Source: Sipunculus nudus (Eukaryota > Annelida > Sipuncula > Golfingiida > Sipunculidae). Taken from it: DNA of 64,000 nt. The notes under the pieces are model-generated. The model was not told the DNA's origin and did no database searches. It saw only the letters and a program-made list of their open reading frames with translations. The stretch spans positions 36,251,229 through 36,315,228 of the forward strand of contig CM049314.1 in the NCBI GenBank assembly GCA_026874595.1. Reading direction: 5' to 3'. Positions 1 to 64,000 of this stretch are shown here, piece by piece. Within the stretch, counting starts at the first letter, position 1. Each line of letters begins with the position of its first letter. The translations under genes were made by a program, and so were the position numbers.

Positions 1-1600
1 CAAACATTTTATGTACAATCGTAATCGGGCACAAGAACTGTCAATCATTCTAAGAGGCTTTTTGGATTGAAAATAAAATTAATACCGTCTTAAACTAGAA
101 ACAGCCAGATATTATAGAGATATAGTTAATTTTCCAGTGTAAAATATAAAGATAACTTTATACTCCATGAAATATTGAAGTAATTATTTTACGACGTACG
201 TGGAACTGTACGCCTATACACCCAGATCCTTGAATATGTAAAACAAGACAGTAAGTGACTTATACGCTTGAACAAATATGTATTAATACGGTTTTAACAC
301 ATACTGAACAGATTTTACAAATTTTTATATGTGTAGTACTTCCTTTATATGTATAGGCTACATGTGTACGTGCACGTGTGCGCGCTTTTGTGTGTGTGTG
401 TGTGTGTATATATATAGGCCTATGTGCGTATTATAATTTTCATTAGTGATTGATAAAAGCACCAGTAGTTGTCACTGCCAGTGAAACAGATTTTGGGCGG
501 AGCTGCAAAACATCTTTAAATATATATGGCACATAGCAAACTAAATTTTAAAAATTTAACCTATTATTTTATGAATTGAAGTAAATATTTTTTTTTTGTA
601 ATACGTTTGCATATAACAGGCTATTCATTGTTGTAAGGAATAGTACTGCGTTATAAATGTTTGTACCTTTTAAACATAAAATCTGATCACTAATACCAGA
701 ACTTATAACTCCTTTTTATATTTCATCCATGAAAGTTTCTCAAATCGGGTTCATTCGCCGCCTATATTCATAAAAAATACATAACGTATACCGCAGACTG
801 CATATATATCGCATATACCGTATACGTGCACCCGGTATAAACGCCGCTTTATATTGATATCGCTCTCAAAACCCAGTCAACGCTTGCATGCATGGCCCAG
901 GGATTAAATATGGAAAATGTGTCGTGGTCATGATAATCCTTTAAAGTCATACGGCGGAGTCAGTCTCAGTCATGATACATGCAAGAAAATGAATAAAATG
1001 CATTCGCCAATCTTAAATTAGAAGCTATAGCGTATATATATAGTGACGGTGACACAGTGAAAGTAAAATATTAAGACCAAAGATGCGGACTTTCGATATG
1101 CATGCGCATGGTGTATTCAAAATGACGATCGAGAAACCATGCAGGTGGACAAATTAGACTGAACTCTAATTGAACCTTTCCATTGCTGTAAAATAAGATA
1201 TAAAAGACGCAGGTATACAAATATATCTATATTGCAAAATGTTTGATGGCTTTGTCTCAAACTTGCCCCTTTCGAAGACCTAAAATACCACAGGGTGTCG
1301 GCTTCTATTTTTACCCACCGACCTTGTCATTTTCACGTTTGATTGACAGTTTTATTAGCACAAGGAAATTTTCCTATCACACAGAAGATTTTAGCGGAAA
1401 GACGGCACACAACATGTGGCCAACCAGACGGGGATTCGGAGTGAAAATTACTAATTTAAATTGGCATCAATTACATTAATCATCAAAGGATAATGACATC
1501 ATTTACAATGTTCGGGAACCGAACGACATGTATAATTGCCAGGTGTAGGTCATGGTCCGCGTCTCTACAGCTGACGGGACTGGTGAATACAAAATAAATA
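1..1600. other. Single-copy AT-rich segment with raised CpG, no gene seen
   Basis: I see no supportable exon here. The stretch from about 180 to 1600 holds clearly more CpG dinucleotides than most of the window, for example around 750-860, 950-1010 and 1080-1130. It also has a perfect 10-bp palindrome CATGCGCATG at 1101-1110 that resembles part of an NRF1 site. Two copies of the PBX-MEIS composite motif TGATTGACAG lie at 38-47 (minus) and 1340-1349 (plus). The second is followed at once by TTTTATTAG, a HOX-like sequence. The open frame at 1243-1479 has no recognisable domain and I treat it as chance. The segment could be promoter-proximal DNA of a gene outside the left edge, but no start site or splice signal proves this. 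Confidence 0.35.
388..416. repeat. (TG)n followed by (TA)n microsatellite
   Basis: A run of TG dinucleotides passes into TATATATA. It is preceded by alternating purine-pyrimidine sequence from about 365 (TGTACGTGCACGTGTGCGCGC), so the whole stretch could adopt Z-DNA. Confidence 0.9.
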
Positions 1601-2560
1601 AATAAACAAACACCCAAGAGATCATAACTTATTAGAAGTTTTTGGAACATTCCAGGTGCTTCTTAAGAATTATTGAATTGTTGCTGCATATTGTTTTATA
1701 ATTAACTGGAACTCTGCCTCTCCGTGAAATCACCATGCACCTTGCAGCCTGGGGAGACCGCATGCTTTCCTGCTAAAGCTGAAGTTTTATCAGCAGCGCA
1801 TGATTTCTGACTATATGAGGGCCTAAATGTACAAAGTTGCATACGGAGGTTACCAGATTGGCTATATGATTTGAAGTTAGGTCTCGTGTATACATCTAGT
1901 TAACCAAGGAATTGTGCATCTCAAAATTATAAAATAAATTTCCTACTTTTCTTCAAGTGAAGTTGAATTAAATAAATGTAATAATATATATTATATTTCC
2001 ATTTTATATTAATTTCATATGACGTAATTATGCTTCATTTAAATGTCACTGAAATAAAGTGCAAATTGAAGACCTGGATAAGTAAGTGCATGTAGATATG
2101 TAAGCCTACGTGCAATTTTCCTCTAAGATACCAGAATGTACTGCTATGAAATCATAGTAACTAGGCATGATTTTGATAAGCATTGTTGGACTTACGTAGG
2201 CCTATATATTTGAATAACTTAACATACATTAAAATGTACTGTGAAAACATGTTTCTTTGGTGTTACTTCACAGTTTAGTATCGTTTTCTCACGTTTATAA
2301 ACTTTGGTATTATGTGCATTATCCCCAATAGCACATTTTAAAAACACCTTTTCAACAATAAAAAATATTGATTTTCCGTTATTTTATATTCTTGTTAATA
2401 ACGATTTGTTTACATTAATGTGCATAGGCCTATTTATTATATATATGTAATAAATTATTGTTCCACAAGTACTACCAGTGTTTTCATTGTTTCTGATCCC
2501 TGCGGGAAAGAATCGATTCTAATGCATACATATTGCATGACGTGAGAGGATGTTTCCAGG
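1601..2560. other. AT-rich stretch, nothing recognised
   Basis: Low-GC DNA with many stop codons in all frames. It has short poly-T and (TA) tracts, for example near 1980-2000 and 2435-2450. I see no exon, RNA gene or repeat family. Confidence 0.5.
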
Positions 2561-2575
2561 TAACTCCCCCCCCCC

Positions 2576-2600
2576 CCCCCCCCCCCCCACCACCCCCACA
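2576..2600. repeat. Poly-C tract followed by CA-rich and poly-A
   Basis: Thirteen consecutive C residues are followed by ACCACCCCCAC and a poly-A stretch. This tract gives a glycine run to the minus-strand open frame at 2484-2693, which is an artefact. Confidence 0.9.
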
Positions 2601-2655
2601 AAAAAAAGAATAATCAGACCGCCAGTCGGCACAGCATCTCATGATGCTTCTTATG

Positions 2656-2740
2656 ATAAACACGCCAGACTCAGTCACGTGAACCATGTCCATTTAAAAG
2701 ACTTTACAAAATAAACACGCCAGACCCAGTCACGTGAACC
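2656..2740. repeat. Direct repeat of a 30-mer carrying GTCACGTGA
   Basis: The 30-mer starting ATAAACACGCCAGAC and ending GTCACGTGAACC occurs at 2656-2685 and again at 2711-2740 with one mismatch. The two starts are 55 bp apart, with unrelated sequence between. Each copy holds a CACGTG E-box in the context GTCACGTGA. That context is close to the CLEAR/bHLH-Zip (MITF/TFE, USF) consensus GTCACGTGAC. The repeat could be a tandem-duplication footprint or a paired regulatory site. Confidence 0.7.
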
Positions 2741-3214
2741 TTGCTGATGTAAAAGTAGATACGATTGGGTGAGAAAAGTTTGCAGCGTCAGTGCGTCACC
2801 GCTGGCTGAGGGATGACGCGGTAAAATTGGACCGTTCAGGAAAAAAACCCAAACAGACGTGTCGTCTTGCATCTTAATTGTCCAGTAAATGTTTTATTTA
2901 TTTTTATTTTTCCGTTATATTGACTAGATAGGATAATTCTGTGACTAAAGTCTGCAAAACCGCCTCGTTAATGTACCTTGTGTGCTACATATTGCTAAAT
3001 TCACTCATTATCGCTCAATCACCGTCAGCCGCGGAGGGGCGGTTACTTCAAAAGAAATTGCATGGATACCCTTAATTAAGAAAATAAGAGTTTTCACAAG
3101 TGCAAGACATATTTGTTTTGATTTTTTATTTCAAATTTTAGTACGTTCGCACTGTTTCGAATGGGAAAGATTTGGATATATCAACGTTTATTTAGGCTAA
3201 TCGTTGATCGAACC

Positions 3215-4645
3215 AAGTGCACACCTGTTTACCTGTCGCACCTGGATTTTTACAAGTGCAGATAAACGCGACAGACCAACTAAACAGCAATTTTATTATT
3301 GCATGAAATGTTAACAAACAGGGTAGACACATTTTTCCAGATTTTATTTTAAAATCAGTCGGCGATTTGTTTTTGCCTGCACATGTAAAAATATATTAAT
3401 TTGACATAAAAAGGTATATTACAGGTAACCAGATAATTAGTGCATTTCACACCCATAAATTATATATTTTGCACATTGGACAAAAGTAAATAGTTTTTAT
3501 TGCAATGTCCCTTATAACAAGTATAATATATAATTTAAATTAAAAAAATGAGAATTTACCTTTATTTACCTGATCTTACCTGTGCAGGTGAGTAAACTTT
3601 TACAGGTAGAAATTGGCAAAATTGAAATCCACAAGTCTCGTGGCTGTGCAGTTAATTAAAAGATAGTTTCTGCATATTGTTTTAACTCCTTCAAAAATTT
3701 CCTCTCCACTTTTAAAATAAAAAGTTGTCTTTATATTCTGTACTTACAAAGGTAATTAAATCTGTTTAAGATCAAAGGTATCATTTCAGGTAACCCAATA
3801 AATAGTGCAGTTAGTACCTATAATTCATAAATTTTACACATGGCACTCAAAATTAAGTTGTATGTTTTTTTTCTCCCTTATTACATGTATAAAATATATA
3901 CTTCATTAAAAAAATAATTTACCTGTATTTACCTGAACTCACCTGTACAGGTGAGTATGTTTTTATGTGTAACCGTAACCAAAATTATCAATTTATGTTT
4001 TACATGTCTGAAAAATCAAAATATAATGGTTTTACACAGTTGACACTTGTTTATCCATATTCTTCTCAGCCACTTTTCAGCATGATTTTGTCACTGCCAC
4101 AGGTAATTAGATCAGTTGAAGAACAAAGGTACTATTCACATAGGTAACTTAATTACTGTATTAAAAGCACCTGTTCTTATATCAAAATGAATTATACAGT
4201 CCATAAATAGAGAAGGTATTAATTTATAGTAACTATATTGATGAACAAGGTGTTTGCTAACATATTCAGAAAAAAAAAATAATTTACCTTTACTTACCTG
4301 TACAGGTAAACATATGTGTTTTATGTTAATAATCATAGAATGTGCTCTTTGGGTCAGCAAGCTTTTCAGGTGAAAAATATTTGATTTCCACAGAAAAATC
4401 CAATTTACTTGCACATTCTGGTTCGTCGGTGGTTCCCTTTCCAGTATTAAACCAAATCATTTACCTTTTTCTTACCTTTAATTAATAATAACCTTAGAGT
4501 GAAAAAAAATCCTTACATTTACCTTTTTTTATCAAAGGGTTAATGGGTTACCTGAACAGGATGAAAGGGGTCATTTTGGTGATATACCAGTGAGTGGAAA
4601 TACAGTTAGTACAGATTTACCTGTTTTTACCTGTATATACCTTAG
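3215..4645. repeat. Degenerate tandem array, unit about 350-365 bp
   Basis: Three aligned units are visible. The core ACCTG(T)(A/G)CAGGT recurs at 3578-3589, 3941-3952 and 4297-4308. A second landmark, GGTAATTARATC followed by AAAGGTA and a GGTAAC, recurs at 3751 and 4102. A third, GGTAAC..AATTAGTGCA-like followed by ATAAATT, begins near 3424, 3787 and 4141. Each core is preceded by two or three TTTACCT steps. Partial units flank the array near 3228 and 4617. The units are diverged, so the array is old. Open frames inside, such as 3965-4147, are not credible genes. The repeated CAGGTGAGT resembles a splice donor by chance. Confidence 0.75.
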
Positions 4646-7560
4646 TTACATACATATCAAACCAGGTATATAGAAAATAAATAAAATAACATGATGGACA
4701 TATACCTGACAGTAAAAGCTGAAAATTTCACAAAGATACCTTTAACGGTTACTGAGTTAATGTCTCTTATATAGATTCATGTCAAAATGTGGAAAAAATG
4801 CAAAATAAATCTGAACAGTAGGAGTGTGACAATCCACAGGCTAATCTGAACAGTAAAGGGTTAAACAAGAAATACTTGATACTCCTTGCGATTCACACAA
4901 AAATTATGCACACTAGCTGATACAAGAGGCATAAGCTGCCAATAAATATATGTATCATGTTTGCATGCATCACAATATGGGGTCACCTGATACACTGGCT
5001 TTGTGTACCTGTGACAAACCACCATTCATTTAAATTCAAATTTGAAGCCAAAAACTGTTTTCAATTGGTGAATTATCATCTGCTGAATATGTCAATTGAT
5101 ACAGTATTGTGCTACCGTAATACTTTGTAATATAAAAGAAAACTAGTGTTCTGTACTTCTGACATGAAGTTTCAAATTCAAGTGTTCAGCTTGACTGCGG
5201 CTTGGACCACTAGGGGCCTACATAAATGGCTGCTGTGTCTGCAGGTGAACTGATTGCAATATGAAACACGTCTAACTTTTTTTCATATATTTATTATACA
5301 ATATTGCAAAGGTATATATGCAACAGATAATATTTATTGTCAAGGTGTCACTGTTTGGCTTTAAATTTGAAGTGGGTGTTTCATCAGAGGGTAACATAGA
5401 CACTTCAAGGTACTGACAATATGTATTGTACCACAACCAATCACCGAAGCATACCCCTGGCTCTACCGTCACAGGACAAACTGTGACATCATATTGAAAG
5501 GACAGAGCACCATAAACTCGGGCAGATGTAGACATCGTCAACACAAATCAAACCTCTTGTAATCTAGGGCCGTGTTTAAGATGATAAGAGGCTCCACCTA
5601 TTGTGACCTTGTTCTGTGATTGGCAATACATTAAGGTTAAAAATACCGAACCTGATATATTCTTACCATTACCAAGGATATAGGAATGATATAAACCTGC
5701 TAGCCCTGGCATTGCCCTCACCCTGTGATCTTATATATTACAAAGCAACTCTATCTGAGATGATATAGTGAACCTATATACAGACTGATACTTGTTATAA
5801 TGACATATTGCGTTGCTGCAACTCCATTTAATGAAATCAGAGTATAACATGACCTGGTGGTAGAACTATCAGATTCAGAGGGAAAAAGTTGGTTTCTAAG
5901 GCACCCAGTCATTTCAATTTTGATCCCTCTAATTTTTTAAATTTTAATTTTGATTTTTAGTAGAACTTTACCGATTTGACCTCCAGCTGCTGTGTCATTT
6001 CTTTCATCAGAACAAAATGATAAAAACAATAAATATTTCTTTTTTTTAGAATGTGTTTTTACCTGATTGATAAAAAATTGTTATTACCATGTTGTACCCA
6101 TATGTAATATTCACACTAAATAAAGGAAATAAAAGGTTTTAAAGATTCTCCTAGAGTGGTTTCTGAAAAACTGACTGAGAAACCAACATTTTTTTTGGAC
6201 TGCTCAATGCCAATACTGCAATACTTTTAACACTACTGAATATGATGCTTGTCATTAAGCGTCATGAAAGAATGACAATAATACAAACAAAAGCCAGAGC
6301 CCATGAGTTCATCCTTTCACATTTCATTCAAAATGATCATTTTTTATATGTTTATATATGAAAGCTTAGCAAAATTCAAAACAAAATCTTGCCAAATTAA
6401 AAAAAAATTTGGTATACAGTGACCATATTTTGAATGCCTTTGGACAAAACAAAACAATCAGAAAAAAATTTATACACCTGGATAAAAAGGATGAATAGGT
6501 ATATAATAATGAAAATGCCAGTCTCCCTACTATCTCTTTGGGATAAAACTACTGATGATCACTGCTGTATTAGAAAGCATCCTCTTAATTCAGCAAAGAA
6601 CACCCATATGAAATACTGCATGCATCTACGATATCAAACTCTTGATGGAATGCAAAGTGGGGATGGCTGCGATGAACTTTCACACATGAATCAAAATATG
6701 CCTAACAAACTGAGGATGATATATTTATGGTTGTGCACACCATCAGTTTTGTACAACTGATTCCACACAAAAGATATTAGAAGGTTTTACATTCAGCTAT
6801 AGCTGTGCAACTGATGCATCTGTGGTTGTCAGTGGGAGATCCAACTGTGACCCTGTGACAGTGCAGCATAAGATAAAAAGTACTGATTGTGTTATATCAG
6901 TCATCCTGGGCACTTTAAGTCATCTTCACCAGGGGAGGTGTATTTTTTAAAAATATATTTTCAGCTCATTTTTCTCACAATTAAACTCTACATACTCTAA
7001 AATGGGTTATGCTGACATGATGACCTTGAATGACCATAATGAATTAATTGTGTCACTGTTCAGTGTCAGGTCATATGAAAGGTTATGACTTAATTATCAT
7101 TCACCAGAAATAATATGACTAGTTAAGATGAGTGATATATATCATCCTAAGTCAAGAAAAGACTGTGTATTGTGACTGAATTAATGACTAACTTTGTTTA
7201 ATAGATTTAAATATGCTCTTAATAATATTTATATCATATATTTGTTCATCATAATAAGATATACGAGATAAATGAGTTATTTACTTAAAACAGACTTCTT
7301 AATGGGGTAGAATTTTAACGTCATTAGCTAATATACCATACAGTCCACAATAAATTGATTTCTCGCCGATAAAATAAAGGAATATTCTTCTTTAAAAAAT
7401 CATAATAACTGAATGTTTAAATTTGGCAGTTTTTATTTTCTATGCCCTGACCCTGTTTATAACTCAACAACACAGATATTTCGAGATATCTGTTAATACT
7501 ACAGCCATATTATAGACAGTTTTAATTAACAGCTCTGCCAAGAGACCCATGTTGTGAACA
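4646..7560. other. AT-rich stretch without recognised features
   Basis: Single-copy, low-GC DNA. Open frames at 5272-5544 (minus) and 6434-6760 (plus) have no recognisable domain, biased composition or splice context, so I do not call them. The short phrase 'cagtaaaggg' recurs near 4820-4860 as a minor local duplication (CTGAACAGTA twice). Confidence 0.45.
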
Positions 7561-7569
7561 CTTGTCAAT

Positions 7570-7840
7570 GTTTAGAGTCAAAACAACCAGGAATTCCCAA
7601 ATGGGAAAATGACAGCAAATTCATTTAGTTCTGTCAGCTGGTAGGCATGGCTGGCTGTGCTCTGGGGGCAACAGAGAGGCCCCCTCTGTGCGGAGATTGA
7701 CTTCCTGCATCTGCAAGGAGGGTGCAGTCTGTTGGAGAGTGAAATTTGGCCAGCCTGTATAGTGCTGTCAGCTATGTCAACAGCACAGCCTCCCAGTCTT
7801 AACATAAGAAGGAGTTCAGTACTAACTGTAAGATACTCTC
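7570..7840. other. Higher-GC single-copy block, candidate regulatory element
   Basis: This block stands out from its AT-rich surroundings and lacks the features of local repeat families. Overlapping open frames on both strands (7578-7805 minus, 7657-7845 plus) give no known protein, so an exon is possible but not supported. Short mirror-like sequences such as GGGGGCAACAGAGAGGCCCCC (about 7665-7685) can form a small hairpin. Confidence 0.25.
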
Positions 7841-8229
7841 CTTGAGAGCAGATAGGAAGTCTTAGTCTTGCGTTTCAGTAATCAGGATACAAAAGGCACT
7901 GATAAAGGAAAGCATTAGTTCTCCCTTGGATGCGGAAGATGAGCATCCCATCCCCAGTACAAGGGATGCTGACTACCATCCTCTCATTGATATCAACCTT
8001 AACGACATCTTGTCATGTAATACCAAGTCCTGACACAGCTTCACACATTCCACAGAGATACACACAATACCAGGACAGTCTAAAATAAGCACCATTTATA
8101 AGATGCCACTCAAGACCACTGACACTTTTGAATAAATCTTTCATGGTTTCATTTCTGACAGATCAATTAAAATTCATTCATGAATTTATCTGTCAGAAGT
8201 GGACCCATCAGGTTTTTAATTAATTTTTA
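7841..8229. other. Single-copy stretch, nothing recognised
   Basis: No exon, RNA gene or repeat family seen. A short inverted phrase around 8155-8200 (CTGACAGAT ... ATCTGTCAG) could form a weak stem-loop. Confidence 0.4.
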
Positions 8230-8237
8230 GTGATCTT

Positions 8238-8400
8238 ATATATAGTGGAACCCTGCCTTGTGACCACCCCACAAATGTAACCACCCTACAATTACAACTT
8301 TTTTTCTGGGTCCAGAATATATGATTCAGGTAACAGAATTTCACAAATATGACCACCCCCATATTAGGACCACTTTGGTCAGTCCACACAACAGTTACTG
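8238..8400. mobile_element. Relic of a small MITE-like repeat (GTGGAACCCTGC / ACCACCC type)
   Basis: The left end TATAGTGGAACCCTGCC and repeated phrases 'gaccaccc', 'aaccaccc' and 'aggaccac' match the theme of two better-preserved elements at 15892-16074 and 62465-62621. No clear right terminal repeat is visible, so this copy is decayed or truncated. Confidence 0.4.
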
Positions 8401-10240
8401 ATCATCAACATTAAGTGATGCTCTGCTGGTAAACAAACCTTTTTATTTTCCTAATCTGGTACACTGGTCACATTTTAACTGAAATACATTGTATAATCCA
8501 CTTTTACCTGAATGAGGGACCAATCAAGGGCATTAAACCAAGTCTTACATTTTATAGACAGCAGAAATCCAACACATTTTACAATGCTCAGGTATTACCA
8601 CTGCCTTGGGTGAGCATACCAATGAATTCAGGCATTAAAAGGTACATTGGCAATTACTGATATACATCACGTGCACGATGCAACTTGCAGCAAACCAAAT
8701 GCCAGTTTAGAAATACTTGAAAGCAGGTTGCTGGATGCCTGATAAAAATGGAATCCTTTGCTAATGGCCTCAAATAGAGTGATTTACCGATTCCCACTTG
8801 TGACACTGATGTTTGAGTAGCTTTTAATTTTTAACTTTTACAAAATCCTCCACCTTGTATGGTAAATTGGGTGCAGCAATATTTGCCATAAGATCAGGTG
8901 ATCAACTCAGCCAATCAGAGGACAAATGAGTGTCATAAATTCAGCTTCTGCACATGATGCAATCTTGATTGGTCCTAAAGTTCATCCTGCCTTCTATGTG
9001 CCAAAACCCCAGAAACATAAACTGAGCTTTTGAAACATGAAACGGATAAAACATTGTGTACAGAGCCTAGCTTAGTATGAGCTTGTAATAAAAGAGCATA
9101 CATGGCTTCCAAATAAACAGCTTACAGTTAGTTCACTGTTGCTTGAACCTCTCTTGGTTCCTGCAACTGCAACTACTAGCTGATATAAGTCTGATGACAT
9201 ATTCTCTTGTAATAATAGGCTTATCAACTACTATACTTCAAGTAACCCTCTCCTGTCCCCCCTTGCCTCCCATTTATTGCACTTATCTTATCTTTAACTG
9301 TGTTTATGTTCCTCATAATTAAATGTAAGCTGTTAGAACACACTTTTAAGTACATAACCTGCTTGCATGTGTAGGGATTGCAAGATTGATCCCTTCTCAC
9401 AAAGAGGATTTTAGCTTTCAGTACAACTCTGTTTGGAGATGTTGTGAACAAGATTGACTTATGCCCTCGTACATGTGAATGGTTTGATATGGATAACATG
9501 TTCTGACATGACTTGTATACCAGTTGTTGTTCACATGTCAACCCAAGTAAAACCCTACTTTTTTTTTACTCCAATATTTATGCCTATTTCACTAAATCTA
9601 TACTTGAATAATTAATTATTAATTATAATAAAATGGACATTTTCACAAACAAGCTTTGCAAATATCTCTATGCATTTTTAATGGTATTGACCATGGGCAA
9701 AAGGTGGCGCTGTCTGTTGAATAAGGATGAAGAAAATTATAATATTAATGAATGTGATATTTGTGAATATGAAACTTTCAGTTTATATCTACAAAAGTGA
9801 TGGGATTTTGGTCTAATGAATGCCTACTAGGACAAATCTAACTTTGAGTAACTCCATGTGAATAATTTTTTTCACATATTTCTCCCTTAATTAAGCCCAC
9901 AGCTGAAAAGGTTTTTCATAACTAAGTAATAGAGGTTAAACAGTGTTACTGTGATCTGAGAGATGTCTCTTATTCAAATAAACTAATAAATATTATCTAC
10001 TTTTACATCAAAATAATAAGCAGTATAAAGGCTTGAGTTAATTTTATTATCGGCCAAATGTGAACAAACAAAGATAGACAAAATAATCAACTAGAAAGAA
10101 AATTAAACAATTTTCACAATATAATAAAATTACATTTGTGGCTCTGAAACTGTTTTTATTATTATACAAATATGGACAAATAGCACTGCATTTACATTAT
10201 AGTTACGAATCTCATTAAAAATCATGCAGCTATAAAGGAA
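8401..10240. other. AT-rich stretch, nothing recognised
   Basis: Includes a minus-strand open frame of 105 codons at 9224-9541 that shows no domain, signal peptide or splice context. Near 8660-8690 there is a CACGTG with a nearby GCACGATGCAAC. No repeat family is evident. Confidence 0.4.
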
Positions 10241-10244
10241 AACA

Positions 10245-10440
10245 TTAAAAATGATGAATCATCAATCAGCTTGCTGTCCAACTGCAACAGTGTGCGACAT
10301 TGTGTCACTAATACTGCCGTCGATCCTTACTAATAGCAGTCTAGTGAACAGCGGCGCCAGCGATACAAGGCCAGGGCGATGATCCATCTCATTCGGGAGC
10401 ATCAATAAATGAAGCTACCCTCCTTATCTGATGAGCCTAC
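10245..10440. other. Higher-GC single-copy block, candidate regulatory element
   Basis: A compact block with several CpGs (around 10315-10395), flanked on both sides by very AT-rich DNA. All frames are interrupted. Non-repetitive, complex sequence of this kind in an AT-rich desert is typical of enhancer-like conserved non-coding DNA, but conservation cannot be assessed here. Confidence 0.25.
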
Positions 10441-13260
10441 ACTTCATCCTCTATTATATTCTCCCTCCCAGCATCCCAAATCAGCCATTTTAAAGGTCAA
10501 ATTGCTCATATTTTGCCATTTCCTATTTTCCTTGACCAAAAAAAAAATGTTTGGTTATATTGAAGCCATTTTATGGAAATATTACATTGTCTACATTAAG
10601 TTACATTGCTCTTATGAAACTTCTTTGATGTAACTTGAATTATTGTTGACTTTTAATGAGATCCTGTAAACTCTCCTGATTAAAATGACAAACTAAAGAA
10701 ATAGATTGTTTTTGCCCATGCAGTAAAGATTTATGTTTTATGTTCTAGTAAGACAAAAGTATTTTTGAATTAATTTCTTCCTCCTTTGGTTAGTCTGTCC
10801 AATGATGGGGTGCCAATTGAGTTTTGGCAATAATTTTGCCGTATTCATATTTCTGTTCCACAACTGACCATGACATTTATATGGCATTTTGATAAATAAT
10901 AATGATAGAATGTGGTATTTGATAAATAATATTTAAATGGTCACATATTCACAGTATTTTGATAAATTGTGAAAGGGTTAAATATGGTATTTAAAAAAAT
11001 AATAACTATAGTTAAATATGGTAAAGTCTTATCTGGGAGCATTGGTTATTGCTGTATAAATTGCCAACTATAGGTCAAAGGTCAGGACAGCAACAAATAT
11101 AACATTACGCAACAATTTATGGCTATAATGATGTTTTATGGAGGTCTGCTTCAGCCAATGTTAATGTCAAGCTGATGTCTTAAAGCCAGGCAGTAGATAA
11201 AAATATCACAGCCTTCCCATTGGGATTGATTTCAAATCCTAACAAAATGTCTTATTACAAGTCTATGACCCAGTAAAGGTTATGAAAAGTAAGCTGCACA
11301 AGCCAGGATACTCATGTCTGAAACAGAAACAAATAGTACTTGATGACCTGTCAAAAAGCCAAAAAGTGCTTTCTTGTATCAGTAGAAAGCTGATTTATCT
11401 GCCTTGAGGACTGTTGTAATCCCGATCAGCCCCTTTGCTGTGCCATAACCATGACTTGCCCAGTCATTTAATCCCAATAGACACTGTTTTCCAGCACCAT
11501 CTGACCTCTGACCTTAACCCCCATCTTGGAAGGGATTAGGTTTTCCATCTGGTAGGATACGATTTCTTTGCTTTCACTTATCTGAGATTCTGAACCAGTG
11601 AGTGAGGCTCTGTTTTGATAACATGCCAAAGCATTGGAATCAGAAGGTTTATTCAATAAATAATGTCTGTATGTTTGGAAATGTCCACTCTGAGGGCTGT
11701 TCTGAGGGCTCCAAATAAACCATCATTGTAAATATTAACCATGGCTTGTAAATTACCAAAGGTATACATGAATGTATTTAATGGCTTTACTAATGTTTCT
11801 CATTTAGTTAAGTTCATTACTATCAATGGTACATAAACATTTGCAATAATATGTGTATTATCTCACATTATACAGTTAATTTTGGCTGAATACAAAAGTT
11901 TCCCAGGAAAACCATCCCTTCACATGGACCCACTATCTCTAATTCACCTGTTGTATGCATCATTATAGTTCTATATGTGAGAAAACCGTTCAGGTGTGTC
12001 TGTTTACAACAACAACATATCTGATCTTGCTCATATATGACAACTCCCAAACAAATAGAAGAAACATAAACAGGAAAAACAAGAAGATCACCTGTTGGAA
12101 TCTTGAAAATCCTTGATTTGTTAAGTTGCCCAAAAAAGCTACCAGGTGGCGTGCTCACTATATTTTTTATTTAAATTGTGTCACTGATAGTGCCCAGTGC
12201 AAGTTCAGTTCACCTGTATTTCTACAAATGGTTTAAACATGACACACTGTTAGTTTACATTATGTTTTAAGGAGAAAAACTCTATACTTAATTCATCTTA
12301 ATTTTTAACTTTTCAGTATGTGCCTAGCTGTTGTCCATCTGATAGTAAAGATGCATCTTGTTACATGTTCCATCTACACACAATAACACTAAGAGCTAGA
12401 GAGCCAGAGTTATTGTAAAAGAGCATTGCATTGCTTTGCATGAATAAAACATGAAAGAAATTAATTATTGAGAAAATATAAAAGAAAAGAAATAAATGAT
12501 TACAAAATGACAAAGAGATAAGAAATTTAATCAGTAAATTCTTATGAGATTTTACCCTTTGAAAGAGCATCTGAAGACTAGTATACTATATTACATTTGA
12601 TATTAAATATATCTCATACAGCTACAGACTGATTATGAAGACAAATGGATATAAAGAAAGATTAATATGAAGAAGACTAATCTCAGAATATTAAACCTCA
12701 CATCATAAATAATTGATTGTGAGAGATTGGTGTTCATGCCAAATACTGTACATTGTGAATTTCCAATAAGTCAGCGACCTTTAATATTAACTACCAGAGA
12801 TGTTATTTTACTGCATTGTGAAAAGGACACAGATATGGATAAAAAAGTGACAGACATGGAACCAAGGCAGGCACTGAAAAAACAATCAGACTGAAGGCTT
12901 GATTCTTTGATTTCAGCTGGTTACAGACCTAATTTTAATTTATATAATTAATTATTAATAGAGCCATGGGGCTAGTTAGTGTCATGGTAAGGTGACTCCT
13001 GGCTCTGATGAGGTTGGATTATACCTTCAAATTTAAGGAAAATACTTGTTTTTTCTGCTTTAAACACTGATAAAACAATAAACAAAACACTATTAAAGAA
13101 TAACATTAACCTAACAGTCACCTGGATGTGAATTCAGGGGAGAGAATGTGAAATTTGTAAGATGAAAGCCCTGATGGCTTGTAAAATGATTTTATATACT
13201 GCTTTCACCAATTTCGTGGTAGAGTATCACAAAGCACACCAGCCATACAAATCAGGGTTA
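10441..13260. other. AT-rich stretch with one perfect DR1 site
   Basis: Mostly featureless single-copy DNA. A perfect AGGTCAAAGGTCA (direct repeat, spacer 1) lies at 11072-11084 outside any repeat I recognise. A related TGACCTCTGACCT lies near 11502-11515. Minus-strand open frames at 11468-11656, 11868-12158 and 12361-12570 show no known domain. Confidence 0.45.
11072..11084 (+). promoter_or_regulatory. Perfect DR1 nuclear-receptor motif
   Basis: AGGTCAAAGGTCA is the consensus for RXR heterodimers, HNF4 and COUP-TF. Its presence in unique DNA rather than in the TGACCT-rich repeat family makes it more interesting. Binding is inferred, not shown. Confidence 0.35.
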
Positions 13261-13269
13261 AATATTAAG

Positions 13270-13680
13270 TTTTGAAAGCATACTGGCCCTGTCTGGCAAG
13301 GAACATTTGGCTTCTACTTGTCCTTCATTAAATTTTCTTGTCCTGGAAAAATCAACAACCGTGGCCGTAAACACAAAAAAGGTGTTCCACATAATTGTTA
13401 AATATGCATGTTTTATAGCATTTTAGGAAATAAATATGTTTTCAACATTTGTTTGTCAGCTTTTCTTTTAGTATTTGAAATAACTGAAACACACTTGTAA
13501 TTCAAGATTAAGTTCCATATTTGGGAATGTCATAAAAATATTAGGCAAATATTAAGTCCCATCCACTTGCCCAGTTGCACAAGTAGGATGCAAATTTTCT
13601 TTGCCCGACATCCATTTACTTTTTTACTTTTACTTGCCCTGGACAAATTGTGACCTACAAATCTCAAGCCCTGCTAATAC
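13270..13680. repeat. Possible dispersed-repeat relic rich in CTTGCCC phrases
   Basis: Phrases such as 'acttgtcc', 'cttgtcctgg', 'cacttgcccagttgcacaagt' and 'acttgccctggac' recur within 400 bp. The segment ends at about 13674 in AAGCCCTG, which read on the minus strand is CAGGGCTT, a hAT-like terminus. I could not find a matching left terminus or target duplication, so this is only a candidate. Confidence 0.3.
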
Positions 13681-14630
13681 TAATCACAGAGTCACAATGT
13701 ATAAACTGGCTGCTTTATTAAACAAACATTAATCCGTACACCACTTGTTATGTGGTATTCCCAGATTCTACAGGCTTTTACAGAATGTCACTGACATATA
13801 CTAAACAAGTGAAAGCACATCAAAGGATGGGAAACGAGAAACCGCCTGGTTTTGTATTCTGTTTGTTGTTGTATTCTCTTTGTCTTCTGTACTAGCTCTT
13901 GTAATGCTATAATCATCTCTGTGTACTTGCTGAGTAACATACAAGACAGATCAAAAGATCCCACTACCTGACAGAATAATACATAAGATACAAAATTAAA
14001 TTTATTAGATACAATAGCTTTTACATCTGTACTGTCAATATTGTTTATTATCAAGTTGCTGAGATTACCATACTGCTGCTGGCCTTGAAGTAACTGTGCT
14101 GTACATAGCTCACTGGTTTATCACAATTGGCCAACTATCATGTTTAAGGTTCCATGTGTAAATGTGAGTGTCAGTTAACTAACAACCAATAACAACCAAA
14201 GTCTTTGACTCCCTTTACACACATACTTCAAAGCCATTTTTCAAAATGAATATGGCTTCATCCTATCCAATGCCTGTAGGGGCATTTCTGTATTTATGAA
14301 CAATAAAAATGTGGAGATTATATACAGAGTGTTTATTATTACCCATTTTAAGATAATGGTGGAAACTCTACACAAATTCTATAATCCTCAGGAGGCATCC
14401 AGCTGATTTATCTAAACATTTCTACAAAATGTACTCTGAAAGAGAATGATGTACCAGTTGGCAACTGAAACCGCTCTTTTACATCAAAATTCTGATCTAT
14501 TCATTTATTTTTAGATGTTGAGTGACAGCTTCTGACATCATAGTACTTCCACTTTCAATTATTTTTTAAACAACATATCTTTTTCAAGAATCTGTTTCCT
14601 ACAGCGAGCTAATGTATGTTTAAAATTTTA
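13681..14630. other. Single-copy stretch, nothing recognised
   Basis: A minus-strand open frame at 13788-14054 lies in plain AT-rich DNA and shows no domain. No repeat found. Confidence 0.4.
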
Positions 14631-14639
14631 AAGACACCT

Positions 14640-14970
14640 ACAGCGCAGGAGCGTAAACTGTCTAAGTAAGTACAGTAACCCATTCAGCTGACAGCTAAGA
14701 GTGGCTTCCCTTCTACATAACAAAAATGAAAATGTCAAGCTGACCTTTTATCTCTCCAGCTTGGCTTTTAATGATAACTCATGGGGATTAAAAATACAAA
14801 CATACAAGCAATGATATAGGTCACAAGGGAGCGGACGCAATAAAGAGCGGCTTTTACTGCAATTAGGACTCAACATGGTCTGGTTTAATGACCAGGAGAA
14901 ACTTAAACCTATGAATCACTGCATTATGGTTAAAAAGCTAGTCACAGGGCATGTACTGGCTTATTTTTAC
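14640..14970. other. Single-copy block, candidate regulatory element
   Basis: Complex sequence with a reverse GATA motif (TTTATCTC near 14747), GGGATTAAAA (Otx/bicoid-like, near 14784) and a small CpG-bearing part at 14828-14850. All reading frames are interrupted. Function is inferred from texture only. Confidence 0.22.
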
Positions 14971-15500
14971 AGGAACACGTTTTCAGCTTGATTCAAAGAT
15001 CGTTTTTAAAGGGAATTCAGTTGTAATTTCATGATAGATCATCAGTAAAAATCGGTTGTCTCTACCAACCAATAATTGGAAATAATCGGTTATATAGAAG
15101 TATGATCTTGCAGATAATATAGCACCATTACATTATTTGAACTGATATGTGGACCTACATTCAGGTTAAAAATGTCATAATTCTATAGCCTACATGTCTG
15201 TATATTAACCTAGGAATTAAGTTTTTTTTAGTAAACACAGACTTTTTTTATAGTTTGCTTGCATGATGTATATAAAAGCACACATTTCCTCATCATGAAG
15301 CCTAAGTTACATGCAAAAATTTGCAATTGATTTTGGCACTGCAAGATCGATCATCAAATCTTTTACGTCACCCTGACCGATCATCAATTATAATCGATCA
15401 TCAGCCCATCACTAAAGATTGTTAAAAAGAATGCGTCATATAGAGAGCACTCCAAGAGCACATACCTCTGTTAACACTGGGTTTTTTTACCCACATCAAC
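14971..15500. other. AT-rich stretch with recurrent GATCATCA phrases
   Basis: 'gatcatca' or 'gatcgatcatca' recurs about six times between 15038 and 15405, together with 'aatcggtt'. This local low-level repetition may be a decayed repeat. No gene seen. Confidence 0.35.
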
Positions 15501-15510
15501 CATCATAACC

Positions 15511-15800
15511 ATCCCTCCTTGCCTGTACAGGCAGAGGGATCTGACAAATAGGACCTTGAGCCACACTCAGTGGATCTCTCATTGGTTGCCTATGAGACTG
15601 CAGACTCTAAAGAATGGTTTGTTTATCCTGAGTAATATGAGCTGACCAATGGGAGCGTTTTTGATATTTTGGTATCTGGTATCTAAGTCTAATGGGACAG
15701 CCTCACCTGTCAATGCTGGAGCAACAGGATTTCACGGCTCCATTCCCCACATTCAACAGCTGAAAATTCTAAACTGAAATTATGTGAGTCAATTCTGCGC
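15511..15800. promoter_or_regulatory. Hairpin plus paired CCAAT motifs, candidate regulatory block
   Basis: A perfect 14-bp palindrome TGCCTGTACAGGCA lies at 15520-15533, flanked by CCCTCC and GAGGGA that extend the stem. Downstream are an inverted CCAAT box (ATTGG near 15583) and a forward one (GACCAATGGGAG near 15645), in a higher-GC, non-repetitive block. Paired CCAAT boxes can mark NF-Y-bound promoters or enhancers. No start site or downstream open frame supports a promoter call. Confidence 0.25.
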
Positions 15801-15891
15801 TTATTAAACCCACTGTAGTCCAATTTTTTAATCTATCTGCATGAAACGGCTTAGTTTGTTGCATTTCCATCCCCATTCGGAAATTGATATT

Positions 15892-16074
15892 CAGTAAAAC
15901 CTCGCCAAACAACCACTTCAGTTTAGCGACCACCTCCAAATGATGTACATTTGTTGATGGTCCCCAATTCTGTGTACTGTTTATTAAAGACCCCTCTTAG
16001 ACAACCACCTGAAAAATGTGACCACTTACTTATCAAGATCCCTTTGGAGGTCATATCAGTTCTTGGTTTTACTG
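15892..16074. mobile_element. Small MITE with CAGTAAAACC terminal repeats
   Basis: The left end CAGTAAAACCTCG (15892) and right end GGTTTTACTG (16065-16074) are inverted copies, bounding about 183 bp. The right end is followed by TA; the left is preceded by ATT. The interior repeats 'gaccacc', 'acaaccacct' and 'gaccactta', as at 8238 and 62465. TIRs beginning CAGTRAAACC are typical of Tc1/mariner- and pogo-derived MITEs. A 10-bp inverted match alone could be chance; the shared interior supports the call. Confidence 0.55.
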
Positions 16075-16436
16075 TATTTCCCAGAAAGCCAGGAAGTTCC
16101 CTCAAGCTCTGATTAGCACATTTATTAGTTTATTTAAAGATAACATGTGACCATGGCTTTTTAAAACTAGTGATTCTGGTGTTTTTAAGGTCTAGCTGTG
16201 CAATACTACCATAACTGAAGCATTTTAAAAAACTTTCTTAGCAAGAATTACCTTCAGTTGATTCATATTAATGCCAAGTGAGCCAGAAATTACACAAATT
16301 TTTCAAATAAGGCAGGTGAGTAGTTGGCATTAAACCTGAAACCCTGATTCACGTCCTCTTAGTTTTAAACACAAACAACTTGGTACAGATATGCTTCTAT
16401 AATCAATAGTGAGTGTTTGCTGTGATTCTTCAAACT

Positions 16437-16466
16437 GAAGATGCCCGAGATGAAGATGCCCGAGAT
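16437..16466. repeat. Perfect 15-bp tandem duplication
   Basis: GAAGATGCCCGAGAT occurs twice head to tail. This is probably a recent replication-slippage event. Confidence 0.9.
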
Positions 16467-16917
16467 GCTCTTCACTGGCAGGACCTTGAATTCAAATAAA
16501 CGAGATTGGTTTCAATCCCTGAGGGTGAGACAAGTAGGGGCAAAAAACCAGGCTGATCAATCTGTCAAAATGTCATAAGGAATGCTTTTGACTTGGAGTT
16601 TATTCTACCTCTATGGGTATAAATTCTATCACACACATGGGAGTTCCATAATACATCATAAATTGACTGTGTGGTATATGTAGGTCTTTGTTCTGAGGAT
16701 GTTCTGAGCATCTTATTCATCAAGGTGAATTAATTTACTTAGGTAATGATCTCCAACTAGGAGCAAGGCTACATTTTTGCCAGCGTTTGCCTGTTTACAT
16801 CATTATTCAACAGATTTTTAGGATATTCATGACAACTAACAGAGAGATCATTCAGAGTGACAAGAAATCATGCCCAGATCCCTGGAGTTCAAATCTGGAT
16901 CTGCCCCTACAGTAATA

Positions 16918-17000
16918 TAGGACTCGAGTCTAGGGTCCGGACTCAAGTCCACATTTTTATGGACTCAGCCTTGGACTCATGGGTCTAGGACTTGAACTGT
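16918..17000. repeat. GGACTC-rich palindromic repeat
   Basis: GGACTCGAGTC, GGACTCAAGTCC and further GGACTC/GACTCA words occur in about 80 bp, several in inverted orientation. I recall similar clusters as part of widespread non-autonomous DNA-transposon ends in aquatic animals, but no element boundary is visible here. Confidence 0.4.
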
Positions 17001-18240
17001 ATTCAGACTTGGAGGTTAGAATCCATCTTGAGGCTTTATATTTCTACCCAAATTGCTTCAATACTGCATATATTTGAAAGAAAATCACAAAATAAATCCC
17101 ACGCAGCACAGTGGGACATTTCTACCCATACCAAACTTCAATGGTGGAGACACACCCTCAACAGTCGTGCCTCCCTGCAAATACTTGATCTCTGTCCCCA
17201 TTACCCCGTTCCCCAAATTTCGAAATGAAATTGTGCTCCTGATGCAGCTCCCATATACCACCAAGTGGCGATTTATTTACAACACGGTCAGTGGCATATA
17301 CAGGATGCATTTACTTCAACAGCCAAAGCTAATGACAGAACACAGGTCCAAAGGTACTAAATTAATTATCACTATATTTGGCGTTTGTCAGTTATGGCCA
17401 TTATCCAAATGGTATTTTCCCAGGTTATAAACCAACAAATCAAGTGTATTGGGCCATTTAGAATGAGCAATTGGTAATAAATAATAAATTACCAAGCAAG
17501 GAACATTCCCTCTGTCAGGGGGCCATAAATTAGTACCAAGCTAGCTAAGATTAGATTAATTACTCACAACTGTCATTGTGGCTTATAAATTGGCTCATAT
17601 ATGGTTGATAAGCTTTAAGTATTAGCATTTATTGAGGCAGTTGGGAGGAATGAATTATACTTTTATACTTCCACTATAAAAGACATTTACTGGTGGAACT
17701 GTTGCAAATTGTTCTCAGCAACATTGAGAAAGTATAAATTATGTAATGTGAGGCCCAATTCCTGTTTGGTTTATTTACAGTAGTTCACAAAGGTCACAAT
17801 TTCTCATCTTACTCATGGCATATTAATGGTAACCTTCTGCTTGTCACTTATTTATGGTTGAGTAATTACTGGTGTGCACTGCCTAATGACTAGTGCCAAT
17901 TAACTTTTTGCAAGAACTATTCTTGTTAAAGCTTAAAGCTAGGTACCCAGTTCTACCCATGGTTAGCATTTTCACTGCTTTATATAAACACCCAACCAAC
18001 CCCAAAATCACCCTTGCTTCAGAAAATAACACTAAGTAATTATATTTGCCCCTTTTTAAAACCTGCATGATGTTCTTTATCGTTTGTGCATTTAATGTGT
18101 GGATTCCACAACATTGTGCAAATGAGAGAATCCCATCATACAGTCAATCATTTTGATATTTTAGTAATTTATAAGAGATATTTCAGGAACACCAAGACAC
18201 ATTTTGTTAATACCTCATATCATTTTATGAAATGACATAC
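17001..18240. other. Single-copy stretch, nothing recognised
   Basis: Overlapping open frames at 16992-17228 and 17053-17430 (125 codons) read without a known domain. They start in the GGACTC repeat or just after it and lack splice context. No RNA gene seen. Confidence 0.4.
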
Positions 18241-18260
18241 TTTTATTATTGCCAAAATGT

Positions 18261-18331
18261 GGGGGGGGGGGGGTAGAATATGATTTGTCCTACCTGGTTG
18301 AAAAAGTGGGGACATGTCCCCCCCCCCCCCC
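18261..18331. repeat. G13 tract and C14 tract facing each other
   Basis: G residues run from 18261 to 18273 and C residues from 18318 to 18331, with 44 bp between. Just before the C-tract is a perfect 14-bp palindrome GGGGACATGTCCCC (18308-18321), whose centre GGACATGTCC fits the p53-family half-site RRRCWWGYYY. The two tracts could pair as a stem or form G-quadruplexes. This may be a slippage product. Confidence 0.7.
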
Positions 18332-18664
18332 TCTCGTCCACGTGAAAGTGAGGCATGAGCTGATTCATGATTAAAGATGATTAGATTTGATAAAGGAGTA
18401 AAAATAAATAATCTTATTAAAAAATATAAAAACTATTTGTTCCAAAGACACCCGATCTACCCAAGCACTGAATGTTAATGAGTGTAATTATTATATAAGT
18501 ATGAAGCCCTGAAACATGCTGTGCTGTTATTAGTTGCATCAAAGATGCATACAATCGAATCATAATTACACCAATGTGTCTTACTTTGATGAAATAGTTA
18601 TCTGATGAGATCAATATGAACATAAGCACAGCAAGGGTGCATATATAATGTGCCTTGAGCTCTC

Positions 18665-18996
18665 AGACCTCATCAAACATGCTGGGAATCAACCATATGC
18701 AAGATATTATATTGGTTAATATTTCTGTTGAGTTTGATCAAAACCCATTATTTTCCTGGTAAGTTATCGCAGCGACACCACAAAGCAGCCTCTGAAAAAA
18801 TTAAATATGCGTAGATTTTGCCCTAATTGAATGCTTGAGATAATCTATTGGTAAGTAGTTATATACTGAGTTTTGAGAAATCCATCAGAGCCTAGCTTGC
18901 AAGGTAAGTTATCATGACGATATTAAAAGTAAATAGCAGGCAAAATAGACCAAGAGTATATTATAATATATCCAACCTGAGGTTGTAATATAAAAA
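18665..18996 (+). mobile_element. Diverged copy of a dispersed element (second copy at 26.5 kb)
   Basis: Landmarks shared in order with 26517-26790 are GACCTCAT..AA.ATGC, the 19-mer GCAAGATATTATATTGGTT (18699 and 26560), TTGGTWAGTAGTTA, and a terminal CAACCTGAGGTTG palindrome followed by TATAAAA. The GACA microsatellite seen in the other copy is degraded here. The layout fits a Helentron-like non-autonomous element. Confidence 0.55.
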
Positions 18997-19555
18997 CAGG
19001 AAATCTAATTTCCCTTGAAAAAATGTGTTATTACTTTTAGTATAGCTTTGAACAGTACTTGCAGATACAGGTTATTACATAATTTTTCTTAAACAATCAA
19101 AATCATAAAAACTGTATACAAGAATGCAGTAATATTTAACTGCACTAACAAAACTAAATATACATTTTATTATAAAGACATTATCCTTGCTTACCAGTGG
19201 TTAAAACTACACAAGTAGTATTTTTTTTCAGATTTGTAAAACAATGATAAATAACATGAGAATTAATTATAACTTCCTGGGACTATAACTATAATTATAG
19301 GTAATAAGTTAAGACTGGTAACCCCTGAACACTGATGAGCTATATATATTACAAAGTTTTAAAACAGAATTTATATCCTGTTATATATATAGTCATCACA
19401 TGGTGCTGGCAAATAAGGTTTCAAGTGACAATTATCATACAATTTATTCTAAACTCTTGGAAAACAGATTGAGTAAGATACCCTGCAAAAATAAATTTAT
19501 ACTGGATAGCGATGAGTTTCATTGCATGTTAAATACACAAACAATGTGATTCCAG
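18997..19555. other. AT-rich stretch, nothing recognised
   Basis: No exon, RNA gene or repeat family seen. Confidence 0.45.
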
Positions 19556-19985
19556 CCTTTTATCCATACAGCCAGGAGCAATTCCCCCACAGTAATTCCT
19601 GCCTGCTGATCCCTGTATTCTGAGCGTGGTTTCACATTGACAACAATGGCTACTGGAGCTTCTGTGCCCGACTTGTGTGGATTACTGATCAATTTGTCTT
19701 AGTTCATCATCTTCCCAGCTGCCTACTCTGTCAGGCAGTATGGAGCCATTTTCTGCGGCATCCATGCCTGTCTTGGCTAAAAATAATTCCGTTTTGTTTA
19801 TGACTCATGCTTAGGATGCGAACTTCAAAGTGAGGTGACGATAGGGTAGGAGTATTAGGACCTAACTTTAAATGGAATATGCCTTTCATGTCAAAACAAT
19901 TCTGAAGAAATACCAATGCATCAAAACCATGAATAGTCAAAAGGATTTCTATAATTACATCAAAAGGATGATTTATCTCGGGATG
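19556..19985. promoter_or_regulatory. Candidate cis-regulatory block
   Basis: This is a complex, higher-GC, non-repetitive block in AT-rich DNA. Visible motifs include a MEF2 consensus CTAAAAATAA at 19777-19786, a Fox-like TTGTTTA at 19794-19800, and an AP-1 TGACTCA directly after it at 19801-19807. A SOX-like ACAATGG lies near 19643. The minus-strand open frame 19731-19940 shows no domain. Motif matches by eye are weak evidence; the clustering is what suggests an enhancer. Confidence 0.28.
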
Positions 19986-21000
19986 ATTTCACCTTAATGT
20001 GAAAGATAAAATGATGTATTGTGATTAAGCTACTCCAGATGCATTAAAACAATTGTAATGCTGTATTAAAATTATGTTTATATCCTCTGCTGGCATATCT
20101 AAAACAGATTATATCATAAAGGAATATTATCTTATCTTATCTCATCATTTATTATGTCATGTTATCAAATTTGCTGACTCATCATAATTTCTATATTGTT
20201 TCCTGCTGCATTCCAGCCTCATTAATGTGACATATGTGACATCTGGGATGATAATACAAACAGGAATTTACTAAGAGCTGGGTGGTACTATAACAGCCTC
20301 ATAAAAATACTGGTATTTTTTTATTTCACAGTGACAGTTGTTAGGGATATTGGAATGCCAATTATGGTATTTTTTTTAAGATTAGGTGCTGTGGGATATG
20401 TCATGCTGAGAAAGGCTGTAATTCACGCTGAATGAATAACATTTTCAGGAGAAGTGTATGTCAAGGAGGTTTAATTTCATATTATAAAAAAGAATATTCA
20501 AAACAGACAAAGATAAGTGTTAGATCAGCCTATAATGATCATGTTTAAGACTTTCTTGGATCAATATTTAAATTTTGTGATATCCATAATATAAGTGACA
20601 TAGGTGGCACTGGTACAACTCCTCTGTGGATGTCCAGGGAATTCCCATTTTTGGTCTTAAAGTGTAAGGAACGATGCCAAGAATGTGTTAAGGGGGAGGG
20701 GTCAATTTTTATTTTTACCCATAAATCCTGAGAAATTTAACATAATTTCATAATTGGTGTATAATTAATATATCACTGTACTATCTATCAGGCCCATGTC
20801 AACTCAACTCATGAAAAACTTATCCCTGATAAACCCATCTGCAGTCCCTAGGACAGGTCTGTAAAACAACTGAATGGTTAATATATGTTTGTAATTATAA
20901 TGACAAATGTTGGAATACACCAATACATTAATATATATTATGTGATATGTCACTCAACTGTAAAATCTACGGCTGCTTCTTTTCTCTGAATGAGCATTCA
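19986..21000. other. AT-rich stretch with a short palindrome
   Basis: AAAAATACTGGTATTTTT near 20302-20320 is an 8-bp-arm palindrome, and GGTATTTTTTT recurs near 20366. No gene seen. Confidence 0.4.
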
Positions 21001-21540
21001 GACCAACTCATTAATTCAACAGTGAACCAATATACTGCCAAAACATTCAGCAAGAAAATCCAATAAGGATCGCTCTCTAACATCATTCATATTATCTTGA
21101 TGTTATTTATCCTAAGTCTGCTTACTCTGCGACCTGAAGGCTGCAAAATTTCAAACATCATTAGCACTTCAAAGAGAAGGGTATGTTTTGCTAATAGGTG
21201 CCAATGAGACGTATAGTTACCTGGGCTGGAAGAACTGATAAAAATATTCTAATTATATCAACATGTAATCATGGCTTTGCTCATTTTAATGGGGCCATAT
21301 TCTTCAGAAGAAAAAGAATGAGTCCACTGAAGCTCTGTTTTCCCTACACCACAGACTTCCCCCTTTGCATTAATTACTACCACTGCCTTAAGACAGCGAC
21401 TCTTTTCTGCCATTTTCCTTCACCAGACTCTTCAATTATACATTGTTCTCATTTGGCTACTTCGAAAAATCAATGTGGTCTTCAAAAGAAATTGATTGGA
21501 CGCAAGTAGTGGTGATGAGAACATGTACCTTATGACATCA
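21001..21540. other. Single-copy block, candidate regulatory element
   Basis: A complex block with moderately higher GC. The plus-strand open frame 21198-21509 (103 codons) has no recognisable domain. I cannot tell an unrecognised exon from non-coding sequence here, but its composition resembles other non-coding blocks in the window. Confidence 0.2.
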
Positions 21541-22120
21541 GAAAATGATGAAATTTCTTTTGAAAAGTTAGGCAATGGTATCTTTATCACGGGACATTAA
21601 ATTGGCTGATTTTTAAACTAATTGCTTAATTTCTTTTCCTTTCTTGTTGTTTGGACCACAGCCATGATTGGGTACTGTTTAATGCAAAAAGATGATTACA
21701 GTTTCAGAGAACAGAAATATTATATTTGATACATCCAGGAAATTTCTGGTGCAGAAATATTGAGCTATTTACTTATATGAATGATTTGTTGAACAGACTG
21801 GTTAAAAAGGATTCCTGAATCTCTGTTGGTAAAAAACTTTGGCATGTGATAACATGGACAAAATTAAACATTATTGAAGAAAAATCTGACACAAGAATTA
21901 ATTATAAAAAAGCTTTTTCCATTAAAACTGATTTAAACATGAATATATCTGTAAATAAACATAACACAATCCACTTTCTGTACAGTCTGAATCAATTTCA
22001 CATAAAAAAACCTATATTCTTTTTTATTTGAGGATAACATTTTTTTTTTTAGAAAACTACCATTTTAAGACTATACTATTTCAATGTACTTAAAAATTCT
22101 GTGAGAATATCTTTTTTGAA
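21541..22120. other. AT-rich stretch, nothing recognised
   Basis: Low-GC DNA with poly-A and poly-T runs. No gene or repeat seen. Confidence 0.45.
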
Positions 22121-22650
22121 GACCGTCTTATCCTGTCAAAACAGGAATATTCCGATTCCTGACCAAGTAACCAAAATGGGAGCTTGGCTGCTTCAAGACA
22201 TCTTTATTTATACAGAAGTAGAAAGCTGTAAATTGAACAAACAGGTGACATGAAGTCCTGTCATTTAACCTGACAAAATCAGTTACTGGACACCCCTACA
22301 CCAAAGAGGGCATATTAACTTGCCCTGCAATCTCATACCCCACCTTTGGGGTTGCATCTGTTGAGGTCACTGGAGGTCATGCCGAAGCTTAGGGGTGACC
22401 CATCGGTGCTTAGCTGGTTTGTGTTTAAGCAGAGGGAGACAAATCTAGTAAAGGTTTCTGTCTACCGGACCATTTGTAACGCTTCTATCATTTTTTTCCG
22501 AGGTTCCTTGTAGTCAGACAACATAGACCTTCTAATGGTTTCTTTACAGCTGCCGGCATTACCTGACTACCTGGCTTTGCTCGTTAACATGTTTGTATTA
22601 CCTTTGAATGCCTACACACACAAGGATCATCCCCAAATTGATATCAAGCA
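22121..22650. promoter_or_regulatory. Candidate cis-regulatory block
   Basis: About 500 bp of complex, higher-GC, single-copy sequence without an open frame. It contains small inverted phrases (CCCCACCTTTGGGG near 22338; CCTGTCAAAACAGG at 22131-22144) and TGAGGTCACTGGAGGTCA near 22363, which holds two nuclear-receptor half-sites. Regulatory function is inferred. Confidence 0.25.
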
Positions 22651-24570
22651 GTCTAGCATTTGAAAGGCCTGTTCCAGACGGTGCTGGAATGCCCAGATGG
22701 AAAATTTCATAAAAATTACATAACAAAGATATCCAAGCCACAAGTTTTAAGGCCAGCCACCCCAAAGGTAGGAATAATGTACAATAATGGCTGAGGCATC
22801 ATGCACATCCATGAAATGAGCTCTGATTATACAAATGGAACAACTGGCTGGATGTACATGACGCTGCTCAAATTGTATGACTCCATCATCATTCACCTGT
22901 GCTTCTTGTGTGGCTGTCTGTGTAACGTATCATCTCATACATCAGAATCATTCAGTCATAAACAACAAAACTACACACCTACAGCACAGCAAGGGGAAAT
23001 GACCTTTAGTTCCAGTCATAAAACGTCTACAGAAATATAATAAAATCTCAACCACCGGCCCTGAACTATTTTAAATTCTGCTTCATCAACTCTGACCTTT
23101 GACCTCTGGAGTATGTATTTTCTATCCATATGCATCCCATATAGTAACACTAGCCAAAATTGAGGGAACATCCCACTCTTCATGCACTCATGATTTGGTG
23201 TACATTTATGATGTTCATGACAGACATATTTATAATTTAAATAAATTTAGTTTTTAAAGTGTTTTTTTTTTGTTTGGTAAGAATAACAACACCCTGGCAA
23301 ATCCCTACGCTCTGAACACAGCACATGTCCTTCCGGCCCAGTGACCTCCCACTCACACACTGTGAGAAACAGCAGAATTTTTCAGGTTTGGCAACACCCA
23401 TTCAGTTTGCGCTGGATAAAGTAAAATCTGATGGGCTCTGCGTTTAAACTAATCTGCAGAATTGGTAGAAGAAATCTGATTGGCTTAGCGCGCGTGTAAA
23501 AAAACACAGCTTTGCTGGACAAGCCCGTGCAGCATGCAATACAGGAAATATACAGACAGTGGGAGATAACTGACCTCAGGCAAGTCAGAATATACAGACT
23601 GTGTTGAAAGCTGACTATTGCATTGTGTGTATTACAATGGGGGTAAAAAATGTCTGTGATACCAAGTGCTTTCCACAGCAGTGTAAAGTGACCGGTACCT
23701 CGAGGACATCCGTTTGTGCTGGTGCTACCTGCAATGTGTTTGGTTAAATATAACGCAGGGGGAATTCCATAGAGACAGCACTGTCTGATGGCCAAACCTG
23801 ACCGGCAACCACAGTTTAATGCAGCAGGTAGTGTAGCGAATAGTTTAGCGTAGCGTAGACACTGCTTATGGAGCGTAGCAAATCTCTAGAGTTTTTTCAA
23901 GAATGTAATTGTAACAGTTTATCAAACACCACTTTAAATTTACTAACACTAACACCCATATATTTTTATTATTAAATATAATGACTTCTTCAAATTAGAA
24001 TCGGATATCATGATAATCCAGGATTTTCAAAATTTACATTTTCCCCACTTTTAAAATACAGCTCTTGTGTATAAAACTATTTAAATGCAAGCTCCAAAAT
24101 TTACTTTTAGACTTTTCTGTAACAAGTAAAACACCAATATGTAAACTAGAATACAGGTAGTCAACAAGGGACTACGTGTATCCGCTGAAATCAGAGTGGG
24201 ATGGGCGAAGTGAGGCATGGATTGAGTAACAAGGGGAAATAGAGTGAGGTGTGTTGCATATTAGCATGGATGTCTGCAGCCGAAATGTGTATGTAGGTTG
24301 TGCCACCTACCACAAAATCCAGAAAGCTGTCCAAGTTGTATACAAATGCAAAAAGTCAAACCACTGATGTATAAACTCTGTTCTGGAGGATACAATTATA
24401 GATAGCAAAAGTTATATATTTGTTATATTCATAACTAAAGGTCTGAAAGTGACAATATATGGACAAGGAAACCTGGTAATGTGGTATAAATAAACAGCTA
24501 CTGGCTATAATCGTGAATTATCATTATTACAGCTTGCATGCATGCTGATATCATATAACACTTCCAGTAT
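22651..24570. other. Single-copy stretch with one DR1 site and a GTAGCG-rich patch
   Basis: TGACCTTTGACCT (a perfect DR1 on the minus strand) lies at 23093-23105. Between 23828 and 23880 'gtagcg' and 'tagcgta' recur about five times. The longest open frame of the whole window (minus, 23382-23795, 137 codons) lies here, but its product is cysteine- and isoleucine-rich with no domain I know. Confidence 0.35.

Positions 24571-24572
<2 letters not shown>

Positions 24573-24605
<33 letters not shown>
24573..24605. repeat. (CA)n microsatellite
   Basis: About sixteen CA dinucleotides, ending in an interrupted ACAAACAC. Confidence 0.95.
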
Positions 24606-24609
<4 letters not shown>

Positions 24610-25180
24610 CGTTAAGTCAACCTGGTGTAATTAATCACCACAATATGCCAACATAAGAATTTCAGCTGCAGAGATATGAGCTGAGAGAAGAATTTTTCAA
24701 TTATTTATAATTTATTCATTTTATTCCATACCTATGCAGGCAAACTGTATAACACTGACAGTCAATGCATTTTACCAGAGTCAGGATCCAAGGCATGTAG
24801 CAGTCATTGCCTATTCAATATGGATAGGGGCAAAATGAGAATGGATGATATGCTGTGACCATCCATCAATTATTTTTTGTCATTCTGATTGTCATGTTGG
24901 TTTTAGTATGTTTGATTTAATTAAATTATGCATTTACCTGTGACAACATCACATTCAAATACTTGAGTACAAATATAGCAGAGAGACAGCACCAATCTAT
25001 CTTCTATTTCTCTATTACAGTCTCATAATTCTTGGCATTAAGCAAGCATAGCTTGATCTGTGGGGGCATGCAATTTTGACACTGAAACAGAGTACAAAAT
25101 ATTCCCACACCAAGCATTCTGAGCGTGAAATAGCGTTTCCCAAGTTATCTCATGAAAGTAATTTGCAGCTGATGTCAGGG
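24610..25180. other. Single-copy stretch, nothing recognised
   Basis: No exon, RNA gene or repeat family seen. Confidence 0.4.
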
Positions 25181-26110
25181 TACAGAGCACGGGATTAGAT
25201 TCCATCGTCATTTGTTTTTGACTTTGTCAATTTCCCTCTTAGGTCCTGATATTGATCTTTAGTGGTCTTTGGCTGCAAAACCTGTGGCCAAACTCGTATC
25301 TGCTGAGGTGTAGCTCATTTGGAGTCTGGTGATCACACCCGATTTATCAACACAATGTGATACAGGGGATTACGAAAGAGCCAATAAAAAATGTACTCTC
25401 ATTGCCATCGGCGGAGGAATCTTTGACCCCGTTCAACACAAGACATACTTTGTTATGACAGCAAAAATGACACAAATTTACCGAGATTCCATTTTCCGCA
25501 AGTGAAGCTGAGCTCCCCCATGCCCCTGTGGTATTATACTCCGGTCCTAACTGTCGCTTATTCCATCCCACATCAATAATGGGATGTGATTTAAACCGGC
25601 AGAACATATCAATTATGGGCCTGATCATGGTGGTGTATTATTACCAGCAGGCTTCTTCTCAGCGGGTTTATTAAAACATATTTCGTGTCACCATCTCCGA
25701 TGTTTCCATAAAAAAGGACTTGTCATCCCTGTGGCTGAATGCAATAACAAACACATCGTGTGCCCCTGTGTCTGACTTCTCTTCGTCAAAATGGATTTCT
25801 GTCTCCCAAGAAAGGGTATGTGACAATATACACCTTGACAGGATTGAGAATAACAGGGATTTTTCGGCTTGAAAACTGGTGGTTATGGCAACGAGGATAT
25901 CAGCAACGGCAACCAATTACACTACAGCCTTTTAGCAATTACTTCGGCATGGCATCCGATCATTCTGGTTCACCCATGGCAAGCATTAGACTCCAATCTT
26001 TTTATGCCACCAAATCTAAAAGACGGATCTGCTATCAGCCATGCTCCCCAATACATTACATATATACCTCTGATTTATAAAGTGGGTCTTTTTCATATAT
26101 TTTACCTAAC
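25181..26110. promoter_or_regulatory. Large candidate conserved non-coding block
   Basis: About 0.9 kb of complex, non-repetitive sequence with GC above its flanks and no mutation-like low-complexity tracts. Open frames occur on both strands (25347-25628 and 25671-25916 minus; 25760-26080 and 25869-26144 plus). They overlap one another in different frames and none encodes a known domain, which suggests low stop density from composition rather than a gene. It is one of the best enhancer-like candidates in the window, but conservation is untested. Confidence 0.3.
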
Positions 26111-26370
26111 ACATGGGCAGATCAAAGACTTGGGTTTAATTTAATATTTGGTGTTAGAAAAGTGGTTCTCGAGGCAGATTTTAACCTCCGCTTTCTAATC
26201 TGCAGTCCAGATGCTTTTGATCATTTTTTTACAGAAAAAAATTATGAACTATGAGTATATATGTTGCACTGCACTTTTTTCATTTCTTTTTACACAACTA
26301 TATTTAGTGTACACCCAAGAAAACAAGAGCACTGCCAGAATGCAAAGTACTGCCATTGTATGTCTTGTGA

Positions 26371-26790
26371 CCTCTGACCTCATTAAATATGCAAGGATTT
26401 TGTTGACAGTTTAATTAAGCAAGTTGAGAAAGTTTATTGGTAAATATTTACAATGAGTTTCATGAAAATATATCAGATTTTTGCTGTCATCATATATTGA
26501 CACCAAAGTCCAGTAACCTCTGACCTCATTAAATATGCATGGATTTTTATGTGAATCAAGCAAGATATTATATTGGTTCATATTTATGTTAACTTTCATA
26601 AAAATGTATGGTTTTTGCCTTAAACTGAACTACGGTGAGATAAAACATTGGTTAGTAGTTAAAGTGAGTTTTTAAAAAATCCATTAAATGGCCGGCAATT
26701 TAAGTTATTGCTACAATGTTAAAAGTTAACAGACAGACAGACAAACAATCCCTTGGGTATACCATAAACCTGAGACAGTTGTATAAAAAA
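26371..26790 (+). mobile_element. Dispersed element with 146-bp tandem start and GACA microsatellite
   Basis: The phrase CCTCTGACCTCATTAAATATG occurs at 26371 and 26517, giving a 146-bp tandem step. The second unit continues through GCAAGATATTATATTGGTT (26560) and TTGGTTAGTAGTTA to an ACAGACAGACAGACAAAC microsatellite at about 26730-26746. It then ends in a TATACC/CCTGAG region followed by TATAAAA. A diverged copy lies at 18665-18996. Tandem core, RGAC-type microsatellite and A-rich end are the Helentron/HINE plan. Confidence 0.6.
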
Positions 26791-28785
26791 GAAGGCAAAG
26801 AAATACAAGTCCTTATTTGAGAAATATGAGACATGTAAATTTAACCCATGTATGACTCACCCATCAACATGCATGCACACAGGCACAAAAGGTTGTTTTA
26901 TTTTGCTAAAAAAAGAGGTACAAATTAGATCTTTCAGATAGATGTCCTTGAAAAAATATACTGAGGGAGAACAGCTGCAAAACTGTGATATCAGGGCAAG
27001 GGGTTAACTCTTTGTCCACTAGTAAATCTATTAAATAAAATATCTCATGTTACGACCACCAAATGGCACTGTAATTGCCTAAGACTGACAGGGAAACAAA
27101 GTTCTCTACCCAAAAAGAGACGCAAGATTGTGTTTTGAGAACTGAAGAAGTCCTTGTCACCAGCTGGGCATAAAGAAAGCCTATTACTTTGTCCGATTCT
27201 CGTCATGTAGTAACTGACCATAAAACATCACACACAAGTCCGCTCGCAGACGACTTGGTTAGGAGGAACTGCATGAAAAACTTTTAATCTGAATGATTGG
27301 TAAGATGATATTTCCCAGGAGTGAGCCCCTGTTTATATCAAGCGAATAGGTAGATGTCAAGCTGCTGAGGTAGGTGAAATCATTGGAGTTGAAAGTGTTC
27401 CCTGCAGCATTCATGCAGCAGATCAAACTCTAGATCTCTGCCCTGTGCTACCTTGCTATAGTGTTCCAGAGGCACTTCAGTTTTGTATATACTTAAACTG
27501 TGTCATAGTTCTTTTTGTCATTAAGATGCTGACCTTCAGTTACAAAACACTGATCTATAGTTACATGACCTTGACCTTCAGCAGCATGACCTTGTCCATA
27601 ATCATTTGGATATGTACTGTAAATCCTCCTTTTATGGCTGCATATCTATTTATAGTTGCACCATGAGTTCACAAGCCCCTTTAAAAAGAGCTCACACTAA
27701 GGTATAAATACTTAAAATCTCCCATTTAGTCTGCACCAGAACTTTGTCTCTGGCCTAGGTGTTTTGATAGTCAGCTATACCAAGCACAGCAGACATAATT
27801 ATGAACCAAACAAAAGGTGATGATTACAGAGGCTGCATTTGCTGGTGGCTGTTTTCTTTTCACAATCTTTGAGATCTTTTGTGCAGGTCAGTGGGTTGCA
27901 AATGTTAGCTTTGCGCCGGCTGGCAGAAGCCTGTCCCGGCTACCCCAGACCTGCGCTGACCAGTGTAGCTATAACCCTGGACTTGAATATAAAACGTCCT
28001 TTGCCTCTAATTACTTAAATACTAGTCAATCATATAGCTATAGACTGTTTATTGTTTTTTTTTTATTTCTTGGTTCTAGTTCTATATTATGATTGACAGT
28101 GGTGGCCCTCAATCACTGTTATCACTCCTCTGAGGCCATCCCTCAAAACGACACCTTTTTGTATCTTGAACTATCAAGGATGATGCCAAATGTGTCCTAA
28201 TGGGTCTTTTTAGACATTTTCTCAGAAAACCTGAGGAATTTGACATTATCTTGTTATGGGGTTTATCACAGTGCCATCTATAAAAACAATATTGGCAGTG
28301 TATCCAGTATGGCCCTCAGAAAAACACAGCTCAGTTTTGATCCCAGTCCCTTATAAACCTGCCAATAACAAAAGTAGGGCGGGCCTGAATGTCCTGCCAA
28401 CTCAGGAAGGGTATGTAATATTGTAATGAGAGATGACGTATAATGATTAGATAAAAGAGTATAATTCTAAAAGTTAAGAAATAACTAGAATACTGACAGG
28501 TCGATCAGGAAGGGCTGCGCAGAAGGCGCATAGATTTCTAGAGCTGGCTTAGTGATGCTTGATTACATGCGCATGCAGAGATAGAGGAAACTCACCCAAA
28601 ACAGTATTTAAACATCTGAACCAAGAAGCATAAGAGTTGTTTATGAAGGTGTAGGAGTGGAGCATTCCATGCAACAGAGGCATAATTACATCAGATATAT
28701 TACCCCGGTAAACTGTAAGCCTGATCAAGCATATAAATCAGTAGGATGGTCCTGTGACTTTAACCAAGCTTTGAAAGTGAAAGAT
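26791..28785. other. Single-copy stretch with TGACCT half-sites and a PBX-MEIS motif
   Basis: TGACCTTGACCT (27565-27576) and a further TGACCT nearby (27588) form a small half-site cluster. TGATTGACAG lies at 28090-28099. Open frames at 27445-27666 and 27817-28092 carry no known domain. Around 28490-28600 CpG-containing sequence includes TGCGCATGCAG. No gene supported. Confidence 0.4.
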
Positions 28786-28789
28786 TTTG

Positions 28790-29720
28790 GTGAAACATTT
28801 ACCAAGCCTCCACAATCTTTTTAAAGATTTGGGTGTGGTGACCTTGACCTTTGACCTTGTGACCCCAAAATCTACATAGAGTTCTTACATTAGTGGTGGG
28901 CCATTTATAAATCAAGTTTGAAATCCATATATGTCAATTCAAACTGGAGTTGTCATCTGGAAACAAATTTGAGGAGAGATGGTTCATTTGACCTTGACCT
29001 TTGTATGTGCAAGATGGAAGGTCAGGGATGACAAGTTTGACCTAAAATGCATGCACAATTTTTTTAAATATGTGGGTCCTGTGACCTTGAACTTATACCT
29101 CACGACCCCAAAATCTACAGAGTTCCTATACTTTATTGGTGGGCCAAAAACAAGTCTTAAATCTGTATGTCAATCAAAACTGGAGTTATAATCTGAAAAT
29201 CAATTTGTGGACAGATAACTGGAGTTATCATCTGGAAACCAATTTGTAGACAGTTAGCTCCTGTATTACCTAGACCTTTGACCTTATAACCCCAAAATCA
29301 GCAGAAATCTTTCCATGTTAGCAAATGAGCTATATGTGCAAGATGAAAAGACCTGGATGAAAAATATGGCTAAAAATGCATTCACAAACTTTTTAAAGAT
29401 GTGGGTCCTGTGACCTTGATCTTTGACCTCGTTACTCCAAATATCTAGAGGTTTCTTGCTTTAGAGGGGGGCCATATATAAGTAAAGTTTGAAATCCATT
29501 TGTCAATCCAAACTGGAGTTATAATCTGAAAATCAATTTGTGGACAGATGGCTACTCTGACCTTGACCTTTGACCTTGTGACCCTGAGATTGATAGAGAT
29601 CTTCCCCTATTTGCAGGTGTCCAATTTGTGCAAGATGAAAGGTCTGGCTTGAAAAGTTTAGCTTAAAATGCATCCACAACCTTTTTAACAAGGGACCTAT
29701 GGGTCACGGCACTCAGCTGT
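28790..29720 (-). repeat. Tandem repeat family built on TGACCTTGACCTTTGACCT
   Basis: Two alternating landmarks recur. One is CTTTTTAAAGATKTGGGT.CTGTGACCTTGA..TTTGACCT followed by GACCCCAAAATCT (about 28819, 29059, 29390). The other is AACTGGAGTTRTMATCTG followed by RGACAGATGGC and TGACCTTGACC (about 28941, 29166, 29512). The array ends at AACAAGGGACCTATGGGTCACGG (about 29687), a boundary sequence seen elsewhere in the window. Perfect DR0 plus DR1 arrangements lie at 28839-28857 and 29558-29576. Strand is assigned because the AGGTCA orientation and the boundary hairpin place a 3' end at the right only in the minus sense; this is tentative. The open frame at 28979-29191 is an artefact. Confidence 0.75.
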
Positions 29721-29731
29721 TATATAAAATA

Positions 29732-31266
29732 AACTAGATGTGTCGGAACGACACGATTGCCCTCGCCTGGGGCAAATTAGAAACATTTGTAAAATTTTGA
29801 AAAATTGTTTAAGTTCAGGAGGTGTCGTATGGTCAAAAGTAGGTCAACAAGGGCAAAATGCAAACTCGATCTGTAACGGGTCATTATCAAGCAACACACC
29901 AAAAATCATGCCAGTATATGCAAGCATTGTGAAAAAAAGTCCATACATGCGCATTTTCCATAAAAATTTCTGTCTTTCATGAAATTTTCTATGTTTAGGA
30001 GCCGTAAAACAATCAAAAGTAGGTCAACCGGGACAAAACGCAACTCGATCTGTAACTGTCATTATCTGCCCACACATAAAAAATCAGGGTGGTATCTGCA
30101 GGCATTGAGGAAAAAAAGTCAGTAAATATGCATTTGTTATGAAAATTTCTATTTTTCATGAAACTTTCTATGTTCAGGAGCAGTCAAATGGTCAAAAGTA
30201 GGTCAACTGGGACAAAACAAGAACTCGATCTGTAACTGGTCATTATCTGCCTACACACCAAAAATCATGCCCGTATCTGCAGGCACTGCAAAAAAAAGTC
30301 CATACATGTGCACTTTTTTATGAAATTTTCTATGTTAGAGCACCGTCAAATGGTCAAAAGTAGGTCAACTGGGACAAAACGTGAACTTGATCTGTAACTG
30401 GTCATTATCTGCCGACACACCAAAAATCAGGCCAATATCTGCAGGTATTGCGAAGAAAAGTCTGTACAAGTGTATTTGTCATGAAAATTTATATTTTACA
30501 TGAAACTTTCTATGTTCAGGAGCCGTAAAACAATCAAAAGTAGGTCAACTGGGACAGAACGCGAACTCTATCTGTAACTGGTCTAAATCTGCCCACACAC
30601 CAAAAATCAGGCCAATATCTGCAGGCATTGCAAAAAAAGGCCGTACATGTGTATTTGTCATGAAATTTCATATTTTTCATGAAATTTTCTATGTTCAGGA
30701 GCCGTAAAACAGTCAAAAGTCGGTCAACCGGGAAGAAACACGAACTCGATCTGTAACTGGTCTATATCTGCCCACACAAAAAATCAGGCCAATATCTGCA
30801 GGCATTGCGAAATAAAAGTCCGTACATGTGTATTTGTCATGAAAATTTCTATTTTTCATGAAATTTTCTAAGTTTAAGAGCCGTAAAACAGTCAAAAGTA
30901 GGTCAACTGGGACAAAACGCGAACTCGATCTGTAACTGGTCATTATCTGCCTACACACCAAAAATCAGACCAATATCTGCAGGCATTGCGAAAAAAAAGT
31001 CCGTACATGTGTATTTGTCATGAAATTTCTATTTTTCATGAAATTTTCTAAGTTTAGGAGCCGTAAAACGGTCAAAATTAGGTCAACCGGGACGAAATGC
31101 GAACTCCATCTGAAACTGTTCAATATCTGCCCACACACCTAAAATCAGGCCAATATCTGCAGGCATTGCGGAAAAAAGTCTGTACAACTGTTTGATTTCG
31201 GAAGGACAGAAGGACGGACATGGGTAACACTATATGCCCCGGCCACTTTGTGGCGGGGGCATAAAA
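29732..31266 (+). mobile_element. Helentron-like element, copy 1, with eight 180-bp monomers
   Basis: It starts at ACTAGATGTGTCGGAACGAC with a small GC-rich hairpin (TTGCCC...GGGGCAA). A tandem core follows in which AGGTCAAC recurs at 29841, 30021, 30200, 30362, 30542, 30721, 30900 and 31080 (steps 180, 179, 162, 180, 179, 179, 180). A GGACAGAAGGACGGACA stretch leads to the terminal stem-loop TATGCCCCGGCCAC/GTGGCGGGGGCATA (about 31232-31263) and an A-rich tail. No helicase or Rep coding sequence is present, so the element is non-autonomous. The minus-strand open frames 30534-31398 read through monomers and are not genes. A second copy lies at 48616-50115. Confidence 0.75.
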
Positions 31267-32570
31267 AATATGATTTTGAAATGAGGCACATGCTGGTTTT
31301 GTGTGGAAATAAATATAAGCTGTATTATGAGTTGTTAATGTTAAGCTTATGTATGATTTTGATAGTTTCTTTGGAGACAGGGAAGAGATTGATTTCATTT
31401 ATTTTATTAACAAATGGAGTGCCACTGTCATACAGATTTTGACTTGGCCATATAACTGATAAGCAGCACATATAAGATAAAGAGTTTAACTATTTATTAA
31501 AATTTAATAAAAAATATTGTGCCAAATATAATTTTTATTAAAAATAATAAGAGAATCATATGATTTTTTTAATAAAATATAACTGAAATGATTATTAAAA
31601 TAATATTGTAGAATATATTCAGGAATGCATTCATGAATACATTTTGAAAGTATTTGCACTGGTATTCAAATACTTTCATTTTTACCTGAATTCCCATTCT
31701 TATGCAAGAAATTTTATAATGGAGTACATATTCATATTCATATACATTTGCCAAGTATTCGCACCATGTCTGATATTTATTCAGTTTTAGCCAAACAATG
31801 ATGTTGAGAATCAAGAATAAAAACAAAGGACCCATGGGTCACGACAACCAGCTTAAGTTTGAAATTTTTGCAAATGCAAAATATGAAAAATATTCTATTG
31901 AAATGTTTTTTATTTATATAAGCATATGAGAAGCTAAGAGAAAAGGGCCCTCCTAGTTGGTTATAGTAAAGTTCTCAATATATGATTGCAAACTAATACT
32001 CTGACAAGACTGTCATGAAGAAAAACAGTAAAAGTTTTGAGATACTGTGATGCATATGAAAAATTTGCAGATGGACAGGCAAGTGGACAGAATGGACTAA
32101 TACCTTCATTTCACTTTCAAGGGAATAATGCATTTAAGTTTATATATAACAACATGGCATCTACAAAATTATTCCTTGAATCCCTATTAAAAAGTTTTGC
32201 ACATTGGAGTTTTCAGTACATGCTTAATTTTATTCACCGAAATAAAAACATCTTTTCATATAAAGTATACACTGTTGGTTGAATGAGGGACAAACAATAT
32301 CATTATGCTAATTACAATCTCAGCTATAATTAATTACTGGAATTAATAGTCAATTTCACACCTGGTGAAGTTTTACTCTTCTGAAGTAAAGCATTACTTA
32401 TCTGATGAACATCCACACTTTCATAGCAATACATCACTTTGTGGACACAATTAAATGTGCACTTCAATCATTGTAACCCTGGTGGTACAATACAAAATCT
32501 AAAATGTAGCATGTCCAAGAATAAAATAAAATACAGAAAATTATAACATTCATCTAGTTTATGCACCAGC
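31267..32570. other. AT-rich stretch with a short boundary-type repeat fragment
   Basis: Very AT-rich. 'acaaaggacccatgggtcacgacaaccagct' at about 31824-31854 is an isolated copy of the AACAAGGGACCCATGGGTCAC boundary seen at 29687, 39192 and 63985. Its GACCCATGGGTC is a 12-bp palindrome. Open frames here (31248-31442, 31569-31835, 32037-32282) are chance. Confidence 0.45.
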
Positions 32571-32573
32571 GGT

Positions 32574-32595
32574 GGGGGGGGGGGGGGGGGGGGGG
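32574..32595. repeat. G22 homopolymer
   Basis: A long poly-G run follows ACCAGCGGT. It gives the proline run in the minus-strand open frame 32468-32866, which I reject as a gene. It is a potential G-quadruplex and likely a sequencing or assembly trouble spot. Confidence 0.9.
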
Positions 32596-32767
32596 AGTGC
32601 AGGGCAGAGGGGAAGCCTGCTAGTAGTGGCCAAGCTGGGCCAAGGCAAGCTGCCTGGGGTGGATTACATAATGCAAGTGAAGGCTGTACTACTTGTTGGG
32701 CCAGATGTAAACAACACTTGACATGGTGTATGAAAACTTGAATAAAAGCTACTCTTTTCAAACAATT

Positions 32768-33431
32768 TCTTTGAAATTTCAGATTTAAAAAGATTACATC
32801 CTTATGCATATATGCTGTGAAAATAAAATCAACAGTACTTACAGGGAAAAAACGTGCCACTGCCAAATTTGGACAAAATTTAAGGTATTGATTTTTTATT
32901 TATGCTAATAACTTGAACAATTTGCAAAATTCAGATCAAATTTTGGGTAAACAATTGAATTTTGATTAAATAAAATTATATTCCTGAAAAAAAGTCTCCA
33001 GCTTCAGCAATTCTCATGTTAAGTGAGCAAATATATTTCCTGATTTTTAAAAAATTGCATTATATTTGGGCCTATAACTTCAAAATAATACCCAATACTG
33101 ACCTAATTTTTGGTATGTGCACAGAAAATGTATGGAAGAATATAAATACTAAATCTGATCAAAAACAGATCAGTGGTTTTGATATTAGGCAGCCTTGAAG
33201 TGTAACAATGGCTTTTTTATGGAAAACGGAGGTTTTTCCTTACTATCTCGAAGGAACGAGGTTCTAATGACCCAATTTTTGGTATGTTGGAGATTTTGGG
33301 GACATCTAATGGTATGCAGAATTTTGGATTCGTAGGTCCAACAGTTTTAAAATGTGCCCTGTTAACGGCCGGACGGATGACGGACAAAGGACCACAACTA
33401 TAGCTCAGATGACTTATAGTCAGCTGAGCTA
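32768..33431 (+). mobile_element. 0.66-kb dispersed element, copy 1, with 3' stem-loop
   Basis: Colinear with 44308-44970. Shared landmarks include 'aatttcagatttaaaaa', 'ttatgctaataactt', 'gatcagtggttttgatat', 'ggaggtttttcctta' and 'attttggattcgtaggtc'. It ends with GGCCGGACGGATGACGGACAAAGG and a terminal stem-loop TAGCTCAGATGACT/AGTCAGCTGAGCTA at 33401-33431 (one mismatch in 14), then AAAAA. No credible open frame. The design is Helentron/HINE-like. Confidence 0.7.
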
Positions 33432-33610
33432 AAAATGTGGGTCCTGTTACCTTGACCTTTGATCTCATGACCCCAAAATCAATAAGGTTCTTGCTTTAGT
33501 GATGGGCCAAATATATCTGAAGTTTGAGATCCATATATCAATCCAAACTGGAGTTATTGTCCAGAATCGAATGTATGGATGGTTGGATGGACATGGACGG
33601 GGTGATTACT
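33432..33610 (-). repeat. Fragment of the TGACCTTGACC tandem family
   Basis: Directly after the stem-loop end of the preceding element there is 'atgtgggtcctgttaccttgacctttgatct', then 'gaccccaaaatc' and 'atccaaactggagttattgtc', the same order as at 29390-29530. It ends in 'gatggttggatggacatggacgg'. The abrupt junction suggests that one element inserted next to or into the other. Confidence 0.65.
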
Positions 33611-34452
33611 TTTGGGCACCTGGTTATTCAAGCGGGGCCCTAATTAACACATCTTGCAACTGTGTCACCATAGTGAAGAAAACCTTAATCATATCAGAGT
33701 TTTAAAGACTTAAAGAAACCCCAGAAAGTTATATGTAGGCACCAAGGCAAGAAACTGGTCTCCGATTAAGGAAATCATGCAGCTTCCTGATGTACTGTAG
33801 ATCACGGGTGGCAGAGATACATTTGTCAATTTTCAGGAAATGCTAGTCTTCCCTTGTTCTTGCTTAAACACAGACACCTATTTTACCACTAATAAAGAGC
33901 CATATCTATTGGATCACACATTTTAGCTTTAGTCCTCGGCTAGACAGGAGACACAGGATGTCAGACCTATATCAAATTAGTCTCTTGGGTAGAAACTGGC
34001 GAATTAAAAACAGGGCTCCTACCAGGCTCATGAAAAAATATAGGAATCGTATAAGACTTGACACAAAAATATAGGAGTGTTCAATCTAAAATATAGGAAA
34101 ACTACAAGTTTTATTACACAATTGTGGTTAGTATAGTAAATTTATATGGCTATATCTATCCTTGAAGCAGCTCTGTAAGGTTTAACTGGCTTAGATGGCT
34201 GCATTTGTATCACTGCATCAATTCTATGGACATGCAGTTTCACAAAAGAGTTGCATGTCTTCAGTACCAATAAGTTTATATAACAATAATTACATGTAAC
34301 AATAACCATTATACTTGAAAAAAATGTAGAATATAGGAGATTACAGTCTAAATGCAGGAAAATTCAAAATACAGGAGGCAATTTTTATCATAAATAAATG
34401 TAGGAAATGAAGGAGTCAGGGTTTAGGGTTAGGGAGCTAGCCCGGACCTGGA
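33611..34452. repeat. Stretch with recurrent ATATAGGA phrases
   Basis: 'atataggaa', 'atataggag', 'atacaggagg' and 'tgtaggaaa' recur at least seven times between 34039 and 34410. It starts after CAGGGCTCCTACCAGGCTC (about 34012) and ends near AGGAGTCAGGGTTTAGGGTTAGGG. CAGGG could be a hAT-like end, but I find no matching right terminus. The TTTAGGGTTAGGG at 34421-34434 is too short to be called telomeric. Confidence 0.4.
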
Positions 34453-34460
34453 TCTATAAC

Positions 34461-35245
34461 CAGGGTTGGGGCCATGTAAAAGTGAAAGTACCTAGGTACA
34501 GGTACAGGTACTTGTTAATTGGCCAGGTACAGGTACAGATACAGGTACTTTAGAATGTACCTAGGTACAGGTACATTTATTTTAGGATCACTTCTAAGAC
34601 GTTTTTACGGATAATAATAGCTGCATAAATTCATGTATATGCAAGACTTGCAAGTTAACATGCCCTTTTCTGTCAAACAATATTGAAGTCATTTGCTAAA
34701 GTATATTTTACTCAAACTTATCATCTGTATGGCACCATACATTCACAAACATGATGTGCACTTGTATTAAAAGTCCATTAAGTGCACCAAGTAGATACCA
34801 TACATTCACAAACATGATATTCAAGTCTCATGAAAGTCCATGAAGTACACCAAGTACAGTATGACACAATACTTCACAAACATGATATTTGTCTACTAAA
34901 AGTGCATTAAGTGAACTCAGTACTACAGTATAACACCATCCATTCACAAACATGATATTCAAGTGTAAGTGTACTGAAAGTCCATTAAGTCATTCAATTC
35001 ATGAGCAATTTATCAAAATGATGGCTTACTGATTATTTTACACTACAGGTAACCAAATTAAATTCTGAAAGAAAAAACTGAAAATATGAAAATGTATCTG
35101 GAGTACCTTGTACCAGGTACAGGTACTTTAGTTCCAGGTACAGGTACAGGTACAAGGTACTTCCTACTCATAACCTACAGGTACAGGTACTCTGAAATGT
35201 GTACCTAGGTACAGGTACAGGTACAAGTACCTGGCCCCAACCCTG
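34461..35245. mobile_element. Non-autonomous hAT transposon with intact target duplication
   Basis: The element begins CAGGGTTGGGGCCA and ends TGGCCCCAACCCTG, a perfect 14-bp terminal inverted repeat. It is flanked by the identical 8-bp sequence TCTATAAC at 34453-34460 and 35246-35253. An 8-bp target duplication with CAGGG...CCCTG ends defines the hAT superfamily. Inside each end are many GGTACAGGTAC words (34487-34572 and 35101-35230), probably subterminal transposase-binding repeats. The middle carries a four-copy tandem repeat. At 785 bp it has no transposase gene. Perfect TIRs and duplication suggest fairly recent mobility. Confidence 0.93.
34730..34992. repeat. Four-copy tandem repeat inside the hAT element, unit 63-69 bp
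   Basis: TTCACAAACATGAT recurs at 34742, 34805, 34873 and 34943. Each is followed by a variable AAGT...(T)GAAAGTCCATTAAGT segment and CACCAAGTA-like sequence. The units are diverged from each other. Confidence 0.85.
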
Positions 35246-35253
35246 TCTATAAC

Positions 35254-35640
35254 TGTAGTGAACATTCACTATTATTTTTCTATTTTATTAATAATAATTT
35301 TAAAATTGTGAGGTTCGATCCACACTATGTAAAAGTAAACTGCCAAATTCAGCTTGTGTTGAGAAAGTATTTACCAATATTTATCCATGACAGTGCATGT
35401 ATCTCATAATGTTTTGAAAAGGAAAACTGACAATGAAAATGTTTTTTGTGTCCGAGTACTCAACGAAATGCTTCAATACTCTGAAATGATGCAGTAATTA
35501 AGAAGTGTGAATAATAGAGTTTATGAACACAATCTTATTTATACCAGTAAATACTGACACAACATCAGTTAACATCTGGGCAGTGACACTTCAGTTGATG
35601 TGCTCTAGCTGGTTCATATTAATTTCTCTGAGAAACAGTG
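35254..35640. other. Single-copy AT-rich stretch
   Basis: AGGTTCGATCC near 35311 resembles a tRNA B-box, but no cloverleaf can be drawn around it. Nothing else recognised. Confidence 0.4.
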
Positions 35641-36260
35641 AATCATTATGTTAACACTGACAGCTCTGAAAAAAAATGGTTCATTGCTGATACTGAAAAC
35701 AAGTGGACTGCTATGCTAAGTTGAATGTCCTTGACTCAATATTTTCCCAATTTGACAGCTGCGCAGCTTGTCCTCTATAAATGAGAGGGGAACCAGTCTA
35801 TGATATTTATAGCTGGGGTGATGAGGTGCACTTTAGCTCAAAACATTTCTCGACTTCTCATGTTAATGAGACTGTAAACTCCACAAATAGCCATCAAGAT
35901 AAATCAGTGTGGATGACTTATTTCCTTTTACACTGCACCTGTGAAAACGGCAATTATCAGTGATTTCAATTTTGTTTATTATCACTTTCCTCAAAGATTC
36001 TCGGAAAAGGTCAAAACACTAAGTAAACCCGGTGCAGGCTGTTGACTCATTATCCTCTAGCAGAGCTATTTCTCAAGAGGTCAAAGAAGAACGGTTTCTT
36101 TGCGAGTTTAAATTGACTTAACAAGCCCCTGACCATGACAATTATCCCACTGAGTAGGCTTGTTTTGCTCTTGACGGAAATTATTTGTGCCCCTCAAAAT
36201 GTACAGCATTTCTTCTTGCGCTACTGGCTTTTCTTTTCCAGCATGTTTTTTAAACGATCT
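35641..36260. promoter_or_regulatory. Candidate conserved non-coding block
   Basis: About 600 bp of complex single-copy sequence. It includes CTATAAATGAGAGGG (35774) and ATATTTATAGC (35806), a homeodomain/Fox-like region CAATTTTGTTTATTATCAC (35967-35985), and AP-1-like TGACTCAT at 36043-36050. All frames are broken apart from a 60-codon plus-strand open frame at 35781-35963 with no known domain. The texture matches developmental enhancers; this is inference. Confidence 0.3.
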
Positions 36261-36960
36261 GTTCTCAAGCTGTGGTAAAATGTAAATTCATCTTCTTCTA
36301 GCATACAAAATATAATCACAATCAATAAGGTTGCCTAGCTCACTGGCATCTTCTAAGCTTTATTTTCCCTGTTAAATTTCTTTTCCTTTAACTCTATTTC
36401 ACTGCACAATCAATCATGCACTTATTTATACTCCACAATAACTTCCTGAATACAGTGCCATGTCTTATAAACTTAATCACTTATCATAAACATGCACACT
36501 TTTTCATAATTCTCTGACAGCAGTATGCTATGACATACAGACCTACATATCCTCGATTCCAAAACAAATACAATGTAAAATGTTGTAAATGATAATTTTG
36601 ATAAAACACTGCATGATAACATCTGATCTTAATGTCAACACATGAAAGTTAACATAATAAAATATTCATGTAGAAAGTGAAGATCCAAATTAATTTTTGT
36701 ATAGATCTGAATATAAGACTTGACCGATCTGGACAATTTTGTATTGGTGGATGTATGTGCTCTAATGAGTGCCCTCAATATATATTTATTCTTTGATTAG
36801 TATTTATCTCAATCATGCAGGGGAATGTTAACTGCCAACTTACTTATTGCCTTTACTAGTTGAAGAATTATAAACCAAATATCAAATAGAAATAAGAAAT
36901 TTTACGGCAAGGCTGGAAGATTTTCATCCATCATCATGCAAAATCATATCACTGGCATTC
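36261..36960. other. AT-rich stretch, nothing recognised
   Basis: No gene or repeat family seen. Confidence 0.45.
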
Positions 36961-37460
36961 TCTTCACTAAAAATTTGATTCACAAAAAATCTCTATTCTA
37001 TTCATTCACAGTAGAGAGTTTACATAATGCTTTACCAGGCTATAAAGTTGTCCATGCTTGTGCAGGGAGTCATGTTTTTAAATGATGAATGTTAAAAGTG
37101 CTTTAACTCTTGGCGTGTGGAACAGACATAAGCAGATACCTTAAATATATCCCTTGCGTTCTTCATGTTTAAGCACGGACAAATCTGCCGAGATATGCGG
37201 AAAGGCAGATGGTGGCTGCGTGATTACCTAGCCAGTGATGTGATTACACTGACAGGAACAGGTGCTTGTACGGAATTTTATGGTACTCTTGTGACAAAGT
37301 TTTCCATCAGAATGCAAAAAGTTACTACATTATCTTCTGTCGCTGCAAGCTCAATTGAACTTATTCTTGCGCCAAAGTGCAGTAAATGTCATTGCTGGAT
37401 CTATGAATGTTCTATACACAGGTTTTATCTGGTATTGTTTGCAAAGTGACAGATGAAATC
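36961..37460. promoter_or_regulatory. Candidate conserved non-coding block or unrecognised exon
   Basis: This is complex sequence with raised GC between 37090 and 37400. A plus-strand open frame at 37165-37449 (94 codons) has several cysteines but no pattern I recognise. It is not bounded by convincing splice sites, so I favour non-coding. Confidence 0.25.
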
Positions 37461-39185
37461 ATCTAATTTTTATCTTGTGAGATGGCGAAGAGGTAATTTC
37501 TGTTTGAACTAGAAATCTGCAAATCCAAGGAATTCACTTAATCAGTCCATGTTCTCAGGTTAATTCATGTATAAGTGACTGTACATTTGTGAATAAATTT
37601 CTAGAATGTTCATGAATCCAGGTCATGGGCCGGATCAACACTTTAAATTGAAAAAATTTTTTCCTTAGCTGTTACGCGAAATGTCCTGAAAATTTAATAA
37701 GATTCTGCTAATGCCTGTGTGAGTGATGTTGTGAAAACGCACACACACACACATACAACCAGATACACTAACAGCCTAGGATAACTGCATACTATTCTGG
37801 CAGAGGCAATGAATGATGACAAGGGTTTAAAGATATGTCAAAGATAAAGAAAAGCTAGAAGAGATCCATAGGAACATAAGATATTGAGATAGAAAGAGTT
37901 TAAAGATTAGAAAATATGTTGATAATGTAAACTATCTGATAGAATATCTAGATCAGCCATCAGTAGACACTGAAATATAGAAAGTATAAGAAACTGCAAA
38001 ACTAGTTCAACCAAACTCAGCAGGGTATAATTTGAGATTTATATGCATACTAGTATATTCAACCATGTAATGTGTGAAGATCTCAATTGTCCTTTGTTAT
38101 CTCTATATCTTTTGATGTTTTGCTTCTCATTCATAGTTTTTAAGGATACATGTCACTGATTCCGGCTCCAGATACCTTGGTTCCTCTGACACAGAGCTCT
38201 TGATACGTTTTTTTGTTGGTACTAAGCCACATACTGCTGGTAATACACACCTTTCATCTTGTATTATCTGTCTATAGCAGGTCAAGATCAGGTTCCTATG
38301 ATGGAGCACTGACAATGGATAAAGCATGGTATGATATAAACCTGATGCACAAAGAAAGGGAGCCAGGTTTTTTTATCAATGAATCCTGAATGTCACAATA
38401 GACAGTTACTTATGATTGTCTTTGTGACATTTAAGGCTCCTGTATTGTTTCAATCCTCTGCCTTTTGATATATGACATTCACAAATTTCATTTACAAGAG
38501 ACATGTCATATATTTTTGAACAATTCCAATGGTATTTTTAATAGTGTAATTCAAGGTAACACAACACTTTGCTCAGATATCTGAGATGATGTGACAAACT
38601 AGAGTGTCTAGCTATAGACTAATACTGTAATACTATTTATAGTCTATCATTTTGAATATTGTGAATGAATTATACATTAATTGATAATAAATGGTAAAAT
38701 TATTACAAAACTTGTGAATATTTTTTTATGTTTGACTAGAATCTGAGCAGTTAGAAATATAGGAATTTGGAACAGTAAAAAAGTTGTAACTTAAAGAGCC
38801 AGTGTATTTTAATTTGAAAAACAAATTTTTGGTCTCTGAATGGAGATGAACAGTTTTTTTGTTTGAGTAAGTAATTTAAAGTCAAGTCAACAGCTGTTGT
38901 TGACAACGTGACTCAACGACTCAACTGGATCCCCACAGTCCTTACCGTAAATAATTCAACACCTATAAATTAAAGGCGGTAAAAGCTCTCTATGCTTGCT
39001 TCAGTCAAAAATCTTTTGTGTCCAAGTCATACAGTCAGGAAGCATGATTAAGTCACTCTACATGTTACTAAAAAATGAATTTAATCCATTATGACAATTA
39101 TAAAGTCAAAACCAAGAACACTGTTGGTTTAAGTTTGAGACAAGGCAGTGTTACCCTACACTGAATATAGATAAAATCAAGGAGG
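37461..39185. other. AT-rich stretch, nothing recognised
   Basis: Contains a short (CA)n at 37738-37752 and otherwise plain AT-rich DNA. The minus-strand open frame 38127-38327 has no domain. Confidence 0.45.
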
Positions 39186-39345
39186 AAAAGAACAAGGGAC
39201 CCATGGGTCACTGTGCTCAGCTGAAGTTGACCTTGAAAGTAAAAACAAGATAACCAGAGGTCACGCGCTTGCCGGAAATGGAAATGATACAGACAGATAG
39301 ACAGAGAGTGCATGTAGAAACAGTCATATTAATGAGCAACATTGT
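39186..39345 (+). mobile_element. Short Helentron-like fragment
   Basis: It opens with AACAAGGGACCCATGGGTCACTG and TGCTCAGCTGAAG (the boundary also seen at 29687 and 31824). It then has TTGACCTTGA and a GACAGATAGACAGAGAG microsatellite (about 39291-39308). No core tandem repeats are present. It is probably a short or internally deleted relative of the larger elements. Confidence 0.5.
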
Positions 39346-39394
39346 GGGGGCAGCAGAAACGGATAATATGTTTATTTATGCATGCTGACCTTTA

Positions 39395-40600
39395 ACAGCT
39401 GCATATCTTTCTAGTGTAAAAGGGACCAAGTTCAAATTTTTTTCATGAAATCCCGTTAATCTTGTTTGACAAGAAGCAGTGAGACGTTTTCAGGTTTGTC
39501 ATGTCAAGCTGGCCAAATGATATGAAATGCCGAAAATTAGACCTGTCTAGCTATAAAAGCCGCTGAGTTATAAGCATTTGCATGAAATCTCGTGTTTTCT
39601 CGTTTGACGGGAAATGGTGCGAGCTTTGGCGAGATTTCCACTTTTGTCATGTCAGGTTTGTCAAATATTACAAAATGCCGGAAACTAGACCCGTCTAGCT
39701 GCAAAAGTCGCCGTGTTATCAGCATTTACGTGAAATCATGTTTTTTTCTCGATTGACGAGATATAGTACGAGATTTGGCAAGACGAGCAGTTTTATTATG
39801 TCAAGACGGCCAAACGTTACGAAATGGCGAAAACTAGATCCGTCTAGGTGTAAAAGTCGCCGAGTTATAAGCATTTCCGTGTACTCTCGTGTTTTCTCGT
39901 TTGACGAGATATGGTGCAGGATTTGGCCAGTCTTGTAGATTTGTCATATCAAACTCTCTAAATGTTATGAAATGGCGAAAACTACATCTGTCTAGCTGTA
40001 AAAGTCGCCGAGTTATTAGCATGTCTGTGAAATCTCCTTTTTTATCGTTTGACGAGATATGGTGCGAGATTTGGCCAGTCTTGCAGGTTTGTCATGTCAA
40101 GCCGTCCAAATGTTAATGAATGCCAAAAACTAGACCTGTCTAGCCGTGAAAGTCGCCGACTTATATGCATTTCTGTGAAATCTCGTTTTGCCACATTTGA
40201 CCAGATATAGTGCGAGATTTCGCCAAGTATCGCAGTTTTACTATGTCAAGTTGGCCAAATGTTACAAAATGCCAAAAACTAGACCTGAGTAGCTGTAAAA
40301 GTCGCCTAGTTATAAGCATTTCCATTATATCTCATTTTTTTCTCGCTTGACGAGATATGGTGCGAGATTTGGCCTGATTTCTTTTCTGGCGTGTCAAGCT
40401 GGTCATATGTTATGAAATGCCGAAAACTAGACCTGTGTAGCTGTCAAAGTCGCCGAGTTATAAGCATTTCTGTGAAATCTCGTTTTTTCTCGTTTGACGG
40501 TAAACCGAGCGAAATTTGACGAGACTTGCAATTGAATGACTTAGAACCAAGGGGAAGCAGCCTTATACAAAAAACTAGACCCTTGAAACATAAATATTAA
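39395..40600 (+). repeat. Regular 148-bp tandem array, at least seven units
   Basis: The landmark (A)ACTAGACCTGTCTAG is found with its GTCTAG (or GAGTAG/GTGTAG variant) at 39545, 39693, 39842, 39990, 40138, 40287 and 40435. The spacings are 148, 149, 148, 148, 149 and 148. Each unit also holds AAAAGTCGCCGAGTTATAAGCATTT-like, TCTCGTTTTTTCTCGTTTGACGAGATATGGTGCGAGATTTGGC-like and CAAATGTTAYGAAATGC-like blocks. Degenerate edge units lie near 39400 and 40572. Because 148 is not a multiple of three, the open frames at 39537-40116 are artefacts. It is the likely tandem core of the Helentron/pearl-like element that follows. Confidence 0.9.
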
Positions 40601-42211
40601 CCGAGATAGAAGCCAAAAACTGCATATTTTCAGATCGTCAAGTTTAACCCACAAATTTGGTAACCATGGTAACGGCAGCACATAGCTACATGTGCGGAGG
40701 AATTAGCCAATGTTCCTAGTTTAAGATACAACGATAAAAATTGTGCCATGTTTAAAATTATTTTATATATTGCAGAAAAATGATATGTTACAGTGTTTCA
40801 GGTACCACGCCCCCGGTGGCTATTTCCGAAAAATGAAAAAACATGTTCGAGATAATGCAGAACAACAGAAAATATGTCAGTTTCAGAACCTCAGCTGTAA
40901 AACTGCAACCTCTAAATCGTATTCCATGAAATCTCGAAAAGTCTCATGTGACGACAAATGACACGAGATTTTGCGAGACTTTGCATTAATTTAGCACAGA
41001 GCGTATAAAATGCTACACAATGCAAAAAACTAGAGCTCTCTAACTCTAGTCTGGTAATGACAGCTCTAGCCGTTTCTGAGATTTTAATTTTAGTTTGCTT
41101 TTTTGGACAGATGACTAAGTTCAACCTCCTGTTCAATTTCCAAACTGAAACCATTCGAACAAACTTGAGATAGATTGTTCCAGAGATCATTTCTTAGCAA
41201 TATTGGACAATTTGGCTGGACAGTTTCGCAGAAGAAGATTTTAAAGCTTTTTTAGCTTTTTCCCTTTAAAATCTCAGTAAATGCAGACAGCCAAAAAATA
41301 AACAAAATCCGATAGAGCTTTTCAGATGACTGTTTATTTACCAAAAAAATTGGTGATGCTTGTTCCTGACGTTTTTGAGATAGCTATGGTTAACCTACAG
41401 ACGACGGAGGAAGCTGCACCATAGCATAAGCTCACTGGTTCGCTAATAATCTGTTTCGAGATATAACTGTAAGACATAAGATTTAATAGTTTAAAAAAGA
41501 TTATTTCAAAACTGTGTCCTGTAGAATTCTATTAGTGAGACGCAAGAACCAACAAGCAGGCGAATTTGAGGACAACTGACAAACAAACAGACATACTGAC
41601 AAAGGGACACTAGATGAAGACAAGATGACTTAACAAGGTTATGGGGAAGACTCAGAGGAAGAAAATAAGCTATAGTTTATGTAATTGAGGTTTCTAGTTT
41701 TGAAGATATGGCCAAATAATGATATATTGGGGATGTTCGACCACAGCACCATCTAGTGGACATATCCTGAAGATGATGAATGCGTTTTGTGATATTAGTG
41801 AATGGCATGAGATGTAATCGTTTCAAAAGGATTCCTCCAAATATCTGGCTTGTTGATTGCTATATGTGAGATGCAAGAACCAGCAAGTAGGCGAATTTGA
41901 AGATAATTGACAAACAGACGAACATACTGACAAAGTAACACAAGATGGACACCAGATGACGTTACCATGTTTTGCAGAAGGCCAAGAGAAAGAAAAGAAG
42001 CTAAAATTTGTGTAATATAGGTTTAATCTTACGGAAATATGTCCAAAAACTGATTTGTTTAGATGGGTCTAGTGCAGCGCCCGCTAGCAGACATATCCGG
42101 GAAAATGAAAAAGAACTTTTGAGATTAGTGTAAAAGATAAGATGAAGGAACAAACATACGCGGATCACGAACATACTTGCCGAAAATCGAAGATTTCCGG
42201 CAAGCAATAAA
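40601..42211 (+). mobile_element. Pearl/Helentron-like element body and 3' end, copy A
   Basis: This region continues the 148-bp array with diverged units (ACTAGAGCTCTC at about 41030; ACGAGATTTTGCGAGACTTTGC near 40969). It has a block GTAACCATGGTAACGGCAGC...GGTACCACGCCCCCGGTGGC at 40660-40836 and an ACAAACAGACATACTGACAAAG microsatellite at 41580-41602. A second microsatellite near 41919 and a terminal stem-loop CTTGCCGAAAATC/GATTTCCGGCAAG at 42176-42204 follow, then AATAAAG. Two internal phrases, 'gacgcaagaaccaacaagcaggcgaatttga' (41538) and its near copy at 41872, mark a 334-bp internal duplication. Confidence 0.65.
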
Positions 42212-42214
42212 GTT

Positions 42215-42450
42215 GTGACTGTGCCTCCAACATGTATGATAATAGATGGGGCTCGGAGAGGCCGTCACGGACCGCTGCACACGCCGGCCGCCCACCGTAA
42301 GGACCCTGCCGCCACTTGCGGCGACGGCACGTGTCTTCGTGGTATGGCGAAAAACGGCGCGAGATTTGACGAGACTAACAATGTGACCCCTGAATGTGAC
42401 TGCGAGTGTCAGCCGCTATCCAGCGCTGCAAACCATGTGTCTGTAGCGTA
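42215..42450. other. GC-rich insert between element copies
   Basis: 42230-42440 is the most GC- and CpG-rich stretch of the window, for example around 42280-42335 (CACGCCGGCCGCCCACC, GCGGCGACGGCACG). It permits a plus-strand open frame of 78 codons (42215-42451) with a cysteine-rich end. I do not recognise the product. It may be a CpG-rich repeat piece, since CGAGATTTGACGAGACT near 42359 belongs to the 148-bp family. Confidence 0.35.
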
Positions 42451-43767
42451 AAAAAAAAAATGACAGAATTACAGGCATTTCTTTGAATGGTCCCGTGTTC
42501 CCGTTCCACGAGAAACGGTGCGAGATATGACGAGACTTGCGATTGAATGACTAAGAACTAGACGGATGCTGTCTAACGCCGACAACCAGACCTTTCTATG
42601 GCAAATATCAACAGAGACAGAAGCAGGTAAACTTCGTATTTCCAAGTTGTCACGTTTTACCCAAAAATTTGGTAACCATGATAACAGCAGCACAAAGCTA
42701 CATGTGCAGAGGAATAAGCCAATGTTCCTAGTTTAAGATACAACGATAAAAATTGTGCCATGTTTAAAATTATTTTAGATATTGCAGAAAAATGATATGT
42801 TACAGTGTTTCAGGTACCACGCCCCCTGGTGGCTATTTCCAAAAAATGAAAAACTGATTTCGAGATAATTATAAATAACACAAAATATATCAATTTCAAA
42901 GCCATTGTTAAAAAAATGCAACCTGTAGGTCATATTTAATGAAATCTCGAAGACTCTCGTTTGACGAGAAACGGTGCGAGATTTTGCAAGATTTTTTATT
43001 GGATCACCGAGAACTCACCAGGGGCTACAAGTTGCAAAAAAATTGACCTCTCCAGCATAAAAACTGACAGAGTTAGAAGCTGAAAACTGCATACTTTCAA
43101 AATTCAAAAGTTTTACCCCAAAAATAGAGAAATCTGGCAATAGCGCACTTTGGCACCTATGCGCAAAAATAAGCCCATGGACCCCAGTTGAAGGTGCTGT
43201 GATGGAAATGGCCCAATGTTTAATAGTTCTGGAGGTATAGCACCAAAACAAATTTTCATGTTTTTTCATCTGCAACGCCCCCTGGCGGCCATTTCCAAAA
43301 TCTGAAAAAACAATTTCGAGATATTCTTGTGTTACATAAAATATCTCAGAATCAGTACGATTGCTGCAAATTTGAAAAATATCACGAAATTCCATGATTT
43401 CTCCCCAAAATTGCGTAACCATGGTAACAGCAAATTTAAGTAAGCTACATGTCAAAAGAAAGGCCAGGTGATGACGAAAAAAATGAGCTATTGCAGAAGT
43501 GGATAAGCCTATTTATGGCGAAGTTATAGTGCAAAAACCGTTAACCATACCTGTCGTGACCTTGACCCTTGACCTTGGAGCAATGTTGACCAAAAACAAT
43601 AGGGCACCTAGAAATCGGTTTGTCAATCAAGCCTGTAAGTTTCAAGTTGATTGATGCAAAAGTGTGACCTGGAGAGTCGTGACAAACAAACAGACAAACA
43701 GACAAACAGACATACGCAACTGACGAACATGCTTGCGAAAATCGAAGATTTCCGGCAAGCAATAATA
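42451..43767 (+). mobile_element. Pearl/Helentron-like element, copy B
   Basis: The block GTAACCATGATAACAGCAGC...GGTACCACGCCCCCTGGTGGC (42672-42833) matches copy A, displaced by 2012 bp, with few differences. 148-family phrases (TCTCGTTTGACGAGAAACGGTGCGAG near 42953) follow. A CTTGACCCTTGACCTTGG half-site group lies at 43561-43578, and a (ACAAACAG)n microsatellite at 43680-43712. The terminal stem-loop GCTTGCGAAAATC/GATTTCCGGCAAGC is at 43731-43760, followed by AATAA. The minus-strand open frame 43015-43455 (146 codons) lies inside and is not credible as a gene. Confidence 0.65.
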
Positions 43768-44307
43768 TCGAATGGAAATAAAGTCTAAGAGGAAAAGGTA
43801 ATATAGGCCATGGCTGGTTGACATGATTGGTTTGTATTGATGTGTAAGAAATTGTTGCAAATAATATTTTGTGACCAAAACATGCATTTCCTAATGTTAA
43901 AATTGAAGCAGGTGATGCAGTTTGTTAACATAAGATGTATATTATAACCATGATCACTGGTTGACTTTTTGATAAATTGTTGACAATCCAGTAGTTTACA
44001 CATTTGTTAAATTGGATCTGTTTTTTTTTAATATATATTATTAGATATATGTATTTTTTTATATTATTAAATCTATACAGTTGAAATATAACTAATGTCC
44101 CCAGTCCACAGGTGCAAGGACTTGGGGTATGAGAATTACTGTACACCTGTCACAGGAGGGGATCTCCCCCAGTGACTGTAGCAAAACAGGAACCCTGGCA
44201 TAGCTGACTTCCATTGACCAGGAGTAGGCGGCCTGCATATGGATAAACCAAGAAACTACAATTGAGCCTAAATAAAAAATTCAATAACTAGCCTAATTTT
44301 CAAGCTT
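43768..44307. other. AT-rich stretch with a small hairpin
   Basis: CCCCAGTCC...GGACTTGGGG around 44100-44128 forms a short stem. A TA-rich tract lies at 44029-44060. No gene recognised. Confidence 0.4.
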
Positions 44308-44975
44308 TCATTTTCAAATTTCAGATTTAAAAAAATTAAATACTTATGTTTGCATGCTGTGAAAATTAATTCAACATGCCATGGTCAAAGATGGGCAAAA
44401 TTTAAGGTACTGATTTTATTTTTATGCTAATAACTTAAAAAAATTACAAAGTTTGGATCTAATTTTGGGTATACAAATGAACCTTAATTAAACAAAGTTA
44501 TATACTTGGGAAAAAAACCTCTAGCTTCAAAAATGTTCATGTTTAGTGAGTAAATATTTTTCCTGATTTTTTACAAAGTGCATTATTTCCAGGCTCATAA
44601 CTTTGAGAAATTACACTCAACAAACTTAATTTCTGGCATGTATATAGGAAATATATCAGAGAATACTTATTGTAAATACTGAGGAAAACAGATCAGTGGT
44701 TTTGATATAAGGCAGTCCTGAAGTGTGATAATTGGATTTTAATTAAAATTTGAGGTTTTTCCTTAATATCTCAAAGGAACGATGTCGCAGTGACCCAGTT
44801 TTTGGTTTGGTAAGAGATCTTGGGGACATCTAACAGTATGCCAAATTTTGGATTCGTAGGTCTAACGGTTTCAAAACGTGCCAGTTTAACAGACGGACGG
44901 ACGGACAGACAGACAGCTGACAGACAAAGGACCACAACTATAGCTCAGATGACTTATAGTCCGCTGAGCGAAAAA
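44308..44975 (+). mobile_element. 0.66-kb dispersed element, copy 2
   Basis: Colinear with 32768-33431 throughout, same orientation, with scattered substitutions and small indels. It ends in a clean GACGGACGGACGGACAGACA microsatellite (about 44893-44922). The terminal stem-loop TAGCTCAGATGACT/AGTCCGCTGAGCG is at 44941-44970, then AAAAA. The microsatellite is longer than in copy 1, and one arm of the hairpin has diverged. Confidence 0.75.
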
Positions 44976-45980
44976 TGGAGGATGAAAATTAACATGTACC
45001 CAAGAATCTTTTACTGATGGGTGTCAATTTCTATTTGGAAGTGAACATTCATCAGTGAGTGTTACTTTTAAAGTGCAAAATTTAAAAAAAAATGTAGGTG
45101 CATTGTGGGTAAATGTCTGTTTTTTTACTGGTGCTTCAGTAAGTGAACATTTCTCAGTGGGTGCTGTTTGTAAGGACGGCATTCATCACTCGGACTCTGG
45201 AGAATCCAGCTGGTGAACCGGATCATTTACTGCTGTGCCGGTTCCACAATTACCCTCAACTCAAGATGATTTTTCATCACTGCGTGCTGTTCTGCTGACG
45301 CTTTCTAAACAATTTGCACACTCTCCCAAGAGCTAAGAAGGTATGGAGAGTGAAAAAGATGTTAAAAAGAGCGGGTAAAATAAAGTCTTTAGCGGCAAAG
45401 GTCCGGCTGTCAGAAGATAAAATGTCTGCTCTCTCTGATTTATACCTATCTCTATGACTGTGTTCACTAGGTACAGATACCAACAGAGATACAGGAATAG
45501 TCCTGACTGAAAAAAATGTCTGCGCTCTGCTCCATGATACCTACCTCCATATATATATATTTACACATACCTATGCAATATTAAAAACCAGGTGATATAT
45601 GCCATGAAGGGTCAATACTCTTCAGTTTTTGCATTTAAGCTTCTGAAAAACAAGAGCATGCATACAAAAGGACCTAAATCTTTATTGCAAAATAACTAAG
45701 GGATTAAATTAGTTAAAGATAATATTTTAATCCAGCCAGCATCATTATGAATCCAAGCATACAGCCTGCTGATTTCTCCTCTTTGATTCCTAATCCTGTG
45801 GACATAAAATGCACACAGAACATTGATCAATCTCTGACAATTCAGATTTCTGAATTCATAAATTTCTACAAATATTGTGTTCATAAAAGAAATTAACAAA
45901 TGAGACATAAATCCCTGCAAGAGGATTAGCCTGATAAAAATGACAAGTGTGAATGTAATTTGTTTGCAATGGCCTGTTAT
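44976..45980. other. Single-copy stretch, nothing recognised
   Basis: The open frame at 45277-45483 (minus, 68 codons) lies in slightly higher-GC DNA but carries no domain I know. A short repeated phrase GATAYCAACAGAGATA.CAGG / CTGCTCT lies near 45425-45530. No repeat family otherwise. Confidence 0.4.
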
Positions 45981-46570
45981 TTTATTAGGCACCTGCCAGC
46001 AAATAACCAATACTGCCGTGTCTCTTATCTAGATCAATGCTGATCCCTCCAGTTTGAAGTCCATTAAAATCAGTAACTCGTGACATTCTGAGTGGCCTAG
46101 TCCTGAAGTGTGGGAGGAACTTTCCGATTACCTCCGCAAACTCTAACACCGAAGAGCGTCTCTGAGGACTAATATGAAACGAACCATTTCTTATTACCAT
46201 AAGTACGCTTCACGAGTGGGATATTGACCAAGTATAAGGCCAGGCAAGTCAGATTGATTCAAAGTCCCAGAATGCCTCACCGAAATACTGGCACTGAATC
46301 GTAGGCTTGAGTACAGGTTTGGATCATCATCGCTAGACCCTGCGATCATTTGGGATACTAAATGAAGTGGTCTACAGGGGGTTCCTTCCCATTTCACCAA
46401 TACAACACCCGCTTTATTATCCCCATTGGGAACACAAGTGCTTATTGGCTGAGCTTGTTTCGGTTTGTGTCATCAACATCAAGGGGAACCATTGTAAATG
46501 CCCCTATTATCGGGATGTAAGTTCATGACCCGAGATCTTCTGACAAGAGTTTACCAGTTCATCAGGATAA
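45981..46570. promoter_or_regulatory. Candidate conserved non-coding block or unrecognised coding exon
   Basis: About 0.55 kb of complex, non-repetitive sequence with raised GC and CpG, sharply distinct from AT-rich flanks. Two minus-strand open frames abut and overlap in different frames (46194-46400 and 45985-46200). Together they leave the minus strand unusually open, but neither product is recognisable and a frame change would be needed. I favour a regulatory block. Confidence 0.3.
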
Positions 46571-47380
46571 CAGTATTATTTCATAACTTCCTTTAATGCT
46601 CTGGTTTTCCAGCATTTTTATAAAATTTATACTCATATAACTGAATTTAATAACCAAGTATAAACAGTATTTTCTTGTTCTTAAGGGATATATACTTAAG
46701 GGATATATAATTTTGATATATAGTTCTTTGGATCACCAATGTTCAAAAGTTTACGTAACATGTTAAAACAGAAAAATTTTTCTTTGACTTAATATTGACT
46801 ATGCAAGCACAAACTAATTACTAACTGATAGTAGCTAAAAGTTTTTAAGTTTAAATTTGATGAATACATGTGCAGAAATCATTAATTATCATGATTCTTT
46901 TTTTGAAGTGTAAAATCTGTTGATATTTTGTTTCAATCAAATTAAAACCAGCATTTTTGTAGTCATCTGTTTCCAAGTGGATGTATGTAACTTGGTAGAA
47001 AATCAATACTTTATGTTGCAATTCTGATATTTCATTAATCTTTAACAGCAACATAATACTTTTTTCTTGGTAATAACATAACAAAAATGCATAAGGTGTT
47101 AGTAAATTAAGCGCTAGAAAACCAGAGCTTTGGTTAGAATGAAATAATGTTTAATCAATCAAGAAACAAAAGATGTTTTGTCATTTGTAGAATTTTCCAA
47201 GTTTACCACCAGCACAGTTAAAAAGTTCCTCTTATATGCAGATATATATTTTATGAGTTTCTATTATTTTTAAATAATGACTGGATAATTACAGTAGGTC
47301 ATGTGGAGAAGCATTTGAAGCAAAAGTACCTTGTGCTACATCTCATGTTACTCGTTAATTAACCACAATCATCGCATGAT
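46571..47380. other. AT-rich stretch, nothing recognised
   Basis: Contains a small direct duplication of AAGGGATATATA (about 46683 and 46698). No gene seen. Confidence 0.45.
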
Positions 47381-47640
47381 CATGGGTTAGGGATGCATGA
47401 TGAGTAATTACTTCAGTTTGACCTTTAATGATGAAAGCATCATTTCTGCTGAACTTGAAAGGGCTGCCTGCGTTTGTCAGCAGACATGGGCGATTCTCTT
47501 TGAGGCAGTCTCTGAATTATTGACACGCAAACAATGGATGCTGCTGTCATTTGGAAACGAAATTCCCTCATGTTTGACGAAGCAAACAATATAACAGTAC
47601 TGGAGTGGCTACAATTTGCTGATGGATACCTTTGATGCAT
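47381..47640. promoter_or_regulatory. Candidate cis-regulatory block
   Basis: A complex, moderately GC-rich block with open frames on both strands (47397-47594 plus, 47440-47640 minus) and no recognisable product. 'tttgaccttt' and 'gatgagtaattac' (homeodomain-like) are visible. Function is inferred from texture only. Confidence 0.22.
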
Positions 47641-48612
47641 GTGTTGTTATTTCCAACTCGCTAACATGATAGTCATTCAATAGTTTTTTTCAGAAAAAAT
47701 ACATCACTGCTCTGCCCACAGTACATTAGTTTACCCTGATCTGACATACCCAGCCAGCTGTAATATAACTTCTAAGAGAATCTGGAAGAGTCTGAGAATG
47801 AAAATCAAAGGTCTGTAAAAGGGATCTTTGGTCTTATCATTGATTTTAGTCTTAAGATGTTTATTTTTAGTTCTACAATTAGGAAGGATTATATATATTA
47901 ATAACATATTAATTCTAATTATTTAATCCCTTTCTTTGAACAGCAACATATTTCTTGACAATAATATATTCAAAGCCTTGTTTTGAGTGTTTAAAGCTTT
48001 TTTTAAGGTTTTTTACATCAATACTTTATGATCCAACCCGAAAACCCAAAGCTTTTGTCATATCTTGTGCTCAATTGCCCTCATTCTGAAGACTCATACT
48101 ATTTTTAATCAAAATGATCCTTTGACATAATTAACCCATTGAGTAGTCAACTAATGTTAGGGACAAACAGACTAATTAACCAGACTATTGCCTCTCTCTG
48201 CTGAGATCAGAAGATAACAATAAACCCTTAAGACCAAAAAATATGTTTCTCAGGCATTAATTTCTTAGGTTTGTGAATTTATTATAGGTTTCAATAAAAA
48301 TGTATATGATATCAGGACAACAAGAGAATTTTTTTTTGCATGATAGGTAAAAGTAATACATAATTGAGGGAAATTATATCAAAAGTTACTTATTTTCTTG
48401 AAAGATGTCTGACCACTGCTACCAGCCTGAGTTCAAAAATGATAAACTTCTACTGAAAATATAAATAAAATTTATCTATGCTAAGGGTCAAAATTAATGT
48501 ACCTTAATTATCTTAATTAACTATCAACTCTTCACCAATCAGTCTGACCTTGCCAAATTCTTAATTTTTTAAACTTGGAAACCAGCTGCCAGACAGGAAA
48601 GAAATAAGGCCA
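47641..48612. other. AT-rich stretch, nothing recognised
   Basis: No exon, RNA gene or repeat family recognised. Confidence 0.45.
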
Positions 48613-48615
48613 AAA

Positions 48616-50115
48616 ACTAGATGTGTTGGAATGACACAAATGCCCCGCCTGGGGCAAATTAGAAACATTTGTTAAATTCTGTAAAATTTTTTAAGTTCAG
48701 GAGGTGTCATATGGTCAAAGGTAGGTCAACAAGGGCAAAATGCAAACTCGATCTGTAACCGGTCATTATCAAGCAACACACCAAAAATCAGGCCAGTATC
48801 TGCAGGCATTGTGAAAAAAAGTCCATACATGTGCATTTTTCATAAAAATTTCTGTCTTTCATGAAATTTTCTATGTTCAGGATCTGTCATATGGTCAAAA
48901 AATGGTCAACTTTGACGAAACGCGAACTCGATCTGTAAGTGGTCAGTATGCGCCCACAGACCAAACATTAGGCCAGTATCTGTAAGCATTGCATTGCGAA
49001 ACTATAATATTAGCAAAAGCTGATAATCAGTGATAAATTTAAATTGGAGAGGTATGTACCATGTTTCATAACAATCCACCAAATGGTTCCTGAGATATAA
49101 GCTTCTGAGTGTTTTTGTATAATCAGCTCTCAAACAAAGAAAAATAGGTCAAGGTCACCTATCTTTGCACTTGACCAAGATTTTGTTGATATACATCTTT
49201 ACTGATGAAATAAAATTCTAATGGTGAATGCTTTTAGGGATATCCCGCTCACAAGGCCATAATTGAAAAATCCGATAAAAATTGATTAAAAAATCAGAAA
49301 TCACAGGTGGCGCCACCAAAATTGTGCAGCACATACTGACTATCAGTCCTAATGATCATAGTAAGTTTTGTGAAAATCCACACAATGGTTCCTGAGATAT
49401 GAGCTTCTGAGTGTTTTTTCTATAATCAGCTCTAAAATGTAGAAAAATGTGGCAAGGTCACCCATCTTCGAACTTGACTGATATTTTGATGATATACATC
49501 TTCACTAATGAAATAAAATTCCAACGGTGAATCCTTTTAGATCGAGATATCCTGCTCACAAGGTGAAAGTTAACAGATGCAGGACGGACAGACTCCGGAC
49601 AGACAGACAGAGGGACAGACGGACAGCTTGGGTGATGACAATAGCCCATCAGCCTACGAGCTGAGGGCTAAAAACGGCTGTACATGTACATTTATCATGA
49701 AAATTTCTATTTTTCATGAAATTTTCTAAGTTTAGGAGCCATAAAACGGTCAAAAGTAGGTAAACTGGGATGAAACGCAAATTAGTTCTGTAACTGGTCA
49801 TTATCTGCCAACACACCAAAAATCAGGCCAATATCTGCAGGCACTGCGAAAAAAGTCCTTACAAGTGTATTTGTCATGAAAATTTTTATTTTTCATGAAA
49901 TTTTCTAAGTTAAGGAGCCGTAAAACAGTCAAAAGTAGGTCAACCGGGACGAAACCTGAACTCGATCTGTAACTGGTCATTATCTGCCCACACACCAAAA
50001 ATCAGGCCAATATCTGCAGGCATTGCGAAAAAAGTCCGTACAACTGTTTGATTTCGGAATGACGGACATGGGTAAAACTATATGCCCCGGCCACTTTGTG
50101 GTGGGGGCATAAAAA
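48616..50115 (+). mobile_element. Helentron-like element, copy 2, interrupted by a nested element
   Basis: The first 270 bp closely match copy 1 at 29732. Monomer landmarks lie at 48723, 48903, 49757 and 49936, so this copy has about four 180-bp monomers rather than eight. The third monomer is split by the insert at 49002-49672. The end (GACGGACATGGG, then TATGCCCCGGCCAC/GTGGTGGGGGCATA at about 50080-50110) matches copy 1. The open frame at 49801-49998 is a monomer artefact. Confidence 0.75.
49002..49672 (+). mobile_element. Nested Helentron-like element with 302-bp tandem units
   Basis: The host monomer is cut after GCATTGCGAAA and resumes at AAACGGCTGTACATG, so the insert sits in the monomer's poly-A stretch. 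The insert holds two units, with GGTTCCTGAGATAT at 49085 and 49387. Each unit contains AGGTCACC or AAGGTCACCCATCTT and GATATACATCTT..ACT.ATGAAATAAAATTC. It ends in a GGACGGACAGACTCCGGACAGACAG microsatellite (49582-49626), the stem-loop TAGCCCATCAGC/GCTGAGGGCTA (49642-49670) and AAAA. Having both junctions defines this element's ends independently of any database. Confidence 0.8.
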
Positions 50116-50117
50116 TA

Positions 50118-50380
50118 AAAGGTATGGTTCTCAGGCACTTTTTTTCAGGATTCAGTGCGGGCGGGCGGGCGGTATTTTATTTTTGACCTTTTTTTGTATG
50201 TTTCAATAAAAGTGTCTTATGATCAGGTAAAAGCATGAAAATAACAATTTGTTTTCCTAAACTGGTAAAAGCACTACATAAATTGTATTAAATTTGTTCT
50301 TGGAAAATAAAAATCAAAATAAAAATTTTTGATGCGCGGGGTTAAAATTGACGCGGGCGGTGCCTGAGAACCTTACCTTT
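50118..50380. mobile_element. MITE with 21-bp terminal inverted repeats
   Basis: The left end AAAGGTATGGTTCTC... (50118-50138) and the right end (50360-50380) are inverted copies with 20 of 21 matching. GC-rich (GCGG)-type tracts sit near both ends (CGGGCGGGCGGGCGG at 50159-50173; GACGCGGGCGG at 50350-50360). The 263-bp element has no open frame. It starts within a few bases of the preceding Helentron-like terminus. The target duplication is not clear, so I do not assign a superfamily. Confidence 0.8.
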
Positions 50381-51618
50381 TGTTTTTTTGGCCTAATAAG
50401 ACAATTTTAAAAACCTTCTCCAAACAGGCCTGACAATATGAGAACTGTAAAACAAACAAGGGTAACCTTAATCACAGAGTATCAAATTAACTGAGCAAAG
50501 GATATAAAATTTATATTCTTTCACCATCTTCTGTAGACTCATTTACCGACAAAGATGGCTGCTAAAGGTTCAGTTACAAGATTACCCTGAGGAGTAATCA
50601 TTTACAACTCTCCATTATGTACACTGTTTTGTCACTGACTGTAAATGGATGTACACTGATTAGTCTGCTGGAAAATATAAGGAATCAATGGACCTTGGCA
50701 TTTAGATGTAGTCTATACAATGAGAAAGTGTAAGAAAACTAAAACCTGGACCAGCTTTACCTGTTAAATCATTGTCTACAGCACTGTTATATTATCCTTG
50801 TCAGTAATAAGGTTTATATTTAGAATACAGGTATTAATATATCTTTTTTATGATGATAGGACCATGGCCTGTTGGGTCACTGTCCATTGAACAAGACAAA
50901 TTTAATAATATGATAAAGGTGATGTCATTTTTTATACCCTCTGGATTTCTGGTTTGGTATTCACATGCAGTGCTAGGGCTAATCCAAATAAAAAGTCCCA
51001 ATTATTGTAAACTCTCAATCTGAAGCCGTGGCTTGAGTTAAAAAACAGGTGCTACAAAACCTTCAATGTCTCATTTAATTCAACTCACAGTTTAGGTGAT
51101 AACAGGCAGCTTATGGCCATCTTCAAGAGGAAATAGACTGAAAGAATGATTCAAGTGAACTATACTTTGATGTGTAAAAGGAAGTGAAAAATTCAGTTAT
51201 TTTTAGCTTCATAATCATAATTGATAAAGTCTGATGATAAAGTCTTTAAGCCCAATTCTAGTTGTGACTTTGTCAACATGCTGGCTATGTTTGTTTCCTC
51301 AATATCATTAAACATTAATAGTGCTCAAGTGGTTAGTGCACAGCTGTACAGTATTCTAACAGCATGATTTACTGGATATATTTGCATGAGTGCAAGAAGC
51401 TGGTGTGATCGGACAACATATTCTACTTGCGACAGCATGGTATGTTGTGAATAATTAAATGTTACCTGATGATTAATCAGACACTTGTCTGCGCCACTAT
51501 TAATTATTTAAGCTTGCATCAACAGTGGACTGCTAAATCCACTTTTCCCTTTATGTATAATTTACCTTTAGGTGTTTGAGTCTCGCAGCAAACAAGGCAG
51601 CCTAAGTTAATTGTCAGC

Positions 51619-51620
<2 letters not shown>
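50381..51620. other. AT-rich stretch, nothing recognised
   Basis: A partial phrase 'gaccatggcctgttgggtcactgtccattgaac' at 50861-50893 recalls the GGGACCCATGGGTCAC boundary in decayed form. No gene seen. Confidence 0.4.

Positions 51621-51621
<1 letters not shown>

Positions 51622-51658
<37 letters not shown>
51622..51658. repeat. (TA)n microsatellite
   Basis: About 37 bp of uninterrupted AT/TA, able to extrude a cruciform. Confidence 0.95.
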
Positions 51659-51662
<4 letters not shown>

Positions 51663-51749
51663 TGATGCAGAATCCAATATAATCCAATATCCTAAATTTA
51701 GGGCACAGACATCATGGATATATATTTAACATAGAAAATGAATGTATAA

Positions 51750-52460
51750 CACAATTTGCAGCCTGTTTTACCAAGTTGTGATATTTGTACAGACCACACT
51801 AAAATATCACTTACGGGAGGACACATTGGTGCTGACACAGAGAATTTAGTCAGAGCGTTATATTCAGCCCTGGCTGAGCTGTGTGCTCCAAGGTGCTTCT
51901 CTACAATTAAGACTCAGAAATCAACCTCAGAAGAGTATAGCCAGAGTTGACAAGGATACTGAAACACGAAGGACCACGTTATTCCTCTGCCATAAAAGGA
52001 CACATCTGACCACAAACCCACTATTGAAAACGGTGCCTTCTTGGCACAGAGCTTGAAAAAAAAAATATCGGCTGCCAAGACTTGTGAAGCTGTGCTGCTT
52101 GATGGATGTGATCAGCACTGTCCCTACTGGCAGGAAGGCTAACATAAACGCCACCCGGTAGCAGGAAACGTCACCCCGGGGAACGCCGCAAATGGCAGCT
52201 GCTACAGAGATTTTCAGGCAGTAACGTCTTCCCATCAGAGAAAACCGGGACTCGTTTTCCTGACTTGCAAGCTAATTTTGTAACAGCTTAACTGTAAATA
52301 TCTTGAATAAAATACATCTCAGTCACCTTGTCATATTTGGTGATGACCGTACCTTATTGCCGAACATCTGTCCTCCTGAGAAGATGAGGATAACATATTT
52401 GATACTTTCAGAATTGTGCGACTCCACATGGGGACTGCCTCCAGCAGCGTAAATTGCGAT
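51750..52460. promoter_or_regulatory. Candidate conserved non-coding block
   Basis: This is complex sequence with raised GC and several CpGs (52125-52260). Open frames lie on both strands (51756-51950 plus; 51927-52235 minus, 102 codons), but no domain or convincing splice site is visible. Another enhancer-like block in an AT-rich setting. Confidence 0.25.
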
Positions 52461-52629
52461 TTAAAGAACGGAAAAACACAAGCAGGCTGAACCTAATTAA
52501 CAGCACGCAAACCAAAGACCTACTGGGTCACAGACATTACTACTTGAAAATTCAAAATGTTTTTCTTAAGGTACTACAGGTCACTTTTGGGTCCTGCATG
52601 ATGCTCAACTGATGAGCCCACATAAAAGT

Positions 52630-52653
52630 GGGGGGGGGGGGGGGGGGGGGGGG
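52630..52653. repeat. G-homopolymer of about 24 bp
   Basis: An uninterrupted G run follows CATAAAAGT. It is a potential G-quadruplex, and its length is probably variable. Confidence 0.9.
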
Positions 52654-52659
52654 AGGCTT

Positions 52660-53878
52660 TTCACAACTTTCGCAATTATATTAATTAATTGACCTTTAAT
52701 TTCACATTAAGTCAGATATTTTGTCAAAAGGTGGTTAAAATTAAAATGATAAATTTGAATATAGAACAGTTATAAAATTTTATTACCCTATTGATGCCCT
52801 AGTTTGGCCCCTGGTTATTAAAACTTCATCATTTAGAGATACGATAATTATCCCAAACTCAAGTTATATGACTTGGGCTAGCTCTGTAGCATTTGTAAAG
52901 ACAGTAAGAGGTATAAATGTATAGATTTATATGTATTTTGCAGATAAAATCAATTTCTTCACACTGATACATGTACTTTACATGTACCTCTATACTATGA
53001 CTTATGTTTTTTCTGCATTATCTGCATACAGTTTTACATTATTTTCCTACAGACAAAAAAAAAGACTAAGATGAAAACATAACATCTATGTGGAGGTTAT
53101 TACCATCAAAGAAAGTGTTACAACCGCTATGAATTATTCATATACTAGCTGACACAAAGGAGTAGTCATCAAAAGTCTTTTTTGGTTGTGACCCTGAGTA
53201 TTCTGAACACCATTAATGAATTATTCTTATTAAACAAAGTGGGAACATCCAGTTAACCTTTTGATCACATGTTCTCCTGTTGATGCCAATCTTGTCACTC
53301 CAAATTAATTAACTCCTATTCTCCACACATGAATCACTCCTCTCCAAACAGAGCTGTATATAATTGAATTCTCCTCACTGCATTCAGATAAGTGCATGAT
53401 TACTTTATTTATTTTTCTCTTAGATAACAACTGTTCCAAGAATTATAATCTAAATGCACCATACATAAGTACCTGAAACTCTCTTGAAATTTTACCTTTT
53501 GCAGCTTAATCTCTGGTGTGGATTGGTGTGGATTCAAAATTCATCAGGTGACAATGTGTGATTCTGAAAAGTTAATGTTCTTGCAAATCTTACTTCAACA
53601 TCACTTCTTTCTGCTGATAGCTTCTGTACATCTTTCAAGATCATTAGACCATATTAGTTTTCATTTTAACATTCACAAAACCAGGGAGCTTTATTATAGT
53701 CAAACAGATGGTCTATTAGAAATATGTGTGCTCATTATAACAGTAATCCATGCTCAAAGCCAAGCACAGCTTGTTCATCTATGACAACTTCTCTGCTCTT
53801 TGTAATATGGGCCTTTATGTTTCACCTTATAGTAGCAGTGTAATGTGTTTACTAAGTTCAACAAGTTTAAAAGTTATA
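52660..53878. other. AT-rich stretch, nothing recognised
   Basis: The open frame at 53518-53784 (88 codons) shows no recognisable domain. No repeat seen. Confidence 0.4.
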
Positions 53879-53879
53879 T

Positions 53880-54026
53880 GTAACACAGGTTTTATAATAT
53901 GAACAAGAATACACAGATATGGATCACCCCATATGGGAATTGTGATCAGATTTTTTCTGTGTATTCTTGCTCTATATATCTCTATGAAATGGACCAGCAT
54001 GGCCATTCAAAAGTAACACAGGTTTT
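53880..54026. repeat. Stem-loop flanked by direct repeats
   Basis: CAAGAATACACAGA (53904-53917) and its perfect complement TCTGTGTATTCTTG (53956-53969) form a 14-bp stem, with a 38-bp loop that itself carries GGATCAC/GTGATCA. The structure is flanked by the 14-bp direct repeat GTAACACAGGTTTT at 53880-53893 and 54013-54026. It could be a small foldback element. Confidence 0.65.
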
Positions 54027-54229
54027 GAACAATTAAGACATGTATAAGGTGCTGAACCTACAACCAGAGATGATACTTTGTAAACTTACCCATAAGAGGA
54101 AGATTTACTTAAGTTACCTAACTATAGAAATATCCAAGCCAGTAAGTCAGGGTAATTTACAAGTGCTTGCCTAAGGTGACAAATGACCCTGATCTGTAGA
54201 GGACAAACTACTGGGACTCGTAGGACCTC

Positions 54230-54545
54230 TAAATTACTACTAGATAATCCCAAGTCTCTACTGGAAATTAGGAATGGGAGTTTGTGAACTCTCGAGAGCA
54301 GTGTTCAAATCTTCTGGGGTGACAATTACGGATAAGAATTAACGGGGAAATCAATGGCACTGTTTATTGAGCCACCAAGCAGGATATGGCTGGGGAACTT
54401 CCGAGCGCGAACAGGCAAATAATCCCATCTCTTATCAAATCAGTATTGATTCTCGACTCGGCTATATTCCTCGTAAAGTGCAAGATCTTCACAACCATCC
54501 AACCTTCGCTGTTTTAAGCTCTTGTTCAAATAAATTCAAGAACTG
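54230..54545. promoter_or_regulatory. Candidate cis-regulatory block
   Basis: This is complex sequence with CpGs in the second half (54405-54475), including CTTATC/GATAAG-type GATA motifs (54331, 54432) and ACAATTACGG. No open frame. Conservation is not assessable. Confidence 0.25.
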
Positions 54546-55735
54546 AGCCATTACATGGTTTTTGTTTCCACTATTCATTATGTATATACATCAGTTACTG
54601 TACATGTGTCCTCATCACATATTAATAATATCAAGGATGGGTTAATACTAGCTGCCAGTAATAAGAACACATGTATTCAAGATATACAAGAAAATCGTTG
54701 TGTCAAAACTCATACTTCATGATTATAATATCCTGCATGTTTAAAGCCTGGAGTTTTGGTAAATTCTAGATAAATAATTACCAATTGTTAACCCCTGATA
54801 CATAATTTCGTTACTCTTATTATCAAGGTTTCCTTTTTACTGGGGTTTCATATTCGCGATTATTTAACATTTGCGAATATCACAAAAATAAACACTCCTT
54901 GATAAAAAGGCAACCACAGTATATGTACACCTTTAATTTGTGAATCCAGGTTTTAATGACCTATGATATTGCATAAGCAAAAACAACTAATATCACATCA
55001 TATTAACTATAAGTACAGGAAATCCAGAAGGATTAGTGCTTCATGGACAGGGAATCATAAATTTTCAGTGTGTTTTTCAATTAACATGCGGCTTATAATG
55101 GAGAATTTACGGTAACACTTCTCATAACTGTAAGTCATATGGTTAAAGAATTCACTGATCATGTGGTTTAAATTTCCTACTGAACGTGGACATTTGAAGA
55201 AATCAACCTTTATATTTGAATGGCACATATTGTCAATTTGTACTACCAGTGTTCTATGTAGCCAGTGACAGTTACATGTGAAACAGGCCATGCATATGGT
55301 TTGTTGAAATGGAGGTCTGTATTTGTCACTTACATGTGTGAGATCCAAAAAAGTTTGCAAAAACCTATTGCACCCTGAATTATTTTCAAACTGATTCACA
55401 GTATATTCTATTTTATACATAATATCACTCGCCCATGGTGATTAAATCAATTAGATTTAAATCTCAAAGATGGCACCAACTGCAATTAATTTATAGCCAC
55501 TTGTAACCAGAAAAGAGAACCTGAAATACTGAAAGAAACTTTGAGGAAATTCTGTGGTAGCATGGTATTATATTGCACTGTCTGAAGGGATAATGGCAGG
55601 GAAGCAAAACTCTCTAAATTCCATGAGTGGCTACATGATTAGTCTCAGCAGTATTGTTATGATAAATAAGACAGCAGGTATCCTACCCATGTAATAGCTT
55701 AATGCTGAGTAAACCACAGTCAAGTGGCTCACTGA
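54546..55735. other. Single-copy stretch with a minus-strand open frame of unknown nature
   Basis: The minus-strand frame at 55055-55420 (121 codons) is cysteine- and histidine-rich, but I see no spaced zinc-finger pattern and no splice context. TATTCGCGATTATTTAACATTTGCGAATAT at 54850-54879 is an imperfect palindrome of a type common in invertebrate MITEs. Confidence 0.35.
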
Positions 55736-55920
55736 CACAAGTTTCTTGTAGCACAGATACCTAATCTTAATGCTATCAGCACCAGCGTGTAAACCTCACC
55801 AAGTCCCAGGGAGCTGAGACCAGACCTGTACTGCTACTGAGGCAGCACTGGGTCCTGTACAACCCAGCAGGCAGACCATTAATATTCAATTTCCAGACAG
55901 TAAAGTAAGGAAAATGAGGA
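55736..55920. other. Higher-GC single-copy block
   Basis: A short complex block ending in ATTAATATTCAATTTCC. No open frame or repeat. Possible regulatory DNA. Confidence 0.2.
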
Positions 55921-57670
55921 GATTATGTATTCACCCAAATCTGCTTTAAAGACGTATCAACAAGATATATATAACATCACAAAAAACTGGTTGCCCTTCA
56001 AGGGAACTACTCACTTATTATATTATAGGTATTTAACTGAATGTTTAATATACATCAACTTTTGCGTTTTCTCCTTAAAATGCTATGGGATCTGCCAATA
56101 TTTCATTCTGAAACCATTTGCCCTGCCACCTGGTGGCAGTATTGCTTAACTTCACAAATCTAGATATTTCAAGCTTCTCCAGTGTTTCTCCTGTGTTTCT
56201 TGACATTCTTCTTTCATGTTTCTTTTCCTTGTCTGGGAGTTGAGTGCAAGAATGAACCTCGGTTTACTCTGCCTTGTTATGGTAACAGTCATATATGGAC
56301 TGTATTTATTACACATACACAGAAAAACCTATACAACAGGGCCCATTTTCAGTAATAATGCGTATGGCTTAAGGAATATTTTACTGCAACGTCTCTCAAG
56401 CCGGCTGGCAAAGGCCATGAGACAAGTCAGTTTCAGTAAACACGATTAAGCCAAGTCAGCCTTAACCTTTGAAATTCCCTTTTCAGCGGCACCAATAAAT
56501 GAAATAATGAACTACAGAGCAGACGATCTTTGATATGTATCTTCAGAGTAAGGACAATGTAGAAGCAGGATATTCTTTGTCTATATGTGAGTATTGAAAA
56601 TTATTGATGTTAACAGACACTGGTGCTGAATTTTGTAGCAGGAAACTGGTACTTTCAGTGAATATATGGTACTGCTAAAGAAGTGTTAATTAAGAAACAA
56701 AGACATTGCTATATAAATACAGATTATTTTAAGTAAGACTTCATCAGCTGATAGAGAAGTTGGACTACAGAACCTAAGTCTGCCAGAAATAACCAAAGCA
56801 AAATGGTAAAAGTACAACAGACCCTCTTTGAACCCTTAATTTAAAACTGGACATCCACAGGCTTAATAAAATCATATAATTCCTTTCACATGGTTATCTT
56901 TGATCCAAATTCTACTTACTGCACTTCTATCTCAAGCTCCTAGATCTATCCATAAAAGACATAAACGGACATAGTGAATGTTTTTCTTAAACTGTAACAG
57001 TTCTTTCATTAAAGCACTTTTAAATTTATATAAATGTACATCAATCTTCCAGAAATGTCAAGGCTGAACTTTTTCTTTAAATTTAACATATACTGTACTT
57101 TATCTCTTTAGCGTACTTATATCACTTTTACATGACAATCATGCAAAGATCAGACTGTACCGTTATGATATACCCTGTCAATATATAAATGAGTCCCCAG
57201 TTTCTATATGGACCTTTTAACAGAATTAAGAAAAGATTTATGATATATGTATTATTTGTAACTAGCTACAGTGATCTGTCATGTCTTGCTGTTGACTAGT
57301 GATGTAGTGCCCCTTAAAACAGCATAAACTTCAACATTAACAAACGATATAATTTGTCAAAGGATATACAATATCAACATATACAATGTTTTATGTATAC
57401 ATTTCAAAAGATGTCAGACACTATTGTTCATATATTCAACGGATCACTGTGTAAACATATATGGCATATGTGCAGCTTAAATTATGAAAATGCTGGCTGG
57501 CAAAAGAAATGTGGTTTATTTATAAATCATAAACCATGTGACAGGCTTGTCACCATGTGCACTTAAAACTTGAGCTAAATTTTACAATTATTTTATATTC
57601 TCCTTATTTGATGGAATGCCATGAAACAAAGGGACTATTCACTAATTTATTGAGAAATATCATGCCACAT
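55921..57670. other. AT-rich stretch, nothing recognised
   Basis: The frame at 56216-56449 begins with a hydrophobic stretch resembling a signal anchor and continues with a basic tail. It is the most protein-like short frame I saw, but it has no homologue I can name and no splice or promoter context, so I do not call it a gene. Confidence 0.35.
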
Positions 57671-57674
57671 GAAA

Positions 57675-57700
57675 TCTCTCTCTCTCTCTCTCTCTCTCTC

Positions 57701-57758
<58 letters not shown>
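57675..57758. repeat. Compound (TC)n-(TA)n microsatellite
   Basis: About thirteen TC units (57675-57701) pass into a (TA)n tract of about 55 bp (57704-57758). It lies inside a frame that therefore encodes Ser-Leu and Tyr-Ile runs; that frame is not a gene. Confidence 0.95.
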
Positions 57759-57759
<1 letters not shown>

Positions 57760-57761
<2 letters not shown>

Positions 57762-58595
57762 GTTTCAAGAAGAACACTGTTTTTTAATACTTCAACATGC
57801 AAACCAACAGTGAAAATTTCTGTTGTTTCAGAATAAGATAGCTGTGCTCAATTTGTTAGTGTCACCGTGAAAATGTTCAAAGAAAGAAAATCAACTCAAT
57901 CAGCACTGGACAAATTGCCATATTCAACTATAAATACTCATTCCAAATATTTTTTCTCTGGGTATACTCATCAATATGTAATTGCATTCCAGAAAACTTA
58001 GGAACACTTTTAACTGTACAAATGAGAGCGTTTACATAATTACATGACTTATTCAGTTTTACAAATCCACGTTTAATTGGTAATTGGGCAATTTCTGTTG
58101 AGAGGACTCTTAGGTCCTACATACCCTCCTTAATAATTACCAAACAAATGGAGCATATGTGCAGATGTGGCTGAGGGCTGTAGAAGCTATACACAATGAA
58201 CAAAGTTCCAGGTAAATTCCTTAAATAAATAGCTGCAGAGAAAATCTCTTTAAATAATCAATATACCATTTTTAGTTGCCAAAATTACAAGCAAATATTA
58301 GCTTGTGAGCAATCAGCCTTAAAATGAAACGAGTCAGCTACCGGATGTGTCATTATTCAGTGCAATGCGGATTCAGTGCTGACAAGAAGGCCAGATATCC
58401 ACCATTTGCTAGTGTGCCTTCAATTGATTGACATCTGAAATTGTAATATTAATTTGTAACTGAGACCTCCATAAAAAGAACATGTGATGATTCATGGACA
58501 CACCGTGGTTAAGACTGTTAAGAGCTTAAGTACCATTATGGATGTGTCAGTGAAAATGTCATAATTTAATATCAAATATTTATCAAATTTATCAA

Positions 58596-58598
<3 letters not shown>
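57760..58598. other. Single-copy stretch with a small complex block
   Basis: 58305-58445 is a compact, complex block with TTGATTGACATC (a PBX/MEIS-like site) near 58424. The rest is AT-rich. No gene. Confidence 0.35.

Positions 58599-58653
<55 letters not shown>
58599..58653. repeat. (TA)n microsatellite
   Basis: About 55 bp of uninterrupted TA, then TATGTATATG. Confidence 0.95.
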
Positions 58654-58659
<6 letters not shown>

Positions 58660-59229
58660 GTAAAATCTTTCAGGTTAAGATATTGTTCTGTAACAATATA
58701 ATTAAGACTATCTGTTCTACATGGAAGAAGATAAATGTATGACACATACTTTAATCTTTATATTTCTTGTTATTTTATGATCATATTAGTCTGCTTTTTA
58801 TCGTAAAAGGTTTCTAGCATTTCATAAACAGGGAACCTCCCTGATTTGCCACTCGTGAATTGGAAAAAAAATCAAAGATAATTCTTTCAAAAGTTTGGGG
58901 GAGTAAAACATTTAGAAGCCAAAACATCCAATCACACAGTAGATACTTTCTGGACATTTGGACATGAGACAGGATATATAAGAAACTGACCATTATCTCT
59001 TCAGGGCAAATCAAATTCCCTGATTTTCTCACTGATCTGAAGCATTTCTCTCAATTTCCCTGACTGAAAAAGTGATTCTTTTTTCCATGTTTTCTGTGTT
59101 TTCTAGGATGGGGGGGGGGGGGGGTCAAGCAAATAAGGATATCATAAATATTTAACAAAATAACTTGGTGGAATGGACAGCAACAGCATTCAGTGAACAT
59201 AATGATGTACATAAAATAAACATTACACC
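58654..59229. other. AT-rich stretch with a poly-G run
   Basis: A G15 run lies at 59110-59124. Otherwise plain sequence; the minus-strand frames at 58814-59032 and 59051-59284 have no domain. Confidence 0.4.
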
Positions 59230-59535
59230 AGGAGCATAATCTACCCTGACAGGAGCAGGGTACAAGTCTACAGATGATGGACATATTATATTATACATAA
59301 TAATAACTCTCCATGATCACCTGGTGTACATGCAGGTATAAGTACTTAAATGGGGCCATCTGGGCATAATTGTGTACACCCCTGACATGGGCAGGGTACC
59401 AGACTACAGATGACTGACATCTTATGTTAAACATAATACTAACTCTCATGGGCCACCTGGTGTTCGCACAGGTAAGAGGTCTTAAATGAGACCCTAAAGG
59501 CATGGTTGTGCACCCAGTGACCCCTGTGGGCCCCT
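59230..59535. repeat. 136-bp tandem repeat, two units plus partial ends
   Basis: CCCTGACAGGAGCAGGGTAC (59244) recurs as CCCTGACATGGGCAGGGTAC (59380). Both are followed by CTACAGATGA.TGACAT, a TTAWACATAATA.TAACTCTC segment, CACCTGGTGT.C..CAGGTA and TTAAATG. Each unit holds CACCTGGTG, a near-palindromic E-box. Open frames through it are artefacts. Confidence 0.75.
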
Positions 59536-60850
59536 GCATATGTACATATTAACCAAGTAACCTCCATGTGTACAGGCTGCCAGCAACTGGCTAAGCCAGA
59601 TGTTGTGACTGGCAGCCCTTCTGATAGTCTGGCTCAACAACAGTTTGAGCTTCAGCATCACATTAAGCTTTGTATTGTTGAGTAAAGAAATTAACTGTTT
59701 AATGGCAGCAACACTGATTACATCAACTTCTGTCATGCCTGAACATAGCATTTGGTGTGAGGCATCAAAATCAGTGCCACCTACCTGTACATACATAAAC
59801 TAAGGAGGCTTTCAAGAGAACTTTGCGTAAAATGCTAGCTCTAAACAACAAATCAGGTCCACAGATCATGCAATGCTGTCAGCATAGAAATACATCATCT
59901 TTCACACACACCCTCCCCAACAGCAATTAAATAACAGGGAATTCATTTCTCCAACAGTCACCAAATGATGTTATCATATGAACAATTATAAATTACAAGA
60001 AGAGTTTAATAGCATTCTCAGTTGCACTATAATAGTTATTATGTAAAATAAAGTTCTGTAAATATTGAAACATTTTTAAAAAACATTTCTTCCACATTTT
60101 ACAGCTCTCCTATAAACATAAATGAATCTAACTTCTAAGCTCTTACTGAACAATTAACTCTTACCCACCAGAACCTATGTCAAAGTGACCAAACAATGTG
60201 GAGACCTCTACAAAAGCTCAGTGTTATACAGTTCAGTTTGCACATCTTCATGACACTAAAGGTTATTAATAACTAAAATTACAAGCAGCCCGAAATATAT
60301 GCCCTGTTGCATGTATATACACTTTTTAATATATTTCATTTTCACATTATTTCCTATGGTCATATTAATTCACATTAGATCAAGAAAAAATTAAGAAAAA
60401 GTAACTACATGAAGAGCAATACTGGCAAAGCTAGATGGCATTTTATCAACATAAGCTCTGGGGTCTGACATTCTCGCGTGCTATAAATAAATATGGACAT
60501 TATCACAACTAGTCAATTAAGTTCATCTATGCTATAATAAAGGTAAAGTAATGCTGGTTTACACAGGTGAAGGTTCAGTTTTTATTCCACATTCCCTGTA
60601 TATTTATTAGAATTATCATCAAACAAGCTTTGAGCATAAAAAAGAAAGTGTAGATGGACTCTAACCAACATTGGAGCTATGTCATTTGAGATAAAACAAA
60701 TGCAGCACATGTATACAAGGGAGGATGTAGTGACAGACAATGCTTGCAAAATTCAGTAGCTGCTATCAGGTGACATAACAGCTTGTTCAGTACCCAGAAG
60801 GTCAAAAACACAAAAAGAGGGGCCTATTACAGCATTTATAACATGTCACA
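59536..60850. other. AT-rich stretch, nothing recognised
   Basis: The minus-strand open frame 59494-59796 (100 codons) overlaps the end of the tandem repeat and has no known domain. Confidence 0.4.
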
Positions 60851-61040
60851 GATATTCTAAAAACACAGCAGTAAACCCACTGGGGGAAGCTCGCTAGGCG
60901 ATATCATTTCCTACAGAGGAAGATAAAACATCATAAGAACTTGTACGGATGCTCCTAACATTCATACGACCAGCCTCCTTGTTCCTAGGGCAACGCATCT
61001 CCCGCTGTGAATGTATAAATGGTTGTGGACCAATATTGCA
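60851..61040. other. Higher-GC single-copy block, candidate regulatory element
   Basis: A short complex block with several CpGs, in AT-rich surroundings. No open frame. Confidence 0.22.
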
Positions 61041-62460
61041 CCAGCTATGTAGCCAGTGCACCTAGTGACTAGACATTTTTTTCCTACAACATTTTAAAAG
61101 ACAATGATTCTGGACCACAGGTTGCTGATGGAGTTAAGCATGTCACTGTATCATTTCACAAACTCAATAACTTTTCTCTTAATCTTCATTGTTTACGTAA
61201 TAACTAAACTCTAGTATGTGATGGATAGGCCTTGTTTGCTCCAACAATAGCACATTATAATCATGTGACAATGATAAAAGATATTTTACAATGACACATT
61301 TTTATGGAACATGACCATGTATTCCATCAGCAGTTCTAAGTCAAATGAACCTCAAGACTGCATCCCAGCCTCTGAAGCAATAATTGCATTTTTACCTCCA
61401 GTGCAATAATACCTGTCATCTTCTTCAGGCGTCATACATTTTATTGTACACCTGATCCTTTGGGGGTGGGAACCAGTCTACCAGTCTATAATTAACCATC
61501 TGGTACTTGCTAACTTTGCTACACTGCCTCCCTGTAACACTTGTTTATTACTACACCTTGAGTATATATCATCTGACATACACCAGCATCTACAGCTGCA
61601 ATACAATGTTGTTATATATCATGTACAGTTTTTTCTTGTTCTTTCCAATGCCCTCGCCCTTAATTTTGTTCTATTGTACAAAACTGTCTTTCGATTTATC
61701 TCTGAATTGTTTCCAGTGAGTCTGCTTGTCAGTTGTGATGACAGCTAGGGATTACAATCACATGCCATCTTCCTAACGGGGCTTTTGGAATTGTAAGGGG
61801 GATAAGAATCAATTAAATTATCCATTCTTTATTTTATTCTCATTTCAATCATTCCATTGGTAGTAAATTTCAAACTTTCTTTTTTACCAAAGAAAATATT
61901 TTACCACCATGGTATGAGTTGATTTTAGAAAGTAAAGGAATGATGCAGCGACTCTGGTTTATTGTGGCCATTTTATAAATTCCTATGCGCGGGTACCTGT
62001 CTTTCAGTATGCACTGTAACCAGCCCTACGGCAAATACATAATAAATAGCCTCCATATACAGTAATTAATTACATCCCATTCTTAACTCAGCATGAAGTC
62101 AGGGTTTTTGGTCTATTATCTGTGTATAAAATATCTTAAAAGTCTATTATATTCTGGATTTTTTTAAATTAAAATTTGATATATAGGTTAATGAGGTTGT
62201 GAACATCTCAAAGTGATTTAATTTGGTGTAAATCTCTGAGTAAATAACTGCAGATATGTGGGCTTTTAATGAGTTTGACAGCATGTATCACCTCTGCAGG
62301 TAATCACATGACATGTACACGTAGCTCATGAAGTGTGGGTATACATGACATGACAACATTTAGAAGAATGACGTCATACTATGTGGACTGTTCCTTGAAA
62401 GGAATCTTTAGATCAGTTAGCATACAGCATGATGATTGGTGTTAATTTTATGGACATGTG
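61041..62460. other. AT-rich stretch, nothing recognised
   Basis: The open frame at 61507-61719 has a tyrosine- and leucine-rich product with no domain. No repeats recognised. Confidence 0.4.
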
Positions 62461-62464
62461 CATA

Positions 62465-62621
62465 TACAGTGAAACCTGCGTAGAAGGACCACCCGTGGAA
62501 CATGCCAAAAGTGGCCATATTCAACAGGTGGTCTTAAATTATTAGACAGGTCCGTGATAACTAATGTGAATACAAGGGTGGTCTTAATAGGCAGATGGCC
62601 TTTCAGACAGGCTTCCCTGTA
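62465..62621. mobile_element. MITE with TA-flanked TACAGTGAAACCTG ends
   Basis: The left terminus TACAGTGAAACCTG (62465-62478) pairs with the right terminus CAGGCTTCCCTGTA (62608-62621), 12 of 14 complementary. TA sits at both outer edges, as expected for Tc1/mariner-type target sites. The interior repeats 'aaggaccaccc', 'aggtggtctta' and 'gggtggtctta' in inverted orientation, so much of the 157-bp element can fold. It is related in theme to 15892-16074 and 8238-8400. Confidence 0.65.
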
Positions 62622-63190
62622 ATTGAAAGCAGAAATATAAAACATTGATGGTTTGTGCTCAAAGTATTCCAAGTTAATTTTCATGTTTGCTGGTATCATT
62701 ATTAACCTGTACATATTTCATAAGGCCTTACACTACTTTGATCAAAGGTTTCCGACCAAAATAATTGATGTACTAATTTATAAATTAGTAGTATTATCTG
62801 AGATAATTATAAATATGCACAAAAAGCAAGAAAATTAAATAAAATTTCATTTCATTGTTACACTCAAAACAAGATGTTGCTATTGGTATTGCAAATTACA
62901 TACTGAAAAATACAAAAGGGCTAGCCAACACCAAGTACAGATTTTTCAAATATAAAAGATGCCACCTTTATTGCAAAAAATCCTTCTGAATTATATGATA
63001 CACTATTTTATTGTACAAAATTATTAATAATTACATGGTATCTCATTTTATAGAAAGATGTCCCATTTTTTATAAAATATCTAGACAAGCCAATATTTTT
63101 AGGAAATATACTTAATTGCATAACATCCCACTAAATTAGAAAGCTGACCCACTTTATTGCATGTGGCTTGACTCCAAAGCTAATATTTTA
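62622..63190. other. AT-rich stretch, nothing recognised
   Basis: No gene or repeat family seen. Confidence 0.45.
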
Positions 63191-63480
63191 AGGGTGGGGT
63201 TAGAAAGTGAAGGTGTCCGACTCCGGTGATTCAAAAGAAATCATGAGGTCACAACGTCTTGTTTATTCCTGTCCTGTCGTTCAATTCCAGGTCCCTTGTC
63301 CTCTCGACACCTATAACCCCAAGCATAAAGACTATACAGCGACATAAACCGGGAACGAGCAGAGGTCTCTACCATAAAGACACCACTGAAGAAGGACATA
63401 TTTGTCCTGTAAAAACGTCTATACAAGGCTGTATTGCCGTGCTGTAATCCCTGTCTATGACATAAAAGTTGGGTGTACTG
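63191..63480. promoter_or_regulatory. Candidate cis-regulatory block
   Basis: This is complex sequence with raised GC and CpGs (63215-63445). Open frames lie on opposite strands over the same bases (63241-63426 minus, 63259-63447 plus). This points to composition rather than coding. Confidence 0.25.
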
Positions 63481-63982
63481 AACAACACCAAGTATCCCTG
63501 TGACATACTTAATATATAAACAGTATATTACACAAGGCTTGTCTGAAAGTTTTGTTGACTGGTGTGTTTGGAAATAATGTGAAATATAATTATTAATTAA
63601 ATTAATAATACCTTATTTTTTCTATTAATTTGAGGTGGATGGTGTGAATTTCAATGATTCAATGATGTGAAAAGCATTATATACATGTCTGACAACTGAC
63701 TGAGATAACTATCTTTAATTTACATACTTGGTCCTGTGTGAGATTCAAATACACACAAAATATTCCCAACCAGCCTGGTGCTTTAGGCTATATTTAATAT
63801 TTGAAAAAATGTATTGCTCACTGCATAGGATTGTAAAGACAAGACCTCATTAACAGCATATTCATGCATATCAAAGGTATATACAAAAAATGTACGTACA
63901 AACAAATACAATTTTTGCTGTATATTTCATGAATTAATTAAGGTACCCTTACAAAATTCACACTAATTCCATGCTTGCATAA
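63481..63982. other. AT-rich stretch, nothing recognised
   Basis: No gene or repeat family seen. Confidence 0.45.
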
Positions 63983-64000
63983 AAAAACAAGGGACCTATG
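63983..64000. repeat. Start of a dispersed repeat cut by the window edge
   Basis: AAAAAACAAGGGACCTATG is identical in layout to the boundary at 29687-29705 (AACAAGGGACCTATGGGTCAC). Another element of that family probably continues to the right. Confidence 0.5.

What the first reader, a model, noticed from the sequence alone, without database searches (positions are those of the whole stretch)
29732..50115. Several unrelated repeat families share one Helentron-like plan
Five families in this window (29732-31266 and 48616-50115; 32768-33431 and 44308-44970; 40601-43767; 49002-49672; 26371-26790) differ in body sequence. Each has a GGAC/GACA-type microsatellite just before its right end, and the first four also close with a near-perfect terminal stem-loop and an A-rich tail. 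Three have tandem cores of 148, 180 and 302 bp. Established knowledge: (GTCY)n microsatellites, tandem cores and 3' hairpins characterise DINE-1, bivalve 'pearl' elements and Helentron-derived HINEs. The hairpin sequences are family-specific, as if several autonomous lineages were active in one genome.
Basis: partly seen in the sequence, partly recalled or inferred. Interest (0 to 1): 0.7.

Follow-up and report, generated by a model that had tools for sequence, protein, structure and literature searches.

The report
Nested non-autonomous Helentron-type (HINE) elements
This stretch of what is probably an animal genome holds several families of short, gene-less jumping DNA that share one rolling-circle body plan and are partly nested in each other, an arrangement of a kind already described in oysters.

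Summary
All lie on the minus strand. The 'right-end hairpin + GGAC microsatellite' is the HINE 5' end (subterminal inverted repeat, its complement, then a GTCY microsatellite). The true 3' ends lie at window-left: a matching subTIR, a short palindrome and a terminal CTTG/CTAG/ATAG before TT. Family A has both ends. Family B's missing 3' end is a GGACCCATGGGTC-type terminus (29687, 31822, 39191). Family C reaches left to 39244, includes the 148-bp array, and has a second, internal 5' end (42175-42205). Two nested insertions give empty sites inside the window: the B unit (29689-33431) inside an unreported tandem array, and D inside A. Both sit in A/T runs with no target duplication beyond ambiguous A's. 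No Rep/helicase was found in the ORFs examined. The plan matches HINE/DINE-1 and oyster Cg_HINE, where unrelated families sharing it are published. No genome is held, so copies could not be collected. D, the fifth family and the new array family fail the two-end subTIR test. The least ordinary point: families A, B and C share one 5' hairpin geometry (14-nt arms, 3-nt loop) despite different sequences. New members of a known kind; low interest.

The parts
29732..31264 (-). Family A copy 1: 5' hairpin 31233-31263, GTCC microsatellite 31204-31219, ~179-bp array 29832-31186, 3' subTIR 29758-29767, 3' palindrome 29740-29754, terminal CTAG
48615..50112 (-). Family A copy 2, interrupted by D: 5' hairpin 50081-50111; 3' hairpins within 48618-48657
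29689..33431 (-). Family B unit 1 inserted in array E: 5' hairpin 33401-33431, GTCC microsatellite 33371-33392, internal 3' terminus F2 at 31822, A1 nested, outer 3' terminus F1 at 29687-29719
39191..44970 (-). Family B unit 2 (pairing of its two ends is inferred): 3' terminus F3 39191-39224 (subTIR GCTCAGCTGA 39215-39224), C nested inside it, body from 43768, 5' hairpin 44942-44970, GTCY microsatellite 44891-44932
39244..43767 (-). Family C composite: 3' end 39244-39279 (subTIR GCTTGCCGGAAAT 39267-39279), 148-bp array 39491-40499, internal 5' end 42175-42205, outer 5' end 43730-43765 with GTCTGTTT microsatellite 43680-43724
49002..49670 (-). Family D, nested in the A-run of an A2 monomer: 5' hairpin 49642-49670, GTCY microsatellite 49582-49624, two ~302-bp repeats, 3' end ATTATAG|TTT
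28811..33643 (-). Family E: ~300-bp tandem array split by B unit 1 (28811-29688, resuming at 33432), with a decayed hairpin-like right end at 33612-33643; no 3' end recognised
26322..26791 (-).

Best explanation
These are old, non-autonomous Helentron-derived interspersed elements (HINEs) of several families with different sequences, all on the minus strand and partly nested. Each was presumably moved by a Rep/helicase made elsewhere: the 5' hairpin (subTIR plus its complement) marks the start, a rolling-circle copy is peeled off, and the 3' subTIR, palindrome and terminal CTTG/CTAG mark the stop; the copy then enters a T-rich site without target duplication. Shown here: the anatomy of both ends (A, B, C), the nesting, two empty sites. 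Inferred: rolling-circle movement, the helper enzyme, and the function of each end.
For: SubTIR test (nine 5' arms x eight 3' modules, E row redone): for six of the eight arms whose family has a candidate 3' module, the best score is with the own family: C 26 and Cin 26 (13/13 exact), B1-F3 20 (10/10), A1 15 (9/10), B2-F3 15, A2 14 (7/7); B1-F1 is 16 (8/8). Geometry scan: after the G+C filter only HINE 5' ends remain. Empty site 1: a sibling array unit reads CTTTTTAAAGATGTGGG where the filled site reads CTTTTTAA[CAAGGG...GAGCT]AAAAATGTGGG. Empty site 2: GCATTGCGAAA[CTATAAT...GGGCT]AAAAACGGCTGT against uninterrupted A monomers. At both, the longest duplication touching the ends is 2-3 A's. The same substructures define DINE-1/HINE (PMC4067079, passages) and Cg_HINE (PMC7492417, passages).
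Against: D-D and G-G score 10, below cross-family D-F1 15, D-F3 14 and G-F3 14. B1-F2 and B2-F2 also score 10. The highest cross-family score is 16 (E-C), then 15 (D-F1, E-A2), so only C-C, Cin-C and B1-F3 exceed every cross-family cell. No Rep/helicase in the ORFs scanned. Near-end matches of >=5 nt: A-rich in A1 and in the fifth family, and GGAGGA on both sides of B unit 2, offset 6 nt from each end. B bodies between the shared 5' part and the 3' termini are not alignable between units 1 and 2 (score 35, shuffle mean 34.5). The 3' palindrome + CT[AT]GTT motif alone is not above chance.
Confidence: 0.85

Rival explanations
1. Cut-and-paste MITEs: the terminal hairpins are inverted repeats bound by a DDE transposase.
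For: Pearl and other DINE-1-like elements were formerly annotated as MITEs (passages of PMC7492417, and PMC4067079). The window also holds a hAT-like MITE at 34461-35245.
Against: The ends are asymmetric: the inverted repeat is terminal at the 5' end but subterminal, behind a palindrome, at the 3' end. The two empty sites show no TSD, whereas the hAT-like neighbour shows a perfect 8-bp TSD.
Confidence: 0.05
2. SINE-like retroposons with A-rich tails.
For: Short, gene-less, with about 5-6 A's after the right end of A, B and D.
Against: For D the A's are those of the target run seen in uninterrupted sibling monomers. The other end is defined too and carries a matching subTIR in A, B and C. No Rfam family at gathering score in the window.
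Confidence: 0.03
3. Chance hairpins beside simple repeats in AT-rich DNA.
For: The fifth family and E are weak; the 3' motif alone is not above chance.
Against: Shuffle controls for microsatellite clusters and hairpin geometry, repeated copies, empty sites.
Confidence: 0.02
4. A refinement of the best reading: the B-type 3' ends beside A1 and C are not independent nested insertions but products of 3'-end bypass, in which a rolling-circle copy ran past one 3' end and stopped at the next.
For: The 3' tips of A1 and C lie 45 and 53 nt inside a B-type 3' tip (positions). F2 is an internal 3' terminus of B unit 1, and that unit is flush with array E on both sides. Bypass is shown experimentally for a bat Helitron (PMC4778049, abstract and passages).
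Against: Two cases only; T-rich stretches near ends are preferred targets anyway. A2 has no B-type terminus immediately outside its 3' end. Insertions next to other Helitrons also make new 3' ends (PMC4778049 passages).
Confidence: 0.25

Closest known systems
Cg_HINE elements of Crassostrea gigas (PMC7492417)
   Same: 5' subTIR + complementary IR + microsatellite (GTCY in several); satDNA-like central array; 3' subTIR + palindrome; T-rich TT targets, no TSD; several elements unrelated in all modules coexist in one genome.
   Different: Sequences could not be compared (supplementary tables not available). There the subTIR and its IR are 1-12 bp apart; here the loop is 3 nt in A, B and C. B2, B1, C, A1 and D microsatellites start 5-17 nt after the hairpin here. 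Nesting as here was not described in the passages I read.
DINE-1 of Drosophila and HINE-Mo of the mite Metaseiulus (PMC4067079)
   Same: SubTIRs, IR or palindromic subTIR at 5', 3' stem-loop, microsatellite or tandem repeats in some; T-rich insertion without target modification.
   Different: Autonomous partners are known there; none seen here.
Pearl elements of bivalves (as described in PMC7492417)
   Same: Short arrays of ~160-bp central repeats; re-categorised as non-autonomous Helentrons.
   Different: No sequence comparison; the original paper was not read.
FoHeli, Helitron2 type, of Fusarium (PMC5148889)
   Same: Asymmetric inverted repeats; 5' hairpin with a 3-nt loop in FoHeli1 and FoHeli2; some copies with multiple 5' termini.
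   Different: Fungal, coding, shorter 5' stems and other 3' tips.

Membership tests
HINE (non-autonomous Helentron) | Complementary subTIRs near both ends | tested here: met
   Met for A1, A2, B1 and B2 (with F3; B1 also with F1), C and Cin; not met for D and the fifth family, nor for B with F2; E has no recognised 3' end
HINE (non-autonomous Helentron) | Inverted repeat or palindromic subTIR at the 5' end | tested here: met
   A1, A2, B1, C, Cin, D folds of -9.8 or better; B2 -7.5; E decayed, fifth family weak
HINE (non-autonomous Helentron) | Palindrome at the 3' end | tested here: met
   A1 GTGTCGGAACGACAC, F3 GACCCATGGGTC; C imperfect; D only TAATATTA; the motif scan by itself is not above chance
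HINE (non-autonomous Helentron) | Insertion in T-rich TT target without TSD | tested here: met
   Two in-window empty sites, B unit 1 and D; A-runs leave 2-3 nt ambiguous; not testable for the other insertions
HINE (non-autonomous Helentron) | Shares its ends with an autonomous Rep/helicase/endonuclease element | not testable with these tools
   No genome held
hAT or other MITE | Terminal inverted repeats with a fixed-length TSD | tested here: not met
   No TSD at the two empty sites

The most novel reading that the evidence does not exclude
Three families with different sequences (A, B, C) keep one 5' hairpin shape: 14-nt arms around a 3-nt loop, 31 nt in all. One Helentron transposase may recognise the shape of the hairpin rather than its sequence and so mobilise unrelated families, instead of each family having its own lineage.
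Probability: 0.15. Interest if true: 0.5.

Novelty: new member of a known kind. Interest (0 to 1): 0.22.

Why it matters
It corrects the orientation and ends of these repeats and shows how nested copies provide empty sites inside a single window. The wider claim, unrelated HINE families sharing a plan, is known in oysters. The shared hairpin geometry offers a cheap test of shape-based end recognition.

Tried and rejected
Genome-wide copies: not possible, no genome is held. Exact-pattern scans of viral contigs with end or array sequences of A, B/F, C, B and E found nothing (five scans, 0 matches). One genome-contig scan with an F-type pattern gave two bacterial contigs (Streptomyces, Beijerinckia), taken as chance. 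blastn of 29689-33640 in phage records: no match. Rfam: no match at gathering score. Pfam: (10 ORFs) gave one match, Toxin_31 at E 0.034, below its cut-off; (six frames of C with stops read as G) gave one, GGR_cat at 0.012, below its cut-off; (113 ORFs) gave 12 families with one member each, best E 0.001 to 0.04, roughly what that many tests give. One of the 12 is Exo_endo_phos at 0.02, the domain type I recall for the Helentron endonuclease; I did not trace which ORF it was. A first strict 5'-end detector found one site inside an A2 monomer and missed the real ends; it was replaced by energy folding and the geometry scan. In one search, even loop sizes gave 60-88 raw hits, nearly all low-G+C repeats removed by the filter; after filtering, loop sizes other than 3 gave 0-3 hits each, several being the same ends in a shifted frame. 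Bodies of the B units: two comparisons exceeded their mononucleotide shuffles (66 vs max 53; 60 vs max 52) and two did not; I judged all to be AT-rich noise. Family E: my first E arm was misplaced; with the right arm, no E-like 3' subTIR stands out in 27500-28811 (score 16, shuffle mean 14.7, max 22). SINE, MITE and chance readings: see the rivals.
Full report
Observation. The outer pieces of A1 and A2 are 87.3% and 89.2% identical, B1 and B2 75.6%. Clusters of three or more GTCN words number 35 on both strands, against a mean of 8.5 and maximum of 16 in 100 dinucleotide shuffles; 6 of the 35 have a fold of -9.5 kcal/mol or better just 5' of them, against 1.7-1.8% of positions overall. Four of these six are element 5' ends (A1, B1, C, D); two are family-A monomers beside A's 3' hairpins. 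A scan for 14-nt arms with at least 12 pairs and a 3-nt loop returned five sites. One was dropped for low G+C; the other four are the 5' ends of A1, A2, B1 and the internal C end. Forty block shuffles gave a mean of 0.25 and a maximum of 3. B2, the outer C end and D are not caught: B2 has 11 pairs, C lacks one base, and D has a 4-nt loop and a bulge.

Orientation. Read on the minus strand, each element begins TTA/TTG or similar, then a subTIR and its complement forming a hairpin, then a GTC-type microsatellite, then the body. That is the left module described for DINE-1 (PMC4067079, passages) and Cg_HINE (PMC7492417, outline, passages and section 8). The 3' ends lie at window-left. A: subTIR GGCGAGGGCA, palindrome GTGTCGTTCCGACAC, then ATCTAG|TTT. 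B (F3): TCAGCTGAGC, GACCCATGGGTC, then CCTTG|TT. C: ATTTCCGGCAAGC, an imperfect palindrome, then ATCTTG|TTT. D ends ATTATAG|TTT. The A, F1 and D tips are fixed independently of the motif, by copy alignment and by the two empty sites. The F2, F3, C and fifth-family tips were placed by the motif itself.

SubTIR test. Nine 5' arms were scored against eight 3' modules (72 cells). The E arm in that table was misplaced; its row was redone. Same-family scores: C-C and Cin-C 26; B1-F3 20; B1-F1 16; A1-A1 15; B2-F3 15; A1-A2 and A2-A2 14; B2-F1 12; A2-A1, B1-F2, B2-F2, D-D and G-G 10. Highest cross-family scores: E-C 16; D-F1 and E-A2 15; B1-D, B2-D, D-F3 and G-F3 14. So C and B1-F3 exceed every cross-family cell; A1, A2 and B2 are best within their own rows but overlap the cross-family range; D, the fifth family and F2 do not pass. 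B and D 5' arms share TCAGCT, so these two may not be wholly unrelated.

Nesting and empty sites. Removing the insert restores a unit that aligns with its siblings across the join. The insert has a B 5' hairpin at one edge and a B-type 3' terminus at the other. D lies in the A-run of an A2 monomer, and its joined flanks align with uninterrupted monomers. For eight intervals tested, suffix/prefix matches at the ends are 0-5 A's; matches of 5 nt or more near the ends are A-rich in A1 and the fifth family, and GGAGGA in B unit 2, 6 nt from both ends. The last tells against a wholly TSD-free picture, in a unit whose end pairing is inferred.

Composite structures. C has a stretch with both ends (39244-42212) abutted by a second stretch that ends in another C 5' end near 43765. 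The two share 62 bp at the tip (88.7%) and about 530 bp inside (80%), but not the DNA between. Multiple 5' termini are known in Fusarium Helitron2 elements (PMC5148889, passages), and tandem whole copies are mentioned for Helitrons in PMC7492417. B unit 1 holds a second 3' terminus, F2 at 31822. The 3' tips of A1 and C lie 45 and 53 nt inside B-type 3' tips (positions). End bypass, nested insertion near ends, or both could explain this; two cases cannot decide.

Coding. No Rep, helicase or convincing endonuclease was found in what was scanned: 10 ORFs, six frames of C and 113 of 243 ORFs of at least 55 aa. An Exo_endo_phos match at E 0.02 in one unnamed member of the 113 was not traced.

Mechanism. 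Most likely: trans-mobilised rolling-circle elements. In bat Helitron experiments a 3' hairpin acts as a terminator that can be bypassed, and circles form (PMC4778049, abstract and passages); by analogy the 3' palindrome would be the stop signal. This is inference; nothing here tests movement.

Known or new. [quoted passage not shown] Paper searches made. In the passages read I saw no statement on a constant 5' hairpin geometry across families, but I did not search for that and supplementary tables were not available. The source organism is not identified; a bivalve is a guess from resemblance.

Noticed in passing
window 34453-35253: A hAT-like non-autonomous element (34461-35245): 14-bp exact terminal inverted repeats CAGGGTTGGGGCCA and a perfect 8-bp target duplication TCTATAAC, with GGTACAGGTAC-rich inner ends.
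   Followed up: partly
window 28811-29688 and 33432-33643: A tandem array of about 300-bp units rich in GTGACCTTGACCTTTGACC, split by B unit 1; its right end looks like a decayed HINE 5' end.
   Followed up: partly
window 26322-50112: All eight elements described (A1, A2, two B units, C, D, E, fifth family) lie on the same strand. Over the whole window, runs of four or more A's outnumber those of T 738 to 586 on the + strand. Chance or target bias.
   Followed up: partly
window 42213-42360: A 63% G+C stretch inside the otherwise AT-rich C element, almost all of it without a match in the other part of C; possibly captured host DNA.
   Followed up: no
window 3410-3965: Two ~190-bp copies, 76% identical, each with ACCTGTRCAGGTGAGTA near its right end.
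   Followed up: no
window 59244-59488: A 136-bp unit repeated 1.8 times.
   Followed up: no
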